55,921 nt of DNA, from NCBI GenBank assembly GCA_017514235.1, contig JAFWKK010000058.1, forward strand, positions 1 to 55,921. Direction: 5' to 3'. Positions 1 to 55,921 of the stretch are shown piece by piece. This stretch comes from Kiritimatiellia bacterium (GTDB taxonomy: Bacteria; Verrucomicrobiota; Kiritimatiellia; RFP12; UBA1067). Positions within the stretch are counted from its first letter, which is position 1; each line of letters begins with the position of its first letter. The notes under the pieces were generated by a model, which saw only the letters and a list, made by a program, of their open reading frames with translations, made no database searches and had not been told where the DNA came from. Position numbers and translations under genes: made by a program.

Positions 1-334
1 GATTCTCAGTTTGCGACAAGTGAAAATTCCTCTTTCGGGTTTGTAATTGAACTCCGAGCGTTAGAGCTCTCGCTACCGCTGCGCCGCTTCGCACCATACA
101 ACGGCTATACATGTGTCGGTTGAAGTGTTTTTGGGTGCGACTGCGTCGCATAAATCGGCCGAAGGCCGCTATAATCACAGCAAAACAGCGCCTCCTGATT
201 GTGGTTGAAAAGCGCGAAGCCGTGGAGCGGTAGCGAGAACAGCAACCGTCGGAGTTTTTCCAAAATCGCGCAATGGGTCGCGAAGGTTCGGCAGCCCAAA
301 GTAAAATTGGGGAATCTCCAAGGCCCTGAAGCAC
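1..334. other. non-coding region upstream of the first glycosidase gene
   Basis: I see no convincing gene here. A 64-codon frame on the minus strand has no family resemblance and no ribosome binding site. The stretch from about 211 to 322 is a diverged copy of a sequence found again at 9549-9680, listed separately. The rest holds short inverted motifs but nothing I can name. Confidence 0.5.
211..322 (+). repeat. interspersed repeat family 2, copy 1
   Basis: The motifs GCGCGAAGCCG, GGTAG, CCGTCGGAGTT, GGTTCGGCAG and GGGGAAT/CTCC occur in this order and similar spacing here and at 9549-9680. The copies are clearly diverged, with small insertions and deletions. Both lie in non-coding DNA just upstream of a transcription unit on the plus strand. 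Function unknown. Confidence 0.45.
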
Positions 335-359
335 TTGACAGCTGAAGAGGGAATATACT
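335..359 (+). promoter_or_regulatory. candidate promoter of the GH127-GH5 gene
   Basis: A consensus TTGACA lies at 335-340 and a TATACT at 354-359, but the 13-base spacing is too short for one standard sigma-70 promoter. If TATACT is the -10, transcription would start near 366 and the second ATG (372) would be the leaderless start instead of 363. Confidence 0.35.
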
Positions 360-362
360 AAG

Positions 363-3329
363 ATGCGCGGCATGTTCACTATAAGATGTTTATTGGCGGC
401 CGTCGTGTTCGCGGCGTGCGAATCGCTGGCATCCGGCTATCCCTGCAGCCCTGCGGCGCTGACGGACGTGACCGTGACGGGCGGATTCTGGCTGCCGCGC
501 TTCGAGACGAACCGGCTGGCCACGCTCAGCGCTGACTTCGCGAAGTGCGAGGAGACGCGCATACCTAACTTCACGAATGCCGCCGCACGGGCGAAAGGGA
601 CGTTCAAGGGCATACCTTACGACGACTCCGACGTGTACAAGGTGATCGAGGGGGCGGCATATGTCCTCGCCACGCATCCTGACGCGTCGCTAAAGGCGCG
701 GTTCGACAGGCTGATCGGCTGGATAGCCGGGGCGCAGGAGCCTGACGGTTACCTCTACACTGCGCGGACGCTCGGCTTCAACTACGGCGAGAAGGACGGC
801 AAGACCGACTACGGCATGATGGGGCCGGTGCGCTGGAGCAACTGCAGGTCGTCCCACGAGCTCTACAACCTCGGGCATCTCTACGAGGCGGCGGTCGCAT
901 GGCTGGAGGCGACGGGCGAGCGTACGCTACTCGCCGTGGCGGAGAAGTCCGCCGACCTCGTCGGGCGCACCTTCGGGCCGGGCGAGGCGCAGCTGAAGCA
1001 CGTGCCGGGACACGAGGAGATAGAGCTCGCGCTCTGCAAGCTCTATGGCGCGACGGGCGAAAAGCGCTATCTGGAGCTGGCGCGGCACTTCATCGCCCGG
1101 CGCGGGTACGGAGTGAAGTCCAGGGACGGCAAGGTGTTCGCGCCGGACGGTTCGCTCGTAGACGCCGGGTCCGCGCCTGAAGCCTACTGCCAGAACCATC
1201 AGCCGGTCGCGGACCAGCGGGAGGCGGTCGGGCACGCCGTGAGGGCGACGTACCTCTATTGCGGCATGGCGGACGTTGCCGCGCTCGCCGGCGACGCCGG
1301 ATGCGCGAAGGCGCTCGACGCGTTGTGGGAGAACGTCGTGTCGAAGAAACTGCATCTCAACGGTTCCGTGGGCGCGCGGCGCAAGGGAGAGGCGTTCGGC
1401 GCGGATTACGAGCTGCCGAACGAGACGGCGTATCTCGAAACGTGCGCGGGAATCGGCAATGCGCTCTGGAACGAACGGATGTTCCTGCTGCATGGCGATG
1501 CGAAGTACGTCGACGTGCTGGAACGCGCTCTCTACAACGGCATACTGTCGGGAGTGTCGCTCTGCGGCGACGAGTTCTTCTATCCGAATCCGCTTGCGTC
1601 CAAGGGAGGCTACAGGCGGTCGAAGTGGTTCAGGACGTCGTGCTGCCCCGTGAACGTCGTGCGCTTCATTCCGCAGGTCGCGCAGTTCGCCTACGCGACG
1701 CGCGGCGACGCGGCTTATGTGAACCTGTTCGTCGAGAGCGACGCGACGCTGCGCCTCGGATGCGGCGACGTCAGGGTTTCCCAGAAGACGGACTATCCGT
1801 GGAGCGGGGCGGTGCGCCTCGCGGTGACGCCGCCGGATGACGGCGCGAGGTTCGCGCTGAACGTGCGGGTGCCCGGGTGGTGCGCGGGGCGTCCCGTCCC
1901 GAGCGACCTCTATGAGCAGACCGTGCCTGGCACGGCCGCTGACTTCACGGCAAGGGTCAACGGCGAGGCGGTGAACTTCGAGCCCGTCAAGGGCTACTGC
2001 GTCATCGAGCGCAGGTGGAAGGGCGGCGACGTCGTCGAGATTGCCATGAACATGCCCGTCAGGCGCATCAGGGCGCACGAGAAGGTCGGGGCGGACAAGG
2101 GGCGCCTTGCCGTGGAGCGCGGCCCGATCCTCTACTGCGCCGAGGGTGTGGACAACGGCGGCAAGGCGTTTGACGCGGCCATTCCGGCTGACGCGACGTT
2201 TGCGGAGTCGAAGCTCGCGATAGGAGACCAGGAGTTCCTGGCGCTCAGGTCGTCCAATGGCGTGACCCTCGTCCCGTACTGCATCTGGGGGAACAGGCAG
2301 CCCGGAAACGACATGCAGACGTGGTTCCCTGCCGCCGCCGCCGCCGCTGCATCTGCGCTCGCCGGCAGCGACCCGCGCGTGAGGTTCCGCGGTGTCATGT
2401 CGCCAGGACGGGACATGACCGAGGACGATTTCAAGACTCTCGAATCGTGGGGCGCGACGCTGCTCAGGTACCAGATGGTGCGCAACTGGCACGGCGTGAA
2501 CGCCAACCAGGACCTTGACGAATACGACCGCTGGCTTGAAGGCCGCCTCGACCACTTCGACAGGTTCGTCCTGCCGATGGCCGCCAGGCATGGGCTTAAG
2601 GTCGTCCTGGACCTGCACGTTCCGCCGGGCGGACGCGATGCCGGCGCCGAGGCAAACATGTTCTACGACGAAAAGTACGCCAGCCACTTCGTCGGACTGT
2701 GGAGGCGCATCGCGCGGCGCTTTCGCGGACGGGAGGGGATCTACGGCTACGACCTCATCAACGAGCCTTCGCAGAAAAGGGCGGCCGCGCCCGGGCTTGA
2801 CTTCTGGAACTTGCAGCGCAGGGCTGCGGAGGCCGTGCGCGAAGAGGATCCTGCCGCGACGATCGTCATGGAGTCCAACGAATGGGACGCCCCCGCGACG
2901 TTCGCGAGCCTCAAGCCGCTTGCGCTCTCCAACGTCGTCTATCAGGTCCACATGTACGAGCCGTTCGCGTACACCCACCAGCGCGTTCTCGGCACGAGGC
3001 CGTGGACCGTCGGGTGGCCGAACGCGGAGAAGGGCTGGGACAGGGCGTTCCTCGAAAAGACCCTGAAGCCAGTGCGCGACTTCCAGCTGAAGCACGGCGC
3101 GCGAATTTACGTGGGCGAATTTTCCGCCGTGTGCTGGGCGCCGGACGCGGGGCGGTATTTGCGCGACTGCATCTCCCTGTTCGAGGAATACGGCTGGGAC
3201 TGGACGTACCACGCGTTCCGCGAGTGGCCGGGCTGGAGTCCGGAGCACGAGGGTGAGAACGACAAGACCTTCCGGCTCTCCCAGGATAATCCGCGCAAGC
3301 GCGCGTTGCTCGACGGCTTCAGGCGTTAA
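363..3329 (+). CDS. secreted GH127-GH5 fusion glycosidase
   Basis: A 988-residue two-enzyme protein. Residues about 1-25 form a signal peptide; a start at 372 (MFTIRCLLAAVV) is equally possible. Residues about 28-650 match GH127 (DUF1680) beta-L-arabinofuranosidases: the zinc-binding and catalytic set known from HypBA1 is visible as E343 (acid/base), E359-x-C361 and the C427-C428 pair, with C427 the expected nucleophile. The family's usual end (WGNRQPG...WFP) is present, so this domain is complete. After an alanine-rich stretch comes a GH5-type cellulase/mannanase barrel (about 670-985) with LINEPS (E801, acid/base) and YVGEFS (E919, nucleophile). Inference: it removes arabinofuranose side chains and cuts a beta-glycan backbone outside the cytoplasm. 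The next gene is 683 bases away, so this is probably monocistronic. Confidence 0.9.
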   Translation: MRGMFTIRCLLAAVVFAACESLASGYPCSPAALTDVTVTGGFWLPRFETNRLATLSADFAKCEETRIPNFTNAAARAKGTFKGIPYDDSDVYKVIEGAAYVLATHPDASLKARFDRLIGWIAGAQEPDGYLYTARTLGFNYGEKDGKTDYGMMGPVRWSNCRSSHELYNLGHLYEAAVAWLEATGERTLLAVAEKSADLVGRTFGPGEAQLKHVPGHEEIELALCKLYGATGEKRYLELARHFIARRGYGVKSRDGKVFAPDGSLVDAGSAPEAYCQNHQPVADQREAVGHAVRATYLYCGMADVAALAGDAGCAKALDALWENVVSKKLHLNGSVGARRKGEAFGADYELPNETAYLETCAGIGNALWNERMFLLHGDAKYVDVLERALYNGILSGVSLCGDEFFYPNPLASKGGYRRSKWFRTSCCPVNVVRFIPQVAQFAYATRGDAAYVNLFVESDATLRLGCGDVRVSQKTDYPWSGAVRLAVTPPDDGARFALNVRVPGWCAGRPVPSDLYEQTVPGTAADFTARVNGEAVNFEPVKGYCVIERRWKGGDVVEIAMNMPVRRIRAHEKVGADKGRLAVERGPILYCAEGVDNGGKAFDAAIPADATFAESKLAIGDQEFLALRSSNGVTLVPYCIWGNRQPGNDMQTWFPAAAAAAASALAGSDPRVRFRGVMSPGRDMTEDDFKTLESWGATLLRYQMVRNWHGVNANQDLDEYDRWLEGRLDHFDRFVLPMAARHGLKVVLDLHVPPGGRDAGAEANMFYDEKYASHFVGLWRRIARRFRGREGIYGYDLINEPSQKRAAAPGLDFWNLQRRAAEAVREEDPAATIVMESNEWDAPATFASLKPLALSNVVYQVHMYEPFAYTHQRVLGTRPWTVGWPNAEKGWDRAFLEKTLKPVRDFQLKHGARIYVGEFSAVCWAPDAGRYLRDCISLFEEYGWDWTYHAFREWPGWSPEHEGENDKTFRLSQDNPRKRALLDGFRR

Positions 3330-3385
3330 TGCCCCGCAGCGACTTAACTTGCCTGTCCCCAAGAGAACCTTTCCTTTCCGTTGTG

Positions 3386-3834
3386 CCTGTCATCATGCGG
3401 CGGCACCTCGCGCCGTCTCTCTCCGCTCGAAGCGTCCCGCGCCGTCCCGCTCCTCACCCACTTAAGCGGTGCGTTTCTCTTCGCTCCCCTTGCGGCGACG
3501 CTTCCGCATCGCCTTAGTGGGTCCCCAATTCATTACATTGGAAGGTTTGCCTCGCGGGAGGGTCGAGCTTCCGCTCGACCAAATTCTATAGGTGCCTGTC
3601 TTCAAGTGAACCGGGTGTCATGGCTGAGGAGGGGCGGGGGCGCACGAGATGAGCGAAGGGATCGCCCGCCGCCTCAGTGGTTTCGCTTGTCGAGGCGAAT
3701 TTTGCAGAGGGGTCGGGCTAGTCACGTCTTATAGATTTGTGAGTAGCGGCGGGTGCGACTCCCGCAGCGAAGGTTCGGGCGTCACCGCCCCGACGAAGCC
3801 CCTCTACTCCTACCGAGCGAGCAGCCCCGCAGCG
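3386..3834 (+). repeat. composite interspersed repeat, copy A
   Basis: First of three same-strand copies. It starts with CCTGTCATCATGCGG, then a 108-base module (3410-3517), a 101-base linker, and a 216-base module (3619-3834). Against copies B and C the 108-base module differs at about 3 positions, and the 216-base module at about 7 of 216 (B) or 6 of 180 (C). The second module contains an imperfect hairpin, CTGAGGAGGGGCGGG (3624-3638) against CCCGCCGCCTCAG (3665-3677). The linker carries an extra small hairpin. A 63-codon frame (MSEGIARRLSG...) runs through the second module but has no ribosome binding site or recognisable fold. Confidence 0.9.
3518..3618. repeat. linker of repeat copy A with nested GGTCGAG/CTCGACC hairpin
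   Basis: This linker is longer than the equivalents in copies B (29 bases) and C (46 bases). Inside it GGTCGAG (3561-3567) pairs with CTCGACC (3574-3580), giving a 7-bp stem and a 6-base loop. It may be an independently inserted REP-like unit. Confidence 0.5.
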
Positions 3835-3877
3835 CCTTAACCCTTTTCTGTCCCTAAAACGGGCGTATTTTCGGCGC

Positions 3878-3930
3878 GAAAAATTTTTTTAAATACCCCC
3901 TTGTCACCCGTTAGGGTAATATGGTATAAT
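3878..3930 (+). promoter_or_regulatory. promoter of the 1467-residue surface protein
   Basis: An A/T tract at 3878-3895 could act as an UP element. TTGTCA (3901-3906) is followed after 18 bases by TATAAT (3925-3930), with TGG in front giving an extended -10. This predicts a 5' untranslated leader of about 75 bases; an AGGAAAC ribosome binding site precedes the ATG at 4013. Confidence 0.65.
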
Positions 3931-4012
3931 CGCGAGTGTGAAGGATAGGAGTCAGTGTCGGCTGTCAGTACGAACAACTAATTTCTAACCCAAAACAAAC
4001 AAGGAAACAAAC

Positions 4013-7000
4013 ATGAAAAAACTAATGACGACGATATCGGCGGCTGCGATGGCCTTGAGCCTCTCAGCTGTTGTCGCTGCGCCATTTAATACCGGCACGA
4101 GCTTTGAGGGGCTCACTGCCGGCGAGGCGTACGACATAACGACAACCACAGGGGAACTCGCCGCGGAAGCGGGGCAGGTCTTCTGGGAAACGAACGCGCA
4201 GGTGCAGGCGCTTAACGTCAAGGCTGGCCAAAGCGTTGATCCTACGCACCGCGACGACCGCAACCCCGCGTTCCGCGGTTCGGGCAACGCCAACTACCTG
4301 GAGGTCAAGACGACGCTGGGCAATCCCATCTCGCGTTACATTACCTCCAACTGGGAAGGGCTCGGCTGGACCGGCGAGGAGATTGGCAAAGGCCTCTACT
4401 TCGACTCGTACGTGAGGTTCACGGCGTTCGACGGCGACGCTCCCGGCCTGTCCGAAGGTTCCAAGCTTGCCATCTGGCTGAAGGAAGAGGTCGACAGCAA
4501 CGACAACCCGATTGGGACCAACCTCTGGGTCACGGCCGGTTATCTCGTTCCTGGCACCATGGAGGGTGTCGTTACCACTAATTACGAGTGCACGGTCGGT
4601 TCTGGCATCGACTTGAACGACGGCGACTGGCATCGCGTCACGGTCAAGGCCATCAGCTCCATCTACAAGACGGGCGCGGACAGGCCTGGCTTTGTCGTCT
4701 TCATCGACGGCGCCCTTGTTTCGAGCACCGCCCCGAAGGGCATCGAAGTCGCGAACCTGAACGACAACGCCGCTGCCTTTAACGCGAGCAACGACCTCTT
4801 CCCGTCTGCAGACCAGTCGTCCAATGCCCGCGGCAATATTCGCGCCGTTCAGTTCGACGGCCAGGGCGACGTCGACGAGCTCGTCTTCTCGAACGAGTCC
4901 CCCGGCACGTGGGCTGACGACAAGAAGTTCTTCACCATCAACTTCGGCGAGAACATCGCCAGCGTCGAGTATCAGCTGTCTGACGACCTCATTTCAACCG
5001 TGGCTTATGCGACGGTGCAGATTCCGTGGAATGATATCGAAGGCAAGACCGTCACGATCCTTTCCGCTACCGGATCCGGCGATTACGTCGCGAACCTGGC
5101 CGGCATCACGGTCAGCGGCAATGTGACCGCCAGCGGCACCACCTTCCAGCCGAACGAGGCCGAGTCGTCCATCACGATTCCCGCGAAGATGGCCGAGGCG
5201 TTCGTCGGCACCGAGAAGTTCGGCACGCTGGCCGAGGCGGTTGCGTACGTCAACAGCAATGGCGGCACGCTGAAGCTTGGTTCAGATGTTGAGAGCGCCG
5301 GCGTTGCGTTTACCGGCAATAACGTGATTCTCGACCTTGCGGGCAAGACGATTGCCGGTACTGCCACAGACGGAACTCCGACGATTACTGTTTCGAGCGG
5401 TTCCATCCTCATAACCAACTCGACGGAGAATGTCGGAAGCGTTCAGGCGCAATATGTTGATGCTGGCGCGGGTGGTTCCGTTCTCGCTTACGCGGTTGCG
5501 GTTGACGAAGGCAACGCTACGGCGACCATCTGGGGCGGCATCTTCGATGGTGCGATCTACGTTCCGGCGAGTTCCATCTACGGCGGCGTGTTCACCAACG
5601 TGATGGACCAGACGACGATGGATGGCTTTGTCGCCAACGGCTATCAGGCGATTCTTGAGACCGTCATGGGTGCCTCCTATTATGGGGTTTTTGCGGTGGT
5701 TCCCGCTCCGGTCGTTGCCGAGCATCCGTGGTATGAGAACCCGGGCGCCATCGTTCTCGCGCAGGATCTGCCTCATCAGGGACCGTCTGACTGGGTGTCG
5801 GCGTTCCATGGTCAGGGCTCGGGCAACTTCCTTGGCTTGACGTATGCCACCAACCCGACGCAGTTCGACCTGTTCGGCGTTGACGGCACGAATGCGCTGA
5901 CGACGATTCACAGCGTTGCTGCTGGCGACGTGGAGAATCCTGGCTTCCGCGGCGTCGCGATCTCCGAGACGCTCGGCGTTGCGATGACGCTCGCGTATGC
6001 TAATACAACCACGATGTACACCTTCCCGCTTGCGCCCATGGTTGGCGGTGCCGGGCAGAAGGCGGTGACGAAGCCGAGTACGCATGGGTTCGATTCGGCG
6101 GCGTTCTCGCCTGACGGCAACTACCTGTTCTCGAATGCAATCAAGGGCGAGGGAGATGATTCCCCTGCTGTCTTGAAATGGTCTGTAAGTGTTGCGGCGG
6201 ATGGCACGGTTGAGCTGACAAAGATTGGCAGAAAGGATGCAAGTGGACGTCATCGCAACCTCGCTTATGCGCGCATCAACGGGCGCGATCTCGTCTTCGC
6301 GTTGGCTGAAAGCGGTAAGGTTGATGTCATTGATATGACGGGTGACGACACGACGGCTTGGACGTCAGCAACGTTGCTGTCGAACCTTCCGAAGATTAGC
6401 TATGGTTCGCTCTGCGTCTCTGGCGTCAATGTTGAAGACGGCAACGGCAACCCTGCGATCCCGCACCTGACGGTTGCGACCTCTGCGAATGGTTCTGCGA
6501 ATGGTTCTGGGAATAATGTTACTGACGTGTTGAACGTCTATGCGCTGACGGTTCCGGCTTCTGGCGCTGTCTCTGCGTCGCTCGTCAAGAGCTTCGATCA
6601 GACCGCGTTGAAGGTTGCGGGCTTCGGCGATATCTCCGATGCCAGCCGCTACGGCAACACGGTGTACGTGACGGACGACGAGAAGTCCATCTTCTTCGGG
6701 CGTCCCGATTGCAAGCTCTACGTCGGTCAGTATGCGGTTGCCCGCAACAGCACCACGCTCTTCACCGAATCGCTGCAGGAGGCGGTTGATGGGACTCCGG
6801 CTGGTGACACCGTGACAGTTCTCAAGGACTGCTCGATCACCACTCCGCTCAGCATCACCAAGAACCTCACGATCCACAACGACTACACGATCACCGGCGC
6901 GGTCAACTACGCGATCTGCATCGGTGCGACGGTGTCGTTCGAGGGTTCGGGCAAGATTCAGCGCGCGGATGGCATTACGGGTTCGGCGTTCTGCGTCGGC

Positions 7001-8416
7001 GCGAACGGAGGTGCTCGTGGTGCTGTTGCTGGCGGAACGGCCGGTACGCTCAACTTCACCGGTCTGACCGTCTGCGGCGGTTCAGGCGGCAACCTCATCA
7101 AGCTCGAGAAAGGCACCGTCAACATGAACGGTGGCGTCCTCAAGGACGGTCTGCGCGGCATCAAGGCCGATGCTGACGATGGCGAAAACACTACCTCGAC
7201 AATCGTCATCAACGGTGGCACGATCACCAACTGCTCGGCTTGTGCGGTCATGGCTTCGGCCGAGAGCGCGACGGGCACGGCGACCGTTACCATCAATGGT
7301 GGCGAGATTGCGGGTGCACTTGATGATAATGCTGGTGGTGAAAAGCAGAAGGGCATTCACACCATCACGATTCCGAGCACCTCGACGGCGAAGTTCAACG
7401 CCGATCAGTCCTCGTTCTGCGTGGCTGGCTACGAGACTGTCCTGTCGGATGGCTGGTATGTCGTTCAGGCGATTCCGTCCTACACCATCACGTTCATCTC
7501 GGGCGAAGGTTCGACCACGAATGCGCAGGATTATCTCCGTGGTCTGGCGCCTGAGCCGCCCACCCCTGCGACGGTCGCTAACAAGACCTTCACTGGCTGG
7601 GTCCCGGCGCTTGAGACGGTCACCTCCAATACGACATACAATGCACAGTATGAGTATACGAGCTACACGATCACCTACTGCAACGGCGATGGCACGCAGT
7701 TCACCTACTTCAAGGCTGGCGCCACGATCCCGACGACCTACACTGTCGAGAACGCGGTGACGCTCCCGGGTGACGACGCAATCGACATGACCGGCTTTGT
7801 TGGCGGCACGTTCGATTGCTGGACCAATGCTGCGGGTTCCACTGTTACGGGTTGGCCGGCTGGTGGCCTGAGCGGCGACCAGACGTTCTACGCGCAGCTG
7901 AAGCAGGTTGTTGAGACGAAGTATGACGCCGGTTCCACGACCGCCTGCGAGAGCGCTGCTGAAGCGACTTCGCTTGCACAGGCGATCAACGCCGACAAGA
8001 TCGGGCGCATCAACGTGCCGGCCGTTGTCACTGTCGGCGCAGACTACGTTGCCCTGTTCGAGGCGGTGGCGAGCGGTTCGTCGGTGACGATCGACTTCAC
8101 GGCTGCTGCGGCTGCCGCGCAGACGAATGCGGTTGACGGCGTTGCTGCGGTTGCGGCGCGTGCCATCCCGGTCGCGGCTGCTGCCAAGGCGGCTACCACG
8201 TTCTCGCCGACCGGCCTGACGCCTGGTCTCTGGTACTCGGTGCTCTCCGGCTCGGCTGCGACTTCGATCACGATCGAAAGCGATCGCAAGCAGGCGCAGG
8301 CTGACGGCACGCTTGGTCAGGAGACGCTGACGGTGCCTCATCCGAGCAATGCCTCCGGGTTCTTCCGGATCCAGGTCAGCCCGGCTGACAAGCCGACGCC
8401 TCCGCCGAACAACTAA
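4013..8416 (+). CDS. large secreted surface protein with beta-helix and InlB-type repeats
   Basis: A 1467-residue protein with a clear signal peptide (MKKLMTTISAAAMALSLSAVVAA). The first third resembles a concanavalin-like fold. A middle part reads like a beta-propeller or phytase-like segment (about residues 580-920), then right-handed beta-helix repeats rich in INGG (about 1010-1140). Two Listeria-Bacteroides/InlB B-type repeats follow, beginning YTITFISG (about 1157) and YTITYCNG (about 1218). No PEP-CTERM, LPXTG or beta-barrel anchor is visible; the end is PTPPPNN. Catalytic residues cannot be named, so a structural, adhesive or substrate-binding role is an inference. The gene has its own promoter and terminator and is framed by repeat copies A and B. 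Confidence 0.75.
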   Translation: MKKLMTTISAAAMALSLSAVVAAPFNTGTSFEGLTAGEAYDITTTTGELAAEAGQVFWETNAQVQALNVKAGQSVDPTHRDDRNPAFRGSGNANYLEVKTTLGNPISRYITSNWEGLGWTGEEIGKGLYFDSYVRFTAFDGDAPGLSEGSKLAIWLKEEVDSNDNPIGTNLWVTAGYLVPGTMEGVVTTNYECTVGSGIDLNDGDWHRVTVKAISSIYKTGADRPGFVVFIDGALVSSTAPKGIEVANLNDNAAAFNASNDLFPSADQSSNARGNIRAVQFDGQGDVDELVFSNESPGTWADDKKFFTINFGENIASVEYQLSDDLISTVAYATVQIPWNDIEGKTVTILSATGSGDYVANLAGITVSGNVTASGTTFQPNEAESSITIPAKMAEAFVGTEKFGTLAEAVAYVNSNGGTLKLGSDVESAGVAFTGNNVILDLAGKTIAGTATDGTPTITVSSGSILITNSTENVGSVQAQYVDAGAGGSVLAYAVAVDEGNATATIWGGIFDGAIYVPASSIYGGVFTNVMDQTTMDGFVANGYQAILETVMGASYYGVFAVVPAPVVAEHPWYENPGAIVLAQDLPHQGPSDWVSAFHGQGSGNFLGLTYATNPTQFDLFGVDGTNALTTIHSVAAGDVENPGFRGVAISETLGVAMTLAYANTTTMYTFPLAPMVGGAGQKAVTKPSTHGFDSAAFSPDGNYLFSNAIKGEGDDSPAVLKWSVSVAADGTVELTKIGRKDASGRHRNLAYARINGRDLVFALAESGKVDVIDMTGDDTTAWTSATLLSNLPKISYGSLCVSGVNVEDGNGNPAIPHLTVATSANGSANGSGNNVTDVLNVYALTVPASGAVSASLVKSFDQTALKVAGFGDISDASRYGNTVYVTDDEKSIFFGRPDCKLYVGQYAVARNSTTLFTESLQEAVDGTPAGDTVTVLKDCSITTPLSITKNLTIHNDYTITGAVNYAICIGATVSFEGSGKIQRADGITGSAFCVGANGGARGAVAGGTAGTLNFTGLTVCGGSGGNLIKLEKGTVNMNGGVLKDGLRGIKADADDGENTTSTIVINGGTITNCSACAVMASAESATGTATVTINGGEIAGALDDNAGGEKQKGIHTITIPSTSTAKFNADQSSFCVAGYETVLSDGWYVVQAIPSYTITFISGEGSTTNAQDYLRGLAPEPPTPATVANKTFTGWVPALETVTSNTTYNAQYEYTSYTITYCNGDGTQFTYFKAGATIPTTYTVENAVTLPGDDAIDMTGFVGGTFDCWTNAAGSTVTGWPAGGLSGDQTFYAQLKQVVETKYDAGSTTACESAAEATSLAQAINADKIGRINVPAVVTVGADYVALFEAVASGSSVTIDFTAAAAAAQTNAVDGVAAVAARAIPVAAAAKAATTFSPTGLTPGLWYSVLSGSAATSITIESDRKQAQADGTLGQETLTVPHPSNASGFFRIQVSPADKPTPPPNN

Positions 8417-8438
8417 GCTGTAGGCTAAGGCAAACAGT

Positions 8439-8475
8439 CAGGGGCGCGGCAATCAGTCGCGCCCCTGCTGTTTTT
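8439..8475 (+). terminator. Rho-independent terminator of the surface protein gene
   Basis: CAGGGGCGCG (8439-8448) pairs perfectly with CGCGCCCCTG (8458-8467) over a 9-base loop, followed by CTG and five T residues. It lies 22 bases after the stop codon. Confidence 0.85.
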
Positions 8476-8550
8476 AGGCCCGAAGGGCCACTTAGGACCA
8501 CCGGCCCACTTACAGCGCAGCAACTTAACTATAGCCCTTCCCGGTTTGCC

Positions 8551-9257
8551 TTGTCAGCATGCGGCGGGTTTCGCGGCAACCGTGCGCCCTGTGCCGCTCG
8601 GGCGCCTTGCGCGTCCGTGCGACCGCTCGGCGTACGCGAGTACGCCGTCGGGTCGCAGTCCTGCGCAATCCGCCGCAAGCGGCTTCGGTGTGCTCGGCTG
8701 CGGCCGCGAAACCCGCCGCGCATGGCACGTTCTGGCGTTCGTCGCGTCGCACCTTCGTGCTTGACGGCGCCGTCCGTTCTCGCTCCCGTTCGCCGTCACT
8801 CGCCTCCCGCGCGATTTGCCGCCGTCTGCGGTGCGATGCCGTGTCGCGGAATACCGCTCCTTGCCTCGCGCTCGCATGCGTCGTCGCCTCGCGCGAACCG
8901 GCTCGCGCCGTCTCTCTCCGCTCGAAGCGTCCTGCGCCGTCCCGCTCCTCACCCGCCTAAGCGGTGCGTTTCTCTTCGCTCCCCTTGCGGCGACGCTTCC
9001 GCATCGCCTTAGCGGGGCCTGTCCCCAAATGATCGCGGCACCATGGCTGAGGAGGGGCGGGGGCGCACGAGATGAGCGAAGGGATCGCCCGCCGCCTCAG
9101 TGGTTTCGCTTGCCGAGACGAATTTTGCAGAGGGGTCGGGCTGGTCACGTCTTATAGACTTGTGAGTGGCGGCGGACGCGACTCCCGCAGCGAAGGTTCG
9201 GGCGTCACCGCCCCGACGAAGCCCCTCTACTCCTACCGAGCGAGCAGCCCCGCAGCG
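8551..9257 (+). repeat. composite interspersed repeat, copy B (longest form)
   Basis: This copy holds a long imperfect palindrome (8558-8724), a segment 8701-8774 shared with copy C, a private segment to about 8904, the 108-base module (8905-9012), the linker with CCTGTCCCCAA, and the 216-base module (9042-9257). Copy C can be derived from it by two deletions between short direct repeats: TGCGG at 8560 and 8699, and GCGCCGTC at 8767 and 8905. Just downstream the motif GTCACCGCCCCGACGAAGCC recurs near 9270-9290. The several overlapping reading frames in both strands look like GC-rich shadow frames. Confidence 0.88.
8558..8724. repeat. long imperfect palindrome inside repeat copy B
   Basis: The outer arms at 8558-8577 (CATGCGGCGGGTTTCGCGGC) and 8703-8724 are reverse complements apart from a two-base insertion. 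The centre is CGGCGTAC (8628-8635), loop GCGA, GTACGCCG (8640-8647), flanked by GCGACC/GGTCGC. The intermediate arms match partially. The whole could fold into one hairpin of about 165 nt, as in MITE or REP-type elements. Confidence 0.7.
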
Positions 9258-9351
9258 ACGGCGGCGCATCGTCACCGCCCCGACGAAGCCCGTCTACCGG
9301 CGACGTTGTTTAATCAATTGCGCTACTGGAAGACTTTTGAAAGGACCCATT

Positions 9352-9364
9352 GGGGACAGTCCCC
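9352..9364. repeat. REP-like palindrome GGGGACAGTCCCC
   Basis: GGGGAC and GTCCCC pair around one A. The related motif CCTGTCCCCAA appears at about 3354, 9017 and 11734 next to the composite repeats. Such palindromes are known in many genomes as targets of REP-associated tyrosine transposases; no such gene lies in this window. Confidence 0.6.
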
Positions 9365-9384
9365 CCTGTTCGTTTGTTTTTTTT

Positions 9385-9454
9385 AACCACGAAATACACG
9401 AAATACACGAAAGCGGCCGCGACAAGTCGCAGCCCTCCCGGGGACTTCGTGGTT
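9385..9454. repeat. REP-like element with CACGAAATA units
   Basis: AACCACGAA (9385-9393) pairs with TTCGTGGTT (9446-9454). Tandem CACGAAATA units follow the left arm and a GC-rich hairpin fills the middle. This is a common type of dispersed intergenic repeat, preceded here by a T tract at about 9376-9384. Confidence 0.65.
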
Positions 9455-9548
9455 CAAGACCTCATCTCCACGCCCGTTACCCATGAAAACATTGGCCGAT
9501 TCGCTAGACTCCCAAAATACAACGCCGTGCCGGCAGACTGTCGGCTGG

Positions 9549-9680
9549 AGGGCGCGAAGCCGAGGCGGAACGGTAGTGTAGCCTACTGCTTTTTCAGCCG
9601 TCGGAGTTCCTTTATGAGGCACAGGCGGCTCAGATGGTTCGGCAGGCGTTTCAAGAGGTGGGGATATTCCAGGAATCTCG
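9549..9680 (+). repeat. interspersed repeat family 2, copy 2
   Basis: Diverged copy of the sequence at 211-322, sharing GCGCGAAGCCG, GGTAG, CCGTCGGAGTT, GGTTCGGCAG and a GGGGATATTCC/GAATCTC end in the same order. Confidence 0.45.
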
Positions 9681-9685
9681 TTTAC

Positions 9686-9735
9686 TCGCCCCGACGAAGT
9701 CCGTCTGCTCCTGCCGAGGCCTGTCATCATACGGC
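9686..9735 (+). repeat. fragment of the composite repeat
   Basis: It contains CGCCCCGACGAAG (about 9687-9699), the end of the second module, and then CCTGTCATCATACGG (9720-9734), the start of the element. The order suggests the tail of one copy joined to the head of another. Confidence 0.6.
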
Positions 9736-9745
9736 GGAGCGGACA

Positions 9746-9751
9746 TATAAT
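9746..9751 (+). promoter_or_regulatory. -10 box of the glycosyltransferase gene, leaderless start
   Basis: TATAAT ends only 5 bases before the ATG at 9757, so the expected transcription start coincides with the start codon. No convincing -35 is seen. Confidence 0.5.
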
Positions 9752-9756
9752 ATTTG

Positions 9757-10620
9757 ATGGGAAAGCTCAACATCTTCTGCGTTTACTTCGACCGCCGCCC
9801 GGTATGGCAGTCTGACTGCGTGGTGCCGATACAGGCCGGCAAGGTGCGCACGGGAGTGGACCTCGGCATGTTGGCGGACGATACGGGCGACAACATCTCC
9901 GGCGAGAACGCACGTTACGGCGAGATGACGGCATGGTACTGGGTGTGGAAGAACTACCTGCCGGCCCACCCGGAACTGGAATACGTGGGCTTCAGCCACT
10001 ACCGCCGATTTCTAGACTTCACAGCCGCCTGCAGCGGGCGCACCCGCCGCACAACCTACCGTCGCTTCCGGCGCGTCTTCGAGCGCCATTACCGCGAGGC
10101 GGAACTGCTGGCGCGGATAGGCGATGCCGACATCGTGATGCGGGGCACGGAAGAGTCCGGCTTTCCGACGGTGCGCGCGCAGTACGTTGCGGCGCACCCC
10201 GGGAACGCGGCGGACTTCGATCGGTTCGTCTCGCTCGTGCGGGAGCGCGATCCGGCGCAGTCGGCGGCGATAGACGCCACGCTTGCGTCGGGACGTCTGG
10301 CGATGGAGCTTCAGTTCGTGATGCGGCGCGAAATCTTCGGGGACTTCATGGAGTGGGCGTTCTCGCTTTGCCGCGAGTTCGAGCGGCGGTGGCAGTGGGG
10401 CGGAGCCGACGAGGGCGACCAGGCCAGGGCACCGGCGTTTCTTGTGGAGCGGCTCTTCCTTGTATGGCTCGCGATCCGCCGTGCGGAGCGTCCGCTTCGC
10501 GTCATGGAACTGCCGCTCGTGAAACTCACGGGCAGGCCGTGGTGGTACAAGCTCCTGAAGCCGGTTCTGCCATTCCTCTCGAAGGAGGCGAACGACCGCA
10601 TCTACGCGAAGTTCAAGTGA
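9757..10620 (+). CDS. DUF4422 family capsular polysaccharide glycosyltransferase
   Basis: A 287-residue cytoplasmic protein. It shows the DUF4422 pattern: an N-terminal Rossmann-like strand (NIFCVYFDRR), DDTGDNIS at about 40-47, an E-T/TA-WYWVWKN stretch at about 55-66 and GFSHYRRF at about 77-84. Members are linked to capsule or lipopolysaccharide assembly and are glycosyltransferase-like. I chose the ATG at 9757 rather than the TTG one codon earlier because the -10 box lies immediately in front. The next gene starts one base after the stop codon, so the two are coupled. Acceptor and donor sugars are unknown. Confidence 0.82.
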   Translation: MGKLNIFCVYFDRRPVWQSDCVVPIQAGKVRTGVDLGMLADDTGDNISGENARYGEMTAWYWVWKNYLPAHPELEYVGFSHYRRFLDFTAACSGRTRRTTYRRFRRVFERHYREAELLARIGDADIVMRGTEESGFPTVRAQYVAAHPGNAADFDRFVSLVRERDPAQSAAIDATLASGRLAMELQFVMRREIFGDFMEWAFSLCREFERRWQWGGADEGDQARAPAFLVERLFLVWLAIRRAERPLRVMELPLVKLTGRPWWYKLLKPVLPFLSKEANDRIYAKFK

Positions 10621-10621
10621 G

Positions 10622-11524
10622 ATGAAGCAGGATTTCGCGACTGAAGACCTCAAGGCGGAGCTGGAGCGCTCGCTCGGGTTCCGCCTGCGCTCGCTGAAGC
10701 GCATCGGCGGCGGCTGCGCGGTCAACTTCCGCGCCGTCCGGGACGGCGACGGCTTCGCCTTTTCTGTGAAGTGCTCGCCGTTCGGGCGGCAGGAGCTTTT
10801 CGGGCATCTCGTGCGGCACCTTGCCGACCTGAAGGGCAGCAAGGCCGTGCAGCGGGTCTTTGAGAAGGAGTGTCTGCCGACTTTTCGCGGCTACAACGTC
10901 CTGTGCCTTGCGTGGTGCGACGGCGAACGGCGCTTCCCCGACAGGCTGTCGGACGAAGAGATGCGCGCATTCCTTGACGAATACCTCGCATTCTCTTCGG
11001 CGATGCAGAAGACGTCCGAGATATTTCCGAGCCTGCCGCTCGGCACCATGCGCAAGACGGTGCTCCGCAACTGCCGCGGGCTTGGCGGCCGTGTCTTGCG
11101 GCGGCTCGTCGACGAGCTGATTCCGGAGGCGGACGCCGCCTACGCCGCCGACCGCATGCGCGTCATTCACGGCGACTTGCACCCTGGCAACTTCCTTCTC
11201 GTCGACGGGCGCGTCGTTGGGTTCCTCGACCTTGAAGAGATGCGGGCGGGTTATCCGGCGGAGGATTTGGTGCGGTATTTCACGTTTGCGGCAGAGCGCT
11301 TGAGGTGGCGTCCGTTCCGAAGCCGACGCACGCTGCGGCAGTTTGCGCTAGCCGTAAGCCATCTGCCATATCCTGCGGACGAATGGCGTGTTGCGCTCGT
11401 CAGGAGCCTGCTCTGGAAGATCTGGCCGCACGTGTCGTCCAAGCCGCCGGGTATCTTCCGCGCCCTGAACCTAGCGTTTCGTGCGCGTCTCTACCGCAAG
11501 CTTCGGCGAATAGTCAGCCGCTGA
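10622..11524 (+). CDS. APH-like small-molecule or sugar kinase
   Basis: A 300-residue protein with the aminoglycoside-phosphotransferase/protein-kinase-like fold. The N-lobe has a glycine-rich start (KRIGGGCAVNF, about 26-36) and the catalytic loop reads HGDLHPGN (H183-N190, catalytic D185). The metal-binding position of the usual DFD is D203 in FLDLEE. No signal peptide. It starts one base after the DUF4422 stop, so it belongs to the same transcript; this suggests phosphorylation of a lipopolysaccharide or capsule sugar, as in the Kdo or heptose kinase branch of the fold, rather than antibiotic resistance. That role is an inference. Confidence 0.75.
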   Translation: MKQDFATEDLKAELERSLGFRLRSLKRIGGGCAVNFRAVRDGDGFAFSVKCSPFGRQELFGHLVRHLADLKGSKAVQRVFEKECLPTFRGYNVLCLAWCDGERRFPDRLSDEEMRAFLDEYLAFSSAMQKTSEIFPSLPLGTMRKTVLRNCRGLGGRVLRRLVDELIPEADAAYAADRMRVIHGDLHPGNFLLVDGRVVGFLDLEEMRAGYPAEDLVRYFTFAAERLRWRPFRSRRTLRQFALAVSHLPYPADEWRVALVRSLLWKIWPHVSSKPPGIFRALNLAFRARLYRKLRRIVSR

Positions 11525-11542
11525 GACGGAATCCTACCGGAG

Positions 11543-11954
11543 CCTGTCATCATGCGGCCGCGAAACCCGCCGCGCATGGCACGTTCTGGCGTTCGTCGCG
11601 TCGCACCTTCGTGCTTGACGGCGCCGTCTCTCTCCGCTCGAAGCGTCCCGCGCCGTCCCGCTCCTCACCCAACTAAGCGGTGCGTTTCTCTTCGCTCCTC
11701 TTGCGGCGACGCTTCCGCATCGCCTTAGTAGGGCCTGTCCCCAATTCATTACCTTCACAAATCACTGATGGTACCATGGCTGAGGAGGGGCGGGGGCGCA
11801 CGAGATGAGCGAAGGGATCGCCCGCCGCCTCAGTGGTTTCGCTTGTCGAGACGAATTTTGCAGAGGGGTCGGGCTAGTCACGTCTTATAGACTTGTGCGT
11901 AGCGGCGGACGCGACTCCCGCAGCGAAGGTTCGGGCGTTACCGCCCCGACGAAG
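11543..11954 (+). repeat. composite interspersed repeat, copy C (internally deleted)
   Basis: It begins CCTGTCATCATGCGG, then the segment 11555-11628, identical over 74 bases to 8701-8774 of copy B, the 108-base module (11621-11728), a 46-base linker with CCTGTCCCCAA, and the first 180 bases of the second module (11775-11954). The two shortenings relative to copy B coincide with TGCGG and GCGCCGTC micro-repeats. The MSEGI reading frame inside it runs in frame into proS. Confidence 0.88.
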
Positions 11955-12002
11955 TCTTCCTCGCCCGTCCCTATGGCGTTTTTTTGGTATAATACGCAAA
12001 TC
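11955..12002 (+). promoter_or_regulatory. proS promoter with leaderless start
   Basis: TGGTATAAT (11985-11993) is an extended -10. Only 9 bases separate it from the ATG at 12003 and no ribosome binding site fits in between. This supports 12003 as the true start and argues against the longer in-frame start at 11805. Confidence 0.65.
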
Positions 12003-13721
12003 ATGAAATGGACTAAGTCACTGATCCAGACGCTTCGGGAGAACCCCGGTGACGCCGAAATAGACTCGCACAAGCTCCTGATCCGCGCGGGACTCGCCCG
12101 CAAGGTTGCCGGCGGCCTCTACTCCTACCTGCCGCTCGGAATGCGCGTGCTGCGGAAAATACAGCAGATCGTGCGCGAGGAGATGGACCGCGCCGGTGCG
12201 CTTGAGATCGTCTCTCCGATCCTTCAGCCTGCCGAGCTGTGGCGCACCACTGGCCGCTGGGACACGATGGGGCCTAACATGTTCAAGCTTCGCGACCGCG
12301 GCGAGCACGAGTTCGCGCTCGGGCCCACTGCCGAAGAGGTGTTCACCGACCTCGCCAAGGGCCTTGTCAGCTCGTACCGCCAGCTTCCCGTCACCATCTA
12401 CCAGATACAGTGGAAGTTCCGCGACGAGACTCGTCCGAGGTTCGGCCTGATGCGTTCCAAGGAGTTTCTCATGAAGGACGCCTACTCCTTCGATGCTGAC
12501 GCCGAGGGTGCGGACAAGAGTTACTGGAACATGTACCATGCCTACGAGCGCATCTACGGGCGGTGCGGACTCAAGGCCGTGGCCGTGCAGGCCGACGGCG
12601 GCGACATGGGCGACAGCCTGACGCACGAGTTCCACGTGCTTGCAGACGCCGGCGAAGACGGCATCGCGTTCTGCGAAGGCTGCGGCTACGCGGCGAACCT
12701 CGAGAAGGCCGAGAGGCGCTGTCCGGCCGCCGGCGACAAGGCCGAAGGGAGCGGTTTCGCGGAGGTGCATACCCCGAACGCCAAGACAATCGAGGAAGTC
12801 GCCGCTTTCATGGGGCTGCCCGCCGATGCGTTCGTAAAGTCGCTCGTGTACGTGGCGGACGGAACGCCGGTCATGGTGTGCGTGCCCGGCGACCGTGACG
12901 TCAACGACGTTAAGCTCAAGCGCTTCCTCGGCGCCAAGGCCGTCGGGCTTGCGGACTTCGGGACGGTTCTCAGGGTGACTGGCGCGAACGCCGGGTTCGT
13001 AGGCCCCGTAGGGCCGGCCGACGCGTCCCTCAGGATCGTGGCCGACGCGTCGCTAAGGGGCGCGACAGGCCGCATCGTCGGCGCGAACAAGGACGACTTC
13101 CACCTCAGGGACGTGGATCTTGCGCGCGACACGAAGATCGGCGAGGCGGATTTCTCGGACCTCGTGGTCGTCAAGGCTGGCGACGTCTGCCCCAAGTGCG
13201 GAAAGCCGATGGTAATCAAGCGCGGCATCGAGGTCGGGCAGGTCTTCAAGCTCGGCACCAAGTACTCTGCCGCCTTCAACGCCGTCTACAAGAACGACAA
13301 GCTCGAGGAGCACGTGATGATAATGGGCTGCTACGGCGTGGGCGTCTCGCGCACGCTGCAGGCCGTGATCGAGCAGAGCCATGACGCCAACGGCATCATC
13401 TGGCCCGCGTCCGTCGCGCCGTACATGGTGGTGATAGAGAACCTCGATCCGTCCAACGCCGAGGTCACCAAAGTCGCGGACGGGCTGGAAGCGGAGCTGG
13501 AGGCGGCCGGAATCGACGTGCTCGTGGACGACCGCGAGGAGCGTCCGGGCGTTAAGTTCAAGGATGCGGACCTCATCGGCTTCCCCGTGCGCGTCGTCGT
13601 CGGCGCGAAGGGGCTGGCGAACGGCGGCGTGGAGGTGAAGCGCCGCGCCGACGACAAATCCAAGACCGTCATCGCGCCCGTCGCGGACGCGGCGGCGGCG
13701 GTCAGGGCCGCGCTTGGCTGA
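12003..13721 (+). CDS. proS: prolyl-tRNA synthetase
   Basis: A 572-residue class II aminoacyl-tRNA synthetase charging tRNA-Pro. It is the bacterial type: an N-terminal catalytic core with GPTAEEVF and the RFGLMRSKEFLMKD motif-2 region, an inserted YbaK-like editing domain (about 230-390), a second catalytic segment with motif 3 (GCYGVGVSR, from residue 442) and a C-terminal anticodon-binding domain with DDREERPGVKFKDADLIG. Length is normal for the family. The open frame extends upstream to 11805, but that extension is translated repeat copy C. The stop overlaps the TTG start of the next gene by 8 bases. Confidence 0.97.
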   Translation: MKWTKSLIQTLRENPGDAEIDSHKLLIRAGLARKVAGGLYSYLPLGMRVLRKIQQIVREEMDRAGALEIVSPILQPAELWRTTGRWDTMGPNMFKLRDRGEHEFALGPTAEEVFTDLAKGLVSSYRQLPVTIYQIQWKFRDETRPRFGLMRSKEFLMKDAYSFDADAEGADKSYWNMYHAYERIYGRCGLKAVAVQADGGDMGDSLTHEFHVLADAGEDGIAFCEGCGYAANLEKAERRCPAAGDKAEGSGFAEVHTPNAKTIEEVAAFMGLPADAFVKSLVYVADGTPVMVCVPGDRDVNDVKLKRFLGAKAVGLADFGTVLRVTGANAGFVGPVGPADASLRIVADASLRGATGRIVGANKDDFHLRDVDLARDTKIGEADFSDLVVVKAGDVCPKCGKPMVIKRGIEVGQVFKLGTKYSAAFNAVYKNDKLEEHVMIMGCYGVGVSRTLQAVIEQSHDANGIIWPASVAPYMVVIENLDPSNAEVTKVADGLEAELEAAGIDVLVDDREERPGVKFKDADLIGFPVRVVVGAKGLANGGVEVKRRADDKSKTVIAPVADAAAAVRAALG

Positions 13722-14595
13722 TTCGGTTGGCTGTGCGCTCTGTCCGCGGCGATGCGGGCGGCGTCCCGGCTTCTGCGGAGCAGGCGACAGCCCGCGGGTC
13801 TTCCGCTGGGGGCCGCACTTCGGCGAGGAGCCGCCGCTGGTCGGCGAGCACGGCAGCGGCTGCGTATTCTTCTCCCGCTGCACGATGAAGTGCCTCTACT
13901 GCCAGAACTCACCATGGAGCTGGCGCGGCGGCGGCGAGGACAAGACGATACGGGAACTTACGGCGATCTTTCGCGAGCTGGCGGTAAAGGACCGCGTATC
14001 CAACTGGAACCTAGTCTCGCCCACGCCCTACCTGCCGTTCATACGCGAGGCGGTCAAGCCTTTGGCGGATGAGGGAATCCGGCTGCCGTTCGTATGGAAC
14101 TCGTCGGGCTACGAGCGCGTCGAGACGCTGGAGGAATACGCCGACCTGTGCGACTGGGCCCTTTTCGACCTGCGGTATTCGCGCGACGAGACGGCCGTCG
14201 CGGCGAGCGCGGCGCCTGGCTACGTTGCGGCGGCGCGGGAGGCGGTCCGCTGGGCGTGGGAGAAGCGCGGCGCCGGTCGGCCGGACGGCGGGCTGATCGT
14301 GCGCATCCTCGTGTTGCCCGGCCATGCCGACGAGGCCGTGGAGAGCCTCGCCTGGCTGGCGACGGAGCTTTCCTGCGATATACCTGTATCCGTGATGAGC
14401 CAGTACACGCCGGCCTACGCGGCGCTGACGCACCCCCCGTTCGACCGCGCCGTTACTGCGGAGGAGTACGCAGAGGTGGCGGAGGCCGCGGCGGACTTCG
14501 GCTTTGAGAACGGATGGATCCAGGACCCCGCGTCGGCGGACCCTGCGCTTGCGTTGCTTGGCGAGAACATGTCGCCCGGCCACGGAACCGTTTGA
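13714..14595 (+). CDS. PflX-like radical SAM protein
   Basis: A 293-residue radical SAM protein of the PflX/COG1313 type, homologous to pyruvate formate-lyase activases but of unproven substrate. The N-terminus has the family's extra cysteines (CALCPRRCGRRPGFCGAG), followed by the [4Fe-4S]/SAM motif CTMKCLYC at about 57-64 and QN after it. A TTG start at 13714 overlapping the end of proS is the only one that keeps the first CxxCxxxC segment, so translational coupling with proS is likely. A strong terminator-like hairpin follows 161 bases downstream. Confidence 0.8.
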   Translation: MADSVGCALCPRRCGRRPGFCGAGDSPRVFRWGPHFGEEPPLVGEHGSGCVFFSRCTMKCLYCQNSPWSWRGGGEDKTIRELTAIFRELAVKDRVSNWNLVSPTPYLPFIREAVKPLADEGIRLPFVWNSSGYERVETLEEYADLCDWALFDLRYSRDETAVAASAAPGYVAAAREAVRWAWEKRGAGRPDGGLIVRILVLPGHADEAVESLAWLATELSCDIPVSVMSQYTPAYAALTHPPFDRAVTAEEYAEVAEAAADFGFENGWIQDPASADPALALLGENMSPGHGTV

Positions 14596-14756
14596 AAACT
14601 GTAGTGCCCCCTCCGTATGTTGCCTTTTGAAACAACTCCGATGGTTGTCAAATGGGCTTCGCTAACGCTACGCCTCATGCTCCGCGCATTTCAACCTGTA
14701 GCATGCGCACTTCTGCGCGGTTGTAGCTGGAGTATAAGAGTGCCCTAAGTGCGGTA
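14596..14756. other. spacer without recognisable gene
   Basis: No reading frame with a credible start or family resemblance is seen. Only weak local hairpins such as GCGCAC/TTCT/GCGC-type arms occur. Confidence 0.5.
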
Positions 14757-14815
14757 GCCCGTCCGTGCAAATGGCAAAATCAGATTTGCCATTTGCACGG
14801 ACGGGCTTATTTTTG
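14757..14815 (+). terminator. 22-bp perfect inverted repeat, terminator
   Basis: The arms 14757-14778 and 14785-14806 are perfectly complementary over 22 bases around a 6-base loop, followed by TTATTTTT. It should end transcription from the proS unit. The next promoter -10 begins only 10 bases after the right arm. Confidence 0.75.
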
Positions 14816-14822
14816 ATATAAT
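14814..14822 (+). promoter_or_regulatory. extended -10 of the DUF4143 ATPase gene
   Basis: TGATATAAT at 14814-14822, 29 bases before the ATG at 14852. It sits on the U-tract side of the preceding hairpin. GGGGTAG before the ATG may serve as ribosome binding site. Confidence 0.55.
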
Positions 14823-14851
14823 CTCTGCCAAAACAAGCGAAATGGGGTAGC

Positions 14852-16003
14852 ATGATAAGACGAAAGATTGCAGATTACGTGGACAAGGTTGCGAAATCCT
14901 ATCCTGTTGTAACGATAATGGGTCCTCGTCAGAGCGGCAAGACAACGCTTGCTAGAGCGCAATTCCCTTCGCATGAATATCGCAATCTGGAGGCAGAGGA
15001 TGTCTTGTCTGTGGCAAGAGCCGATCCGCGCAGATTTCTGATGAATGGCAAGGCGAACATGGTTATAGACGAAGTTCAGCGCTTCCCTTCGCTTCTTACA
15101 TATATTCAAGAAATGGCAGACGCAAATCGAGGCAAGGGGCAGTTTGTCCTGACGGGTTCGCATCAGCCTGAACTGAGCGAAGCTGTAAGCGAGTCGCTTG
15201 CCGGACGTACGGGAATCTGTACCCTAATGCCGCTGAGCATCGAAGAGCTGAGAGACGCCGATGTTGTTCTTGATGACCGCGACGGTCTCATGTGGCGAGG
15301 ATTCTTGCCGCGACTGTATGACGATGCCATAGAGCCGATAATGCTTTACCGCGACTACTTCCAGACATACGTGCAGAGAGATGTTCGCAGAATCGTCAAC
15401 ATTCAGGACATCGATGCATTTACTGTGTTCATGCGCCTTTTGGCCGGCCGTGTCGGGCAGTTGCTCAACAAGGATTCGCTGGCCCGGGACGTTGGCATTT
15501 CCGCGCCGACCGTCATGAAATGGCTGAGCGTATTGGAAGCCTCGTTCATCATATATCGGTTGCGGCCCTACCACAGCAATTTCGGCAAGCGTCAGACGAA
15601 GGCATCTAAGATCTATTTCACCGAGACGGGATTGGTCACGTATCTTCTTGGCATAAGAGAGAGGGAACAGCTCTTTGCGCATCCTCTCGTAGGGAACATC
15701 TTCGAGAACATGGTTGTCATGGAGGCCGTCAAGTTCAGGCTGAACCGAGGCGTGGAGCCTGACATGTGGTTTTACCGGAACTCGTCGGGAACTGTGGAGG
15801 TTGATTTGCTGATGGAGGATGGATTGCATCTCCATCCGCGCGAGATCAAAAGCTCCTCGACGTATTCTGAACGCATGGGACGAGGCCTTTCCGGGTTTCT
15901 TGAGGTTGCCGCCAATGCGGTTGATCCACAGGTTGTCTACGCGGGCAAGACCTTTGATGGCGTAGCCACAAACTTCGCGGAAGTCTCGCGCTGGTGCCTG
16001 TGA
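14852..16003 (+). CDS. AAA ATPase with DUF4143 domain
   Basis: A 383-residue protein of the AAA_14/DUF4143 type. Walker A is GPRQSGKT (24-31), Walker B ends MVIDEVQ (D73, E74), and a sensor-like LTGSHQ follows. The middle carries a winged-helix-like segment (LARDVGISAPTVMKWLSVLE) and the C-terminal DUF4143 nuclease-like part includes EVDLLMEDG and PREIKSS, reminiscent of a PD-(D/E)xK core. The family is widespread and often near mobile or accessory regions; its function is unproven, with toxin-antitoxin or DNA-transaction roles suggested. It stands alone with its own promoter. Confidence 0.88.
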   Translation: MIRRKIADYVDKVAKSYPVVTIMGPRQSGKTTLARAQFPSHEYRNLEAEDVLSVARADPRRFLMNGKANMVIDEVQRFPSLLTYIQEMADANRGKGQFVLTGSHQPELSEAVSESLAGRTGICTLMPLSIEELRDADVVLDDRDGLMWRGFLPRLYDDAIEPIMLYRDYFQTYVQRDVRRIVNIQDIDAFTVFMRLLAGRVGQLLNKDSLARDVGISAPTVMKWLSVLEASFIIYRLRPYHSNFGKRQTKASKIYFTETGLVTYLLGIREREQLFAHPLVGNIFENMVVMEAVKFRLNRGVEPDMWFYRNSSGTVEVDLLMEDGLHLHPREIKSSSTYSERMGRGLSGFLEVAANAVDPQVVYAGKTFDGVATNFAEVSRWCL

Positions 16004-16060
16004 TCAGGGCATTGTCACGCCTTTGCTGTGATTGCGTTGGAAAACCGCGAACAGAACAGG

Positions 16061-16088
16061 TTTCACAAGTGACCGCCGGTGGTATAAC
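16061..16088 (+). promoter_or_regulatory. orphan promoter-like sequence
   Basis: TTTCAC (16061-16066) and TATAAC (16083-16088, preceded by TGG) are spaced by 16 bases. It points along the plus strand into the antisense of the regulator fragment and serves no evident intact gene, so it may be a relic. Confidence 0.3.
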
Positions 16089-16101
16089 GGGCGGGCGAGG
16101 G

Positions 16102-16500
16102 CTAACGTGCAGATTGCCTTCGCCACTCCGTAGGGGAGAGGCCTGTTTCCTGGCGGAAGAACTTCCATAGGGCGTTAGCCGCCTTGAAGCCGCAGAAGTT
16201 GGCTATGGCGGAAATGCCTAGAGACGAATTCTTGAGCAGTTCCTTCGCCTTGTCGAGTCGCACCGCTTGTATCTCGTCGAGTATGGAGTGACCGGCGATC
16301 TGGCGGAAGCGCATCTCCGCCATGCGCCGAGAACATTTGAATGTGGCGACCACTTCGGCAGATGAGAAGCCCTCGCATGCGCGTCGCCTGATCAGCTCAA
16401 TCGCCGCTGTCGACTCTGGATCATAGCGGCGGCAGATGCGTGTTGAGGCGCGGCGGACGATGTTTGCAGGCCCGAACGTAAGACGGGTCGCCTGACGAAG
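16102..16500 (-). pseudogene. truncated XylR/AraC-type regulator (C-terminal HTH only)
   Basis: The minus strand encodes the end of a transcription regulator: the linker after the sugar-binding domain (FGPANIVRRAST) and a complete AraC-type double HTH, with CSRRMAEMRFRQIAGHSI, IANFCGFKAANALWKFFR and the usual end GLSPTEWRRQS. The periplasmic-binding-protein-like domain of about 270 residues seen in the two intact paralogues here (27183-28388 and 42015-43160) is missing. The frame has no proper start; a GTG at 16353 would leave only 83 residues. Its homology stops at about 16490, exactly where the LamG fragment on the other strand begins. Confidence 0.8.
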
Positions 16501-18002
16501 ATCCCGACGTGCTGCTGCATCTCGACTTCGAGCCTCCCGAAGGCATTTCCGAGACGCGAACGTTCTTCAACGATGCGGCGATTGGCCCTGCCGTACATAA
16601 CTGGGGTGCCGAGACGGTTCCGCGCAATGCCGCCGTTTCGACTCCATTTTCGCCTGTTTACGCAGGGCTTCTCGACGAGACGGGGCGCACAAGCGCCTAC
16701 TGCATGACGAACTCAACCAAATACATCAACAACGGTACAGTGATTGTTAAGCGTTACGTCGCGTGGCAACCGCCGGAGGATGTATTCTCGAACTCATCTT
16801 TCACGGTGGAATGCTGCTACAAGACGGCGGGACAGCTTGGCAACTACATCCCGCTTATACGTCGTCTCGGTGGTTACAACTGCCAGTTCAACCTTGGGTT
16901 CAACGGCGGTTCAAATGTCGGCAAGCTGGCTGCGCTTACGGTGCCGGGTGCGACAGGCAGCACTGTTCAAATCATCGACACGATTCGCACCGACGACGGA
17001 CAATGGCACCACGCGGCAGTTGTCTTTGATCGCGCGCGTTGTACGATGACCCTCTTCCGCGACTACGAACCGATTTCCTCGTTGGAATACACAGGCATCG
17101 TAGCGCCGACAAACACGCCGATATGCATTGGCGGCGCGTACGCGAGTGACGGCACTTTCAAGCCCTATGACGGTGCCATCGACAATGTGCGCATTACGAT
17201 GCGTGCGCTGACTGTTGGAGAGTTCCTGCGGTCTGACCATGTCGTGCCGTCCGGCAAGACGATCGCCTGGACGTCGTTCGACAATACGCTTGACGTAACA
17301 GCACCGGCCTATGCGCTCGCGAACGGCATTGCCTCTGCCGCGGCGACGGGCGGCACCGTGCCGTCATACGTGGCGTTTCCGGGTGGTGATGACATTCGCA
17401 TTGAGGATGGCTTGGAGAATGTGCTTCGCTGCGGCAACCTTGCGTCGCTCTCCTGCGCAACGGGAGTCGTGAAATACGCAGACAACCTGCTTCTGCCGCT
17501 TGTCAAAGACCAGACGATAGAATTCCGCATAAAAGCTGATCCTCAGGAAAAATATGCCGGTGTCGTACGGTGCAATCTCTACCGTGATACGGCGACCATT
17601 CCCGTCTGGGGCCTCTCAGCAGGCGAGCTTGACAGCCGCGTGCTTCGCTTCCGCTGCACGAACGCTGGTGCATCGTATTACGAAGCCGGCATGAACGAGG
17701 ATACGGGTGTGGTCGCGTTCGACGGCAAGTGGCACCACATTGCGCTCACCCTCTCACAGGCGAACGGCAAAGTGACGGCGAGCATCTACAAGGACTACGA
17801 GGCAACGCCATCGTGGACGAAGACCAAGGCCGGACAGCTTTGCTACGGTGCCGGATATGCGTCGGTGTGGATTGGCGCGTCCAGTTCGACGACGGCGTTC
17901 TTCAACGGTCAGATCGATGAACTTCGCATTTCGCGCGGCATCCTGACGCCCGACGAGTTCCTGCGTCACGGCAAGAGGGGACTCACGATCTGCATCAAAT
18001 AG
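16482..18002 (+). pseudogene. LamG-domain secreted protein lacking its 5' end
   Basis: An open frame of about 500 codons with two LamG/concanavalin-like domains. The first (about residues 75-240 from the GTG at 16509) has DGQWHHAAVVF and AIDNVRI; the second (about 330-490) has DGKWHHIALTL and QIDELRIS. Such proteins normally begin with a signal peptide shortly before a LLHLDFE strand. Here LLHLDFE is the first recognisable element, a stop lies at 16479-16481, and the only start is the GTG at 16509, which gives no signal peptide. I read it as a gene that lost its promoter, start and signal peptide at the same breakpoint as the regulator fragment. Confidence 0.7.
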
Positions 18003-18047
18003 TGCGATTGGCAAAAAAGCGGCAGAAGTGCCGGCTTGCCTTAATTA

Positions 18048-18056
18048 TGATATAAT
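18048..18056 (+). promoter_or_regulatory. extended -10 of the double GH-A enzyme operon
   Basis: TGATATAAT at 18048-18056 with no clear -35. It predicts a leader of about 40 bases before the ATG at 18102, which has TAGGAAT in front as ribosome binding site. The 12 bases TTATGATATAAT recur at the promoter before 31538. Confidence 0.55.
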
Positions 18057-18101
18057 CCGACCTCAAAATCGAAAACAAGCTGTCAGGTGTTTAGGAATAC
18101 C

Positions 18102-21100
18102 ATGAGAAGTTGTATTGTTGCTGTGCTTGCTGCCTGCGTACTGCCGGCGCAGGCCGATGTCGTGCCGTTCAAGGATGCCGCCAAGATAAAGAGCTGGGAC
18201 GCGTGGAACGACCACAAGAAGTCGGCGCCGCCGAAGGAACGCCCCTGCGTGACGTGGGCGAAGCTGAACAGGCTCGACCCGGGGCTAAGGGAAATCGGCC
18301 GGCTCGCCGTGCGCGGCGCCAAGGACATCAAGTCGTCCAAGTGGTCGGTCGGCTGCGAGACGATGGACCGCGACTATGCGAACTGGGATTCGTACAAGGC
18401 GTGGCTCGAACCGCTTGGCGCGAAGCATGGGCGACTGTTCTCCGGCTGGGCCAAGACCGAGCAGGAGAAGGGGAAGTACGACTTCACGTGGCTCGATCCG
18501 CAGGTGCGCGAGATGGCGGCGATGGGCGTGAAGCCTTGGATCTGCCTCAGCTACGGCAATCCCGTCTACGGCAGCGACTTCCGCCTTGGCATGCGCGTAA
18601 AGCAAGTCACGGACAAGCCTGAGGCGTTCGAGGCGTGGCTCAGGTACTGCGCGGCGGTCGTGGAGCGCTACAAGGATGTCGTGGACGAATGGGAGATATG
18701 GAACGAGCCGTTCAACCAGGGGCTGGAATATGCCGAGATGTTCTACCGTACGGCCAAGGCCATACGCGCTGTCCAGCCGACGGCGAAGTGCTTCTGCACG
18801 GCGATAACGTTCCCCGGCGACTATAAGTGCGTGCTGGAAAAGCTCAAAGGCGAGAATGCGCTTGACCTCGGCTCTTACTTCATATACCACCCGTACGACG
18901 CAAACCCCGACAGTTCCTACGCCAAGACAGCCGAGCCGCTGCGTCGGCTCGTGAAAGGCTATTCCGGCGCGTTCGACATCATGCAGGGCGAGGTCGGCTG
19001 CCCTGCGCAGCTTGAGTTCGCTCATGCGCTCAACAAGATCGAGTGGACCGAGTATTCTCAGGCGAAGTGGAACCTGCGCCGCGCGATCGGCGACGCGGCG
19101 CGGTCGATACCGTCCAGCGTGTTCACGATGATCGACCTGCAATACACCTTCATGCTCCAGAGCTTCGGGCTGATCCGCTCGAACACGCTGAAGGAGTTCG
19201 TCTATCGCCGTCCGTCATACTATGCGATGCAGAACGTCTATTCGGTTTTCGACGACGACATGCTGCCGCAAAGGCACCTGACCGTGAAGATCGCGGGCCG
19301 CGACGTCGCCTGCAGCCTCTTCAGGCGTCTCGGGCAGAGCTGGCGGTTCTACTGGTTCTGCGGCGAACAGCCGGGCGCCGACCTTTCTTTTGCGCCCGCC
19401 GACATCGACATTCCAGAAAAGCTTGAGCGCCCCGTCTGGGTTGACATGATAACCGGACGCGTGTTCGCGATCCCCTCCGAGTCCATCGTCTGGAAGAAGG
19501 ACGGAATGACGCTCCGCAACGTCCCGCTGTGGGATTCGCCGGTGGCGATCGCCTCCCGCAGAGCCGTCACCATCGCGCGCGACTGGAGCAAGATGTCGCC
19601 GCAGGACATCGTGGATTCCTTCTACCGGCCGGGGCAGTACGAGAACAAGATGAAGGCGTTTCCAGGTCCGCACACGAACGAGGCTTGGCTTGCGATGAAG
19701 ACGGCGGACTTCCTTCCGTGCATCGACCGCTACGGACAGTTCAGGCACCGCGACTGGCCTGGGAAGACGAAGAGCGACGACGACCTCAGACGCGCGGCGG
19801 AGGACGAGGAACGCGACCTCGCGGCGCATCCCGGTCCTGCGGGCAGGGACCGCTTCGGCGGCTGGGCGGACGGTCCGCGGCTCGAGGCGACGGGGCGTTT
19901 CCGCACCCACAGGGACGGGCGAGGCAAGTGGTGGCTGGTCGATCCAGACGGGCGGCTCTTCTGGTCGTTCGGCCCGGTTCGCGTCTCCGCGTCGGCCGGC
20001 ATGACGCCGATGAACGGCGACAACTCGACGCCCCGCACCGGCATCGCCACCATGGACCGCGACTGCCTGTTTGCAGAACTGCCGCCCGCGCCCGACGCCC
20101 CGGACGCGACGCCGTTCTCGAAGTTCTGGACTACGCACGACGATCTGCTGTGGCCGTTCTTCCTCGCGCGCGGAGAGACGCGAGTCTACGACTTCTCGTC
20201 CGCCAACCTCTACCGCAAGTACGGCGACGGCTACTACGCCAAGTTCTCCGACATCGTCCACCGTCGCTTGCGCAGCTGGGGGGCGAACACGATCGCCAAC
20301 TCCTCCGACCTTGCCATCTGCCTCATGGACAGGACTCCGTACGCCGAGCGGGTGGAGTGCCAGTCGCGTCCGATCGAAGGCAGCCACGGCATGTGGTGGA
20401 AGTTCCGCGACCCGTGGGACGAGAGCTTTGCAAAGGGCGTGACCGCGGCCCTTGAGGCGCACGGGCGCGAAGCGCATGATCCGTGGTGCATCGGGTTCTT
20501 CGTTGACAACGAGATCAACTGGGGCGCCACGCCGCGTCAGCTTGCGGAATGGACGATGCAGTCGCCTTCCGACCAGCCGGCGAAGAAGGCTCTTGTCGCT
20601 TTCCTGCGCGACCGGTACGGCGATGACGTCGCAAGGCTCAACGCCGCATGGGCGGCCTCGTATGCCGACTGGGAGGATTTGCGGCACTCAATCGTCCTTC
20701 CGGGCTCTGGGGCGGATGGAGACCTGCTGGAGTTCACGAAGATTGCCGCGGACGCATACTTCAGGCAGACCAAGGAAACGGTAAAGGCGTTTGATCCGCA
20801 GCTGCTCTATCTGGGATGCCGCTTCGCCGGATCGAAATGCCCGCCGTGGGCGGTGGATGCATGCGCGAGGCACTGTGACGTCGTGAGCTACAACATCTAC
20901 CGCGAGACGCTTGCCGACTGGCGGCTGCCTGACGGCCTCGACGCGCCGGTCATGATCGGCGAGTTCCACTTCGGCGCGACTGACCGCGGGCCTTTCGGCA
21001 CGGGCGTCCGACAGGCGGACAGCCAGGCTGACCGCGCGGAGAAGATGAAGGCGTACGTGCGCTCCGCGCTTGAGAATCCGCAGATCGTAGGCGTACACTG

Positions 21101-21269
21101 GCACCAGTTCTCCGACCAGGCCACGTCCGGGCGGTTCGACGGCGAATATCTTCAGGTCGGCTGGACTGACATATGCGACGTCCCGTACCGGGAGACGGTC
21201 GATGCAGCCCGCGAAATCGGCTCGCGGATGTACGGGATGCGAGCCGATGCCCGTCCGTCATGTCCGTAA
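18102..21269 (+). CDS. secreted enzyme with two GH-A barrels (GH39-like + GH50/agarase-like)
   Basis: A 1055-residue protein with signal peptide (MRSCIVAVLAACVLPAQA). The first barrel (about 60-400) has WEIWNEPF with acid/base E202 and MQGEVG with nucleophile E297, as in GH39-type clan GH-A enzymes. A linker domain follows. The second barrel (about 590-1040) begins with the agarase-like GKWWLVDPDGRLFWSFG and has DNEINWG (E804), YLGCRFAG, GEFHFGA (E954) and GVHWHQFSDQ, resembling GH50 beta-agarases. Both domains keep both carboxylates. The start is the ATG at 18102, not the GTG at 18087, because the signal peptide and ribosome binding site fit. Neighbours suggest galactose-containing glycans; exact specificity is unknown. 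Confidence 0.75.
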   Translation: MRSCIVAVLAACVLPAQADVVPFKDAAKIKSWDAWNDHKKSAPPKERPCVTWAKLNRLDPGLREIGRLAVRGAKDIKSSKWSVGCETMDRDYANWDSYKAWLEPLGAKHGRLFSGWAKTEQEKGKYDFTWLDPQVREMAAMGVKPWICLSYGNPVYGSDFRLGMRVKQVTDKPEAFEAWLRYCAAVVERYKDVVDEWEIWNEPFNQGLEYAEMFYRTAKAIRAVQPTAKCFCTAITFPGDYKCVLEKLKGENALDLGSYFIYHPYDANPDSSYAKTAEPLRRLVKGYSGAFDIMQGEVGCPAQLEFAHALNKIEWTEYSQAKWNLRRAIGDAARSIPSSVFTMIDLQYTFMLQSFGLIRSNTLKEFVYRRPSYYAMQNVYSVFDDDMLPQRHLTVKIAGRDVACSLFRRLGQSWRFYWFCGEQPGADLSFAPADIDIPEKLERPVWVDMITGRVFAIPSESIVWKKDGMTLRNVPLWDSPVAIASRRAVTIARDWSKMSPQDIVDSFYRPGQYENKMKAFPGPHTNEAWLAMKTADFLPCIDRYGQFRHRDWPGKTKSDDDLRRAAEDEERDLAAHPGPAGRDRFGGWADGPRLEATGRFRTHRDGRGKWWLVDPDGRLFWSFGPVRVSASAGMTPMNGDNSTPRTGIATMDRDCLFAELPPAPDAPDATPFSKFWTTHDDLLWPFFLARGETRVYDFSSANLYRKYGDGYYAKFSDIVHRRLRSWGANTIANSSDLAICLMDRTPYAERVECQSRPIEGSHGMWWKFRDPWDESFAKGVTAALEAHGREAHDPWCIGFFVDNEINWGATPRQLAEWTMQSPSDQPAKKALVAFLRDRYGDDVARLNAAWAASYADWEDLRHSIVLPGSGADGDLLEFTKIAADAYFRQTKETVKAFDPQLLYLGCRFAGSKCPPWAVDACARHCDVVSYNIYRETLADWRLPDGLDAPVMIGEFHFGATDRGPFGTGVRQADSQADRAEKMKAYVRSALENPQIVGVHWHQFSDQATSGRFDGEYLQVGWTDICDVPYRETVDAAREIGSRMYGMRADARPSCP

Positions 21270-21272
21270 AAA

Positions 21273-21281
21273 TGGTATAAT
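21273..21281 (+). promoter_or_regulatory. extended -10 of the SDR gene
   Basis: TGGTATAAT at 21273-21281 begins 4 bases after the preceding stop. The ATG at 21304 follows after 22 bases with GGAGCAGG as ribosome binding site, so the SDR gene can be transcribed independently. Confidence 0.5.
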
Positions 21282-21303
21282 CAGTGGAAACGGAGCAGGC
21301 AAG

Positions 21304-22089
21304 ATGGGAAGATTTGACGGCAAGGTCGTGCTGGTTACTGGCGGGAACCGCAACACAGGTCTCGACATCGTGGAGAAATTCGTCCGCGAGGGCGCGAAGG
21401 TCTTCATGTGCGGATCGACCGAAGGGTCCACGGCCAAGGGCGCGGCGGCGCTCGAGGCGCGTGGCGTTGGCGGCGTCGTGTCGCAGCCTTGCGACATATC
21501 CGACTTGGCGCAGGTAACGGCGCTGTTCGACACGATAGGGCGCGACGCAGGGCGCCTTGACGTTCTCGTGAACAATGCCGCCAACCAGGGAATCGGCCAC
21601 GGAGGGCCGCTGGAGATGGATGCGGCGAGGTTTCACGATGTCTTCAACGTGAACGTGATCGGCGGCTTCCAGGTGACGCAGATGGCCTGCAACCGGTTCT
21701 TCAAGAGGCAGGAATCGCGGGGGACGGTAGTGTTCCTCTCGTCCAACACCGCCATGCGCGCCATCCGCAACAGGACCGCCTACTGCGCCTCGAAGGGGGC
21801 GATAAACTCGATGGTGCGCTCGCTTGCGCTCGACCTTGCGCCGCTCGGCATCCGCGTGAACTGCTGCGCCCCCGGCTACATCTACACGGAGCGCTGGGAC
21901 GCGCTAGATCCTGCGAAGGCGGCGCGGCGGCGTCTCAACTGTCCGTTGCGCAAGGAGGCGAAGGGCTCCGACATCGCCAACGTAGTAGCGTTCCTTGCCT
22001 CCGGAGATTCCGCAAACATGACGGGCGAGATCGTCACGTGCGATGCCGGCTGCTCGTGCCAGCACATGCCGGAAGACGTGGACGTATGA
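21304..22089 (+). CDS. SDR family NAD(P)-dependent sugar dehydrogenase
   Basis: A 261-residue classical short-chain dehydrogenase, cytoplasmic. It has the nucleotide-binding TGGNRNTG (about 12-19; the usual form is TGxxxGIG, so the last part deviates), NNAA, the catalytic serine in LSSN, YCASK (Y160, K164) and PGYIYT. The start is the ATG at 21304, which follows its own promoter. The next gene begins 15 bases downstream and encodes an aldonate-dehydratase-like enolase. Together with a beta-galactosidase this suggests a galactose (or other aldose) 1-dehydrogenase in an oxidative Entner-Doudoroff-like route; other sugar or polyol substrates remain possible. Confidence 0.8.
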   Translation: MGRFDGKVVLVTGGNRNTGLDIVEKFVREGAKVFMCGSTEGSTAKGAAALEARGVGGVVSQPCDISDLAQVTALFDTIGRDAGRLDVLVNNAANQGIGHGGPLEMDAARFHDVFNVNVIGGFQVTQMACNRFFKRQESRGTVVFLSSNTAMRAIRNRTAYCASKGAINSMVRSLALDLAPLGIRVNCCAPGYIYTERWDALDPAKAARRRLNCPLRKEAKGSDIANVVAFLASGDSANMTGEIVTCDAGCSCQHMPEDVDV

Positions 22090-22104
22090 AAGGTTGGCGA
22101 CCGA

Positions 22105-23271
22105 ATGAAGATAACAGGCATAAGGACTTTTGCCGTCGATTGCTTCCGCACCAACTGGGTGTTCGTGAAGGTTGAGACTGACGAGGGGATCCACGGCATA
22201 GGCGAGGGGACTCTCGAATACAAGGAGAACGCTCTCCTTGGCGCGATCGCCGACCTTGAGCACGCGCTTGTCGGCAAGGACCCGTTCGATACGGAGTGGA
22301 TATTCCACGAGAACTATCGGGATGCGTACTGGCGCGGCGGTCCGGTTCTCATGTCCGCGCTGTCTGCCGTTGACATGGCCCTGTGGGACATCAAGGGCAA
22401 GTCGCTCGGGCTGCCGGTCTGGAGACTCATTGGCGGCAAGTGCCGCGAAGGCGTTCCGTGTTACGCCAACTGCTGGTTCGCCGGCGCGAAGGAGCCGGAG
22501 GAATTTGCGGCCAAGGCGACGGCCGCCGTCGAGGCCGGCTTCAAGGGCCTCAAGTGGGATCCCTTCGGCAAGAACTACCGCCAGTTGCCGCCGGCCGACT
22601 TCAGGAAGGCGATGAAATGCGTTGCCGCAGTGAAAGCCGCGGCCGAAGGCAAGGCTGAAATCCTCATCGAGTGCCACGGGCGCTTCGATGTTCCGACTGC
22701 GCTCCGAATCTGCAACGCGCTGGAAGAGTTCTCCCCTTATTGGGTGGAGGAGCCCGTCATACCCGACACGACGAGGGCTCTCGCGGACGTGCGGAGCAGG
22801 GTCCGCGTTCCCATCGCCTTCGGCGAGCGGCTGTTCACGACTCAACAGGTCATGGACGCCATTGAGCTTCGCGCCTGCGACTACCTTCAGCCGGATTCCT
22901 CGCATGCGGGCGGCATTACCGGCATGAAGCAGATTGCCGCAATATGCGACTCGCGCCACGTTCCGTTCTGCGCGCACAACCCGTCCGGTCCCGTAGCCAA
23001 CGCCGTCACGCTTGCCCTCGGCGTCTCGACGCCCGGCTACTGCATCCATGAAATGCTCTTTGACGACGTGCCGTGGCGCAAGGACGTGATTGACGAGGAC
23101 GTGCGCTTCGCGGACGGCCTCATGCATCCTTCCGACCGTCCCGGGCTTGGGATCGAGCTGAACGAAGAGGCCGCCGCCGCGCATCCCAAGCAAGACCACT
23201 GGCTGCGGCACTACGCCGGAACGCTCACGAATGTCCGCCCGCCGGACAGCGCGGCCTATTGGCACGGCTGA
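22105..23271 (+). CDS. enolase-superfamily aldonate dehydratase (galactonate dehydratase-like)
   Basis: A 388-residue cytoplasmic mandelate-racemase-subgroup enzyme. The N-terminal capping domain leads to SAVDMALWDIKGK. In the barrel the lysine region reads GLKWDPFG, followed by metal ligands around ECHGRFD, WVEEP and FGERL, the QPDSSHAGGITG strand and AHNPSGPVANA with the second histidine. The HGR and AHNP signature resembles D-galactonate and D-gluconate-type dehydratases rather than racemases. It would convert an aldonic acid to a 2-keto-3-deoxy acid. It is in one operon with the SDR (15-base gap) and the GH2 gene (19-base gap). Exact sugar not determined. Confidence 0.82.
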   Translation: MKITGIRTFAVDCFRTNWVFVKVETDEGIHGIGEGTLEYKENALLGAIADLEHALVGKDPFDTEWIFHENYRDAYWRGGPVLMSALSAVDMALWDIKGKSLGLPVWRLIGGKCREGVPCYANCWFAGAKEPEEFAAKATAAVEAGFKGLKWDPFGKNYRQLPPADFRKAMKCVAAVKAAAEGKAEILIECHGRFDVPTALRICNALEEFSPYWVEEPVIPDTTRALADVRSRVRVPIAFGERLFTTQQVMDAIELRACDYLQPDSSHAGGITGMKQIAAICDSRHVPFCAHNPSGPVANAVTLALGVSTPGYCIHEMLFDDVPWRKDVIDEDVRFADGLMHPSDRPGLGIELNEEAAAAHPKQDHWLRHYAGTLTNVRPPDSAAYWHG

Positions 23272-23290
23272 CGGCATCAGGAGAACTGAA

Positions 23291-25807
23291 ATGAACAAGA
23301 TGGAGACGTTCGCCGTGCTGGCGATGCTTGCCGCGTGCGGCGCACGCGGCGAATGCGATGTTGCGCTTGCGGAAGGGTGGCGGTTCGCCAGGGATGTCTC
23401 GCAGGTCGCGGACTGGTCTGCCGAGGCGCTTGACGATTCGGCTTGGGAGCGAGTCCGCGTGCCGCACGACTGGGCGATAGCCGGGCCGTTCCTGAGGGAC
23501 GAGCCGTCCGGCATGACTGGGCGTCTGCCGTGGAAAGGCGTCGGCTGGTACAGGCTTGCGTTCGACGTTCCGGAATCTGCCGCAGGGCAGTGCGCGTTCC
23601 TTGATTTCGACGGGGCGATGGCGTCGCCCGAAGTGTATGTGAACGGACAGAAGGCGGGGGGCTGGGACTACGGCTATGCGAGTTTCCGTGTGGACGCCAC
23701 GCCGTTCGTGCGCACCGGCAGGAATACGCTTGCGGTGCGCCTCTCCACGCTTCATCTTGCAGCGCGGTGGTACCCCGGCGCTGGCCTCTACCGGCGCGTG
23801 ACGCTGCGGCTGCGCGAAAGGGCTCACTTCGCCCATGACGGCATCTTCGTGACGACGCCGGAGGTTCGGCGCGACAGGGCGCTCGTGAAGGTGGCGTGGG
23901 AGACGGAGGGCGCGTCGAAGGACTCTAGCGTAACCGTGCGCATAGTCCGCGAGGGACGCTCCGTAGCCGAGACGACCGAGGCGGCTGTGCGCGGCGTGAC
24001 GTTCCTTGCCGTCGAGAAGCCTGACCTGTGGGATGTGGACAACCCTGCGCTGTATGAAGCCGAGGTGTCGCTTGCGGATCGCGGCGGTGCGCACGTTTCG
24101 CGCGAAAGGGTGCGCTTCGGCATACGCGAGATCGCTTTCCCGGTTGCGGACGATCCGAACGACCGTGCGGCGAACGGATTCCACCTCAACGGGCGCCGTG
24201 TGCAGCTGAAGGGCGTGAACCTCCATTCAGACCTGGGGCTCCTTGGCATGGCGTTCGACCGGTCGGCGGCGCGGCGGCAGCTGCGTCTCATGAAGGAGAT
24301 GGGCGCGAACGCCCTGCGCACCAGCCACAACCCGCCCGCGCCCGAGCTGCTCGACCTCTGCGACGAAATGGGCATTCTCGTGTGGGACGAATGCTTCGAC
24401 AAGTGGAACGCCTATGGCGGGCGGCGCGACGACCAGTCGCTGGAGGAATACGTGGCGCGGAACCTTGCGGCGTTCGTGAAGCGCGACCGAAACCACCCGT
24501 CGGTGATCGTGTGGTCCATCGGCAACGAAATCTGGGAGTGGGACCCGGCCCATCCGATCCGCAAGCCCGACAACCCCCTCTTCGACCGCGGCCCGTGGGG
24601 ACAGACAAAGGTGCGCAACGAGTTCTTCCGCGACCAGGTGCGGACGGCCGATGCCACGCGTCCGGTCGGCAACGGGAACAGCCCTCTCATGAACGAGCGG
24701 CGGGTGCTCGACCTCGGCGTCTTCGACCCGCTCGACCTGACGGGATGGAACTACTTCCGCTCCTACGTGCCAGTTAAGAAGAAGTATCCGCACAAGCCTA
24801 TCGTCTTCTCGGAGTCCGCGGCGGCCGTGAGCACCGGCGGCTTCTACTGCGAGAACCCGCTTGGCGGAATGAAGGACTTCCCGCGCGGCGAGGGCGTGCC
24901 CGCGCAAGTCGACTCGCGCGACTTCCAGAGCACGCTTGACACGGTTGACGAGGTGTTCGACTGGATGGAGCGCGATGCGTACTGCTGCGGCGAGTTCGTC
25001 TGGACGGGCATTGACTATCTCGGCGAGCCCTACCCCTACGAAAAGGAGGCGCGCTCGTCGTACTTCGGTGTCGTTGACCTGACAGGCGTGCCGAAAGACC
25101 GCTACTGGCTCTACCGCAGCCATTGGCGTACTGATGTCCACACGTTGCACGTCGCGCCGGATTCATGGACGTTCCCGGGGCGGGAGGGACGCAACACGCC
25201 GGTTGTCGTCTTTACGGACGGCGACGAGGCGGAGCTTTTCCTGAACGGGCGCTCGCTGGGACGGCGCAGGAAGGGGGTGCATGTCGCCCTGCCGCCGGCA
25301 ATGACCAACGACCACTTCAAGGCGTTCTGCCGGTACCGCCTCATGTGGCTGGAGGTTCCGTACGAGCCTGGCGAGCTGAAGGCCGTCGCCTTCAGGGACG
25401 GACGGACGATTGGCGAAAAGACGCTGCGCACGGCCGGTGCGGTCGCCGAGCTGCGCCTTTCCGTGGAGCCGCTGGCGGGGAAGGACGAGAACGAGCTGAT
25501 CTGGGTTCGCGCAGAGGCGTATGACGGCTCCGGAGTGCGGGTGCCGGACGCGACGAATGCGGTGGCGTTCTCGCTGGAGGGCCCCGGCAGGATCCTTGGC
25601 GTCGGAAACGGAAACGCCTGCGAGCACGTCCCGTTCGCCGATGCCTCGGGGCACCGTCTCTTCGGCGGGCGCGCAATGGCCGTATTGCGCCGCGAAGGAG
25701 ATGGCGAGATAAGGGCGCTGGCTTCGCTCGGTGACGGCGGAAAGCCGATTCGCTGCACGGTGAAGGTGCCGGATGCGGAGAAGGGCGCGCTGCGTTCAAG
25801 ACGATGA
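23291..25807 (+). CDS. secreted GH2 beta-galactosidase
   Basis: An 838-residue glycoside hydrolase family 2 protein. The N-terminus (MNKMETFAVLAMLAAC) gives a signal peptide with a lipobox-like LAAC, so it may be a lipoprotein. The jelly-roll domain, immunoglobulin-like domain and TIM barrel (about 295-590) are in order. The barrel has RTSHNPPAPELLDLCDEMG, IGNE with acid/base E413 and FSESAA with nucleophile E508. C-terminal DUF4982-like and further beta domains follow (DGDEAELFLNG). The ATG at 23291, six bases after AGGAGA, is the start. It likely releases galactose for the preceding two enzymes. The last residues (GALRSRR) look slightly short. Confidence 0.9.
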   Translation: MNKMETFAVLAMLAACGARGECDVALAEGWRFARDVSQVADWSAEALDDSAWERVRVPHDWAIAGPFLRDEPSGMTGRLPWKGVGWYRLAFDVPESAAGQCAFLDFDGAMASPEVYVNGQKAGGWDYGYASFRVDATPFVRTGRNTLAVRLSTLHLAARWYPGAGLYRRVTLRLRERAHFAHDGIFVTTPEVRRDRALVKVAWETEGASKDSSVTVRIVREGRSVAETTEAAVRGVTFLAVEKPDLWDVDNPALYEAEVSLADRGGAHVSRERVRFGIREIAFPVADDPNDRAANGFHLNGRRVQLKGVNLHSDLGLLGMAFDRSAARRQLRLMKEMGANALRTSHNPPAPELLDLCDEMGILVWDECFDKWNAYGGRRDDQSLEEYVARNLAAFVKRDRNHPSVIVWSIGNEIWEWDPAHPIRKPDNPLFDRGPWGQTKVRNEFFRDQVRTADATRPVGNGNSPLMNERRVLDLGVFDPLDLTGWNYFRSYVPVKKKYPHKPIVFSESAAAVSTGGFYCENPLGGMKDFPRGEGVPAQVDSRDFQSTLDTVDEVFDWMERDAYCCGEFVWTGIDYLGEPYPYEKEARSSYFGVVDLTGVPKDRYWLYRSHWRTDVHTLHVAPDSWTFPGREGRNTPVVVFTDGDEAELFLNGRSLGRRRKGVHVALPPAMTNDHFKAFCRYRLMWLEVPYEPGELKAVAFRDGRTIGEKTLRTAGAVAELRLSVEPLAGKDENELIWVRAEAYDGSGVRVPDATNAVAFSLEGPGRILGVGNGNACEHVPFADASGHRLFGGRAMAVLRREGDGEIRALASLGDGGKPIRCTVKVPDAEKGALRSRR

Positions 25808-25855
25808 ACGACTGCCGCGCTTCGGTCGAGGGTGACGATGTCTGCAACCGCGTAG

Positions 25856-27283
25856 ATGCCGCCCGCAGCGAACATGGCGACTGACATTCAGGAAGCCGGC
25901 GAAAGAGCGGACTGTCACGGACGGATCGTCCGCAACACGTGGCCTCTTTTCATCCGGATGGCCGTATCGTCCCTTGCCGGACTGCTTGCGGTGCGCGTCG
26001 CCCTTGACGCGTTGGGCGTGACGGGATACGGCGTGTTTGTCGCCGTCAATGCCGTTGTCGCGGCATTCATGACGTTCAACGTCGTCCTGCAGGTGACGGC
26101 GCAGCGGTTCCTGAGCCATGCGATGAGGCATTCGGACGCCGAGCGCCTTTCCGTTGCCTACTCCTCGATTTGCGGAATGGTGCTGTTCCTGGTCGGCCTG
26201 ATCGTACTGGCCGGGGAGCCGGCCGGGTTGTGGCTTGTGCGCGGCAGGCTGTCGCTTCCCGCCGGGTCTGTCCGGACGGCGACATTTGTCTTTCAGGCCT
26301 GCCTGGCGACGGCGGCGATCAACACTCTTCAGCTGCCGTTCGCCGCCCTGATCGTGGCTGGGGAGAGGATGGCCTTCTTCGCAAGTCTTTCCGTCGTTGA
26401 GGCCGTGGTGGCGGTCGGAGCGCCGGCGGCGGCGATGCTGCTGCCGGATGCGGGCCCATGCGTCTATGCTGCAGCCCTTGCCGCCGGAAGCGCCGTCGTC
26501 TTTGCAATACATGTCCTGTACTGCCGCCGTCAATTCCCGTCCGTCCGCTTCCTGCTCCGGTTCCCTGCGAGGAAGTTGTGGGAAGCGGTATGGTTCTTCT
26601 CCTGGAGTACGTTGAGCAGCATGGGGAACCTCCTGAAATACCAGGGCGTGAACCTTCTCGTGAACCTGCATGCCGGCGTGGCGTTCAATTCGTCATGGGA
26701 CGTCGCAATGCGTGCCGGCGGGGTCGTGTTCGTGGGGAGCGGCTGCTTCCAGACTGCATATTCGCCCGTCGTCTACAAGGAGTGGCTGAATCCCGACAAG
26801 GCGCCGTTCGGGCGGCTTGTCGGCAACACGGTGCTCGTTTCGTTCCTCATGTCGGCGATTCCGGGCTGCATTGCGTTCGCGTTCGCGCCCGCGATCCTGG
26901 GGACATGGCTTGGCGCCGAATTGCCCCCGCAGGCCGTTGCCTTTGTCAGGTGTGCCGCGGTCAACATGGTGTTTGACTCAATCTCCGCGCCGTTTACCTC
27001 CGCCATCCTGGCGACAGGGCGCATCGCCCTCTACCAGACGATTGCATTCGCCATGTCGGCGTCGAGCTTCTTCCTGGCGTGGGCGCTCCTGTGCGCCGGC
27101 TGCCACGCCTGGACTGCGATTTGCGCGGTGGCGGCATTCAACGGCATTGCCGCCTTGTATCGCTTCCTTCACGTCCGGTTCGTCATCGGCGTGAAGGTTC
27201 GCTTTGCGCCGATTCCCTCCATCCGCTCATTGAGACGCCGAACCGCTGGCGGAACAGGTGCGACAGGTGGCACGGCGACCTGA
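25856..27283 (+). CDS. polysaccharide flippase-like membrane protein (MATE/PST-like)
   Basis: A 475-residue inner-membrane protein with about 12 predicted membrane segments, starting after RNTWPLFIRMAVSSLAGLL and resembling the Wzx/oligosaccharide flippase or MATE superfamily. It lies 48 bases after the GH2 gene. It may start at 25856 or at the ATG at 25874. The last 33 codons or so (SIRSLRRRTAGGTGATGG...) are low-complexity and overlap, on the opposite strand, the HTH-coding 3' end of the regulator gene (27183-28388), giving a 101-base tail-to-tail overlap. The natural end may have been nearer 27190 before a stop was lost. Substrate unknown. Confidence 0.75.
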   Translation: MPPAANMATDIQEAGERADCHGRIVRNTWPLFIRMAVSSLAGLLAVRVALDALGVTGYGVFVAVNAVVAAFMTFNVVLQVTAQRFLSHAMRHSDAERLSVAYSSICGMVLFLVGLIVLAGEPAGLWLVRGRLSLPAGSVRTATFVFQACLATAAINTLQLPFAALIVAGERMAFFASLSVVEAVVAVGAPAAAMLLPDAGPCVYAAALAAGSAVVFAIHVLYCRRQFPSVRFLLRFPARKLWEAVWFFSWSTLSSMGNLLKYQGVNLLVNLHAGVAFNSSWDVAMRAGGVVFVGSGCFQTAYSPVVYKEWLNPDKAPFGRLVGNTVLVSFLMSAIPGCIAFAFAPAILGTWLGAELPPQAVAFVRCAAVNMVFDSISAPFTSAILATGRIALYQTIAFAMSASSFFLAWALLCAGCHAWTAICAVAAFNGIAALYRFLHVRFVIGVKVRFAPIPSIRSLRRRTAGGTGATGGTAT

Positions 27284-28388
27284 ACCCGCACTGCTTGGCG
27301 ATGGCCGTCATTGGCCGCCGCGTGGATTTCAGAAGCCGCCGCACCTCGTCCATCCTGATCTTCTCGATGGCGGCGCGTATCGTAATTCCCTCGATTTCCT
27401 TGTACCTGAGGTCCGCGAGGTTCCTCGAACATCCGAGGTGGGCGACCACGTCGGTCGTGGTGATGCCCATCGCCATGTTCTGCCGTATGAACTTCTTCGC
27501 CCGCTCGACGAGTGCGGCGCCGGGCATCGTGAGGCGCGTGGATTCGCGCTCCACGATGCGGGAAGGCGCCACGCTCATCGACCTGCCGGGCGGACAGCGC
27601 CGGGCCGACATGAGCCGTTCGAGTTCCGCCGCCGCCTTGAAGCCGATCTCAAAATGGCCGGGCTGTATGCTGGTCAGCGGGGGCGTGCAATGCGTGGTGA
27701 GAAGTTCGTCGTTATCTACGCCAAGCACGGCAACCTGGTGCGGCACGTCCAGCCCGGCCTGTTCCGCCGCCGCCAACACATGCATCGCCCGCCAATCGCT
27801 CGCCGCCATCACGGCCATTGGCTTTGGAATCTTACCGAGCCAGGCGGCCAGTTCTTCGACGTCTTCCTGACTGCCTTGGTCGTGTCTGGCCGTGAACACC
27901 TTCGGGTTTGCAAGTCCGCTGTCCCGCAGGGTTTTGGCGAAACCGTGCAATCGCCCTTCGCTGTAGCCGTGGACGTGGCGTTCTGCGCCGTACAGGCTGT
28001 GGACAAAGCCGAACGAGCGGAAATTGCCCAAGCCGGAAAGATAGTTCGCGCCCATGTCGCCAATTGCGTCGTTGTCGTTCCAGACAAATGCAGTCGGTGC
28101 GCTCCGTGGCCGGAAATGGGGAATGGTCGGGCATGTGAACACGATGGGGCAACAGGAGCGTTTCAGGGCCTCAAATGCGCTGTCGTCGCCGAAGAACGTC
28201 AGCAGAAAGCCGTCCACGCCCTCTTTCTCTGCGGCTTTCACGTTCTCGGCAGTGAAGCCGTCCGGTTGCTGTACCAGCCGAAACCGCCATGGGTGCCCGG
28301 CTTCGACAAAGCTGAAGATGCCGGAGAGGATGTCCCTTCCGGAATGCTTCTCGATTTGCACGGTGCTCCAGACGACATATGGTTTCAT
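27183..28388 (-). CDS. XylR-like regulator (sugar-binding domain + AraC HTH)
   Basis: A 401-residue transcription regulator. Residues about 1-280 form a LacI/periplasmic-binding-protein-like effector domain (MKPYVVWSTVQIEKHSGRDI..., VAVLGVDNDELL, LTSIQPGHFEIG). The linker IVERESTRL leads to an AraC-type double HTH (about 300-390) with CSRNLADLRYKEIEG and IAKQCGFRSPCHLSHLFRQRFGVS. This arrangement is that of E. coli XylR. Its ATG is only 7 bases after a TATAAT, so the mRNA is probably leaderless. It is divergent from the secreted-protein operon at 28515, with a palindrome between, suggesting control of that operon and of itself. Confidence 0.88.
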   Translation of the reverse strand: MKPYVVWSTVQIEKHSGRDILSGIFSFVEAGHPWRFRLVQQPDGFTAENVKAAEKEGVDGFLLTFFGDDSAFEALKRSCCPIVFTCPTIPHFRPRSAPTAFVWNDNDAIGDMGANYLSGLGNFRSFGFVHSLYGAERHVHGYSEGRLHGFAKTLRDSGLANPKVFTARHDQGSQEDVEELAAWLGKIPKPMAVMAASDWRAMHVLAAAEQAGLDVPHQVAVLGVDNDELLTTHCTPPLTSIQPGHFEIGFKAAAELERLMSARRCPPGRSMSVAPSRIVERESTRLTMPGAALVERAKKFIRQNMAMGITTTDVVAHLGCSRNLADLRYKEIEGITIRAAIEKIRMDEVRRLLKSTRRPMTAIAKQCGFRSPCHLSHLFRQRFGVSMSGWRESAQSEPSRR

Positions 28389-28395
28389 GGCGTGA

Positions 28396-28425
28396 ATTAT
28401 AGCAAGGCAATGGTGTGAAAATCAA
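28396..28425 (-). promoter_or_regulatory. promoter of the XylR-like regulator, leaderless
   Basis: On the minus strand TTGATT (28425-28420) and TGCTATAAT (-10 at 28401-28396) are spaced by 18 bases. The ATG at 28388 follows after 7 bases with no room for a ribosome binding site. Confidence 0.7.
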
Positions 28426-28439
28426 CAAGAAATTCTTGT
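28425..28439. promoter_or_regulatory. candidate operator ACAAGAA-A-TTCTTGT
   Basis: A perfect 15-base palindrome touching the regulator's -35 box. A second half-site TTCTTGT lies at 28458-28464 and overlaps the -35 of the divergent gene. This placement fits autoregulation plus control of the operon by the XylR-like protein. Confidence 0.5.
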
Positions 28440-28460
28440 GAAAACAATCAAGCCGGATTC

Positions 28461-28489
28461 TTGTTTGCAAAAAGGGCGTGTGGTATACT
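28461..28489 (+). promoter_or_regulatory. promoter of the small protein/SUMF1/beta-helix operon
   Basis: TTGTTT (28461-28466), 17 bases, TATACT (28484-28489) preceded by TGG. An AAAGGAAAAGGG ribosome binding region precedes the ATG at 28515. Confidence 0.6.
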
Positions 28490-28514
28490 ACATGCCGTCG
28501 AAAGGAAAAGGGAA

Positions 28515-28799
28515 ATGAAAGGAATACTGACAATCGGCGCGATGATTTTTGCGTTCTCTTCCGCAACCCTTGCGGACGAACCGTACCAGTACATCAAGAC
28601 GCCCGGCTACGATCCTGCTATCTATTCCACCAGCAACTGTAGCGCCGTGGCCTCTGCCGCCGCTCCGCTGACGACGGGGACGCAGTCGCTCCCGGCGGAG
28701 CCGTCTTCGCTTGAAGCCCGCTTCCGCACGTGGCTCGAATCCCTTGGCATACGGCTGAAGAGTACGCCGTTCCGCTACTTCGTCATCAAGTTCAACTAA
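28515..28799 (+). CDS. small secreted protein of unknown function
   Basis: A 94-residue protein with signal peptide (MKGILTIGAMIFAFSSATLA) and a mature part of about 74 residues. It ends in an amphipathic RFRTWLESLGIRLKS segment and a hydrophobic YFVIKFN tail. I do not recognise a family. The tail vaguely resembles the ends of two other surface proteins in the window (GLTICIK, GFVIMVF). It is the first gene after the operator region, 24 bases before the SUMF1 gene. The start is set by the ribosome binding site and signal peptide; an earlier in-frame start would destroy the latter. Confidence 0.65.
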   Translation: MKGILTIGAMIFAFSSATLADEPYQYIKTPGYDPAIYSTSNCSAVASAAAPLTTGTQSLPAEPSSLEARFRTWLESLGIRLKSTPFRYFVIKFN

Positions 28800-28823
28800 C
28801 CCACTTCACGAAAGGAAAGCACC

Positions 28824-30170
28824 ATGAACATCAAGGCACTGAATCTCGCTGGGGCGTTCCTCGCCTCCATCTGTACCGCCGCCGCAACGGCCACGCCGCA
28901 GGTCACTTCTGTGACGATGGCGCAGCCAGGCCCCGACCGCCGCGTATTCATCGACTACACCTTCACTGGCGCGGACGCCGTGATAACGCTCGACGTCCAG
29001 ACCAACTCGTCGGGCGGTGCGTGGGCGTCCATCGGCGGAGTCGCCGTATGCAATGCCCAGGGCGACGTGTGGAAAAAGGTGACGAACGACGGCTCAACGC
29101 ATCGCATCACGTGGCGCCCCGACCTTTCATGGCCTGACCACATAATCGCCGACGGCGGCGCGCGCGCAGTCATCACCGCATGGACGCTGGACAACACGCC
29201 CGATTACATGGTAGTCGACATCTCCGCCGCCGCGCAGCCGAACACGCAGAAATACTATCCTGCGGTTGATTTCCTGCCGGGGGCAATTGCAGGGCAGACA
29301 GGCGCAATCACGAACAACATCGACTACCGTACCACAAAACTTGTCATGCGCAAGATCATGGCGAAGGACGTGGAGTGGACGATGGGTTCCACGCCTCAGG
29401 AGAGTCCTCGCGATGCCGCCAAAGAGGCCACGCACACCGTGCAGCTGACGAACAACTACTACATAGGCGTCTTTGAGATGACGCAGACGCAGTGGTCGCT
29501 CATCGATGGCGACTTCCCGTCCTACTTCACGACAGAAAGATCGCTGCGCCCCGTTGAACAGATGTCCTACAACAGAATCAGGATGGCCAACAAAAGCAAT
29601 ACCGCCGCAGCCGGTGCGCCGGATTGGCCCTCGCCGCCGTTCGCGGACTCATTCCTTGGACGCCTGAATGCACGGACAGGGCTTGACTTCGACTTGCCGA
29701 GCGAAGCTCAGTGGGAGTTCGCATGCCGCGCGGGCAACGGTGACGGGAGGTGGGGAGATGGTTCGGATATGCTTAATGTGGCTAACGAAACCAATCTAAG
29801 CCGTCTTGGACGCTACAACAGGAACGGCGGATATCTCAAGCCCGGCACTTGGAGCGACCCCAAAAGCACTTGGGGCGTGACAAACGGTACGGCGGCTTGT
29901 GGCTCGTACTTGCCTAACTCGTGGGGCATCTATGATATGCACGGAAACGTGCGTGAATGGTGTCTGGACTTGGGAAACAATGATATCAGTTCGCTCAGGG
30001 GGGCCACCTACATCGATCCAGGCAGGACGAATGCCGTCTGCCGTGGCGGTACATTCATGGATGATCGCCAGAATTGCCGTCCGGCGTTTCGGGCGAGTAT
30101 TCCAAGAACCAACACCTATTACACCAACGCCAACGGATTTCGGGTTGCTTGCACGGCAGGTCTGCAATAG
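28824..30170 (+). CDS. secreted SUMF1/FGE-fold protein, probably non-catalytic
   Basis: A 448-residue protein with signal peptide (MNIKALNLAGAFLASICTAAATA). Residues about 25-150 form a beta-sandwich-like N-terminal domain. The SUMF1 (formylglycine-generating-enzyme, C-type-lectin-like) domain runs from about 175 to the end: VEWTMGSTP, YYIGVFEMTQTQW, DLPSEAQWEFACRAG, GNVREWCLD and CRGGTFMDDRQNCRPAFR. In true FGE two cysteines five residues apart bind copper; here the first position is D413 and only C418 remains. No sulfatase gene is nearby. A structural or ligand-binding role in the cell envelope is more likely than sulfatase activation. Confidence 0.85.
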   Translation: MNIKALNLAGAFLASICTAAATATPQVTSVTMAQPGPDRRVFIDYTFTGADAVITLDVQTNSSGGAWASIGGVAVCNAQGDVWKKVTNDGSTHRITWRPDLSWPDHIIADGGARAVITAWTLDNTPDYMVVDISAAAQPNTQKYYPAVDFLPGAIAGQTGAITNNIDYRTTKLVMRKIMAKDVEWTMGSTPQESPRDAAKEATHTVQLTNNYYIGVFEMTQTQWSLIDGDFPSYFTTERSLRPVEQMSYNRIRMANKSNTAAAGAPDWPSPPFADSFLGRLNARTGLDFDLPSEAQWEFACRAGNGDGRWGDGSDMLNVANETNLSRLGRYNRNGGYLKPGTWSDPKSTWGVTNGTAACGSYLPNSWGIYDMHGNVREWCLDLGNNDISSLRGATYIDPGRTNAVCRGGTFMDDRQNCRPAFRASIPRTNTYYTNANGFRVACTAGLQ

Positions 30171-30184
30171 GAAGGTTGTCTGGA

Positions 30185-31396
30185 ATGAACGGTCCAGAGG
30201 TGACAATAATAGGGCTGCTGGCGCTTTGTGCGTCGGCAGCCTTTGCGACCCCCGTAAAGATTTCCGAGCGGTTTGGTTTCGATCCTGCCAACTCCACGCG
30301 CTTCATCCAGCAGGCGTTGGATTCTGGCCTGCCTGAAATCGTGCTGGACGACAAGGGGATGCCTTGGATCACGGAGCCGCTTAAGGGGCGTTCCAACCAA
30401 ACGCTCTATTTCGAGGATGGCGTGACTTTGCTTGCCTTGAAGGGGGCATACCTCAGTACGGGTCACCAAGTGCTAAACTACAACTGCGTGTCGAACATTG
30501 CCGTTGTGGGGCTTGGTCGTAGAGGTGGCACGATACGGATGCACAAGTCGGACTATCTGAAATGGCCTTACAAGCCATCCGAGTGGCGGCACGCGATAAT
30601 GGTGTGGGGCGTGTCCGGTTTTCGCATTGAGAACATGACGCTGGCGGAATCCGGAGGCGACGGAATCGAGCTGTATGGACCTTGTCGGGACGGTGTGATA
30701 CGGCGCGTGACATGCGACTCGAACAGCCGTCAGGGGCTTAGCGTGTGCAGCGCGCGCAATCTTCTGATCGAAGATTGCGCGTTCGTCAACACCAAAGGCA
30801 CGCCGCCAGAGGCGGGCGTGGACTTCGAGCCGGACAGGGGCGACCATGCGCTTTTTGACGTAGTGATGCGCAACTGCCGTGCGGAAGGCAACGCCGGCAA
30901 CGGCATAGAAGTCTATTCCGGAGGCGTAGATGCGCGCATAGAGCCGTTCTCGCTTACGGTCGAGAACTGCGTCTGCGCACGAAACTTCAACGCCGTGCGC
31001 GTAGGCGGCGGGCTTGGACGGCCTAAGGCGACAACCTGGCCGCAGGGATATGTCACGTTCACGAACTGCACGTTCCTGGGATCGCGCGACTATGCCGTAA
31101 GGATCGACGAGAAACCGAAGGAGGCGTACGCGCTCAATTTCATTGGTTGCACAGCTTGCGGGAACGGCGGCGGGGTGGAAGGGACGGAGGTGCTGTTCCG
31201 CAGCTCCGCCGTCCCGGGATGGAAGCCCGGCGGCATAACGTTCCGCGATTTCACGGTTCTGCGTGACGGCAAGCCGCGTCCGTGGGCGAAATGGGTGACA
31301 ACTCAAAATCACGAGCCGAAGGATCTTCCCGATGTCAAGGGGAACGTCCGCATGGTTGCCGCCGACGGCAAGTCCCCAGCCGCCGTCGAGCTTTAG
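30185..31396 (+). CDS. secreted right-handed beta-helix protein
   Basis: A 403-residue protein with signal peptide (MNGPEVTIIGLLALCASAAFA). The body is a pectate-lyase-like parallel beta-helix: repeated short strands such as GFRIENMTLAESGGDGIELYG, VIRRVTCDSN, NLLIEDCAFVN and VTFTNCTFLGS. Family members act on polysaccharides as lyases, hydrolases or epimerases, but I cannot assign catalytic residues. The start is the ATG at 30185, with AGGAAGG overlapping the preceding stop. It shares the operon with the SUMF1 gene (14-base gap). Polysaccharide lyase or GH28-type activity is possible but unproven. Confidence 0.78.
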   Translation: MNGPEVTIIGLLALCASAAFATPVKISERFGFDPANSTRFIQQALDSGLPEIVLDDKGMPWITEPLKGRSNQTLYFEDGVTLLALKGAYLSTGHQVLNYNCVSNIAVVGLGRRGGTIRMHKSDYLKWPYKPSEWRHAIMVWGVSGFRIENMTLAESGGDGIELYGPCRDGVIRRVTCDSNSRQGLSVCSARNLLIEDCAFVNTKGTPPEAGVDFEPDRGDHALFDVVMRNCRAEGNAGNGIEVYSGGVDARIEPFSLTVENCVCARNFNAVRVGGGLGRPKATTWPQGYVTFTNCTFLGSRDYAVRIDEKPKEAYALNFIGCTACGNGGGVEGTEVLFRSSAVPGWKPGGITFRDFTVLRDGKPRPWAKWVTTQNHEPKDLPDVKGNVRMVAADGKSPAAVEL

Positions 31397-31457
31397 GCGG
31401 GAAGCGGACTCTACGGCCCTTTCCATCGCGGCGGTGTCATCGTGCGCGTCGCATTTA

Positions 31458-31466
31458 TGATATAAT
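31458..31466 (+). promoter_or_regulatory. extended -10 upstream of the CBM/TIM-barrel gene
   Basis: TGATATAAT at 31458-31466, within a TTATGATATAAT identical to the one at 18045-18056. The leader to the ATG at 31538 would be about 65 bases. No clear ribosome binding site is seen before that ATG. Confidence 0.5.
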
Positions 31467-31537
31467 TAGCCGTGTCCGCCAGGGTGCGGCCGTTCGTCGC
31501 GCCCGTGGCATGATCACTTCAACCTGGCAACGGCATT

Positions 31538-33445
31538 ATGAATGACACTGTGAGAAGCAAAGCGTTCCTGGGACTGGGTGCGGCGGCCCTCGCGCTCGCT
31601 GCGGCTTGCTCGGCGGCAGAGCCGCTTCCGAAGAACGCGGGGTTCGAGACGCCCGGCGCAAAAGGCGCCGGCGCGGCGGAATGGACCCTCTATGGAAACG
31701 GGATGTGGAGCGTCCGGCGCGGCGAAGGCCGGAACGGCACCAGCGCTCTCATCTGCGCCGACGTCGGCAAGGGCGGCTGGACGACTCAATGGGTCGATGT
31801 CGAGCCGGGGCGCCCCTACCGCGTCGAGGGTTGGGTGCGCACGGAGGACGTCGAGGGAAGCGGCGTCTGCATCGACTTCTCTTGGTATGACGCCTACGGC
31901 ACCCGTCTCGGAACGTCCGCGACGCAGCCGCGCGTGACCGGCACTGCGGCCTGGACAAAGGTTTCGCTCGAGGCGTTCGTGCCGCCGGCGGCGGCGAAGC
32001 GGTGCCTCGTCGGCACGCCCGTGACGGGCAACACGAAGGGCAGGGCCTGGTTCGACGACCTGCGCATCGTGCCGCTCGAGCTGCCCCCGATAGGCCAGTT
32101 CATCTCCGACGCCTACCGCAACCGCTCCGCGGTCGGCCCGGTGACGTTCCATGTCGGGCTGGGCGCTGCCAGGGACGAAATCGCCGCGAAGGGGCTTCAT
32201 GGCCGGTTCGCCGTTCCGTCGGTCGCCGGCGGCACGCGCCATGTGGACGCGGTGCCGGACAAGGCCGCCCCGCGCGACGTCTCCGCCACCGTCGACGCGG
32301 CTTCGCTGCCGCTCGGCGGAAACGAGGTCGTGTTCGAGCTCCTGGACGGCAAGGGCAGGTCCGTCGCCACGAAGTCGCTCGCGTTCACGCGCACCGAGAA
32401 GCCCGAAACTAAGGGCGTCCGCATCGACCGCCGCGGCATCGCGCGCATCGACGGAAAGCCCTTCTTCCCCCTCGGGATGTTCATGTGGAAGGCCGCTCCG
32501 GACAAGATCGACCACTTCGCGAAGGGGCCGTTCAACTGCTGCATGCCGTATTCGCCGCCGACGAAAGCCGAAATGGACTACGCCAACGCGAAGGGCCTCA
32601 AGGTGATATACGACATTCACGCATGCTACGTCGGCCTTCAATGGGCGACGGACCGCGGAATCACAAACGATGCGAGCGAGGTCGAATTCGTCTCGCGTCG
32701 CGTCAGGGAGTTCAGGGACCACCCGGCGCTGCTCGCCTGGTACATCAACGACGAGCTTGGGCTGGACTGGATCAAGCGCCTCGCGGCGCACCGCGACCTG
32801 TGCGAGCGGCTCGATCCCGACCACCCGACGTGGGTCGCGCATTACATGGTGGAGGACATCCGCGGGCACCTCCCGGGGTTCGACGTGATAGGGTCCGACC
32901 CGTACCCGATCTGCCAGACCGGCGACCCGCCGATATCGCAGGTGATGGAGCATACGCGCATCACGCGCAAGGGCGTGTTCGGCGCGAGGGCGATGTGGCA
33001 GATCCCGCAGGCCTTCGACTGGGGCGGTTACCGCGTGAAGGACAAGGACAAGACGCGGCCGCCGACGTTCGAGGAGATGCGCAACATGGCGTGGCAGTTT
33101 GTCGCGGAGGGGGCGAACGGGCTGATCTTCTACTCATACAGCTCGTGGGAGAAGATGAAGTGGCGCACTCCGCCGGAAGAGATGTGGAAGCGCGTCTGCC
33201 GCGTCGGCGAGGAAGTGAAGGAGAGGATTCCGATATTCCTCTCCGACGAGGCCGCGCCGTCCGTCGTGCTCCTCACCGGAGACGCCTCGGTGCGCGCGTG
33301 GCGCAAGGGCGGCGACGTGTGGCTTCTCGCGGTCAACCCCACCTACGGGCCGAAGGTGGTGGAGTTCGCGCTCGAGGGCGCAGCGCGGAACCGCTCCGTG
33401 TCGCTGGAGCCGCTGGGCGTCTGGTTCGGGAAGATCAAGGACTGA
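31538..33445 (+). CDS. secreted CBM + TIM-barrel glycosidase-like protein
   Basis: A 635-residue protein. The N-terminus (KAFLGLGAAALALAAACSAAEP) is a signal peptide with a possible lipobox cysteine. Residues about 30-190 resemble a CBM4/9-type carbohydrate-binding module (NAGFETPG, VEPGRPYRVEGWVRTED, GRAWFDDLRIVPL). An immunoglobulin-like linker is followed by a GH-A-like barrel (about 290-560) with PFFPLGMFMW and WYINDELG; E406 in the latter sits where the acid/base is expected. No clear second carboxylate is visible, so activity is uncertain. A short all-beta C-terminal domain ends the protein. The metallophosphatase gene follows after 14 bases. Confidence 0.7.
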   Translation: MNDTVRSKAFLGLGAAALALAAACSAAEPLPKNAGFETPGAKGAGAAEWTLYGNGMWSVRRGEGRNGTSALICADVGKGGWTTQWVDVEPGRPYRVEGWVRTEDVEGSGVCIDFSWYDAYGTRLGTSATQPRVTGTAAWTKVSLEAFVPPAAAKRCLVGTPVTGNTKGRAWFDDLRIVPLELPPIGQFISDAYRNRSAVGPVTFHVGLGAARDEIAAKGLHGRFAVPSVAGGTRHVDAVPDKAAPRDVSATVDAASLPLGGNEVVFELLDGKGRSVATKSLAFTRTEKPETKGVRIDRRGIARIDGKPFFPLGMFMWKAAPDKIDHFAKGPFNCCMPYSPPTKAEMDYANAKGLKVIYDIHACYVGLQWATDRGITNDASEVEFVSRRVREFRDHPALLAWYINDELGLDWIKRLAAHRDLCERLDPDHPTWVAHYMVEDIRGHLPGFDVIGSDPYPICQTGDPPISQVMEHTRITRKGVFGARAMWQIPQAFDWGGYRVKDKDKTRPPTFEEMRNMAWQFVAEGANGLIFYSYSSWEKMKWRTPPEEMWKRVCRVGEEVKERIPIFLSDEAAPSVVLLTGDASVRAWRKGGDVWLLAVNPTYGPKVVEFALEGAARNRSVSLEPLGVWFGKIKD

Positions 33446-33459
33446 AAGCGAGGCGTGAA

Positions 33460-34377
33460 ATGACCGAATGCATGGCAACGGCGTCAAGGCGCGAATTCCT
33501 CAGGGGCGCGCTTGCGGCGGGCGGAATCGTGGCGACGTCGCGTCTGCCGCTCCACGCGCGCGGGAACTTCGAGCAGCTTTCGCTAGCCTACGCGCACATC
33601 AAGGCCGGGGCGACCAAGCCGTTCTCCGTGCTGCACATCTCCGACACGCACCTGACGTTCGCGAACCCCGACGAGCCCGAGAGCGTGCAGAAGTACCGCC
33701 GCATCCGCACCGACCTGTTCGGAGGGCGGCAGTTCGAGGCGCTCAAGGACTCCGTGCGCTGGGCGAAAATCAACGCCGACTATCTCATCCACACCGGCGA
33801 CCTCATGGACTTCGTGTCGGAGGGCAACCTTGTCGCCGTCAGGGAGGCGTTCGGGCCTGGCGCGGGGAACGTGTTCGGCTCGATAGGCAACCACGAGTAC
33901 TGGCATCCCGTGGAGCCCAAGCCGACGCGCGAGGCGTGCTTCGCGAAGTGCGCCAAGGCGTATCCCTACAACCTCCACTTCGGCTCGCAGGTGATCAACG
34001 GCGTCAACTTCGTCTCCATCGACGACGCGAACGACGACGTCGCCGACGACCATGCGGAGCTTTTCGCCAGGGAGGTGAAGAAGGGCCTTCCGATCATACT
34101 GCTCATGCATGTGCCGTTTTACACGCCGCGCATCCTCGAGGCCACGCGGAAGTACTGGGCGTGGAACAAGAAGTTCCGCGCCGAGCCGCCGAAGCCGATC
34201 GCCCTCGGCAGGCGCGGGCAGGAGTTCGCCAAGTACCTCAGGTCGGAGCCGCTCCTCAAGGGCATCCTCGCCGGACACGAGCACTTCGCCATGGAGGAGC
34301 GCTTCTCGCCGACGGCGGTGCAGCATCTGGTTGCCGGCAACTTCGCCTTCGCCGGCCGCGAAGTCCTTTTCACATGA
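33460..34377 (+). CDS. Tat-exported metallophosphatase
   Basis: A 305-residue calcineurin-like phosphoesterase. A Tat signal begins at SRREFLRGALAAGGIVA. The five metal-binding blocks are intact and in order: HISDTHL, IHTGDLMD, GNHEYW, MHVPFY and AGHEHF. The start may be 33460 or the ATG at 33472, which places the twin arginines at residues 5-6. It is probably co-transcribed with the barrel protein upstream (14-base gap). In such loci phosphoesterases could strip phosphate from glycan or nucleotide substrates outside the cytoplasm; the substrate is unknown. The same reading frame is open far upstream inside the previous gene, but that part is a shadow. Confidence 0.85.
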   Translation: MTECMATASRREFLRGALAAGGIVATSRLPLHARGNFEQLSLAYAHIKAGATKPFSVLHISDTHLTFANPDEPESVQKYRRIRTDLFGGRQFEALKDSVRWAKINADYLIHTGDLMDFVSEGNLVAVREAFGPGAGNVFGSIGNHEYWHPVEPKPTREACFAKCAKAYPYNLHFGSQVINGVNFVSIDDANDDVADDHAELFAREVKKGLPIILLMHVPFYTPRILEATRKYWAWNKKFRAEPPKPIALGRRGQEFAKYLRSEPLLKGILAGHEHFAMEERFSPTAVQHLVAGNFAFAGREVLFT

Positions 34378-34453
34378 GGGAAGGAACCGTGCGCGACGTG
34401 AAACATGCGGCCTTGCCGTTGCTTTTCGCCGCGCGTTCCGCCCGCCTCTTAAG

Positions 34454-34482
34454 TTGCAACGGCCGTGAGTTTGTGGTATAGT
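34454..34482 (+). promoter_or_regulatory. promoter of the HAD/antiporter/AraD operon
   Basis: TTGCAA (34454-34459), 17 bases, TATAGT (34477-34482) with TGG in front. The leader of about 24 bases ends in AGGAGA six bases before the ATG at 34513. Confidence 0.7.
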
Positions 34483-34512
34483 GTTGCGGATTGTTGAGCC
34501 AGGAGAATCACG

Positions 34513-34626
34513 ATGACAATAATTGAAGAGGCGTTTGCGCATACGGCCGACACTAAGGCATGTGCGATCGGGCCGGGAGCCTTGCGTGCCGCCGCAGGGA
34601 TGTTCGGTGCGCGGGAGGCGAAATGA
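34513..34626 (+). pseudogene. 37-codon remnant resembling the N-terminus of glycerol-1-phosphate dehydrogenase (AraM-like)
   Basis: An open frame of 37 codons directly behind a good promoter and AGGAGA ribosome binding site. It starts MTIIEEAFAHTADTKACAIG and goes on to a GALRAAAGMF-type helix, which resembles the N-terminal IEEAL..ATDTKALVIG..GAL segment of AraM/sn-glycerol-1-phosphate dehydrogenases of the iron alcohol dehydrogenase superfamily. The remaining 350 or so residues are absent. Its TGA overlaps the ATG of the HAD gene (ATGA), so it now acts as a leader frame coupling translation. Family assignment is from memory of the pattern and moderately sure. Confidence 0.5.
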
Positions 34627-35828
34627 TCCGACGGGTCTGGCGTGCCGTCCTGCCAGTCCTCTTGTGCGCGGCGGCATCGGCCTTTGGCGCGACGCTGCCG
34701 CCTGGCAACTGGCATGAGCCGGTGCGAATCGGCCTGCAGCGGGCGATCGACAGGCACGCGGGCGATCCCGACGCCTATGCGGTGTTCGACTTCGACAACA
34801 CCTGCGCCATCGGCGACTGCGAGCATGCTGTGCTGGGCTACGTCATCGACACGCTGTCGTTCGCGTTCTCGCCTGACGAGCTGCCGGGCGTCTTCCTGGA
34901 GGGAATGCCAGATCTCGACCGTCCGCTCGAACCCGGGAAGGAGTCCGCCACGGCGCGGAACGTGGTGGCGGACTGCGCCGACCTCTATCGCGAGCTGCTG
35001 GAGCTCAAGGCGCGGCTTCCGATGGAGGAAGTGCGCCGGACCGACGCCTTTGCGGCGTTTGCGGCGAAGATGCGCTATCTGCGCAAGCGCATTTCGCGGA
35101 CATTCGGCAGCGGTTTCGGCTATCCGTGGGGCAAGCGGTACTACTGCCGCATGACGCCCGGACAGTTCCGCGAAACGATGCGGGCGGCGCTGGACGCTGC
35201 CGTGGCGGACGGACGGTTCGTTCGCTCCGTGTGGCGCACGCCCGCCGCGCGCGCCGGACGCTCCGGTTGCGTGGAGGTGCACATGTTTCTCGGCTTCTCC
35301 GTGCCGCAGGAGGTCAAGGATCTCATACGGACGCTCAAGGAAAGCGGCATCTCCGTCTATATCGTCAGCGGTTCCTTCCAGGACGCCGTGTTGGCCGGCT
35401 CCGACGGGCGCTACGGCGTCGCGTTCCCGGCCGAGAACGTCTTCGGCATCCACATGAAGCACGATGCCCAGGGACGCATCGCCGGCTGGGCGGACGACAG
35501 CTTCCCCCTGCCGTGGGCGGACGGCAAGCCGGACGTGATCCGCAAGAACATCGCAGTGCGGCATCACGGCAAGGGCCCGATGCTCGTGGCGGGAGATGCC
35601 GAGGGCGATTATGCGATGCTGACGGCGTTCGGCGACATGGACGCGGGACTTGTCTTCGATACGCGGCCGGACGCAGGCTCTCCCCTCGGACGGCTGATCG
35701 CCGCCGCGCGGGCCGAGGCGAATGGCGGACGCTATCTTGTCCAGGGACGCGACGAGACCCTGCCCGGCCTGAGAAAATCGTCCGAATCGATTCTTGTGCC
35801 GCAAACGATCCAAGGAGACCATCCATGA
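34623..35828 (+). CDS. exported HAD-superfamily phosphatase
   Basis: A 401-residue haloacid-dehalogenase-type phosphatase with signal peptide (MIRRVWRAVLPVLLCAAASAFGA). Motif I is FDFDNT (D56, D58), motif II the IVSGS segment, motif III the K of NIAVRHHGKGP and motif IV GDAEGDYAML. The large insert between motifs I and II is a cap domain. The signal peptide places it outside the cytoplasm, where it could dephosphorylate sugar phosphates or phospholipid head groups. The ATG at 34623 with GGGAGG in front is chosen. The stop overlaps the start of the antiporter gene (ATGA). Confidence 0.82.
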   Translation: MIRRVWRAVLPVLLCAAASAFGATLPPGNWHEPVRIGLQRAIDRHAGDPDAYAVFDFDNTCAIGDCEHAVLGYVIDTLSFAFSPDELPGVFLEGMPDLDRPLEPGKESATARNVVADCADLYRELLELKARLPMEEVRRTDAFAAFAAKMRYLRKRISRTFGSGFGYPWGKRYYCRMTPGQFRETMRAALDAAVADGRFVRSVWRTPAARAGRSGCVEVHMFLGFSVPQEVKDLIRTLKESGISVYIVSGSFQDAVLAGSDGRYGVAFPAENVFGIHMKHDAQGRIAGWADDSFPLPWADGKPDVIRKNIAVRHHGKGPMLVAGDAEGDYAMLTAFGDMDAGLVFDTRPDAGSPLGRLIAAARAEANGGRYLVQGRDETLPGLRKSSESILVPQTIQGDHP

Positions 35829-37165
35829 CAAGTCCGACAAAAAAGTCCCTCCGCTTCTGGCAGTGGGAGACGCTGCTCGTGACAATGGGCGGCTACGCCC
35901 TATACTACATCATCCGCAAGAACCTGTCGCTTGCGATGCCGCTTCTCGGCGGCGAGTTCGGCATCTCCAAGGTTCAGCTCGGAACCTTTCTCACGTTCCA
36001 CGGCGTCATCTACGGCCTTGCGCGCTTCACCAACGGCATCCTGACGGACCGCAACAGCGCGCGGAAGGTGATGTCCGCCGGTCTCTTCATCTGCGCGTGC
36101 GTGAACCTCGCGTTCGGATGCAGCGACTGGATCGCACGGGGCGTCTCGTCCGCGGCTGGCGGCGCCGCAGCGTTCACGACGACGCTTGTGTGGGTGATGG
36201 GGATCATCTGGGTGATCCATGGCTATTTCCAGGGCATGGGCGTGGGACCGTGCGTGAAGACGCTGCCGCAGTGGTTCCCGCCCAACCAGCTCGCCACGAA
36301 GCAGGCCATCTGGAACCTTTCGCACTCGGTCGGCGCGGGCGGCGTGTTCGCGCTTCTCGGCTGGTGGATAATTCCCGCATATCATTCCTGGCGGCTCTGC
36401 TTCCTCGTGCCTGCCGGCATCTCCATGGCCGGCAGCGTGTTCCTCTGGCTGGCGATGAAGGATTCTCCCAAGGACGTGGGCCTGCCGGAAATCCCCGGGC
36501 GCAAGGTGACCGTCGTCAAGACGAAGGAAGAGAGCGCGGCCTACAAGGCGTTCGTGCGCGACCACGTGCTCAAGAACCCGTACATCTGGATTCTTGCGGT
36601 CTCCAACTTCTTCGTGAACACCGTTCGCTTCGCCGCGCTCGACTGGGGCCCGACGCTGCTGGTGGAGTCGAAGGGCCTGACCCTCGCGGCGGCGACCACG
36701 CTCTGCTTCACGTTCGAGATCATAGGCGGCAACCTCGGCATGGTGGCGGCAGGCTGGGCGAGCGACCACGTGTTCGGCAGCCGTACGCATCGCACGTGCG
36801 TGTTCTGCTTCCTCGGCGTCGCCGCGGCAGTGTCGCTGTTCTGGGCTGTGCCCGTGTCGGCGCCGCTCGTCGTGAAGCTGGTCCCGTTTGCGATGATCGG
36901 CTTCTTCGTGTACGGACCGCAGGCGCTCCTTGGCATCGCCTCCACGCAGCAGGCCACCCCGCGCGCTGCTGCTGCTGCGGGCGGCATCCTCGGCATCCTC
37001 GGCTATCTCTCCACGGTCGTAAGCGGCATAGGCTTCGGCTGGATGGCGCAGACATGGGGCTGGAACGCCGCGTACGCGACGATTCTTGCGTGCGCCGTGC
37101 TGGGCGGCCTCGTGGTGCTGATGATGTGGAAGGCGCCGGCGGAGCAGACGGGAACGGAGGCATAG
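35825..37165 (+). CDS. organophosphate:phosphate antiporter (GlpT/UhpC-like MFS)
   Basis: A 446-residue MFS protein with 12 membrane segments. The start WETLLVTMGGYALYYIIRKN and the RFTNGILTDR loop between helices 2 and 3 are typical of the OPA family (GlpT, UhpT, UhpC, PgtP), which exchange sugar or glycerol phosphates for phosphate across the inner membrane. GlpT-type phosphate-binding arginines would sit in YIIRK and in a later helix. An AGGAGA site precedes the ATG, which overlaps the HAD stop by four bases. The AraD gene starts 2 bases after its stop. Substrate probably a phosphorylated sugar or polyol. Confidence 0.85.
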   Translation: MTSPTKKSLRFWQWETLLVTMGGYALYYIIRKNLSLAMPLLGGEFGISKVQLGTFLTFHGVIYGLARFTNGILTDRNSARKVMSAGLFICACVNLAFGCSDWIARGVSSAAGGAAAFTTTLVWVMGIIWVIHGYFQGMGVGPCVKTLPQWFPPNQLATKQAIWNLSHSVGAGGVFALLGWWIIPAYHSWRLCFLVPAGISMAGSVFLWLAMKDSPKDVGLPEIPGRKVTVVKTKEESAAYKAFVRDHVLKNPYIWILAVSNFFVNTVRFAALDWGPTLLVESKGLTLAAATTLCFTFEIIGGNLGMVAAGWASDHVFGSRTHRTCVFCFLGVAAAVSLFWAVPVSAPLVVKLVPFAMIGFFVYGPQALLGIASTQQATPRAAAAAGGILGILGYLSTVVSGIGFGWMAQTWGWNAAYATILACAVLGGLVVLMMWKAPAEQTGTEA

Positions 37166-37167
37166 CC

Positions 37168-37860
37168 ATGCTTGAAGAGCTGAAAGAGCGGGTCTGTGAG
37201 GCCAACCTAGCGCTTGTGCGCCATGGCCTCGTTGTGCTGACTTGGGGCAACGCCTCCGCAATCGACCGCGAACGCGGACGGATCGTCATCAAGCCGAGCG
37301 GCGTCGCCTACGATGCGATGAAGCCGGCGGACATGGTGGTGGTGGATCTCGAAGGCGCGGTCGTGGAAGGGCCCGGGCGGCCTTCAAGCGACACGCCAAC
37401 GCACCTCGCGCTCTACAAGGCGTTCCCGGGCGTCGGCGGCGTGGTGCACACTCATTCCACGCATGCGACGGCCTGGGCGCAGGCCGCCCGGCCGGTTCCG
37501 ATCCTTGGCACCACCCATGCGGACGTCTTCCATACCGATGTGCCGGTGACGGATGAAATGCCCGACGACCGCATCCGCGACGCCTACGAGGCGGCGACGG
37601 GGGAATCGATCATTGCGGCGTTCCGCCGCCTGGGCGTCGATCCGAACGAGACGCCTGCCGCGCTTGCCGTCCACCACGGGCCGTTCGCGTGGGGGGCGAC
37701 GGTCGAGAAGGCCGTGGAACATGCGGTAACGCTTGAAGCCGTCGCGGAGATGGCCGCGCATACGCTGGCGCTCAACCCCGGTTCGCGGATGAATCCCGCC
37801 ATGACCGAGAAGCACTATTCGCGCAAGCACGGTTCAGGCGCATACTACGGTCAGCCGTAA
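37168..37860 (+). CDS. araD: L-ribulose-5-phosphate 4-epimerase-like class II aldolase
   Basis: A 230-residue cytoplasmic class II aldolase/epimerase. It shows WGNASAID, KPSGVAYDAM, SSDTPTHLALY, the zinc ligands in HTHS (expected H95/H97 equivalents) and HHGPFAWG. The arrangement and length match AraD, which links L-arabinose catabolism to the pentose phosphate pathway; related UlaF/SgaE enzymes use L-xylulose-5-phosphate instead, and the family also includes fuculose aldolases. It ends the operon with the HAD phosphatase and antiporter. ACGGAGG precedes the ATG. Confidence 0.87.
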   Translation: MLEELKERVCEANLALVRHGLVVLTWGNASAIDRERGRIVIKPSGVAYDAMKPADMVVVDLEGAVVEGPGRPSSDTPTHLALYKAFPGVGGVVHTHSTHATAWAQAARPVPILGTTHADVFHTDVPVTDEMPDDRIRDAYEAATGESIIAAFRRLGVDPNETPAALAVHHGPFAWGATVEKAVEHAVTLEAVAEMAAHTLALNPGSRMNPAMTEKHYSRKHGSGAYYGQP

Positions 37861-37974
37861 CGTCAATCGACCTCGTCGCTCAGTCCATGAAGACATGAAG
37901 GTGGGGGTAGATTTCAGCCTTCCGCAATGGGCAGCTGACGCTTTTGAACAAGGTGATCAGGTGGAGGCAGTAGG
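37861..37974. other. spacer without clear promoter
   Basis: I see no -10/-35 pair, terminator or small gene in these 114 bases; the following gene has AGGTGGAGG-type ribosome binding sequence in front. Confidence 0.4.
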
Positions 37975-40900
37975 ATGAAATTGTCTCTGGCGGTAATCTG
38001 CCTTGCGGTGGTTGCAGGGTATGGTGCAGAGTATTCAAGGGTTTCGTGTGAAAAGGAGCGCACGTCGGGTTCGGCTTTGTGCTGTCAACTGCTGAAGAAG
38101 AGGATCGAGCATCGTACGCCGCCGTCCGATTGCGCAAAGACGCTCAATGTCAAGTTCGCGCTTGATGGTGCGGTAAAGGGCGAAGATGCCGTGGTTGTCG
38201 TGAAGGATGGCGTGGCGGTTGTCCGCGCAGGGCGCGTTCGCGGGCTTGTGCATGGTGCAGGTTTGCTCTTGAGGTCTGCTTGCTTTGGTCGTAGGACATT
38301 CTCGCTTGCTGACGGCGAATACCGTTTCGAGCCGAAGAAATCGCTTCGCATGGGCTATCTTGCACGGCATTTCCACAACTGGTACCATCTGGCGCGAGCG
38401 GACGAGATGCTTGAGTACATTGACGACCTTGTGCTGATGGGGCTCAACGCATTCAACTGCCAGTATTTTTATCCGGAGGTCAATCTTGCCGGTTCCACTC
38501 CAGAAGAACGTGCGACGTTTGAGGCGGTTTCGGAGAAGATGCTTGCCCGCATCCGCGCACTCGACTGCGGTTTCTGCGAGAACGGCGGTTCGAACCAGGT
38601 TCCGCTTGACTCGCCCGAAGAGTTTCGGGGCGTTCCAAATTCCGATCCAAAGCAGGGTATTCCAATCGTTACGTTCCCGGAAATCAGCATGTGGGGGCGC
38701 GACCCATGGGGCGGGTACGGGGCGACGGCGTTGCCGAAAAGGCTTGCAAGGCTGTTCCATCAGGCAGAGCGTGTGACAGGTGGGTTCATGATTTATTCCG
38801 AAGGGATCTACGAAGACATAAACAAATGGGTCGTCAACGGGCTTTATGTAGATCCGAAAGCCGATCCGGACGAGTTGCTTCGGCAGTACGCGCGTTATGA
38901 GCTGCCCGGCACAAATCCAGAGGATTTCGTTCGATTGTGCGGAATCTATGAGGCGAATCATGTGTTTCCGCAGGGGCGGACAAGGCCTGAGTTCACGTCA
39001 ATTGATGAGAATGACGAGGAACTTTCCGAATATCGCGGCAGAGCCTACGAGGCCGATCGCATCGTCGAGAGGATGGATAGGGAGCTGCTTTCGCCATTCA
39101 GGGGAAGCTGGCGCTGGAGGCTCATTTATCTCCGCGCCAAAATTGACCGCGAGATGTTCGACCATCGGAGTGCAATGCCCGAGACGGCGCGGAGATACTT
39201 TGAAGAGGTTGTGAAAACATTCCACGCCGAACGACAACTGGAGGAATGGCGAAAAACGGGGAAGGGCGGATATACTTCGCCGCACTTTCACGCCCCGGCC
39301 GAAGCGGAGGACATGGCTCTCGGCGGAAGCCAATGGATTGCTGTGCCGGAGCAGCCGGTGAAGGCTTTGGAACGGAAGCCACTGTCCGAGATGGTGAAGT
39401 CGATTCCGGGCGCTAGCGTCTTTGTGAAAAAGGTCGTGGTTGCCAAGCCGATCGCGGTGGCGTGGTGGACGGTCACGGGGCAAGGTGTGTTTGATGCATT
39501 CATCAACGGGAATCGCGTCGGCGGCGACATCCTCAAGCCGGGGTTCACACACACCTCCAGAACGCGGCAATCATTCACCTACGATGTGACGGAGCTTCTG
39601 AAAGAAGGGGACAACATCCTGAGCGCAGAGGTGTCCGCCGGCTGGTGGCGAGACTTGATCGCTTGTTATACAGGGAAGGAATCGGCGTTTCGTGCACGGC
39701 TGACGGTGCGGTACAGGGACGGAACGCATGAGTCGTTTGTAACGGACGGTTCATGGGCGGGGGCTGTGACGGGACCGGTCAAGGCGGCCTCTATTTTTGA
39801 GGGTGAAGTGTATGACGCCCGTGATGGATGCGGCGGTTTCGCGCCGGTGAAGGTGACAGGTGAATTCAGGGGCAATATTGCCAATGCTGCGGCAACTGTC
39901 GAGCTTCGTGAAGATCTTGCGATGAAGCCGGTTTCCGCGTATGTTTGGCAGGATGTCGCCGATGCGGACAAGGACAGGTTCGGCGCGGTCGTGAAGAAGC
40001 GGCAATATGTGACAGGCGATGAGATGACGGTTGAACCGGGCGAACGTCTTGTGGTTGATTTCGGGCAGAACGCGGCGGCAGTTCCAAGGTTCACGGCAAG
40101 CGCGGAGCGTGGCGTTACTCTCACGATGCGCCCTGCCGAGATGTTGAATGACGGAAACGGACGGAAAGATCGCGGCAACGATGGTCCGGGCGGGTCTGTG
40201 TATCGCGCCAATCTCAGGTCTCTTGCGAAGGGCGGAGCGCAACTTGCATATACGTTTTCTGGCAAGGGGCGCGAATCGTTCATCCCCCGCTACACGTTCT
40301 TTGGCTATCGCTATGTCTCTGTCGAGACCACGGGAAAGGTGCGGTTTGAAAGGCTTGAATCCGTGCCGGTTTCTTCGATTGCCGCCCGTGATGAGGCGGG
40401 ATCTATCGTTACCGGGGATGAATCGCTGAATAGGTTGATAGCCAACATCTACTGGGGGCAGCTTTCCAACTACCTGTCGGTGCCTACCGACTGCCCTCAG
40501 CGCGACGAACGGCTTGGCTGGACGGCCGATACGCAGGTTTTTTGCGCCGCTGCCACGCGCAATGCCAACGTGCGCGGGTTTCTCTCGAAGTGGATGGGGG
40601 ACATGCGTGATTCGCAACGGGAAAGCGGCGCATTCCCCGGAGTCGCCCCGCAGATCGGACCGTTTGGCAATAAGTCAATGAGGATCGGATGGTCGGATGC
40701 CGGAATCATTGTTCCCTACACGGTGTGGAAACGCTATGGCGACACGGCGATTCTGCGTGAAAATTTCGCGGCGATGGCAAAGTTCATGGATCATGTGAAC
40801 GAGACGAGATACCATCATGATGCCATCAGGGATGAAAGTGGACTCTATCAATGGGCGGATTGGCTTAGCATGGAAGACCTTGAAACCTGTTCATTACGTG

Positions 40901-41799
40901 CATTTGTCCTTAACGACAAGGGCAACCGCGTTCGTCCGAAGGACGAGGCGATCAGGTATTGGGACTATCTCGGCGGATGCTATTGGCTTTGGGATGCGAG
41001 AATGATGGCGGAAATGGCTGAAGCCGTCGGTAAGGATGCCGCTCCTTATGAAAGGATGGCGACGGCGGCACTTGCGTATTTGAGGGAAAACTTCTTGAGC
41101 GCGTCAGATGGCATGATTCTTGAGGAGCTTCGCGCCATGCAGACGCCGGCATTGTTCGCGCTCAAGTTGGGGCTTGTGGAAGGTTCGGCAAAGGAGAATA
41201 CGATTGCGGGACTGCGGAAATGCGTGGCCGATTCCGGCGGCTGCCTGAGGACGGGATTTCTCGGCACTTCCATTTTGATGGAGACTCTTACGGAAAACGG
41301 TTTGACAGACGTGGCATATTCGCTTCTTTTGAACCATGCGTTTCCGGGATGGCTTTATTCAGTGGATCAGGGTGCGACAACGGTCTGGGAGCGATGGAAC
41401 AGCTACACTAAGGAGAAAGGCTTCGGCCCGGCGTCAATGAACAGCTTCAACCATTACTCCTACGGAGCGGTGCTTGAATGGATGTATTCGACGATGGCTG
41501 GCATCAAGCCTGATTCAAAATCACCTGGTTTCCGTCATTTCATATTGGCCCCGAAGCCAGATCGGCGAATCGGTTTCTGCAAGGCATCGTACAGGTCGGC
41601 CTCCGGACTCATAAAGAGCGAATGGCGGTTTTCTGACGGTGGCGAATGCAAGTGGCGTTTCACCATTCCTGCCGGAACATCCGCGACAGTCGTCTTCCCG
41701 GATGCAGAGGTGAGGGAGTATGGTTCAGGCGACTATGAGTTTGTTCTCGGCGGACTGCGAGGTCCGTCCGTGTCTTGTCGCGTTTCTGATGCCCAGTAA
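37975..41799 (+). CDS. secreted fusion: hexosaminidase/glucuronidase-like domain + GH78 alpha-L-rhamnosidase
   Basis: A 1274-residue protein with signal peptide (MKLSLAVICLAVVAGYGA). Residues about 20-110 look like the small alpha/beta domain found before GH20/GH67-type barrels, and about 120-425 like a TIM barrel (MGYLARHFHNWYH, VLMGLNAFNCQYFYPE, MIYSEGIYEDINKW); I cannot assign its family or confirm catalytic residues. From about 440 it is a GH78 rhamnosidase: beta-sandwich domains, then the (alpha/alpha)6 barrel with VPTDCPQRDERLGWTAD (D844, E845) and TTVWERWNSY (E1139, general base position), and a C-terminal beta domain. It would remove terminal rhamnose. Monocistronic; convergent with the next regulator. 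Confidence 0.85.
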   Translation: MKLSLAVICLAVVAGYGAEYSRVSCEKERTSGSALCCQLLKKRIEHRTPPSDCAKTLNVKFALDGAVKGEDAVVVVKDGVAVVRAGRVRGLVHGAGLLLRSACFGRRTFSLADGEYRFEPKKSLRMGYLARHFHNWYHLARADEMLEYIDDLVLMGLNAFNCQYFYPEVNLAGSTPEERATFEAVSEKMLARIRALDCGFCENGGSNQVPLDSPEEFRGVPNSDPKQGIPIVTFPEISMWGRDPWGGYGATALPKRLARLFHQAERVTGGFMIYSEGIYEDINKWVVNGLYVDPKADPDELLRQYARYELPGTNPEDFVRLCGIYEANHVFPQGRTRPEFTSIDENDEELSEYRGRAYEADRIVERMDRELLSPFRGSWRWRLIYLRAKIDREMFDHRSAMPETARRYFEEVVKTFHAERQLEEWRKTGKGGYTSPHFHAPAEAEDMALGGSQWIAVPEQPVKALERKPLSEMVKSIPGASVFVKKVVVAKPIAVAWWTVTGQGVFDAFINGNRVGGDILKPGFTHTSRTRQSFTYDVTELLKEGDNILSAEVSAGWWRDLIACYTGKESAFRARLTVRYRDGTHESFVTDGSWAGAVTGPVKAASIFEGEVYDARDGCGGFAPVKVTGEFRGNIANAAATVELREDLAMKPVSAYVWQDVADADKDRFGAVVKKRQYVTGDEMTVEPGERLVVDFGQNAAAVPRFTASAERGVTLTMRPAEMLNDGNGRKDRGNDGPGGSVYRANLRSLAKGGAQLAYTFSGKGRESFIPRYTFFGYRYVSVETTGKVRFERLESVPVSSIAARDEAGSIVTGDESLNRLIANIYWGQLSNYLSVPTDCPQRDERLGWTADTQVFCAAATRNANVRGFLSKWMGDMRDSQRESGAFPGVAPQIGPFGNKSMRIGWSDAGIIVPYTVWKRYGDTAILRENFAAMAKFMDHVNETRYHHDAIRDESGLYQWADWLSMEDLETCSLRAFVLNDKGNRVRPKDEAIRYWDYLGGCYWLWDARMMAEMAEAVGKDAAPYERMATAALAYLRENFLSASDGMILEELRAMQTPALFALKLGLVEGSAKENTIAGLRKCVADSGGCLRTGFLGTSILMETLTENGLTDVAYSLLLNHAFPGWLYSVDQGATTVWERWNSYTKEKGFGPASMNSFNHYSYGAVLEWMYSTMAGIKPDSKSPGFRHFILAPKPDRRIGFCKASYRSASGLIKSEWRFSDGGECKWRFTIPAGTSATVVFPDAEVREYGSGDYEFVLGGLRGPSVSCRVSDAQ

Positions 41800-41968
41800 G
41801 GCAATCATCGCATCTGGCTATGCCTTGAACGCCACGGCATCGAGGAGCGACGCTTCCCTGGGAGCGTTTGGCGTTGCCGCTCAGGAGCGTATCGCCCATG
41901 TCGAGCGCGGTGGCGAAGATGAGCTCGTCACATGCGCCAAGGTCGCTCCCGAGGACAGTGTTCTTCAA
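41800..41968. other. intergenic stretch with coding-like composition, possible gene remnant
   Basis: About 150 bases stay open on both strands with GC-rich third positions. The plus-strand reading contains GVAAQERIAHVERGGEDELV, the minus-strand reading ACDELIFATALDMGDTLLSG. Neither is recognised. It may be a decayed 3' end of a lost gene. Confidence 0.25.
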
Positions 41969-42008
41969 AGGCAATTGCAAAACCTGGCAGCGAGTTTTGC
42001 AATTGCCT
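41969..42008. terminator. bidirectional terminator between convergent genes
   Basis: AGGCAATTGCAAAAC (41969-41983) and GTTTTGCAATTGCCT (41994-42008) form a 15-bp perfect stem with a 10-base loop, six bases beyond the stop codon of the minus-strand regulator. U tracts are weak on both sides. Confidence 0.6.
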
Positions 42009-42014
42009 CTTAGG

Positions 42015-43160
42015 TCAAACGGTTTGTCGCCAGCTGCCGGGAGTGATGCCTGTCTCGCGGCGAAAGACATTTGCCAGATACGCGGCGTTGCAGAACCCTG
42101 CCTGCCTGGCGATTTCCGTGAGCGGAGCGTCTGTGTTGCGGAGAAGCAGTTTCGCTTGGACGAGCCGCTGCCGCATGATCTCCCGCCCTACTGAGATCTT
42201 GAGCTCCTTCGCGAACAGCCGGTCAAGCCGAAGACGGGAAATGCCGATGCCGTCCGCAATCTGCGGCGAACCGATCGGCTCGGAGATATGGGCGGCGATG
42301 AAGGCCATTGCCGCCCGGAGCGTGGGGTCGCTGACCGCGACGGTGTCGGTTGACCGGCGCAGTGTGATTCCCTGCGGCGCGATGAGGATTGGGCTTCTCG
42401 GAGCCGCGCCACCTTCCATCAGCCTGTCGAGAAGCGCCGCGCCCGCATAGCCAATCCGTTCCATGTTGTGGTTGACCGATGATATCGGCACAATCTGGTT
42501 CTCGCAGATGATCGGGTTGTTGTCCACGCCAAGTACGGCAACCTCGCCCGGCACGTCCAGCCCGCGTTCGCGGCAAATGGCGATTACGCGGCTTGCATCG
42601 TAGTCGGAGTAGGCGAACACGCCGAGCGGCTTTGGCGCCGCATTGATGCTTTCGCCGAGCCAGCGTGAGAGTTCAGACCACCCCATGCGAGTCTTGCCCG
42701 GGGCGTGTTCCGACCATACGAGGCGCAGCGGCCCGGCTGCGCCTGGAACGGCGGAGCGCCACGCCTTGACGAATGCCGCGTAGCGCAGCTGCTGCACGTG
42801 TCCCCAGTTCGAGGAGAACCACGCGCTGCTTGTGAAGCGGCGTTCGGCAAAGTGTTCCGCAGCCAGTCTCCCGATCTGCGGATCGTCGCCGCAGACTCTC
42901 GGAACGTGCCTTTCGGAGAATTGTCCCGAAACGTTCACGATGGGAATCTTTGCGGTGCGCAGTTCCTGCACGAATGCGGCGAGCTTTGGCGAATCCTTCA
43001 TCGTGACGATTGCGCCATCGCCACGCCAGCCGAGTGGCGGACGCGAGAACTCGCTTTCGAGCATGAGCGTCCATCCGCGCTCTCGTGCAAGTCGGGCGAT
43101 GCCGTTGAGCCTTGTTTGCTGTGCCGGCGAAATGAGGACAAGTACGCACTTCGCTTTCAT
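42015..43160 (-). CDS. XylR-like regulator of the amino-sugar/sialic acid operon
   Basis: A 381-residue protein. Residues about 1-270 form a LacI/periplasmic-binding-type effector domain (KCVLVLISPAQQTRLNGIAR, VAVLGVDNNPIICEN, ISSVNHNMERIGYAGAALL). The linker ITLRRSTD leads to an AraC-type HTH domain (about 285-378) ending GFCNAAYLANVFRRETGITPGSWR. It is divergent from the symporter-nagA-nagB operon across 97 bases, so it most likely responds to a sugar from that pathway. Its TATAAT lies 8 bases before the ATG, indicating a leaderless mRNA. Confidence 0.9.
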   Translation of the reverse strand: MKAKCVLVLISPAQQTRLNGIARLARERGWTLMLESEFSRPPLGWRGDGAIVTMKDSPKLAAFVQELRTAKIPIVNVSGQFSERHVPRVCGDDPQIGRLAAEHFAERRFTSSAWFSSNWGHVQQLRYAAFVKAWRSAVPGAAGPLRLVWSEHAPGKTRMGWSELSRWLGESINAAPKPLGVFAYSDYDASRVIAICRERGLDVPGEVAVLGVDNNPIICENQIVPISSVNHNMERIGYAGAALLDRLMEGGAAPRSPILIAPQGITLRRSTDTVAVSDPTLRAAMAFIAAHISEPIGSPQIADGIGISRLRLDRLFAKELKISVGREIMRQRLVQAKLLLRNTDAPLTEIARQAGFCNAAYLANVFRRETGITPGSWRQTV

Positions 43161-43168
43161 GGTTCATG

Positions 43169-43197
43169 ATTATAACACGTATGATTGGGGAATGCAA
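43169..43197 (-). promoter_or_regulatory. promoter of the second XylR-like regulator, leaderless
   Basis: On the minus strand TTGCAT (43197-43192), 17 bases, TATAAT (43174-43169), with TGT giving an extended -10. The ATG at 43160 follows after 8 bases. Confidence 0.7.
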
Positions 43198-43230
43198 TGG
43201 ATCGGTTAAAATATTACAATACTACGCTTG

Positions 43231-43254
43231 ACGCGAATTGTGTATAATACGCGT
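43231..43254. promoter_or_regulatory. -10 of the symporter operon within a short inverted repeat
   Basis: TATAAT at 43243-43248 is 9 bases before the ATG at 43258, again pointing to a leaderless start. ACGCG (43231-43235... ) and CGCGT (43250-43254) flank it symmetrically and could be an operator. A TTGACG at 43228 is too close to serve as -35. Confidence 0.4.
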
Positions 43255-43257
43255 GCA

Positions 43258-44763
43258 ATGACAGGGAGCATTTCAATCATCGACTATGCAGTTGTCGCGG
43301 TCTTCTTCGTCGCGATGGTCGGCGTTGGTGTGCATTATGCTCGCCGTGCCACGACATCGGATCAGTTTTTCGGTGGTGACAAGGTGGTGCCGTGGTGGCT
43401 TTCCGGCATCTCGTTCTACATGAACAGCTTTTCGGCGCTCGCGTTCGTCATGTACTCCGCTCTTGCGTACAAGTACGGATGGGTCCCCGTGACGGTGAGC
43501 TGGCTGTCCGTCCCTGCGGTTCTGCTGGGAGCGTGGTTCCTTGCCGTCCGATGGCGGCGCGCGGCGAAGGGGAGCCCCATTGACTACATCGCCGAACGCT
43601 ACACGCCGGGAATGTGCCGGACGCTTGCGGTGCTGGGCTTGCCGATGCAGCTTCTCGACAACGCCCTCAAGCTGCTTGCGATCGGAACGGTTGTGGGGGT
43701 GGGGATGGGCTTTCCGCTCTTCTGGGCGATCGGCATTTCAGGGGTGATCATCGTCCTCTACACGTTTCTCGGCGGGCTCAAGGCGACGCTTGCCTGCGAC
43801 TTCATCCAGTTCTTCGTGATCCTCGCCGTCGTTCTTGCGCTTCCGTTTCTCTGCCTCTCCCGTCTTGCCGCACTTGACGGTGGCGCCGGCCTTGCGCACG
43901 GCTTTTCCGTCTTCTTGGACGGTGTGCCTTCCGGCTTCTTCAATTTTACCGCCGGGCGATACACGTGGGTGTACATGCTCGTGTTCTTCTGCTGCGTAGG
44001 CTCCACGCTTTCGACGAACTGGTCGCTTGTGCAGCGCTACTACGCCACGCGGAGCGACCGCGACGCGCGGAAGATGGCGTACCTTGTCGCCGCGCTCCTG
44101 TTTGCCGGCCCGCCGATCTTCTTCTTCCCCGCGATGGCTGCGCGCGTGTTCCTGCCCGGTCTGCCTGATGCGGAGATGAATGGCGTCTATGCGCATCTCT
44201 GTCGGGAGGTGCTGCCCGTAGGCATGATGGGAATGGTCGTTGCCGCAATGTTCTCGGCTACGATGAGTTCCCTGGCCGGGAACTTCAACGCCGCTGCCTC
44301 GGTCGTGGTGAACGAGCTCTATCTCAAGTTCGTCCCTGCGTCCTCCTCGCGCTCAAAGATGATCGCTGCCCGCATGGCCACGGTCCTTGTCGGCGGACTC
44401 GTCCTTGCGCTCACCTTCGTGATGCAGTATGTGCAGGGCGCAGATGACCTCTTCAACCTCTCGAACAAAGTCTTTGGGGTGTTTCTGCCGCCAATTGCCG
44501 TTCCGATGCTTGGCGGCCTTCTCATCCGTCGCCTTTCGCGGCGAGCCGGCATGGCTGGGCTTGTCGGTGGAATCGCCTTCGGGCTCGCGCTTTTTTCTGT
44601 CGGGGCGAGATGGCCGTTCCTGCGGGAAATGGTCTGGTCGTTCCCGCTTACGGCGGCGGCGACGGTTGTCTGCCTCATTGTCGGTACAGCGCTTTGGCCG
44701 GATGCGGCAGAGGAGCGCAAGGCGGTTGACGGGTTCTTTGCGAGGTTGGAGGGAGCGGCATGA
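43258..44763 (+). CDS. sodium:solute symporter (SSF family)
   Basis: A 501-residue inner-membrane transporter with about 13 membrane segments. It has the SSF signature regions: SISFYMNSFSALAF-like helix 1, TFLGGLKATLACDFIQFF and FSATMSSLAGNFNAAASVV, the latter holding sodium-site serines. SSF members import sugars, including sialic acid, galactose and myo-inositol. As the first gene of an operon with nagA, nagB, an acetylneuraminate-lyase homologue and a sialidase, sialic acid or an N-acetylhexosamine is the likely cargo. The start is the ATG at 43258 directly behind the -10; a TTG ten codons earlier lies in the promoter. Its stop overlaps the nagA start (ATGA). Confidence 0.88.
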   Translation: MTGSISIIDYAVVAVFFVAMVGVGVHYARRATTSDQFFGGDKVVPWWLSGISFYMNSFSALAFVMYSALAYKYGWVPVTVSWLSVPAVLLGAWFLAVRWRRAAKGSPIDYIAERYTPGMCRTLAVLGLPMQLLDNALKLLAIGTVVGVGMGFPLFWAIGISGVIIVLYTFLGGLKATLACDFIQFFVILAVVLALPFLCLSRLAALDGGAGLAHGFSVFLDGVPSGFFNFTAGRYTWVYMLVFFCCVGSTLSTNWSLVQRYYATRSDRDARKMAYLVAALLFAGPPIFFFPAMAARVFLPGLPDAEMNGVYAHLCREVLPVGMMGMVVAAMFSATMSSLAGNFNAAASVVVNELYLKFVPASSSRSKMIAARMATVLVGGLVLALTFVMQYVQGADDLFNLSNKVFGVFLPPIAVPMLGGLLIRRLSRRAGMAGLVGGIAFGLALFSVGARWPFLREMVWSFPLTAAATVVCLIVGTALWPDAAEERKAVDGFFARLEGAA

Positions 44764-45680
44764 CGGCGGACGGTTGGGTGGATCTCCAGATAAACGGCTA
44801 TGCGGGCGTTGACTTCAACGCGCCCGGGCTGACAGTAGAGGCGGTTAAGGCCGTGACCGAACGGCTTGCGGCGGACGGGACGGCGGCGTTTATGCCGACA
44901 CTCGTGACCGGCGATCCCGAAATGCTCGTCGGGACGATTCGCACCATCATGGCAGCGCGGAAGCGCCATGCCGAATGCGAACGCGCAATACTCGGATTCT
45001 TCCTTGAAGGACCGTTCATCTCGCCGGAGCCCGGCGCGGTGGGAACGCATCCCGTGGAATGGGTGCGACTGCCGGACCTTGCACTCTTTGAACGGTTTCA
45101 GGATGCGGCGGGAGGTCTCGTCAAGATGGTCAACGTGGCGGCGGAGGTTCAGGGCGCGCCCGATTTTGTCCGCGCCGTCTCAGCGCAGGGCGTTGTCGTT
45201 TCGCTCGGGCACCAGATGGCGACAAGTCCGACCCAGCTCGAACCATGCCTTGCCGCCGGCGCGAAGGCGTTTACGCATCTTGGCAACGGAATCCCAAACA
45301 GTATTGACCGGCACGACAACATTATCTTTACGGCACTCGTTGAGGATCGTGCGTCCGTCATGTTCATCCCCGACGGGCACCATCTGCCGGACACGATGCT
45401 GAAGCTCTACTGCCGTGCCGTTCCGCTCAAGCGGCTTATCGCCGTTTCGGATGCGCAGTATCCCGCCGGAATGCCGCCGGGAGAGTACGAGGTCTGCGGG
45501 GCTCACGCGCGCCTTGAAGAGGATGGACTGCTCTGGAACCCGGCGCGGGGATGCCTTGTCGGCGCGACGTCGCCGATAGCGAAGATGATGCGGCTTCTCG
45601 CCGAACGTATGGGGCTTGCGCCGGAAGAGCTGCGCGCCATTGGGCGCGACAATGCATTGAATCTCATCGGGATGAATTAA
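44760..45680 (+). CDS. nagA: N-acetylglucosamine-6-phosphate deacetylase
   Basis: A 306-residue amidohydrolase-superfamily enzyme that deacetylates GlcNAc-6-P in the cytoplasm. Seen: DLQINGYAGVDFN, metal ligand E83 in FLEGPF, H151 in SLGHQM, H173 in FTHLGN and catalytic D231 in VSDAQYPAG. It is about 75 residues shorter than E. coli NagA because most of the N-terminal beta-sandwich is missing; the THLFNAM motif of the family is changed to THLGNGIPN. The start overlaps the symporter stop by four bases. Substrate specificity could deviate given these differences. Confidence 0.88.
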   Translation: MTADGWVDLQINGYAGVDFNAPGLTVEAVKAVTERLAADGTAAFMPTLVTGDPEMLVGTIRTIMAARKRHAECERAILGFFLEGPFISPEPGAVGTHPVEWVRLPDLALFERFQDAAGGLVKMVNVAAEVQGAPDFVRAVSAQGVVVSLGHQMATSPTQLEPCLAAGAKAFTHLGNGIPNSIDRHDNIIFTALVEDRASVMFIPDGHHLPDTMLKLYCRAVPLKRLIAVSDAQYPAGMPPGEYEVCGAHARLEEDGLLWNPARGCLVGATSPIAKMMRLLAERMGLAPEELRAIGRDNALNLIGMN

Positions 45681-45701
45681 AAGCAGTCAAGGAGAACTGA
45701 A

Positions 45702-46457
45702 ATGGGCATGAAAGTCTATGTCGGCAAAGACAAGCTGGATATGGCGGCGGCTGCGGCAAAAGCCGCCGCCGACAAGGTGTGCGAGGCAATCGCGCTCCGT
45801 GGAGAGGCCCGGATTATCGTGGCGACTGGCGCGAGCCAGTTCGAGTTTCTCGCCGCATTCGTGAAGGAGCCGGGCATCGACTGGACGAAGGTGACGGGCT
45901 TCCACCTTGATGAATATGTTGGTCTGCCGGTGTCGCACAAGGCTTCGTTCCGGGGCTATATGCGCGAGCGCTTTGTGTCGCAGACGCCGCAGCCGATGAA
46001 GGCGTTCAACGAAGTGAACGGCGAAGCCGCCGATCCGGAAGCCGAAATTGACCGGCTTGAACGGCTCATCCGCGTTGCGCCAATCGATGTCGCCTGCGTC
46101 GGCATCGGCGAGAACGGCCATCTCGCGTTCAACGACCCGCCGGCGGACATCGACTGCGCACGGGCCTACAAGGTTGTGCCGCTTGACGACAAGTGCCGCA
46201 TGCAGCAGGTCGGCGAGGGTTGGTTCTCGTCGAAGGACGACGTGCCGACGCATGCCTTCTCCATGACCATGAAGCAGATACTTTGGTCTCGCGCAATTGT
46301 CTGCACGTGTCCGGACGCCCGTAAGGCAGAGGCGGTGAAGGGGGCGATTGACGGGCCCGTGACGAACATGCTGCCGTCGTCGTTCCTTCAGCTCCACCTC
46401 GACTGTGGAATGTTTCTCGACCCGGACAGTGCATCATTGCTCAAGAAAGAACTGTAA
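45702..46457 (+). CDS. nagB: glucosamine-6-phosphate deaminase
   Basis: A 251-residue enzyme converting glucosamine-6-P to fructose-6-P and ammonia. Diagnostic segments are VATGASQFEFL, GFHLDEYVGL (catalytic aspartate), GIGENGHLAFNDPP (catalytic Glu-His pair) and a C-terminal HAFSMTMKQIL. Length matches the non-allosteric short form. AAGGAGA lies ahead of the ATG, 21 bases after nagA. Its TAA overlaps by one base an in-frame ATG of the next gene. Confidence 0.95.
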   Translation: MGMKVYVGKDKLDMAAAAAKAAADKVCEAIALRGEARIIVATGASQFEFLAAFVKEPGIDWTKVTGFHLDEYVGLPVSHKASFRGYMRERFVSQTPQPMKAFNEVNGEAADPEAEIDRLERLIRVAPIDVACVGIGENGHLAFNDPPADIDCARAYKVVPLDDKCRMQQVGEGWFSSKDDVPTHAFSMTMKQILWSRAIVCTCPDARKAEAVKGAIDGPVTNMLPSSFLQLHLDCGMFLDPDSASLLKKEL

Positions 46458-46471
46458 TGGAGAATACAAAA

Positions 46472-49400
46472 ATGAAGACTAAAACTATCAGTGCGCCGCA
46501 TGCGGAACGTCCGCAAGTGTGGCATAGCGAGAGGTGCGGGAGCAAGTTACTTACTCTGCTTCTGGCTTCAGCAATCGGTTGCGTGGCGTTTGCGACCACC
46601 TACACATGGACCGGCGGAGCCGGTGATGGCCTCTGGACTTCGTCAGGAAACTGGGGACTTTCTTCCGGATATCCCAACGCCGCCGATGCGGAGGTGACGT
46701 TTTCCGGAAACGCCACCGTCTCCTTAAACACAGGTGCGCAGACGGACATCGCCTACATCAACGTGACGGCGGGCAATATCGTAATCACGGCGTCATCAGG
46801 CTCGTTGCTCAAGATCAACTGGCTCGGCAAGGGCAATCCGGCCGACAAACCAAAGTGGGGCATCACCGTTGCCGATGGCGCCTCGCTTGACCTCGCCGTG
46901 CCGCTGGCGACGATTGCCGATCGCTTCGACAGGTATGGCACGGGCAAGCTGACCATCCGTGATATCGCCATCACAAAGACGGGTACAGCCAACTGGTATG
47001 TCTACAACGGCACGAACAGCTTTGAAGGTTCGGCATCTGTGACGTTCCCCAGCAAATCTGATGTTGTCTTCGGCGTGGGTGCTCCCCATGACAAATCATT
47101 TGTTTTCATCAAGGACAATGCTCAGTTTTCTGTCGAGAACTTCAATCTGACTTCTGGAGGAGACATTGTGCCAAACACGCAGGTAATACAGGACGGTGCT
47201 GAAACCGTGGTATCGGCGACGACAAAGCTACGCCTCGACTGTAACAGTGCCAACGATGCCCATTGCTACACGCTGAAGAGGGGTGCCATTTCGGCGAGTG
47301 AACTGACCGTTGCGCCAAGTTATTTAAGTCAAAGTGCAGGCGGTGGTCTCTATACAAGTCCTGACTACGCGCCGGAGCATCTCCACTACATTCAGGAGGG
47401 AGGCACTTCCACATTCGCCAAGGTTACATTGACCCGAGGTTCGGCGGCATTGCGTGGAGGCGTGATGAACTATACAGGCGCGGATGCGGACTTCAAGTTC
47501 GGTGCTGGCACGAAATTTGAGCTGTCAGGTGGTACGCTTGTGTGGCCAAGAGAATTCCAGCCTGCAAATTTTCCAAGAATTAAATGGTCGGGGACGAACA
47601 GTGTGATCGTGCCGTCTGGGAAGTCGTTCACATGGAACTGGAAGAGTGTCGATGTTGATCCTGGTGCCGTGTTCAAACATGACGGCAGTGGAACGCTGAC
47701 GTTCGATTTTGAGAGATACACTTCAGGCGTTGGGCTTGATGTCGCTGCCGGAAAGACGGTCTCGGTTGCTGAAGGTGCTACCGTGCTGGCCATGCCTGGC
47801 GTAACGGATCCTTGGAAAGTGACGCTCAACGAAGGGGCGGAGTTCCGCCTTGCCGGTGCCACTTCTCGTTTGAACGTGCCTCTTGATCTGACGGTCAATG
47901 GTTCCGGAAAGATTGTGTACAACAGTTTCCGCGGCGCCGTGGTTGCCCACAAACTGACGGTGGATGGCGTTGAGAAAGCCAAGGGAATCTATGCCGCGAA
48001 CGGGTCGAATTCATTTGTCGGCAACACGTCAGCCAATGCATCGGTGTTGGAGGCCTCGTTGATTCTCGTTCCGTATGTCTGGACCGGCAATGGCGGCGAC
48101 AACCGCTGGGACAACGCCGCGAACTGGGATGCCCTTGCAGTGCCGCCATCGTCCGATGCAACGGTAGTGGATGTTTCGCGCGCCAAGACGATCATCTTGA
48201 ACGATTCCATCAAGCTCGCCTGTCTTGTCGCGATGCCCAACGGAATGGATCGCAGGGTTGAAATAACCGGTACAGGATCCATCGCGCTCTGGTCGCCTGT
48301 GTCGTATGGGTGCGGAGTACTTGTGCCAGAGGGATGCGAACTTGCGCTGCATGTCGGTCTAACACGCGATACTTCGTCCAGTCATGCTGGCACGATAGGG
48401 CTTTATGGTGGTGGCAAGCTTTCGTTGAGTACGCTGGCCCCTCTCGTAACTGCCGGCGGTACCACGCCGACTTTTGCAATAGACGGAATCGTTGCAGTGA
48501 CAAATGCCAGCTATAGCAACAGTTCTAATGGTAGGATGCCCTGCTGGTCGTATGAGGGGGGCAATGGTCGCTATGAGATTGGGGATGATGTAACATTGAC
48601 GTTGCAGTACATCATATTCGGTCCGGGCGGTTATGCAATGCCGAACGAATTACACCAGACAGGTGGAAGCGTAACGGTATCGGCGGCGTACATAGGCACC
48701 CATAACAACACGGTTCGTCCTGCCCCTGTCTATTATCTCGAAGGCGGCGAATTTACTGGAGCCGTTTATCTCAACAAGCTGTATTCCTCAAGCTGGAGCC
48801 GCTATCCCGGTGGAAGTTTTGAGATGAGTGGTGGTACGATGAACGGATCATTCACCGGTTACCGCAACCAGAACTATGTTAGGCTGTATGGAGGAACTGT
48901 GAATCTCAAGGCCGACTGCGCGGCTACGATAGATACAGGTGCAACGGTCAAGAAGCAGGATACCAATGAATACACCTTCTATCTTGGCGGTGTGACCATT
49001 CGCCCCAAAGACGCGGAGCGCTCGATTAGCAGTGGCAACGTTTGGCTAACCGGCAAGAACGGTGACTGCAAAATAGACGTCTCCGAGCGGAACTTCAACT
49101 TCGCAAGCGGCAACACTGTCGCCGGACCAGGCGGCTTTGTCGTGGAAGGAACTCAGACCGTCAAGTCTTCTGCCGCGTTTACATTTACGGGCGCGATTAC
49201 CATCAAGAGCGGCAACTTGACGTGTTACGCGGCTTCGTCCATCAACGGGCCAAGCGCACTCGTCGTGGAGAATGTCGGTTCCGTCGCCACATTCGGGAAC
49301 GGCGGTACATTTGAACGCGTTGTGCTTGCGCAGGCTTCGAACCTCGCCGTCAGCAGCGGCAAGACCATCACGACGGAACGGCTTGTTGTTGGAGGGGTGG

Positions 49401-50809
49401 ATGTTGCGGTGGGCTCCTACACCGGCACGTATGGAGATGGTACGGTTGTTGTGACTGGCTCTGCGCCATCATCTTGGGTTGTGGATGGCGCGGGGGACCT
49501 CTCGTGGTTCGCCGACGGCACGGCAACGACGGTAGATGCGGCGACGACGCTTTCCTCGCTCACATATGCCCCTGTCACGGTCGGCGAGACGAACGCGCTC
49601 GCAGGCGCGGCGTTGACGTTTGAGGATGGTGCGAACATCCACGTCGAGAAGGGCGATACGCTCGTCATCGGCAATAATGTCGTGTTTGCAGGAAAGGTGA
49701 CGAAGACAGGCTGGGGCGAGGTTGTGTTCAACGGTGGCGTCACGTGCAGCGGCACGCCGGCGGAGAACAACGACACGGGCTGGCTCACCGTCACGGAGGG
49801 CAGTGCGACGTTCGACGGTGCGGTAACGGGTGTAAGACTGATGACGTGCGGTGCACAAGATGCTTTGGGCGTTCCCGTGATCACGCTGAAGGAGAACTGC
49901 ACCGTCAGCAACTATGCGATCGTTCTCACGGCGTGGAGCGAGGGGAACGTCATCGCCAACGTGACGGGCGAGACGCATCAGCAGGGTGCGACAGTTGATT
50001 ATTCAGACGGCGTGTTCTCGAGTCTCATAAATTCCAGCATGTATCCGATGACGAAGCCGAATGGCGGCGTAGGTCGGTATGTGCTTAACTCTGGAACGCT
50101 TCGTATGTGCTCGTTGAGTACACGCCTAACGTCGTTCTTCCAGATATGGAACGATGCGGGTACATTTGAGCTGGTGCAGAACGGCGGAACCCTTGTCTTG
50201 CCGCAGGGGGTCTACATGGTGCGCAACAATAAGGAAGTGACAAGAGGCATCTACACGCTCAATGGCGGGCGCGTGGAGTTAGGATTGTCGTTTTCAAGCT
50301 ATTCAAGGATGTTTGGAACTGTCAATCTTAATGGCGGTACGGTGATGATCAGCTATACCGGAGCCGCTTTCTGTCCGCGTGAGAATGTTGCTTTGACGGT
50401 GGACGGTACGGTGACGTTCGAGACGCCCGCCGGCACGTCTGCTATCATTGCGAACGATGGCGTGGGCACGGTTTCGTTCGTCAAGACGGATGCGGGCAGC
50501 CTCAAGCTGGACGGTGTGTTCGATATGGACAGCCTCGATGTGCAGGGGGGCACGGTGACGCTGACCGACAGGACGCTGCCGTTGTTGGACGGCGCGACCG
50601 ACCTCTCCATTGCGAGGACGGCGACGCTCGATCTTGACTATGACGGACAGGGGACATTCAAGACGTTGAAGGTGGGCGACCGCAACCGTGCGGCGGGCAT
50701 CTATTCGACGTCGCAAGGCCCCACTGCTGTAAAGAATGTGCTTGACGGCGACGGCGAGCTGCGTATCCTTGAGGGTAATGACCCAGGCTTCGTCATAATG
50801 GTATTTTGA
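46472..50809 (+). CDS. giant surface protein with autotransporter-type beta-strand repeats
   Basis: About 1445 residues, start taken at 46472 because GGAGA lies 8 bases upstream; an ATG at 46457 overlapping the nagB stop is also in frame. The signal region is unusually long (charged N-part, then LLTLLLASAIGCVAFA). The body has several TYTWTGGAGDGLW/VWTGNGGDNRWDNAANWD modules (from about 45, about 530 and about 1010) followed by beta-helix stretches with GGT, LDVAAGKTVSV and FEMSGGTM units, as in autotransporter-associated passenger domains. No translocator barrel follows; the end is DPGFVIMVF. It sits inside the amino-sugar operon, so it may bind mucin-like glycans. Confidence 0.75.
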   Translation: MKTKTISAPHAERPQVWHSERCGSKLLTLLLASAIGCVAFATTYTWTGGAGDGLWTSSGNWGLSSGYPNAADAEVTFSGNATVSLNTGAQTDIAYINVTAGNIVITASSGSLLKINWLGKGNPADKPKWGITVADGASLDLAVPLATIADRFDRYGTGKLTIRDIAITKTGTANWYVYNGTNSFEGSASVTFPSKSDVVFGVGAPHDKSFVFIKDNAQFSVENFNLTSGGDIVPNTQVIQDGAETVVSATTKLRLDCNSANDAHCYTLKRGAISASELTVAPSYLSQSAGGGLYTSPDYAPEHLHYIQEGGTSTFAKVTLTRGSAALRGGVMNYTGADADFKFGAGTKFELSGGTLVWPREFQPANFPRIKWSGTNSVIVPSGKSFTWNWKSVDVDPGAVFKHDGSGTLTFDFERYTSGVGLDVAAGKTVSVAEGATVLAMPGVTDPWKVTLNEGAEFRLAGATSRLNVPLDLTVNGSGKIVYNSFRGAVVAHKLTVDGVEKAKGIYAANGSNSFVGNTSANASVLEASLILVPYVWTGNGGDNRWDNAANWDALAVPPSSDATVVDVSRAKTIILNDSIKLACLVAMPNGMDRRVEITGTGSIALWSPVSYGCGVLVPEGCELALHVGLTRDTSSSHAGTIGLYGGGKLSLSTLAPLVTAGGTTPTFAIDGIVAVTNASYSNSSNGRMPCWSYEGGNGRYEIGDDVTLTLQYIIFGPGGYAMPNELHQTGGSVTVSAAYIGTHNNTVRPAPVYYLEGGEFTGAVYLNKLYSSSWSRYPGGSFEMSGGTMNGSFTGYRNQNYVRLYGGTVNLKADCAATIDTGATVKKQDTNEYTFYLGGVTIRPKDAERSISSGNVWLTGKNGDCKIDVSERNFNFASGNTVAGPGGFVVEGTQTVKSSAAFTFTGAITIKSGNLTCYAASSINGPSALVVENVGSVATFGNGGTFERVVLAQASNLAVSSGKTITTERLVVGGVDVAVGSYTGTYGDGTVVVTGSAPSSWVVDGAGDLSWFADGTATTVDAATTLSSLTYAPVTVGETNALAGAALTFEDGANIHVEKGDTLVIGNNVVFAGKVTKTGWGEVVFNGGVTCSGTPAENNDTGWLTVTEGSATFDGAVTGVRLMTCGAQDALGVPVITLKENCTVSNYAIVLTAWSEGNVIANVTGETHQQGATVDYSDGVFSSLINSSMYPMTKPNGGVGRYVLNSGTLRMCSLSTRLTSFFQIWNDAGTFELVQNGGTLVLPQGVYMVRNNKEVTRGIYTLNGGRVELGLSFSSYSRMFGTVNLNGGTVMISYTGAAFCPRENVALTVDGTVTFETPAGTSAIIANDGVGTVSFVKTDAGSLKLDGVFDMDSLDVQGGTVTLTDRTLPLLDGATDLSIARTATLDLDYDGQGTFKTLKVGDRNRAAGIYSTSQGPTAVKNVLDGDGELRILEGNDPGFVIMVF

Positions 50810-50836
50810 TTGATAATACAGGAGAATGATTGAGCG

Positions 50837-51877
50837 ATGAACACGAGAAGGGGGGTTTTGAAGGCTATGGCGGCGTCAGCCGCTGCGGGTGGCGTCACGC
50901 GCATCCAGGCTGCAGTGCCGAGACAGGCAAGTCCGGGGCTGCGCGTTCCTGATGGTGTGCGCTTTGCCGGTATGGCGGGAGCCTATTCGGCGATGTTCAC
51001 GCCGTTCTTCCGTCAGGGCGAGAAGGAGGGCCAGCTGAACGAGGAGGCGATCGAACGCCTCGTCGAGTATGCGGTGAAGACTGGGCTTACAGGGCTGTAC
51101 CTCACGGGTTCGACGGGCGAGGGCTTTCTGCTGTCCCTTGACGAGCGCAAGCGCGTCTACAGCCGGGTCTTCAAGGCGGCGAGGGGTCGCCTGAAGCTCA
51201 TCGCGCACGTCGGCTGCCTCAATACCGACGATGCGTGCGAACTTGCGCGCTATGCGGCCGATGTCGGCATCGACTGGGTCTCATCCGTCGCGCCAGTTTA
51301 CTTTGGGCAGACCTTCGATGCGGCTCTGGATCACTACAAGACCATATCCGAGGCGACGGACCTGCCGTTTATGGTGTATTCGGTTGTTGGCAAGCTTGTG
51401 CCGGATCAGGCCGCGAGGTTCTTCGACCTGAAGAACGTGTATGGCATGAAGTATACTGGCCACGACTACTACGACCTTGGCGCCTTGCTGCGCAAACTGA
51501 GCAAGCCGGCCATTTTCTTCGCCGGAGCCGACCAGCAGGTCCTGAACGGCTTTGCAACGGGCGAATTCGCAGGATGCATCGGTTCCAACGACAACCATCA
51601 CCCGCGCCAGTTCGTGAAAATATGCGAGCTTGCCGCGCAGGGCAGGTTCATAGAGGCGCGCCCCTACCACAACGAAGTCTGTCGCTATATTGACATTCGC
51701 AACGCCCATGGCAACATCATGTCGCTCCACAAGAACGTAATGAGGTATATTGGCATCGACTGCGGCAATCCGCGTCGGCCGGCTGGTCGACCGCTCACTC
51801 AGGCGGAATATGATGCATTTATGGCGGAGGTCGAGGCGCTCGGCACTATCCGCAGGAACGACGCAAACCTCATTTGA
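50837..51877 (+). CDS. Tat-exported N-acetylneuraminate lyase-family aldolase (DHDPS/NanA family)
   Basis: A 346-residue protein. The first 25 residues are a Tat signal (MNTRRGVLKAMAASAAAGGV, then TRIQA), which normal cytoplasmic NanA or DapA lack. The barrel carries the family hallmarks: GSTGEGFLL (91-99), Y181 in PFMVYS, Schiff-base lysine K205 in YGMKYTG, and GADQQVLNGFATGEFAGCIG, closest to sialic-acid aldolases. Known family activity is reversible cleavage of Neu5Ac to N-acetylmannosamine and pyruvate. Export would put this step outside the cytoplasm. AGGAGA lies upstream; the esterase gene follows 15 bases later. The reaction here is inferred; a different 2-keto acid is possible. Confidence 0.8.
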   Translation: MNTRRGVLKAMAASAAAGGVTRIQAAVPRQASPGLRVPDGVRFAGMAGAYSAMFTPFFRQGEKEGQLNEEAIERLVEYAVKTGLTGLYLTGSTGEGFLLSLDERKRVYSRVFKAARGRLKLIAHVGCLNTDDACELARYAADVGIDWVSSVAPVYFGQTFDAALDHYKTISEATDLPFMVYSVVGKLVPDQAARFFDLKNVYGMKYTGHDYYDLGALLRKLSKPAIFFAGADQQVLNGFATGEFAGCIGSNDNHHPRQFVKICELAAQGRFIEARPYHNEVCRYIDIRNAHGNIMSLHKNVMRYIGIDCGNPRRPAGRPLTQAEYDAFMAEVEALGTIRRNDANLI

Positions 51878-51892
51878 CGGGTAAATGATGCG

Positions 51893-52627
51893 ATGGAAGA
51901 CATTGTGAAATCGATGTTGTTGGCGATGGTTGTGGCCGTCAGTGTATCGGCGGCCGGAGTTTCCGGCACCCACGGTCGGGACGGCTCAGAAAAGTTCAGG
52001 GTGGCCTGCATTGGCGATTCGATTACCTACGGGAAGGGCATGACAAACCGCGTTGAGGAATGCTACCCCGCCAGGCTCCAGCAGCTTCTCGGCGACCGGT
52101 ACGAGGTGCGCAACTTTGGCGACTCCGGCGCCGGCGTTTATCTGCACACGAAGCGTGGCGACAAGCCGCGCGCCTGGCGTCTTCGCGGCGAATACGAACC
52201 TGCGCGAGCGTTTCGGCCCGACATCATCGTCTGCAACCTGGGCATCAACGATGCAAGCACTTACATGGACGAGTATGTCCATGGCGAGGACGGTAAGCCG
52301 AAGCTCGAGCGCGGACTCTTCCGCAGGCAGTATGCGGACATGCTTGAGTCGTTCGCCCATGACGGCAAGCGCCCCAGATACATCATCTGGACAAAACTCG
52401 GACCTACCGGCAAGAAACACGCATTAAAAGGCAAGCCGTTCGCTTTCGTGATGGAGCACGATCTCGAGCAGGTCGCGCGCGACGTCGGTGCAGAGACGCT
52501 TGACATGTACACGCCGCTTGTCCCGCTCGTTGAGACATCCCATTTTTGCCCGGACGGCATACACCCTGAGGGTGGAGCGCAGAAGGTCATTGCAGAGATT
52601 ACGGCTGCCAAGATTCTGAAACGCTGA
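51893..52627 (+). CDS. secreted SGNH/GDSL esterase, sialate O-acetylesterase candidate
   Basis: A 244-residue SGNH hydrolase with signal peptide (MLLAMVVAVSVSAAG region; start 51893 or the ATG at 51914). Block I is CIGDSITYG with the nucleophile serine, block II has the oxyanion glycine in NFGDSGAG, block III is LGINDAS, and block V DGIHPEGG gives the Asp-His pair. In this operon, removal of O-acetyl groups from sialic acid is the likely role, making the sugar accessible to aldolase and sialidase; other carbohydrate esters are possible. It sits 15 bases after the aldolase gene. Confidence 0.82.
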   Translation: MEDIVKSMLLAMVVAVSVSAAGVSGTHGRDGSEKFRVACIGDSITYGKGMTNRVEECYPARLQQLLGDRYEVRNFGDSGAGVYLHTKRGDKPRAWRLRGEYEPARAFRPDIIVCNLGINDASTYMDEYVHGEDGKPKLERGLFRRQYADMLESFAHDGKRPRYIIWTKLGPTGKKHALKGKPFAFVMEHDLEQVARDVGAETLDMYTPLVPLVETSHFCPDGIHPEGGAQKVIAEITAAKILKR

Positions 52628-52672
52628 ACACGGCAAAGAACCATAAAACAGAGACAAGGAGAAAGGTTGACT

Positions 52673-54010
52673 ATGGATAGGCGAGGATTCATAAAGACAG
52701 GCGCAGGTGCATTTTTCATCGCCTCCGCTGGCAGCGCATTTGGCGCGATGGCACCTTCGAACAGGGTGAGGTTGGCGATTGTAGGCTGCCATGCGAATGG
52801 GCGTGGTTTTACGGTCATGAAGGGGGCGATGAAGGTTCCGGGCGTCGAGATCGCCTGCGTGTGCGATGTCGATAGACGGGCACGCGAGTCCGCCGCGGAT
52901 TACGTCTTCAAAGCGACCGGTGTGAAGCCCAAGATGGAGAAGGATCTCCGAATCGTCCTTGAGGACAGGGAGATCGACGGCATCATCTCGGAGACGCCAG
53001 ATCACTTCCATGCCTATTCGGCGGTTATGGCGATGCGGGCAGGGAAGGCCGTTTACGTCGAGAAGCCCTGCTGCTTCTGCCCGGAGGAGGGCCGGATTCT
53101 GATGCGCGTGGCCAGGGAGACGGGTGCCGTGATCCAAATCGGCAGCCAGCGCCGCTCTTCGCCAACGTACAAGTCCGCGGTCGAATATCTAAAGGAGACG
53201 GACATAATTGGCGAGATGCGCTGGGCGAAGGCTTGGTATATGTCGAACCGTAAGTCAATTGGAAAGGGGAAGCCGTCGGCCGTCCCAGAGTGGTTGGACT
53301 GGGACATTTGGCAGGCCACGGCACCGCGCGAACAGTTCCGCGACAACATCGTCCACTACAACTGGCATTGGTTCCGCAAGTGGGGGACATCCGAAATGGG
53401 CAACAACGCCCCGCATTTCGTGGATGTCTCGCGCTGGGCTCTCGGCATCGACAGTTTTCCGGAGTCCGTGACGAGTTCCGGCGGGAAGCTGTTCGACAAG
53501 GGCGGCGACTTTGAGTGGCCTGACACCTTCAACACGTCCTTCGTTTACCCGGGCGGCAGGCTGATCACGTTCGAGCTGACATGTCACTGTAACGAGAAGC
53601 CGTTCATGGGAGTCGCCACTGGCGCGATGGTCTACGGCACGAAAGGTGCCGCTTTCTTCGGCCCTTCTGATGACGTCAAGGTTTTCGACGAGGATTCGAA
53701 GTTGATCCGGGAATGGTCGGCTGCCGCCTCCTCCGCCGGCTCGAACACGCCAATCTCCACAACCAATCCGACGGCCGGCCTTGATGTACTTCACCTGACG
53801 AACTTCGTCGAGTGCTTGCGGGCGAAGGTCTCCCGTACAAACACGGATGCCGAACAGGGCGTTAAGTCGTCCGTTCTGCCGCTCCTCGCCAACATCGCGA
53901 CGGACGTTGGCGAAACGCTGCACCTCGATCCAGTGACGGGCGCGTCGACATCTAGAGTCGGTGCAGACAAATGGGCACGCGAATACGAAAAGGGCTGGGA
54001 ACTTGCCTGA
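52673..54010 (+). CDS. Tat-exported Gfo/Idh/MocA family protein
   Basis: A 445-residue oxidoreductase-fold protein. The Tat signal reads MDRRGFIKTGAGAFFIASAG. The Rossmann domain shows RLAIVGCHANGRG and CVCDVD; the catalytic-site motif is YVEKPCCFCPEE with the EKP lysine. The C-terminal domain has GNNAPHFVDVSRWALG. AAGGAGAAAGG precedes the ATG at 52673, better than the TTG at 52667. Exported Gfo/Idh proteins include NAD-dependent GH109 alpha-N-acetylgalactosaminidases, while cytoplasmic relatives interconvert 2,7-anhydro-sialic acid and sialic acid. Either would suit a mucin/sialic acid locus; the sequence alone does not decide. Confidence 0.82.
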   Translation: MDRRGFIKTGAGAFFIASAGSAFGAMAPSNRVRLAIVGCHANGRGFTVMKGAMKVPGVEIACVCDVDRRARESAADYVFKATGVKPKMEKDLRIVLEDREIDGIISETPDHFHAYSAVMAMRAGKAVYVEKPCCFCPEEGRILMRVARETGAVIQIGSQRRSSPTYKSAVEYLKETDIIGEMRWAKAWYMSNRKSIGKGKPSAVPEWLDWDIWQATAPREQFRDNIVHYNWHWFRKWGTSEMGNNAPHFVDVSRWALGIDSFPESVTSSGGKLFDKGGDFEWPDTFNTSFVYPGGRLITFELTCHCNEKPFMGVATGAMVYGTKGAAFFGPSDDVKVFDEDSKLIREWSAAASSAGSNTPISTTNPTAGLDVLHLTNFVECLRAKVSRTNTDAEQGVKSSVLPLLANIATDVGETLHLDPVTGASTSRVGADKWAREYEKGWELA

Positions 54011-54052
54011 ACGCGAAGTTTTTGCAGACAATAAGCAAAGAGGAGAAAAACT

Positions 54053-55051
54053 ATGAAATTGTTCTTGATGGTGGTGTGTGCATGTCTTGCGTCTGTCGGC
54101 TTTGGTGAGACACGGGTCGGTATCATTGGACTCGACACGAGCCATGCGGTTGCGTTCACGAAGATCATGAACGTCGACAAGGATCCGGGCGTGGCGGGCT
54201 TCCGCGTGACGTCGGCCTACCAATGGGGTTCAAAGGACATCTTCTCATCAACGAATCGCTATCCAAAATATCTGGCGGAGGTTCGCAGCATGGGCGTCGA
54301 GATTGTTTTGACTCTGGACGAGCTGTTGGCTAAGGTCGATGTCGTCTGCCTTGAGACAAACGACGGCCGTGAGCATCTCCAGCAGGCGGAGAAGGTGTTC
54401 AAGGCCGGAAAGCCCGTATTCATCGACAAGCCTATCGCCCATAACTTGGCCGATGCGCTTAAGATCTACGAACTCGGCAAGAAATACGGGGCAAAGTACT
54501 TCTCCGCCTCGTCGTTGCGTTTCTCCCGCGTCGCACTGGACGCCCGCGCGGGGAAGTACGGTCCGATCCGGGGCGCGGATATCATCTCTCCGGCCCCATA
54601 CGAGCCTACGCACAACTTCTACTCCTGGTACGGCATCCACGGGTTCGAGCCGTTGGTGGCGATTATGGGCCTTGGGGTCGAGAAGGTGGCCTGCCTGCGC
54701 AACGATAGGGGCGACGTCGTCACGGCTGTCTGGAAAGACGGGCGCATGGGGCAGATTAGGATGCTGCGCGAAAGCTGCAGCTGCTATTCTGGCTATCTCC
54801 TTCCGGAGAAGCCTAAGGACATGAAGAACCCCCTCGTCGTCTACGACGGGTATCCTGGTTTTGAACCTCTTCTGCGCGAAGTCACGAAGTTTTTCAAGAC
54901 GGGCGTTGCGCCGTTCCCGCCGGAGGAGACGCTGGAGATCTTTGCGTTCATGGAAGCGGCCGAGATGTCCGCCCGTCGCGGCGGCGAGCCGGTCATGCTA
55001 TCGGAAGCAGTCGAAGCCTGCGGCGAAAAGCCGTTCGGGAAGTTCTGGTAG
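54053..55051 (+). CDS. secreted short Gfo/Idh-like protein
   Basis: A 332-residue protein with Sec signal peptide (MKLFLMVVCACLASVGFG). The N-terminal Rossmann-like part has VGIIGLDTSHAVAF instead of the usual GxGxxG glycine pattern, and FIDKPIAHN stands for the EKP motif. The C-terminal alpha/beta domain is present (YSWYGIHGFEPLVAIMG). The changed dinucleotide loop suggests altered or lost cofactor binding. It follows the Tat Gfo/Idh gene by 42 bases and precedes the sialidase by 105. Probably acts with its paralogue on the same released sugar; the reaction is unknown. Confidence 0.75.
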   Translation: MKLFLMVVCACLASVGFGETRVGIIGLDTSHAVAFTKIMNVDKDPGVAGFRVTSAYQWGSKDIFSSTNRYPKYLAEVRSMGVEIVLTLDELLAKVDVVCLETNDGREHLQQAEKVFKAGKPVFIDKPIAHNLADALKIYELGKKYGAKYFSASSLRFSRVALDARAGKYGPIRGADIISPAPYEPTHNFYSWYGIHGFEPLVAIMGLGVEKVACLRNDRGDVVTAVWKDGRMGQIRMLRESCSCYSGYLLPEKPKDMKNPLVVYDGYPGFEPLLREVTKFFKTGVAPFPPEETLEIFAFMEAAEMSARRGGEPVMLSEAVEACGEKPFGKFW

Positions 55052-55156
55052 CACAAGGATAGGGTCGCTGCGCGCGTGATGTAGGTCCGGTTGAGCGGAT
55101 GTATGGGTTCCGCTGAAAATAATCTGTCAAAAGGAACTAATGAAAGGAGTCCAGCC

Positions 55157-55921
55157 ATGAGAAAGAGCCTGTTTTCCCTCCTGTCCGCGGCGGCGCTGTC
55201 CGTCATTGCCGATCCGGCTCCGGGCGTGAAGGTTGCGCTGGAACTGACGCCGGGGCCGGACAATCCGCGCAACAGCGAGGGGGCGTTCCTGCCGCTCAAG
55301 GACGGACGCATCCTGTTCGCCTATTCGCGGTACTACGGCACCTCCAGCTCCGACCATGCGACGGCGGACATTGCCGCGCGCCATTCGTCCGACAAGGGTG
55401 CGACCTGGACGGACAAGGACGTGATCATCGTCAGGAACCATGGTGGCATGAACGTGATGAGCGTGAGCCTCCTGCGTCTCCACAGCGGTGAGATCGCGCT
55501 CTTCTACCTGCTCAAGAACAGCACCAGGGACTGCCGCCTCGTGCTGCGCCGCTCGTTCGACGAGGGCAAGACATGGTCGGAACCGACGCTCTGCATCACC
55601 GATGAAGTGGGGTACTTTGTCGTGAACAACGACCGGGTGATCCAGCTGAAGGACGGACGGCTCCTTTTTCCCGTTTCCCAGCACCGGTTCGACGGCGACG
55701 TGTTCGACAACAAGGGAGTGGTGATGACGTATGCGAGCGACGACAACGGCAAGACGTGGTGGCGCGGAAAGTCCGAGTTGCGCATCGTCTCGCCGAGCGG
55801 ACGGAAGTATTCCGCGCAGGAGCCGGGCGTGGTGGAGTTGAAGGACGGGCGCATTCTCCTCTGGATCCGCACGAATGCCGGTTGCCAGTTCATGAGCTGG
55901 TCGAACGATCGGGGCGAGACC
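55157..55921 (+). CDS. secreted exo-sialidase-like protein (5' part, cut by window end)
   Basis: At least 255 codons, open to the end of the window. It has a signal peptide (MRKSLFSLLSAAALSVIA) and three Asp-box motifs of the six-bladed sialidase propeller: SSDKGATW (77-84), SFDEGKTW (133-140) and SDDNGKTW (194-201). NSEGAFLPLKDGRILFAYSR near residue 45 resembles the start of bacterial exo-alpha-sialidases; the catalytic arginine triad and tyrosine cannot be fully checked because the 3' end is missing. AAAGGAGT precedes the ATG. It would release terminal sialic acid for the rest of the operon. Other Asp-box glycosidases remain possible. Confidence 0.82.
   Translation, partial: MRKSLFSLLSAAALSVIADPAPGVKVALELTPGPDNPRNSEGAFLPLKDGRILFAYSRYYGTSSSDHATADIAARHSSDKGATWTDKDVIIVRNHGGMNVMSVSLLRLHSGEIALFYLLKNSTRDCRLVLRRSFDEGKTWSEPTLCITDEVGYFVVNNDRVIQLKDGRLLFPVSQHRFDGDVFDNKGVVMTYASDDNGKTWWRGKSELRIVSPSGRKYSAQEPGVVELKDGRILLWIRTNAGCQFMSWSNDRGET

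Follow-up and report, generated by a model that had tools for sequence, protein, structure and literature searches.

Tat-signalled N-acetylneuraminate-lyase-type aldolases beside sialidase genes suggest an extracytoplasmic sialate-splitting module in gut Kiritimatiellae

Sialate catabolism, as described, begins with uptake of intact sialic acid, which is then cleaved in the cytoplasm. A gene run in a Kiritimatiellia bacterium raises the question of whether cleavage might also take place outside: it encodes a NanA-family aldolase originally predicted to carry a Tat signal, an esterase and two Gfo/Idh proteins predicted to be exported, and a sialidase. The window, that is, the whole stretch of DNA analyzed (55,921 nucleotides), is one whole contig, JAFWKK010000058.1. 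Reading of its open reading frames (ORFs) placed the genes where the original prediction had put them (Table 1). The sialidase gene is cut at the contig end, since the window is the entire contig; its ORF spans 55091-55921, and the start at 55157 is more likely. The NagA match to TIGR00221 covers model positions 56-347 of 380, and the Pfam search of the window genes gave no match for NagA. A GH78 rhamnosidase gene lies just before the regulator, and the genome holds a second copy of the repetitive protein (53.6% identity over 1445 aa) near a NanA that lacks a signal (L044). The close kin of this bacterium live in animal guts.

Table 1. Features of the window and the profile matches that identify them
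Feature	Position	Strand	Evidence
GH127 enzyme	363-3329
Divergent regulator, LacI-type sugar-binding domain and AraC helix-turn-helix	42015..43160	-	Peripla_BP_3 4.5e-26, HTH_18 2.7e-17
SSF sodium:solute symporter	43258..44763	+	Pfam SSF 3.5e-33
NagA-type N-acetylglucosamine-6-phosphate deacetylase, short N-terminus	44760..45680	+	TIGR00221 4.4e-48, 164.1 bits, cut-off 225.65 not reached
NagB-type glucosamine-6-phosphate deaminase	45702..46457	+	Pfam Glucosamine_iso 1.4e-17; TIGR00502 1.9e-35, below cut-off
Repetitive protein, 1450 aa	46457..50809	+	No Pfam/NCBIfam match at 0.001
Tat-signalled NanA-type (N-acetylneuraminate lyase family) aldolase, 346 aa	50837..51877	+	Pfam DHDPS 7.2e-56
Tat signal peptide of the aldolase	50837..50914	+	TRRGVLK motif, hydrophobic stretch, ...RIQA; end placed by eye
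Sec-type SGNH/GDSL hydrolase	51893..52627	+	Lipase_GDSL_2 1.2e-15
Tat-signalled Gfo/Idh/MocA protein (Gfo/Idh-1)	52667..54010	+	GFO_IDH_MocA 1.9e-11; NCBIfam BT_2158_fam 9.3e-34, below cut-off
Sec-signalled Gfo/Idh/MocA protein (Gfo/Idh-2)	54053..55051	+	GFO_IDH_MocA 5.1e-11
Sec-signalled sialidase, RNSEG type (BNR_2), C-terminal part missing at contig end	55157..55921	+	Pfam BNR_2 2.8e-21

Sequence and model fold both place the aldolase in the N-acetylneuraminate lyase (NAL) type. Its top NCBIfam match is NanA (PRK04147), at 197.7 bits against an equivalog cut-off of 281, and it scores 157.5 bits with TIGR00683, under the cut-off of 382. In a phmmer search of the PDB, the best 34 of the 60 listed matches (147 in all) carry the name NAL or acylneuraminate lyase. 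The structure model (pLDDT 88.2, with residues 1-30 mostly below 50) gave 50 listed Foldseek matches, all of them NAL-family entries, including the L-KDO-aldolase 3lcw; VIA-align placed NAL and DapA rows equal in Z. In NAL numbering the motif residues are K165 for the Schiff base, Y137, S47/T48 of the GSTGE loop, and D191/E192 of the GxDE tail-binding motif, E192 touching the substrate tail. The window aldolase keeps Schiff-base Lys205, Tyr181, Thr207, Gly230, Asp232, and Ser250; the E192 position is Gln233, and the other NAL motif residues tested (Schiff-base Lys, Tyr, the GSTGE loop, and GxDE otherwise) are kept. Across a 75-row alignment, Tyr181 and Gly230 occur in 75/75 rows and the Schiff-base Lys, Thr207, and Asp232 in 74/75 each; in L083, a clade-1 Tat row, the Lys is replaced by Met. 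Glu occupies the E192 column in 16/27 Tat rows; the Gln found there in the window enzyme and in all 10 clade-2 Tat rows, which also have Gly at the Ser47 column, counts against the module proposed below. The substrate may be Neu5Ac, KDN, or Kdo.

Signals were called by eye and with motif and charge rules. The aldolase N-terminus, MNTRRGVLKAMAASAAAGG, was read by eye as a Tat-type signal: it combines an RRxFL-like motif with an uncharged hydrophobic stretch and is conserved in orthologs, and the genome encodes TatC. Also by eye, Gfo/Idh-1 starts with a Tat signal (MDRRGFIKTGAGAFFIASAGSAFGA), Gfo/Idh-2 (MKLFLMVVCACLASVGFG) and the sialidase (MRKSLFSLLSAAALSVIA) start with Sec signals, and the SGNH hydrolase has a hydrophobic, Sec-like N-terminus. 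These readings bear out the original assignment of a Tat signal to the aldolase and one Gfo/Idh protein and of Sec signals to the esterase and the other; the secreted sialidase said to follow them is likewise present, with its Sec signal and BNR_2 domain.

Related loci were drawn from a pool of 95 stretches (75 + 19 + the window) found by a scan seeded with this aldolase family. Ten repeats (L045-L052, L054, and L055) were removed before counting and L056, L057, and L132, whose aldolase the gene caller did not recover, were excluded; near-copies such as L061 and L065 persist among the 82 loci counted. The Tat rule picked out 28/82 aldolase loci, compared with 41/860 other called genes given equal start-choice freedom (38/860 at the called start). 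With L124 (no ATG start) and L125 (hydrophobic run under the rule length), both classed as Tat by eye, 30/82 loci have Tat-type signals; the N-termini of L114, L118, and L119 were taken from stop-to-stop reading, and L122 was classed as not Tat (false motif). The two closest relatives of the window aldolase, L058 (77%) and L059 (74%), also have Tat signals. In a 75-row tree, from which L043, L053, L067, L125, L126, L130, and L131 were left out, the Tat rows form two all-Tat groups, of 16 and 10 rows, and one further row stands alone; the Tat label needs 3 changes versus 22 when shuffled. We conclude from these sequences that the aldolase Tat signal is a clade trait.

Three profile HMMs detected a sialidase-like gene within 8 kb and on the same strand at 20/30 Tat loci versus 14/52 others, with L130 scored as non-Tat even though the contig lacks the start of its aldolase, and with two of the 14 non-Tat matches weak (L070, 42 bits; L116, 61 bits). 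An earlier count of 44/82 by single-linkage clusters was dropped because the cluster included other propeller and repeat proteins. An 8-base overlap between the window-type sialidase and the aldolase stop occurs at six Tat loci; against the model, L058, the closest relative, shows no sialidase in the sequence covered (3 kb upstream, 8 kb downstream). An SSF gene lies within 8 kb at 1/30 Tat versus 25/52 other loci (phmmer; Fisher p 1e-5; cluster count, 1 and 24), or at 1/18 versus 15/31 (p 0.004) among loci with at least 3 kb on both sides, and the sole Tat aldolase with such a gene is the window's own. AraC-type neighbors were counted at 19/28 Tat versus 11/54 other loci (single-linkage clusters). 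NagA, NagB, and SSF genes do not recur beside the other Tat aldolases in the fetched loci, which also speaks against the model.

GH33 enzymes are propellers with an Arg triad, an Asp, and a Tyr/Glu pair. An intact relative of the window sialidase, from L062, is modeled as a sialidase propeller, and the nearest folds of this type are Neu5Ac sialidases. Arg42, Asp70, Glu226, and Arg242 are invariant in 7/7 aligned rows and Arg313 and Tyr344 in the 6 complete rows; these candidate catalytic residues were paired with GH33 by spacing only.

An anomerase of the YhcH (DUF386) family supplies the open form of Neu5Ac to NanA, according to PMC8141875. Sec-signalled DUF386-sialidase fusions are found in L060 (2.7e-28), L061, L082, and L130, a separate Sec-DUF386 protein lies between aldolase and sialidase in L069, and L128 has a Sec-FAD-oxidoreductase-DUF386 fusion. 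The window's own genome encodes, on another contig (G000:C70), a DUF386 protein with a Tat signal and a lipobox; all of these score above the Pfam cut-off. Three observations run against the model: the Pfam search found no DUF386 gene in the window, no signal was seen on the genome's other DUF386 gene (C68; 7.9e-38), and none was seen on the DUF386 genes, both above the cut-off, beside the L058 and near the L113 Tat aldolases.

The original prediction also had the esterase de-acetylate and the Gfo/Idh proteins modify the sialate, and here the comparisons point elsewhere. The SGNH protein has acetylxylan esterase AxeA1 as its nearest NCBIfam model, far under the cut-off (87 versus 700 bits), and no similar gene (E 1e-8) was found among the called genes of the related loci. 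NanS was rejected as its identity, with no NanS-type match in Pfam or NCBIfam and no solved relative at 0.001. The best solved relatives of Gfo/Idh-1 are the glycoside 3-dehydrogenases 8tdf and 8tdh (8tdf, 1e-20), and its match to YjhC (6o15; 1.7e-4) covers residues 96-183 only; Gfo/Idh-2 has three weak solved matches, YjhC not among them. As YjhC or NanOx is the closest relative of neither protein, that assignment was dropped for both. Relatives of Gfo/Idh-1 are scattered over the loci at 24-34%, L120 with its Tat aldolase being one such locus, and a 51% relative of Gfo/Idh-2 lies near a signal-less aldolase (L097). On gene linkage, the esterase and oxidoreductases are no conserved partners of Tat aldolases.

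We propose, with a probability of about 60%, that a Tat-exported NAL-family aldolase acts downstream of the sialidase and an exported anomerase, followed by amino-sugar uptake. The aldolase would fold in the cytoplasm and be exported by Tat, and the colocalized secreted sialidase would free a nonulosonic acid, most likely Neu5Ac, outside the inner membrane. An exported YhcH-type anomerase, fused or adjacent to the sialidase in several relatives and here presumably the Tat/lipobox protein on the other contig, would open the ring, and the aldolase would split the open form into pyruvate and N-acetylmannosamine (ManNAc). The amino sugar would be imported, perhaps by the SSF symporter, and after epimerization and phosphorylation could enter the NagA-NagB route. 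Given the clade-wide Tat signal, the sialidase adjacency, the scarcity of linked SSF genes, and the exported YhcH domains, an extracytoplasmic sialate-splitting module of sialidase, anomerase, and aldolase appears likely. Of the scheme first put forward, the exported aldolase beside a sialidase is supported on these same grounds; de-acetylation and oxidation are not supported.

The genome also holds a signal-less NanA on contig C51, adjoining epimerase and SSF genes, so export would not be needed for growth on sialate, a point against the model. It has five further close aldolase paralogues, one with a Tat signal. The original prediction mentioned neither the signal-less NanA nor the paralogues. 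No ROK kinase (the NanK family) and no NanE were found in the genome; this leaves a gap on paper between ManNAc and GlcNAc-6-P and likewise counts against the model.

Kdo and Dha are parts of plant rhamnogalacturonan II, and the exported module could act not on Neu5Ac but on another ulosonic acid, such as one of these, or on KDN; the BNR enzyme would remove the acid, which the aldolase would then split into pyruvate and an ordinary sugar. We consider this unlikely, though worth keeping in view. The GH78 and GH127 enzymes of the window fit it, nearby rhamnosidases suiting a plant substrate equally; a GH106 cluster (Pfam-checked on one GH106) is found close to 5 aldolases without Tat signals and a GH78-like cluster close to 3 loci, of which L128 is Tat; the record titles of many relatives name goat, sheep, deer, yak, or horse gut; and the E192 position is altered. 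Yet NagA and NagB share the gene run of the aldolase, the GH106 neighbors are exclusively at non-Tat loci, and the sialidase folds point to Neu5Ac. In PMC8141875, moreover, the acids on which YhcH was assayed are Neu5Ac and KDN; its main text never uses the word Kdo. An exported protein that has drifted from sialic acid retro-aldolase to another pyruvate-dependent or lyase reaction seems improbable: six subfamily members in differing settings in one genome, the Gln at E192 with the clade-2 changes, and the Met of L083 would agree with drift, but not the near-invariance of the Lys, Tyr, Thr, Gly, and Asp positions or the recurrent pairing with sialidase-like and DUF386 genes.

De-acetylation of sialate by the esterase and its oxidation or rearrangement by the Gfo/Idh proteins, outside the cell and ahead of the aldolase, are quite improbable. 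These neighboring genes share a strand and have export signals, and FAD-oxidoreductase genes, one fused to DUF386, lie beside some clade-2 Tat aldolases; however, among called genes no SGNH or Gfo/Idh relative lies within 8 kb of the other clade-1 Tat aldolases (a 34% partial Gfo/Idh is farther away in L062), and neither the 3-dehydrogenase likeness of Gfo/Idh-1 nor the lack of a NanS-type match for the SGNH protein suits such roles. We give very little credence to the aldolase being an ordinary cytoplasmic NanA whose N-terminus is no working export signal. An in-frame Met46 just ahead of the barrel and the related clades without the N-terminal extension would allow it, but the Tat motif and start codon are kept through entire clades, with 3 tree changes versus 22 and a control rate of 41/860 genes, TatC is encoded, and the anomerase and sialidase partners have export signals themselves.

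For the exported sialidase-anomerase-aldolase set, the wider proposition would be that gut Kiritimatiellae have shifted release, ring opening, and aldol cleavage out of the cytoplasm as a single module, the aldolase family having changed location two or three times, and that they import ManNAc and pyruvate instead of sialic acid; we hold this at even odds. If true, the conserved set would mean a different order of steps in sialate catabolism, would alter which sugars gut neighbors share, and would lead one to expect transporters that take up N-acetylmannosamine and pyruvate. In the open-access literature we found no secreted, extracellular, or periplasmic sialate aldolase or lyase, nothing joining Kiritimatiellota with sialidase or Kiritimatiellae with twin-arginine, and nothing combining rhamnogalacturonan, Kdo, GH33, and aldolase; the portion of PMC7356697 consulted contains nothing on an exported sialate aldolase.

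With the known NanA pathway (NanA, YhcH, NanK, NanE, NagA, and NagB) the proposed module shares the aldolase fold, the Schiff-base residues, a YhcH-type anomerase, and NagA and NagB nearby, and it differs in the missing ROK kinase and NanE matches. Here the aldolase and anomerase bear export signals, whereas E. coli NanA and YhcH are described as cytoplasmic in the text of PMC8141875. Gfo/Idh-1 resembles the periplasmic glycoside 3-dehydrogenases of the BT2158 type, but it is under the family cut-off and no conserved partner of Tat aldolases. The window type resembles GH33 and GH181 sialidases in its propeller and in the Arg, Asp, Glu, and Tyr that are candidates for catalysis; it differs in having NPRNSEG at the first Arg and no RIP motif, in a sequence remote from both families, and in the fusion of some relatives to DUF386 and GH3. 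NanM of E. coli serves uptake of the intact acid. As a periplasmic sialate mutarotase it likewise places an anomerase outside the inner membrane, as the text of PMC8141875 describes; here a DUF386/YhcH-type protein is the predicted exported anomerase and would accompany an exported aldolase.

The run of genes from which an extracytoplasmic sialate pathway had been proposed is set out in the table, together with the other features discussed here. The window is an entire contig (C53) of a 3.96-Mb draft genome, which also encodes TatC. The NanA-type aldolase begins with MNTRRGVLKAMAASAAAGG, a Tat signal; one Gfo/Idh protein likewise carries a Tat signal, and the other has a Sec-type start, as do the SGNH protein and the sialidase. 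The export signals named in the original prediction were therefore correct. The sialidase-like gene is truncated by the contig end; its final 141 bases are identical to those of a second copy on contig C70, the two being 90% alike over 730 bases, and the repeated gene is probably what broke the assembly at both ends.

Gene runs and neighboring proteins in the window and in related loci
Sequence	Coordinates	Feature	Remarks
Window	43258 onward	SSF symporter, NagA, NagB, 1450-aa repetitive protein, NanA-type aldolase (50837-51877), SGNH hydrolase, two Gfo/Idh proteins, sialidase-like protein	In this order, all on one strand
Window		LacI/AraC-type regulator	Divergent from the preceding run
Window	33460-37860	Metallophosphatase with a Tat signal, HAD-like protein, MFS transporter, class II aldolase	Upstream of a GH78 rhamnosidase
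Window	55781-55921	Sialidase gene end	C53 and C70 (L149) both stop within near-identical sialidase genes
L058	1516-2983	Conserved small-protein pair beside or near aldolases	Also in L070, L072, L080, L113; second protein has a CDHCPGW motif and is fused to DUF386 in L058 and L113
L058	5634-6983	449-aa protein without Pfam match	Recurs in 7 other loci (7 of all 8 Tat), mostly downstream of the sialidase in an AraC-aldolase-sialidase cassette
L128	5332-7902	FAD-dependent oxidoreductase with a Sec signal and a fused DUF386 anomerase domain	Follows a clade-2 Tat aldolase
L039	8066-9433	Protein with weak similarity to neutral ceramidases, under the Pfam cut-off	Near signal-less aldolases here and in 9 other non-Tat loci, several with an SSF gene

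Related loci were pooled as 95 stretches (two sets of relatives, 75 and 19, plus the window); ten were repeats and in three more the aldolase escaped gene calling, so 82 were counted. An RR or RK motif followed by at least 11 uncharged residues was found in 28 of the 82 aldolases; of 860 other called genes given equal latitude in start choice, 41 had it. Visual inspection added two aldolases, for a total of 30 with a Tat signal. On a 75-row tree the Tat label required 3 changes, compared with 22 in shuffles, and well-supported branches forced 2 changes; the three may represent one gain and two losses. Tat rows fell into two groups made up wholly of such rows, one of 16 that includes the window (support of its deepest branch, 87/56) and one of 10, plus a lone row; the signal-less rows include groups of 28 and 12 with no signal at all. 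We conclude that the predicted Tat signal is a trait of clades within this aldolase subfamily. One clade-1 Tat aldolase (L083) has Met in the Schiff-base Lys column (VKGMMYTGY), the sole such row of 75, and is either dead or a sequence error.

The subfamily is present at E 1e-50 or better in 41 of 115 genomes of the window's family. Most named records of relatives bear Kiritimatiellae, Verrucomicrobia, Lentisphaerae, or uncultured in their titles, three are titled planctomycetes, and goat, sheep, deer, or rumen is the source of many. The nearest relative, L058, is titled a goat-ileum Kiritimatiellae; L151, which lies in a genome belonging to the same genus as the window, has the same N-terminus and identity.

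In a survey of Tat-NanA genes beside sialidases, suggested with the original prediction, a sialidase-like gene lies on the same strand within 8 kb at 20/30 Tat loci, versus 14/52 others. The window's sialidase type, RNSEG, adjoins 12 Tat aldolases, the window counted, and occurs also in L130, where the aldolase start is off the contig, with a weak match in L116. At six Tat loci there is an 8-base overlap between this sialidase gene and the aldolase stop, as would be seen in an operon. Within the window's genome, a BNR_2 gene lies near 4 of 6 subfamily members (rough binomial p, 4e-5, assuming 10 BNR_2 places; the profile listing has 13 rows). SSF symporters show the opposite distribution, being near 25/52 signal-less aldolases and only 1/30 Tat aldolases, that of the window (Fisher p, 1e-5); where at least 3 kb of sequence flanked the aldolase on both sides, the counts were 15/31 and 1/18 (p, 0.004). 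This pattern is expected if the Tat forms cleave the acid outside the cell and their signal-less cousins cleave imported acid.

The strongest sign of cleavage outside the cytoplasm is the presence of exported DUF386/YhcH anomerases beside exported NanA-type enzymes. Four loci (L060, L061, L082, and L130) encode a secreted sialidase with an N-terminal Sec signal and a DUF386 domain, both domains of the fusion scoring above Pfam cut-offs, with GH3 domains in addition in all but L061; in L069 a stand-alone Sec-DUF386 gene sits between aldolase and sialidase. By eye, L206 (G431:C23) has an apparent single open frame in which DUF386 comes after the C-terminal part of a sialidase of the window's type, an order opposite to that in L060, L061, and L082. 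DUF386 genes occur twice in the window's genome: the C70 protein, encoded 4.5 kb from the second sialidase copy, starts with MNRREFLKDTACAGCLGLLGGC, a Tat signal with lipobox, and no signal was seen in the C68 protein. Among 31 DUF386 loci examined, 30 were readable: 24 signal-less, 2 Tat/lipobox (C70 and its G433 relative), and 4 within longer frames (L201-L203 and L206). No signal was seen in the DUF386 proteins of the Tat loci L058 and L113, which argues against a strict rule of anomerase export.

Not every proposed partner belongs to this picture. A sialate-pathway role for the esterase and the Gfo/Idh proteins is unsupported, since the genes called in related loci include none related to the SGNH protein and only sporadic relatives of the Gfo/Idh pair. 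Neither a ROK kinase nor NanE was found in the window's genome, which leaves the predicted route from ManNAc to NagA incomplete on paper. Elsewhere in that genome (L044, on C51), a signal-less NanA, an N-acylglucosamine 2-epimerase, and an SSF gene lie in a row; downstream is a copy of the 1450-aa protein, 54% identical.

Judged from sequence, the Tat-signalled branch of the NanA family is real and conserved, and it is most probably part of a predicted extracytoplasmic sialidase-anomerase-aldolase module. In the main rival, which is less probable, the aldolase would instead split an ulosonic acid of plant origin, for example Kdo: the window carries GH78 and GH127 genes, and some relatives have GH106 or GH78-like genes nearby. 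We found no report of an exported sialate-aldolase branch in the open-access literature that was searched. In E. coli, the YhcH anomerase supplies NanA with open-form Neu5Ac in the cytoplasm (PMC8141875). The exported module would be a new variation on the known sialate pathway.
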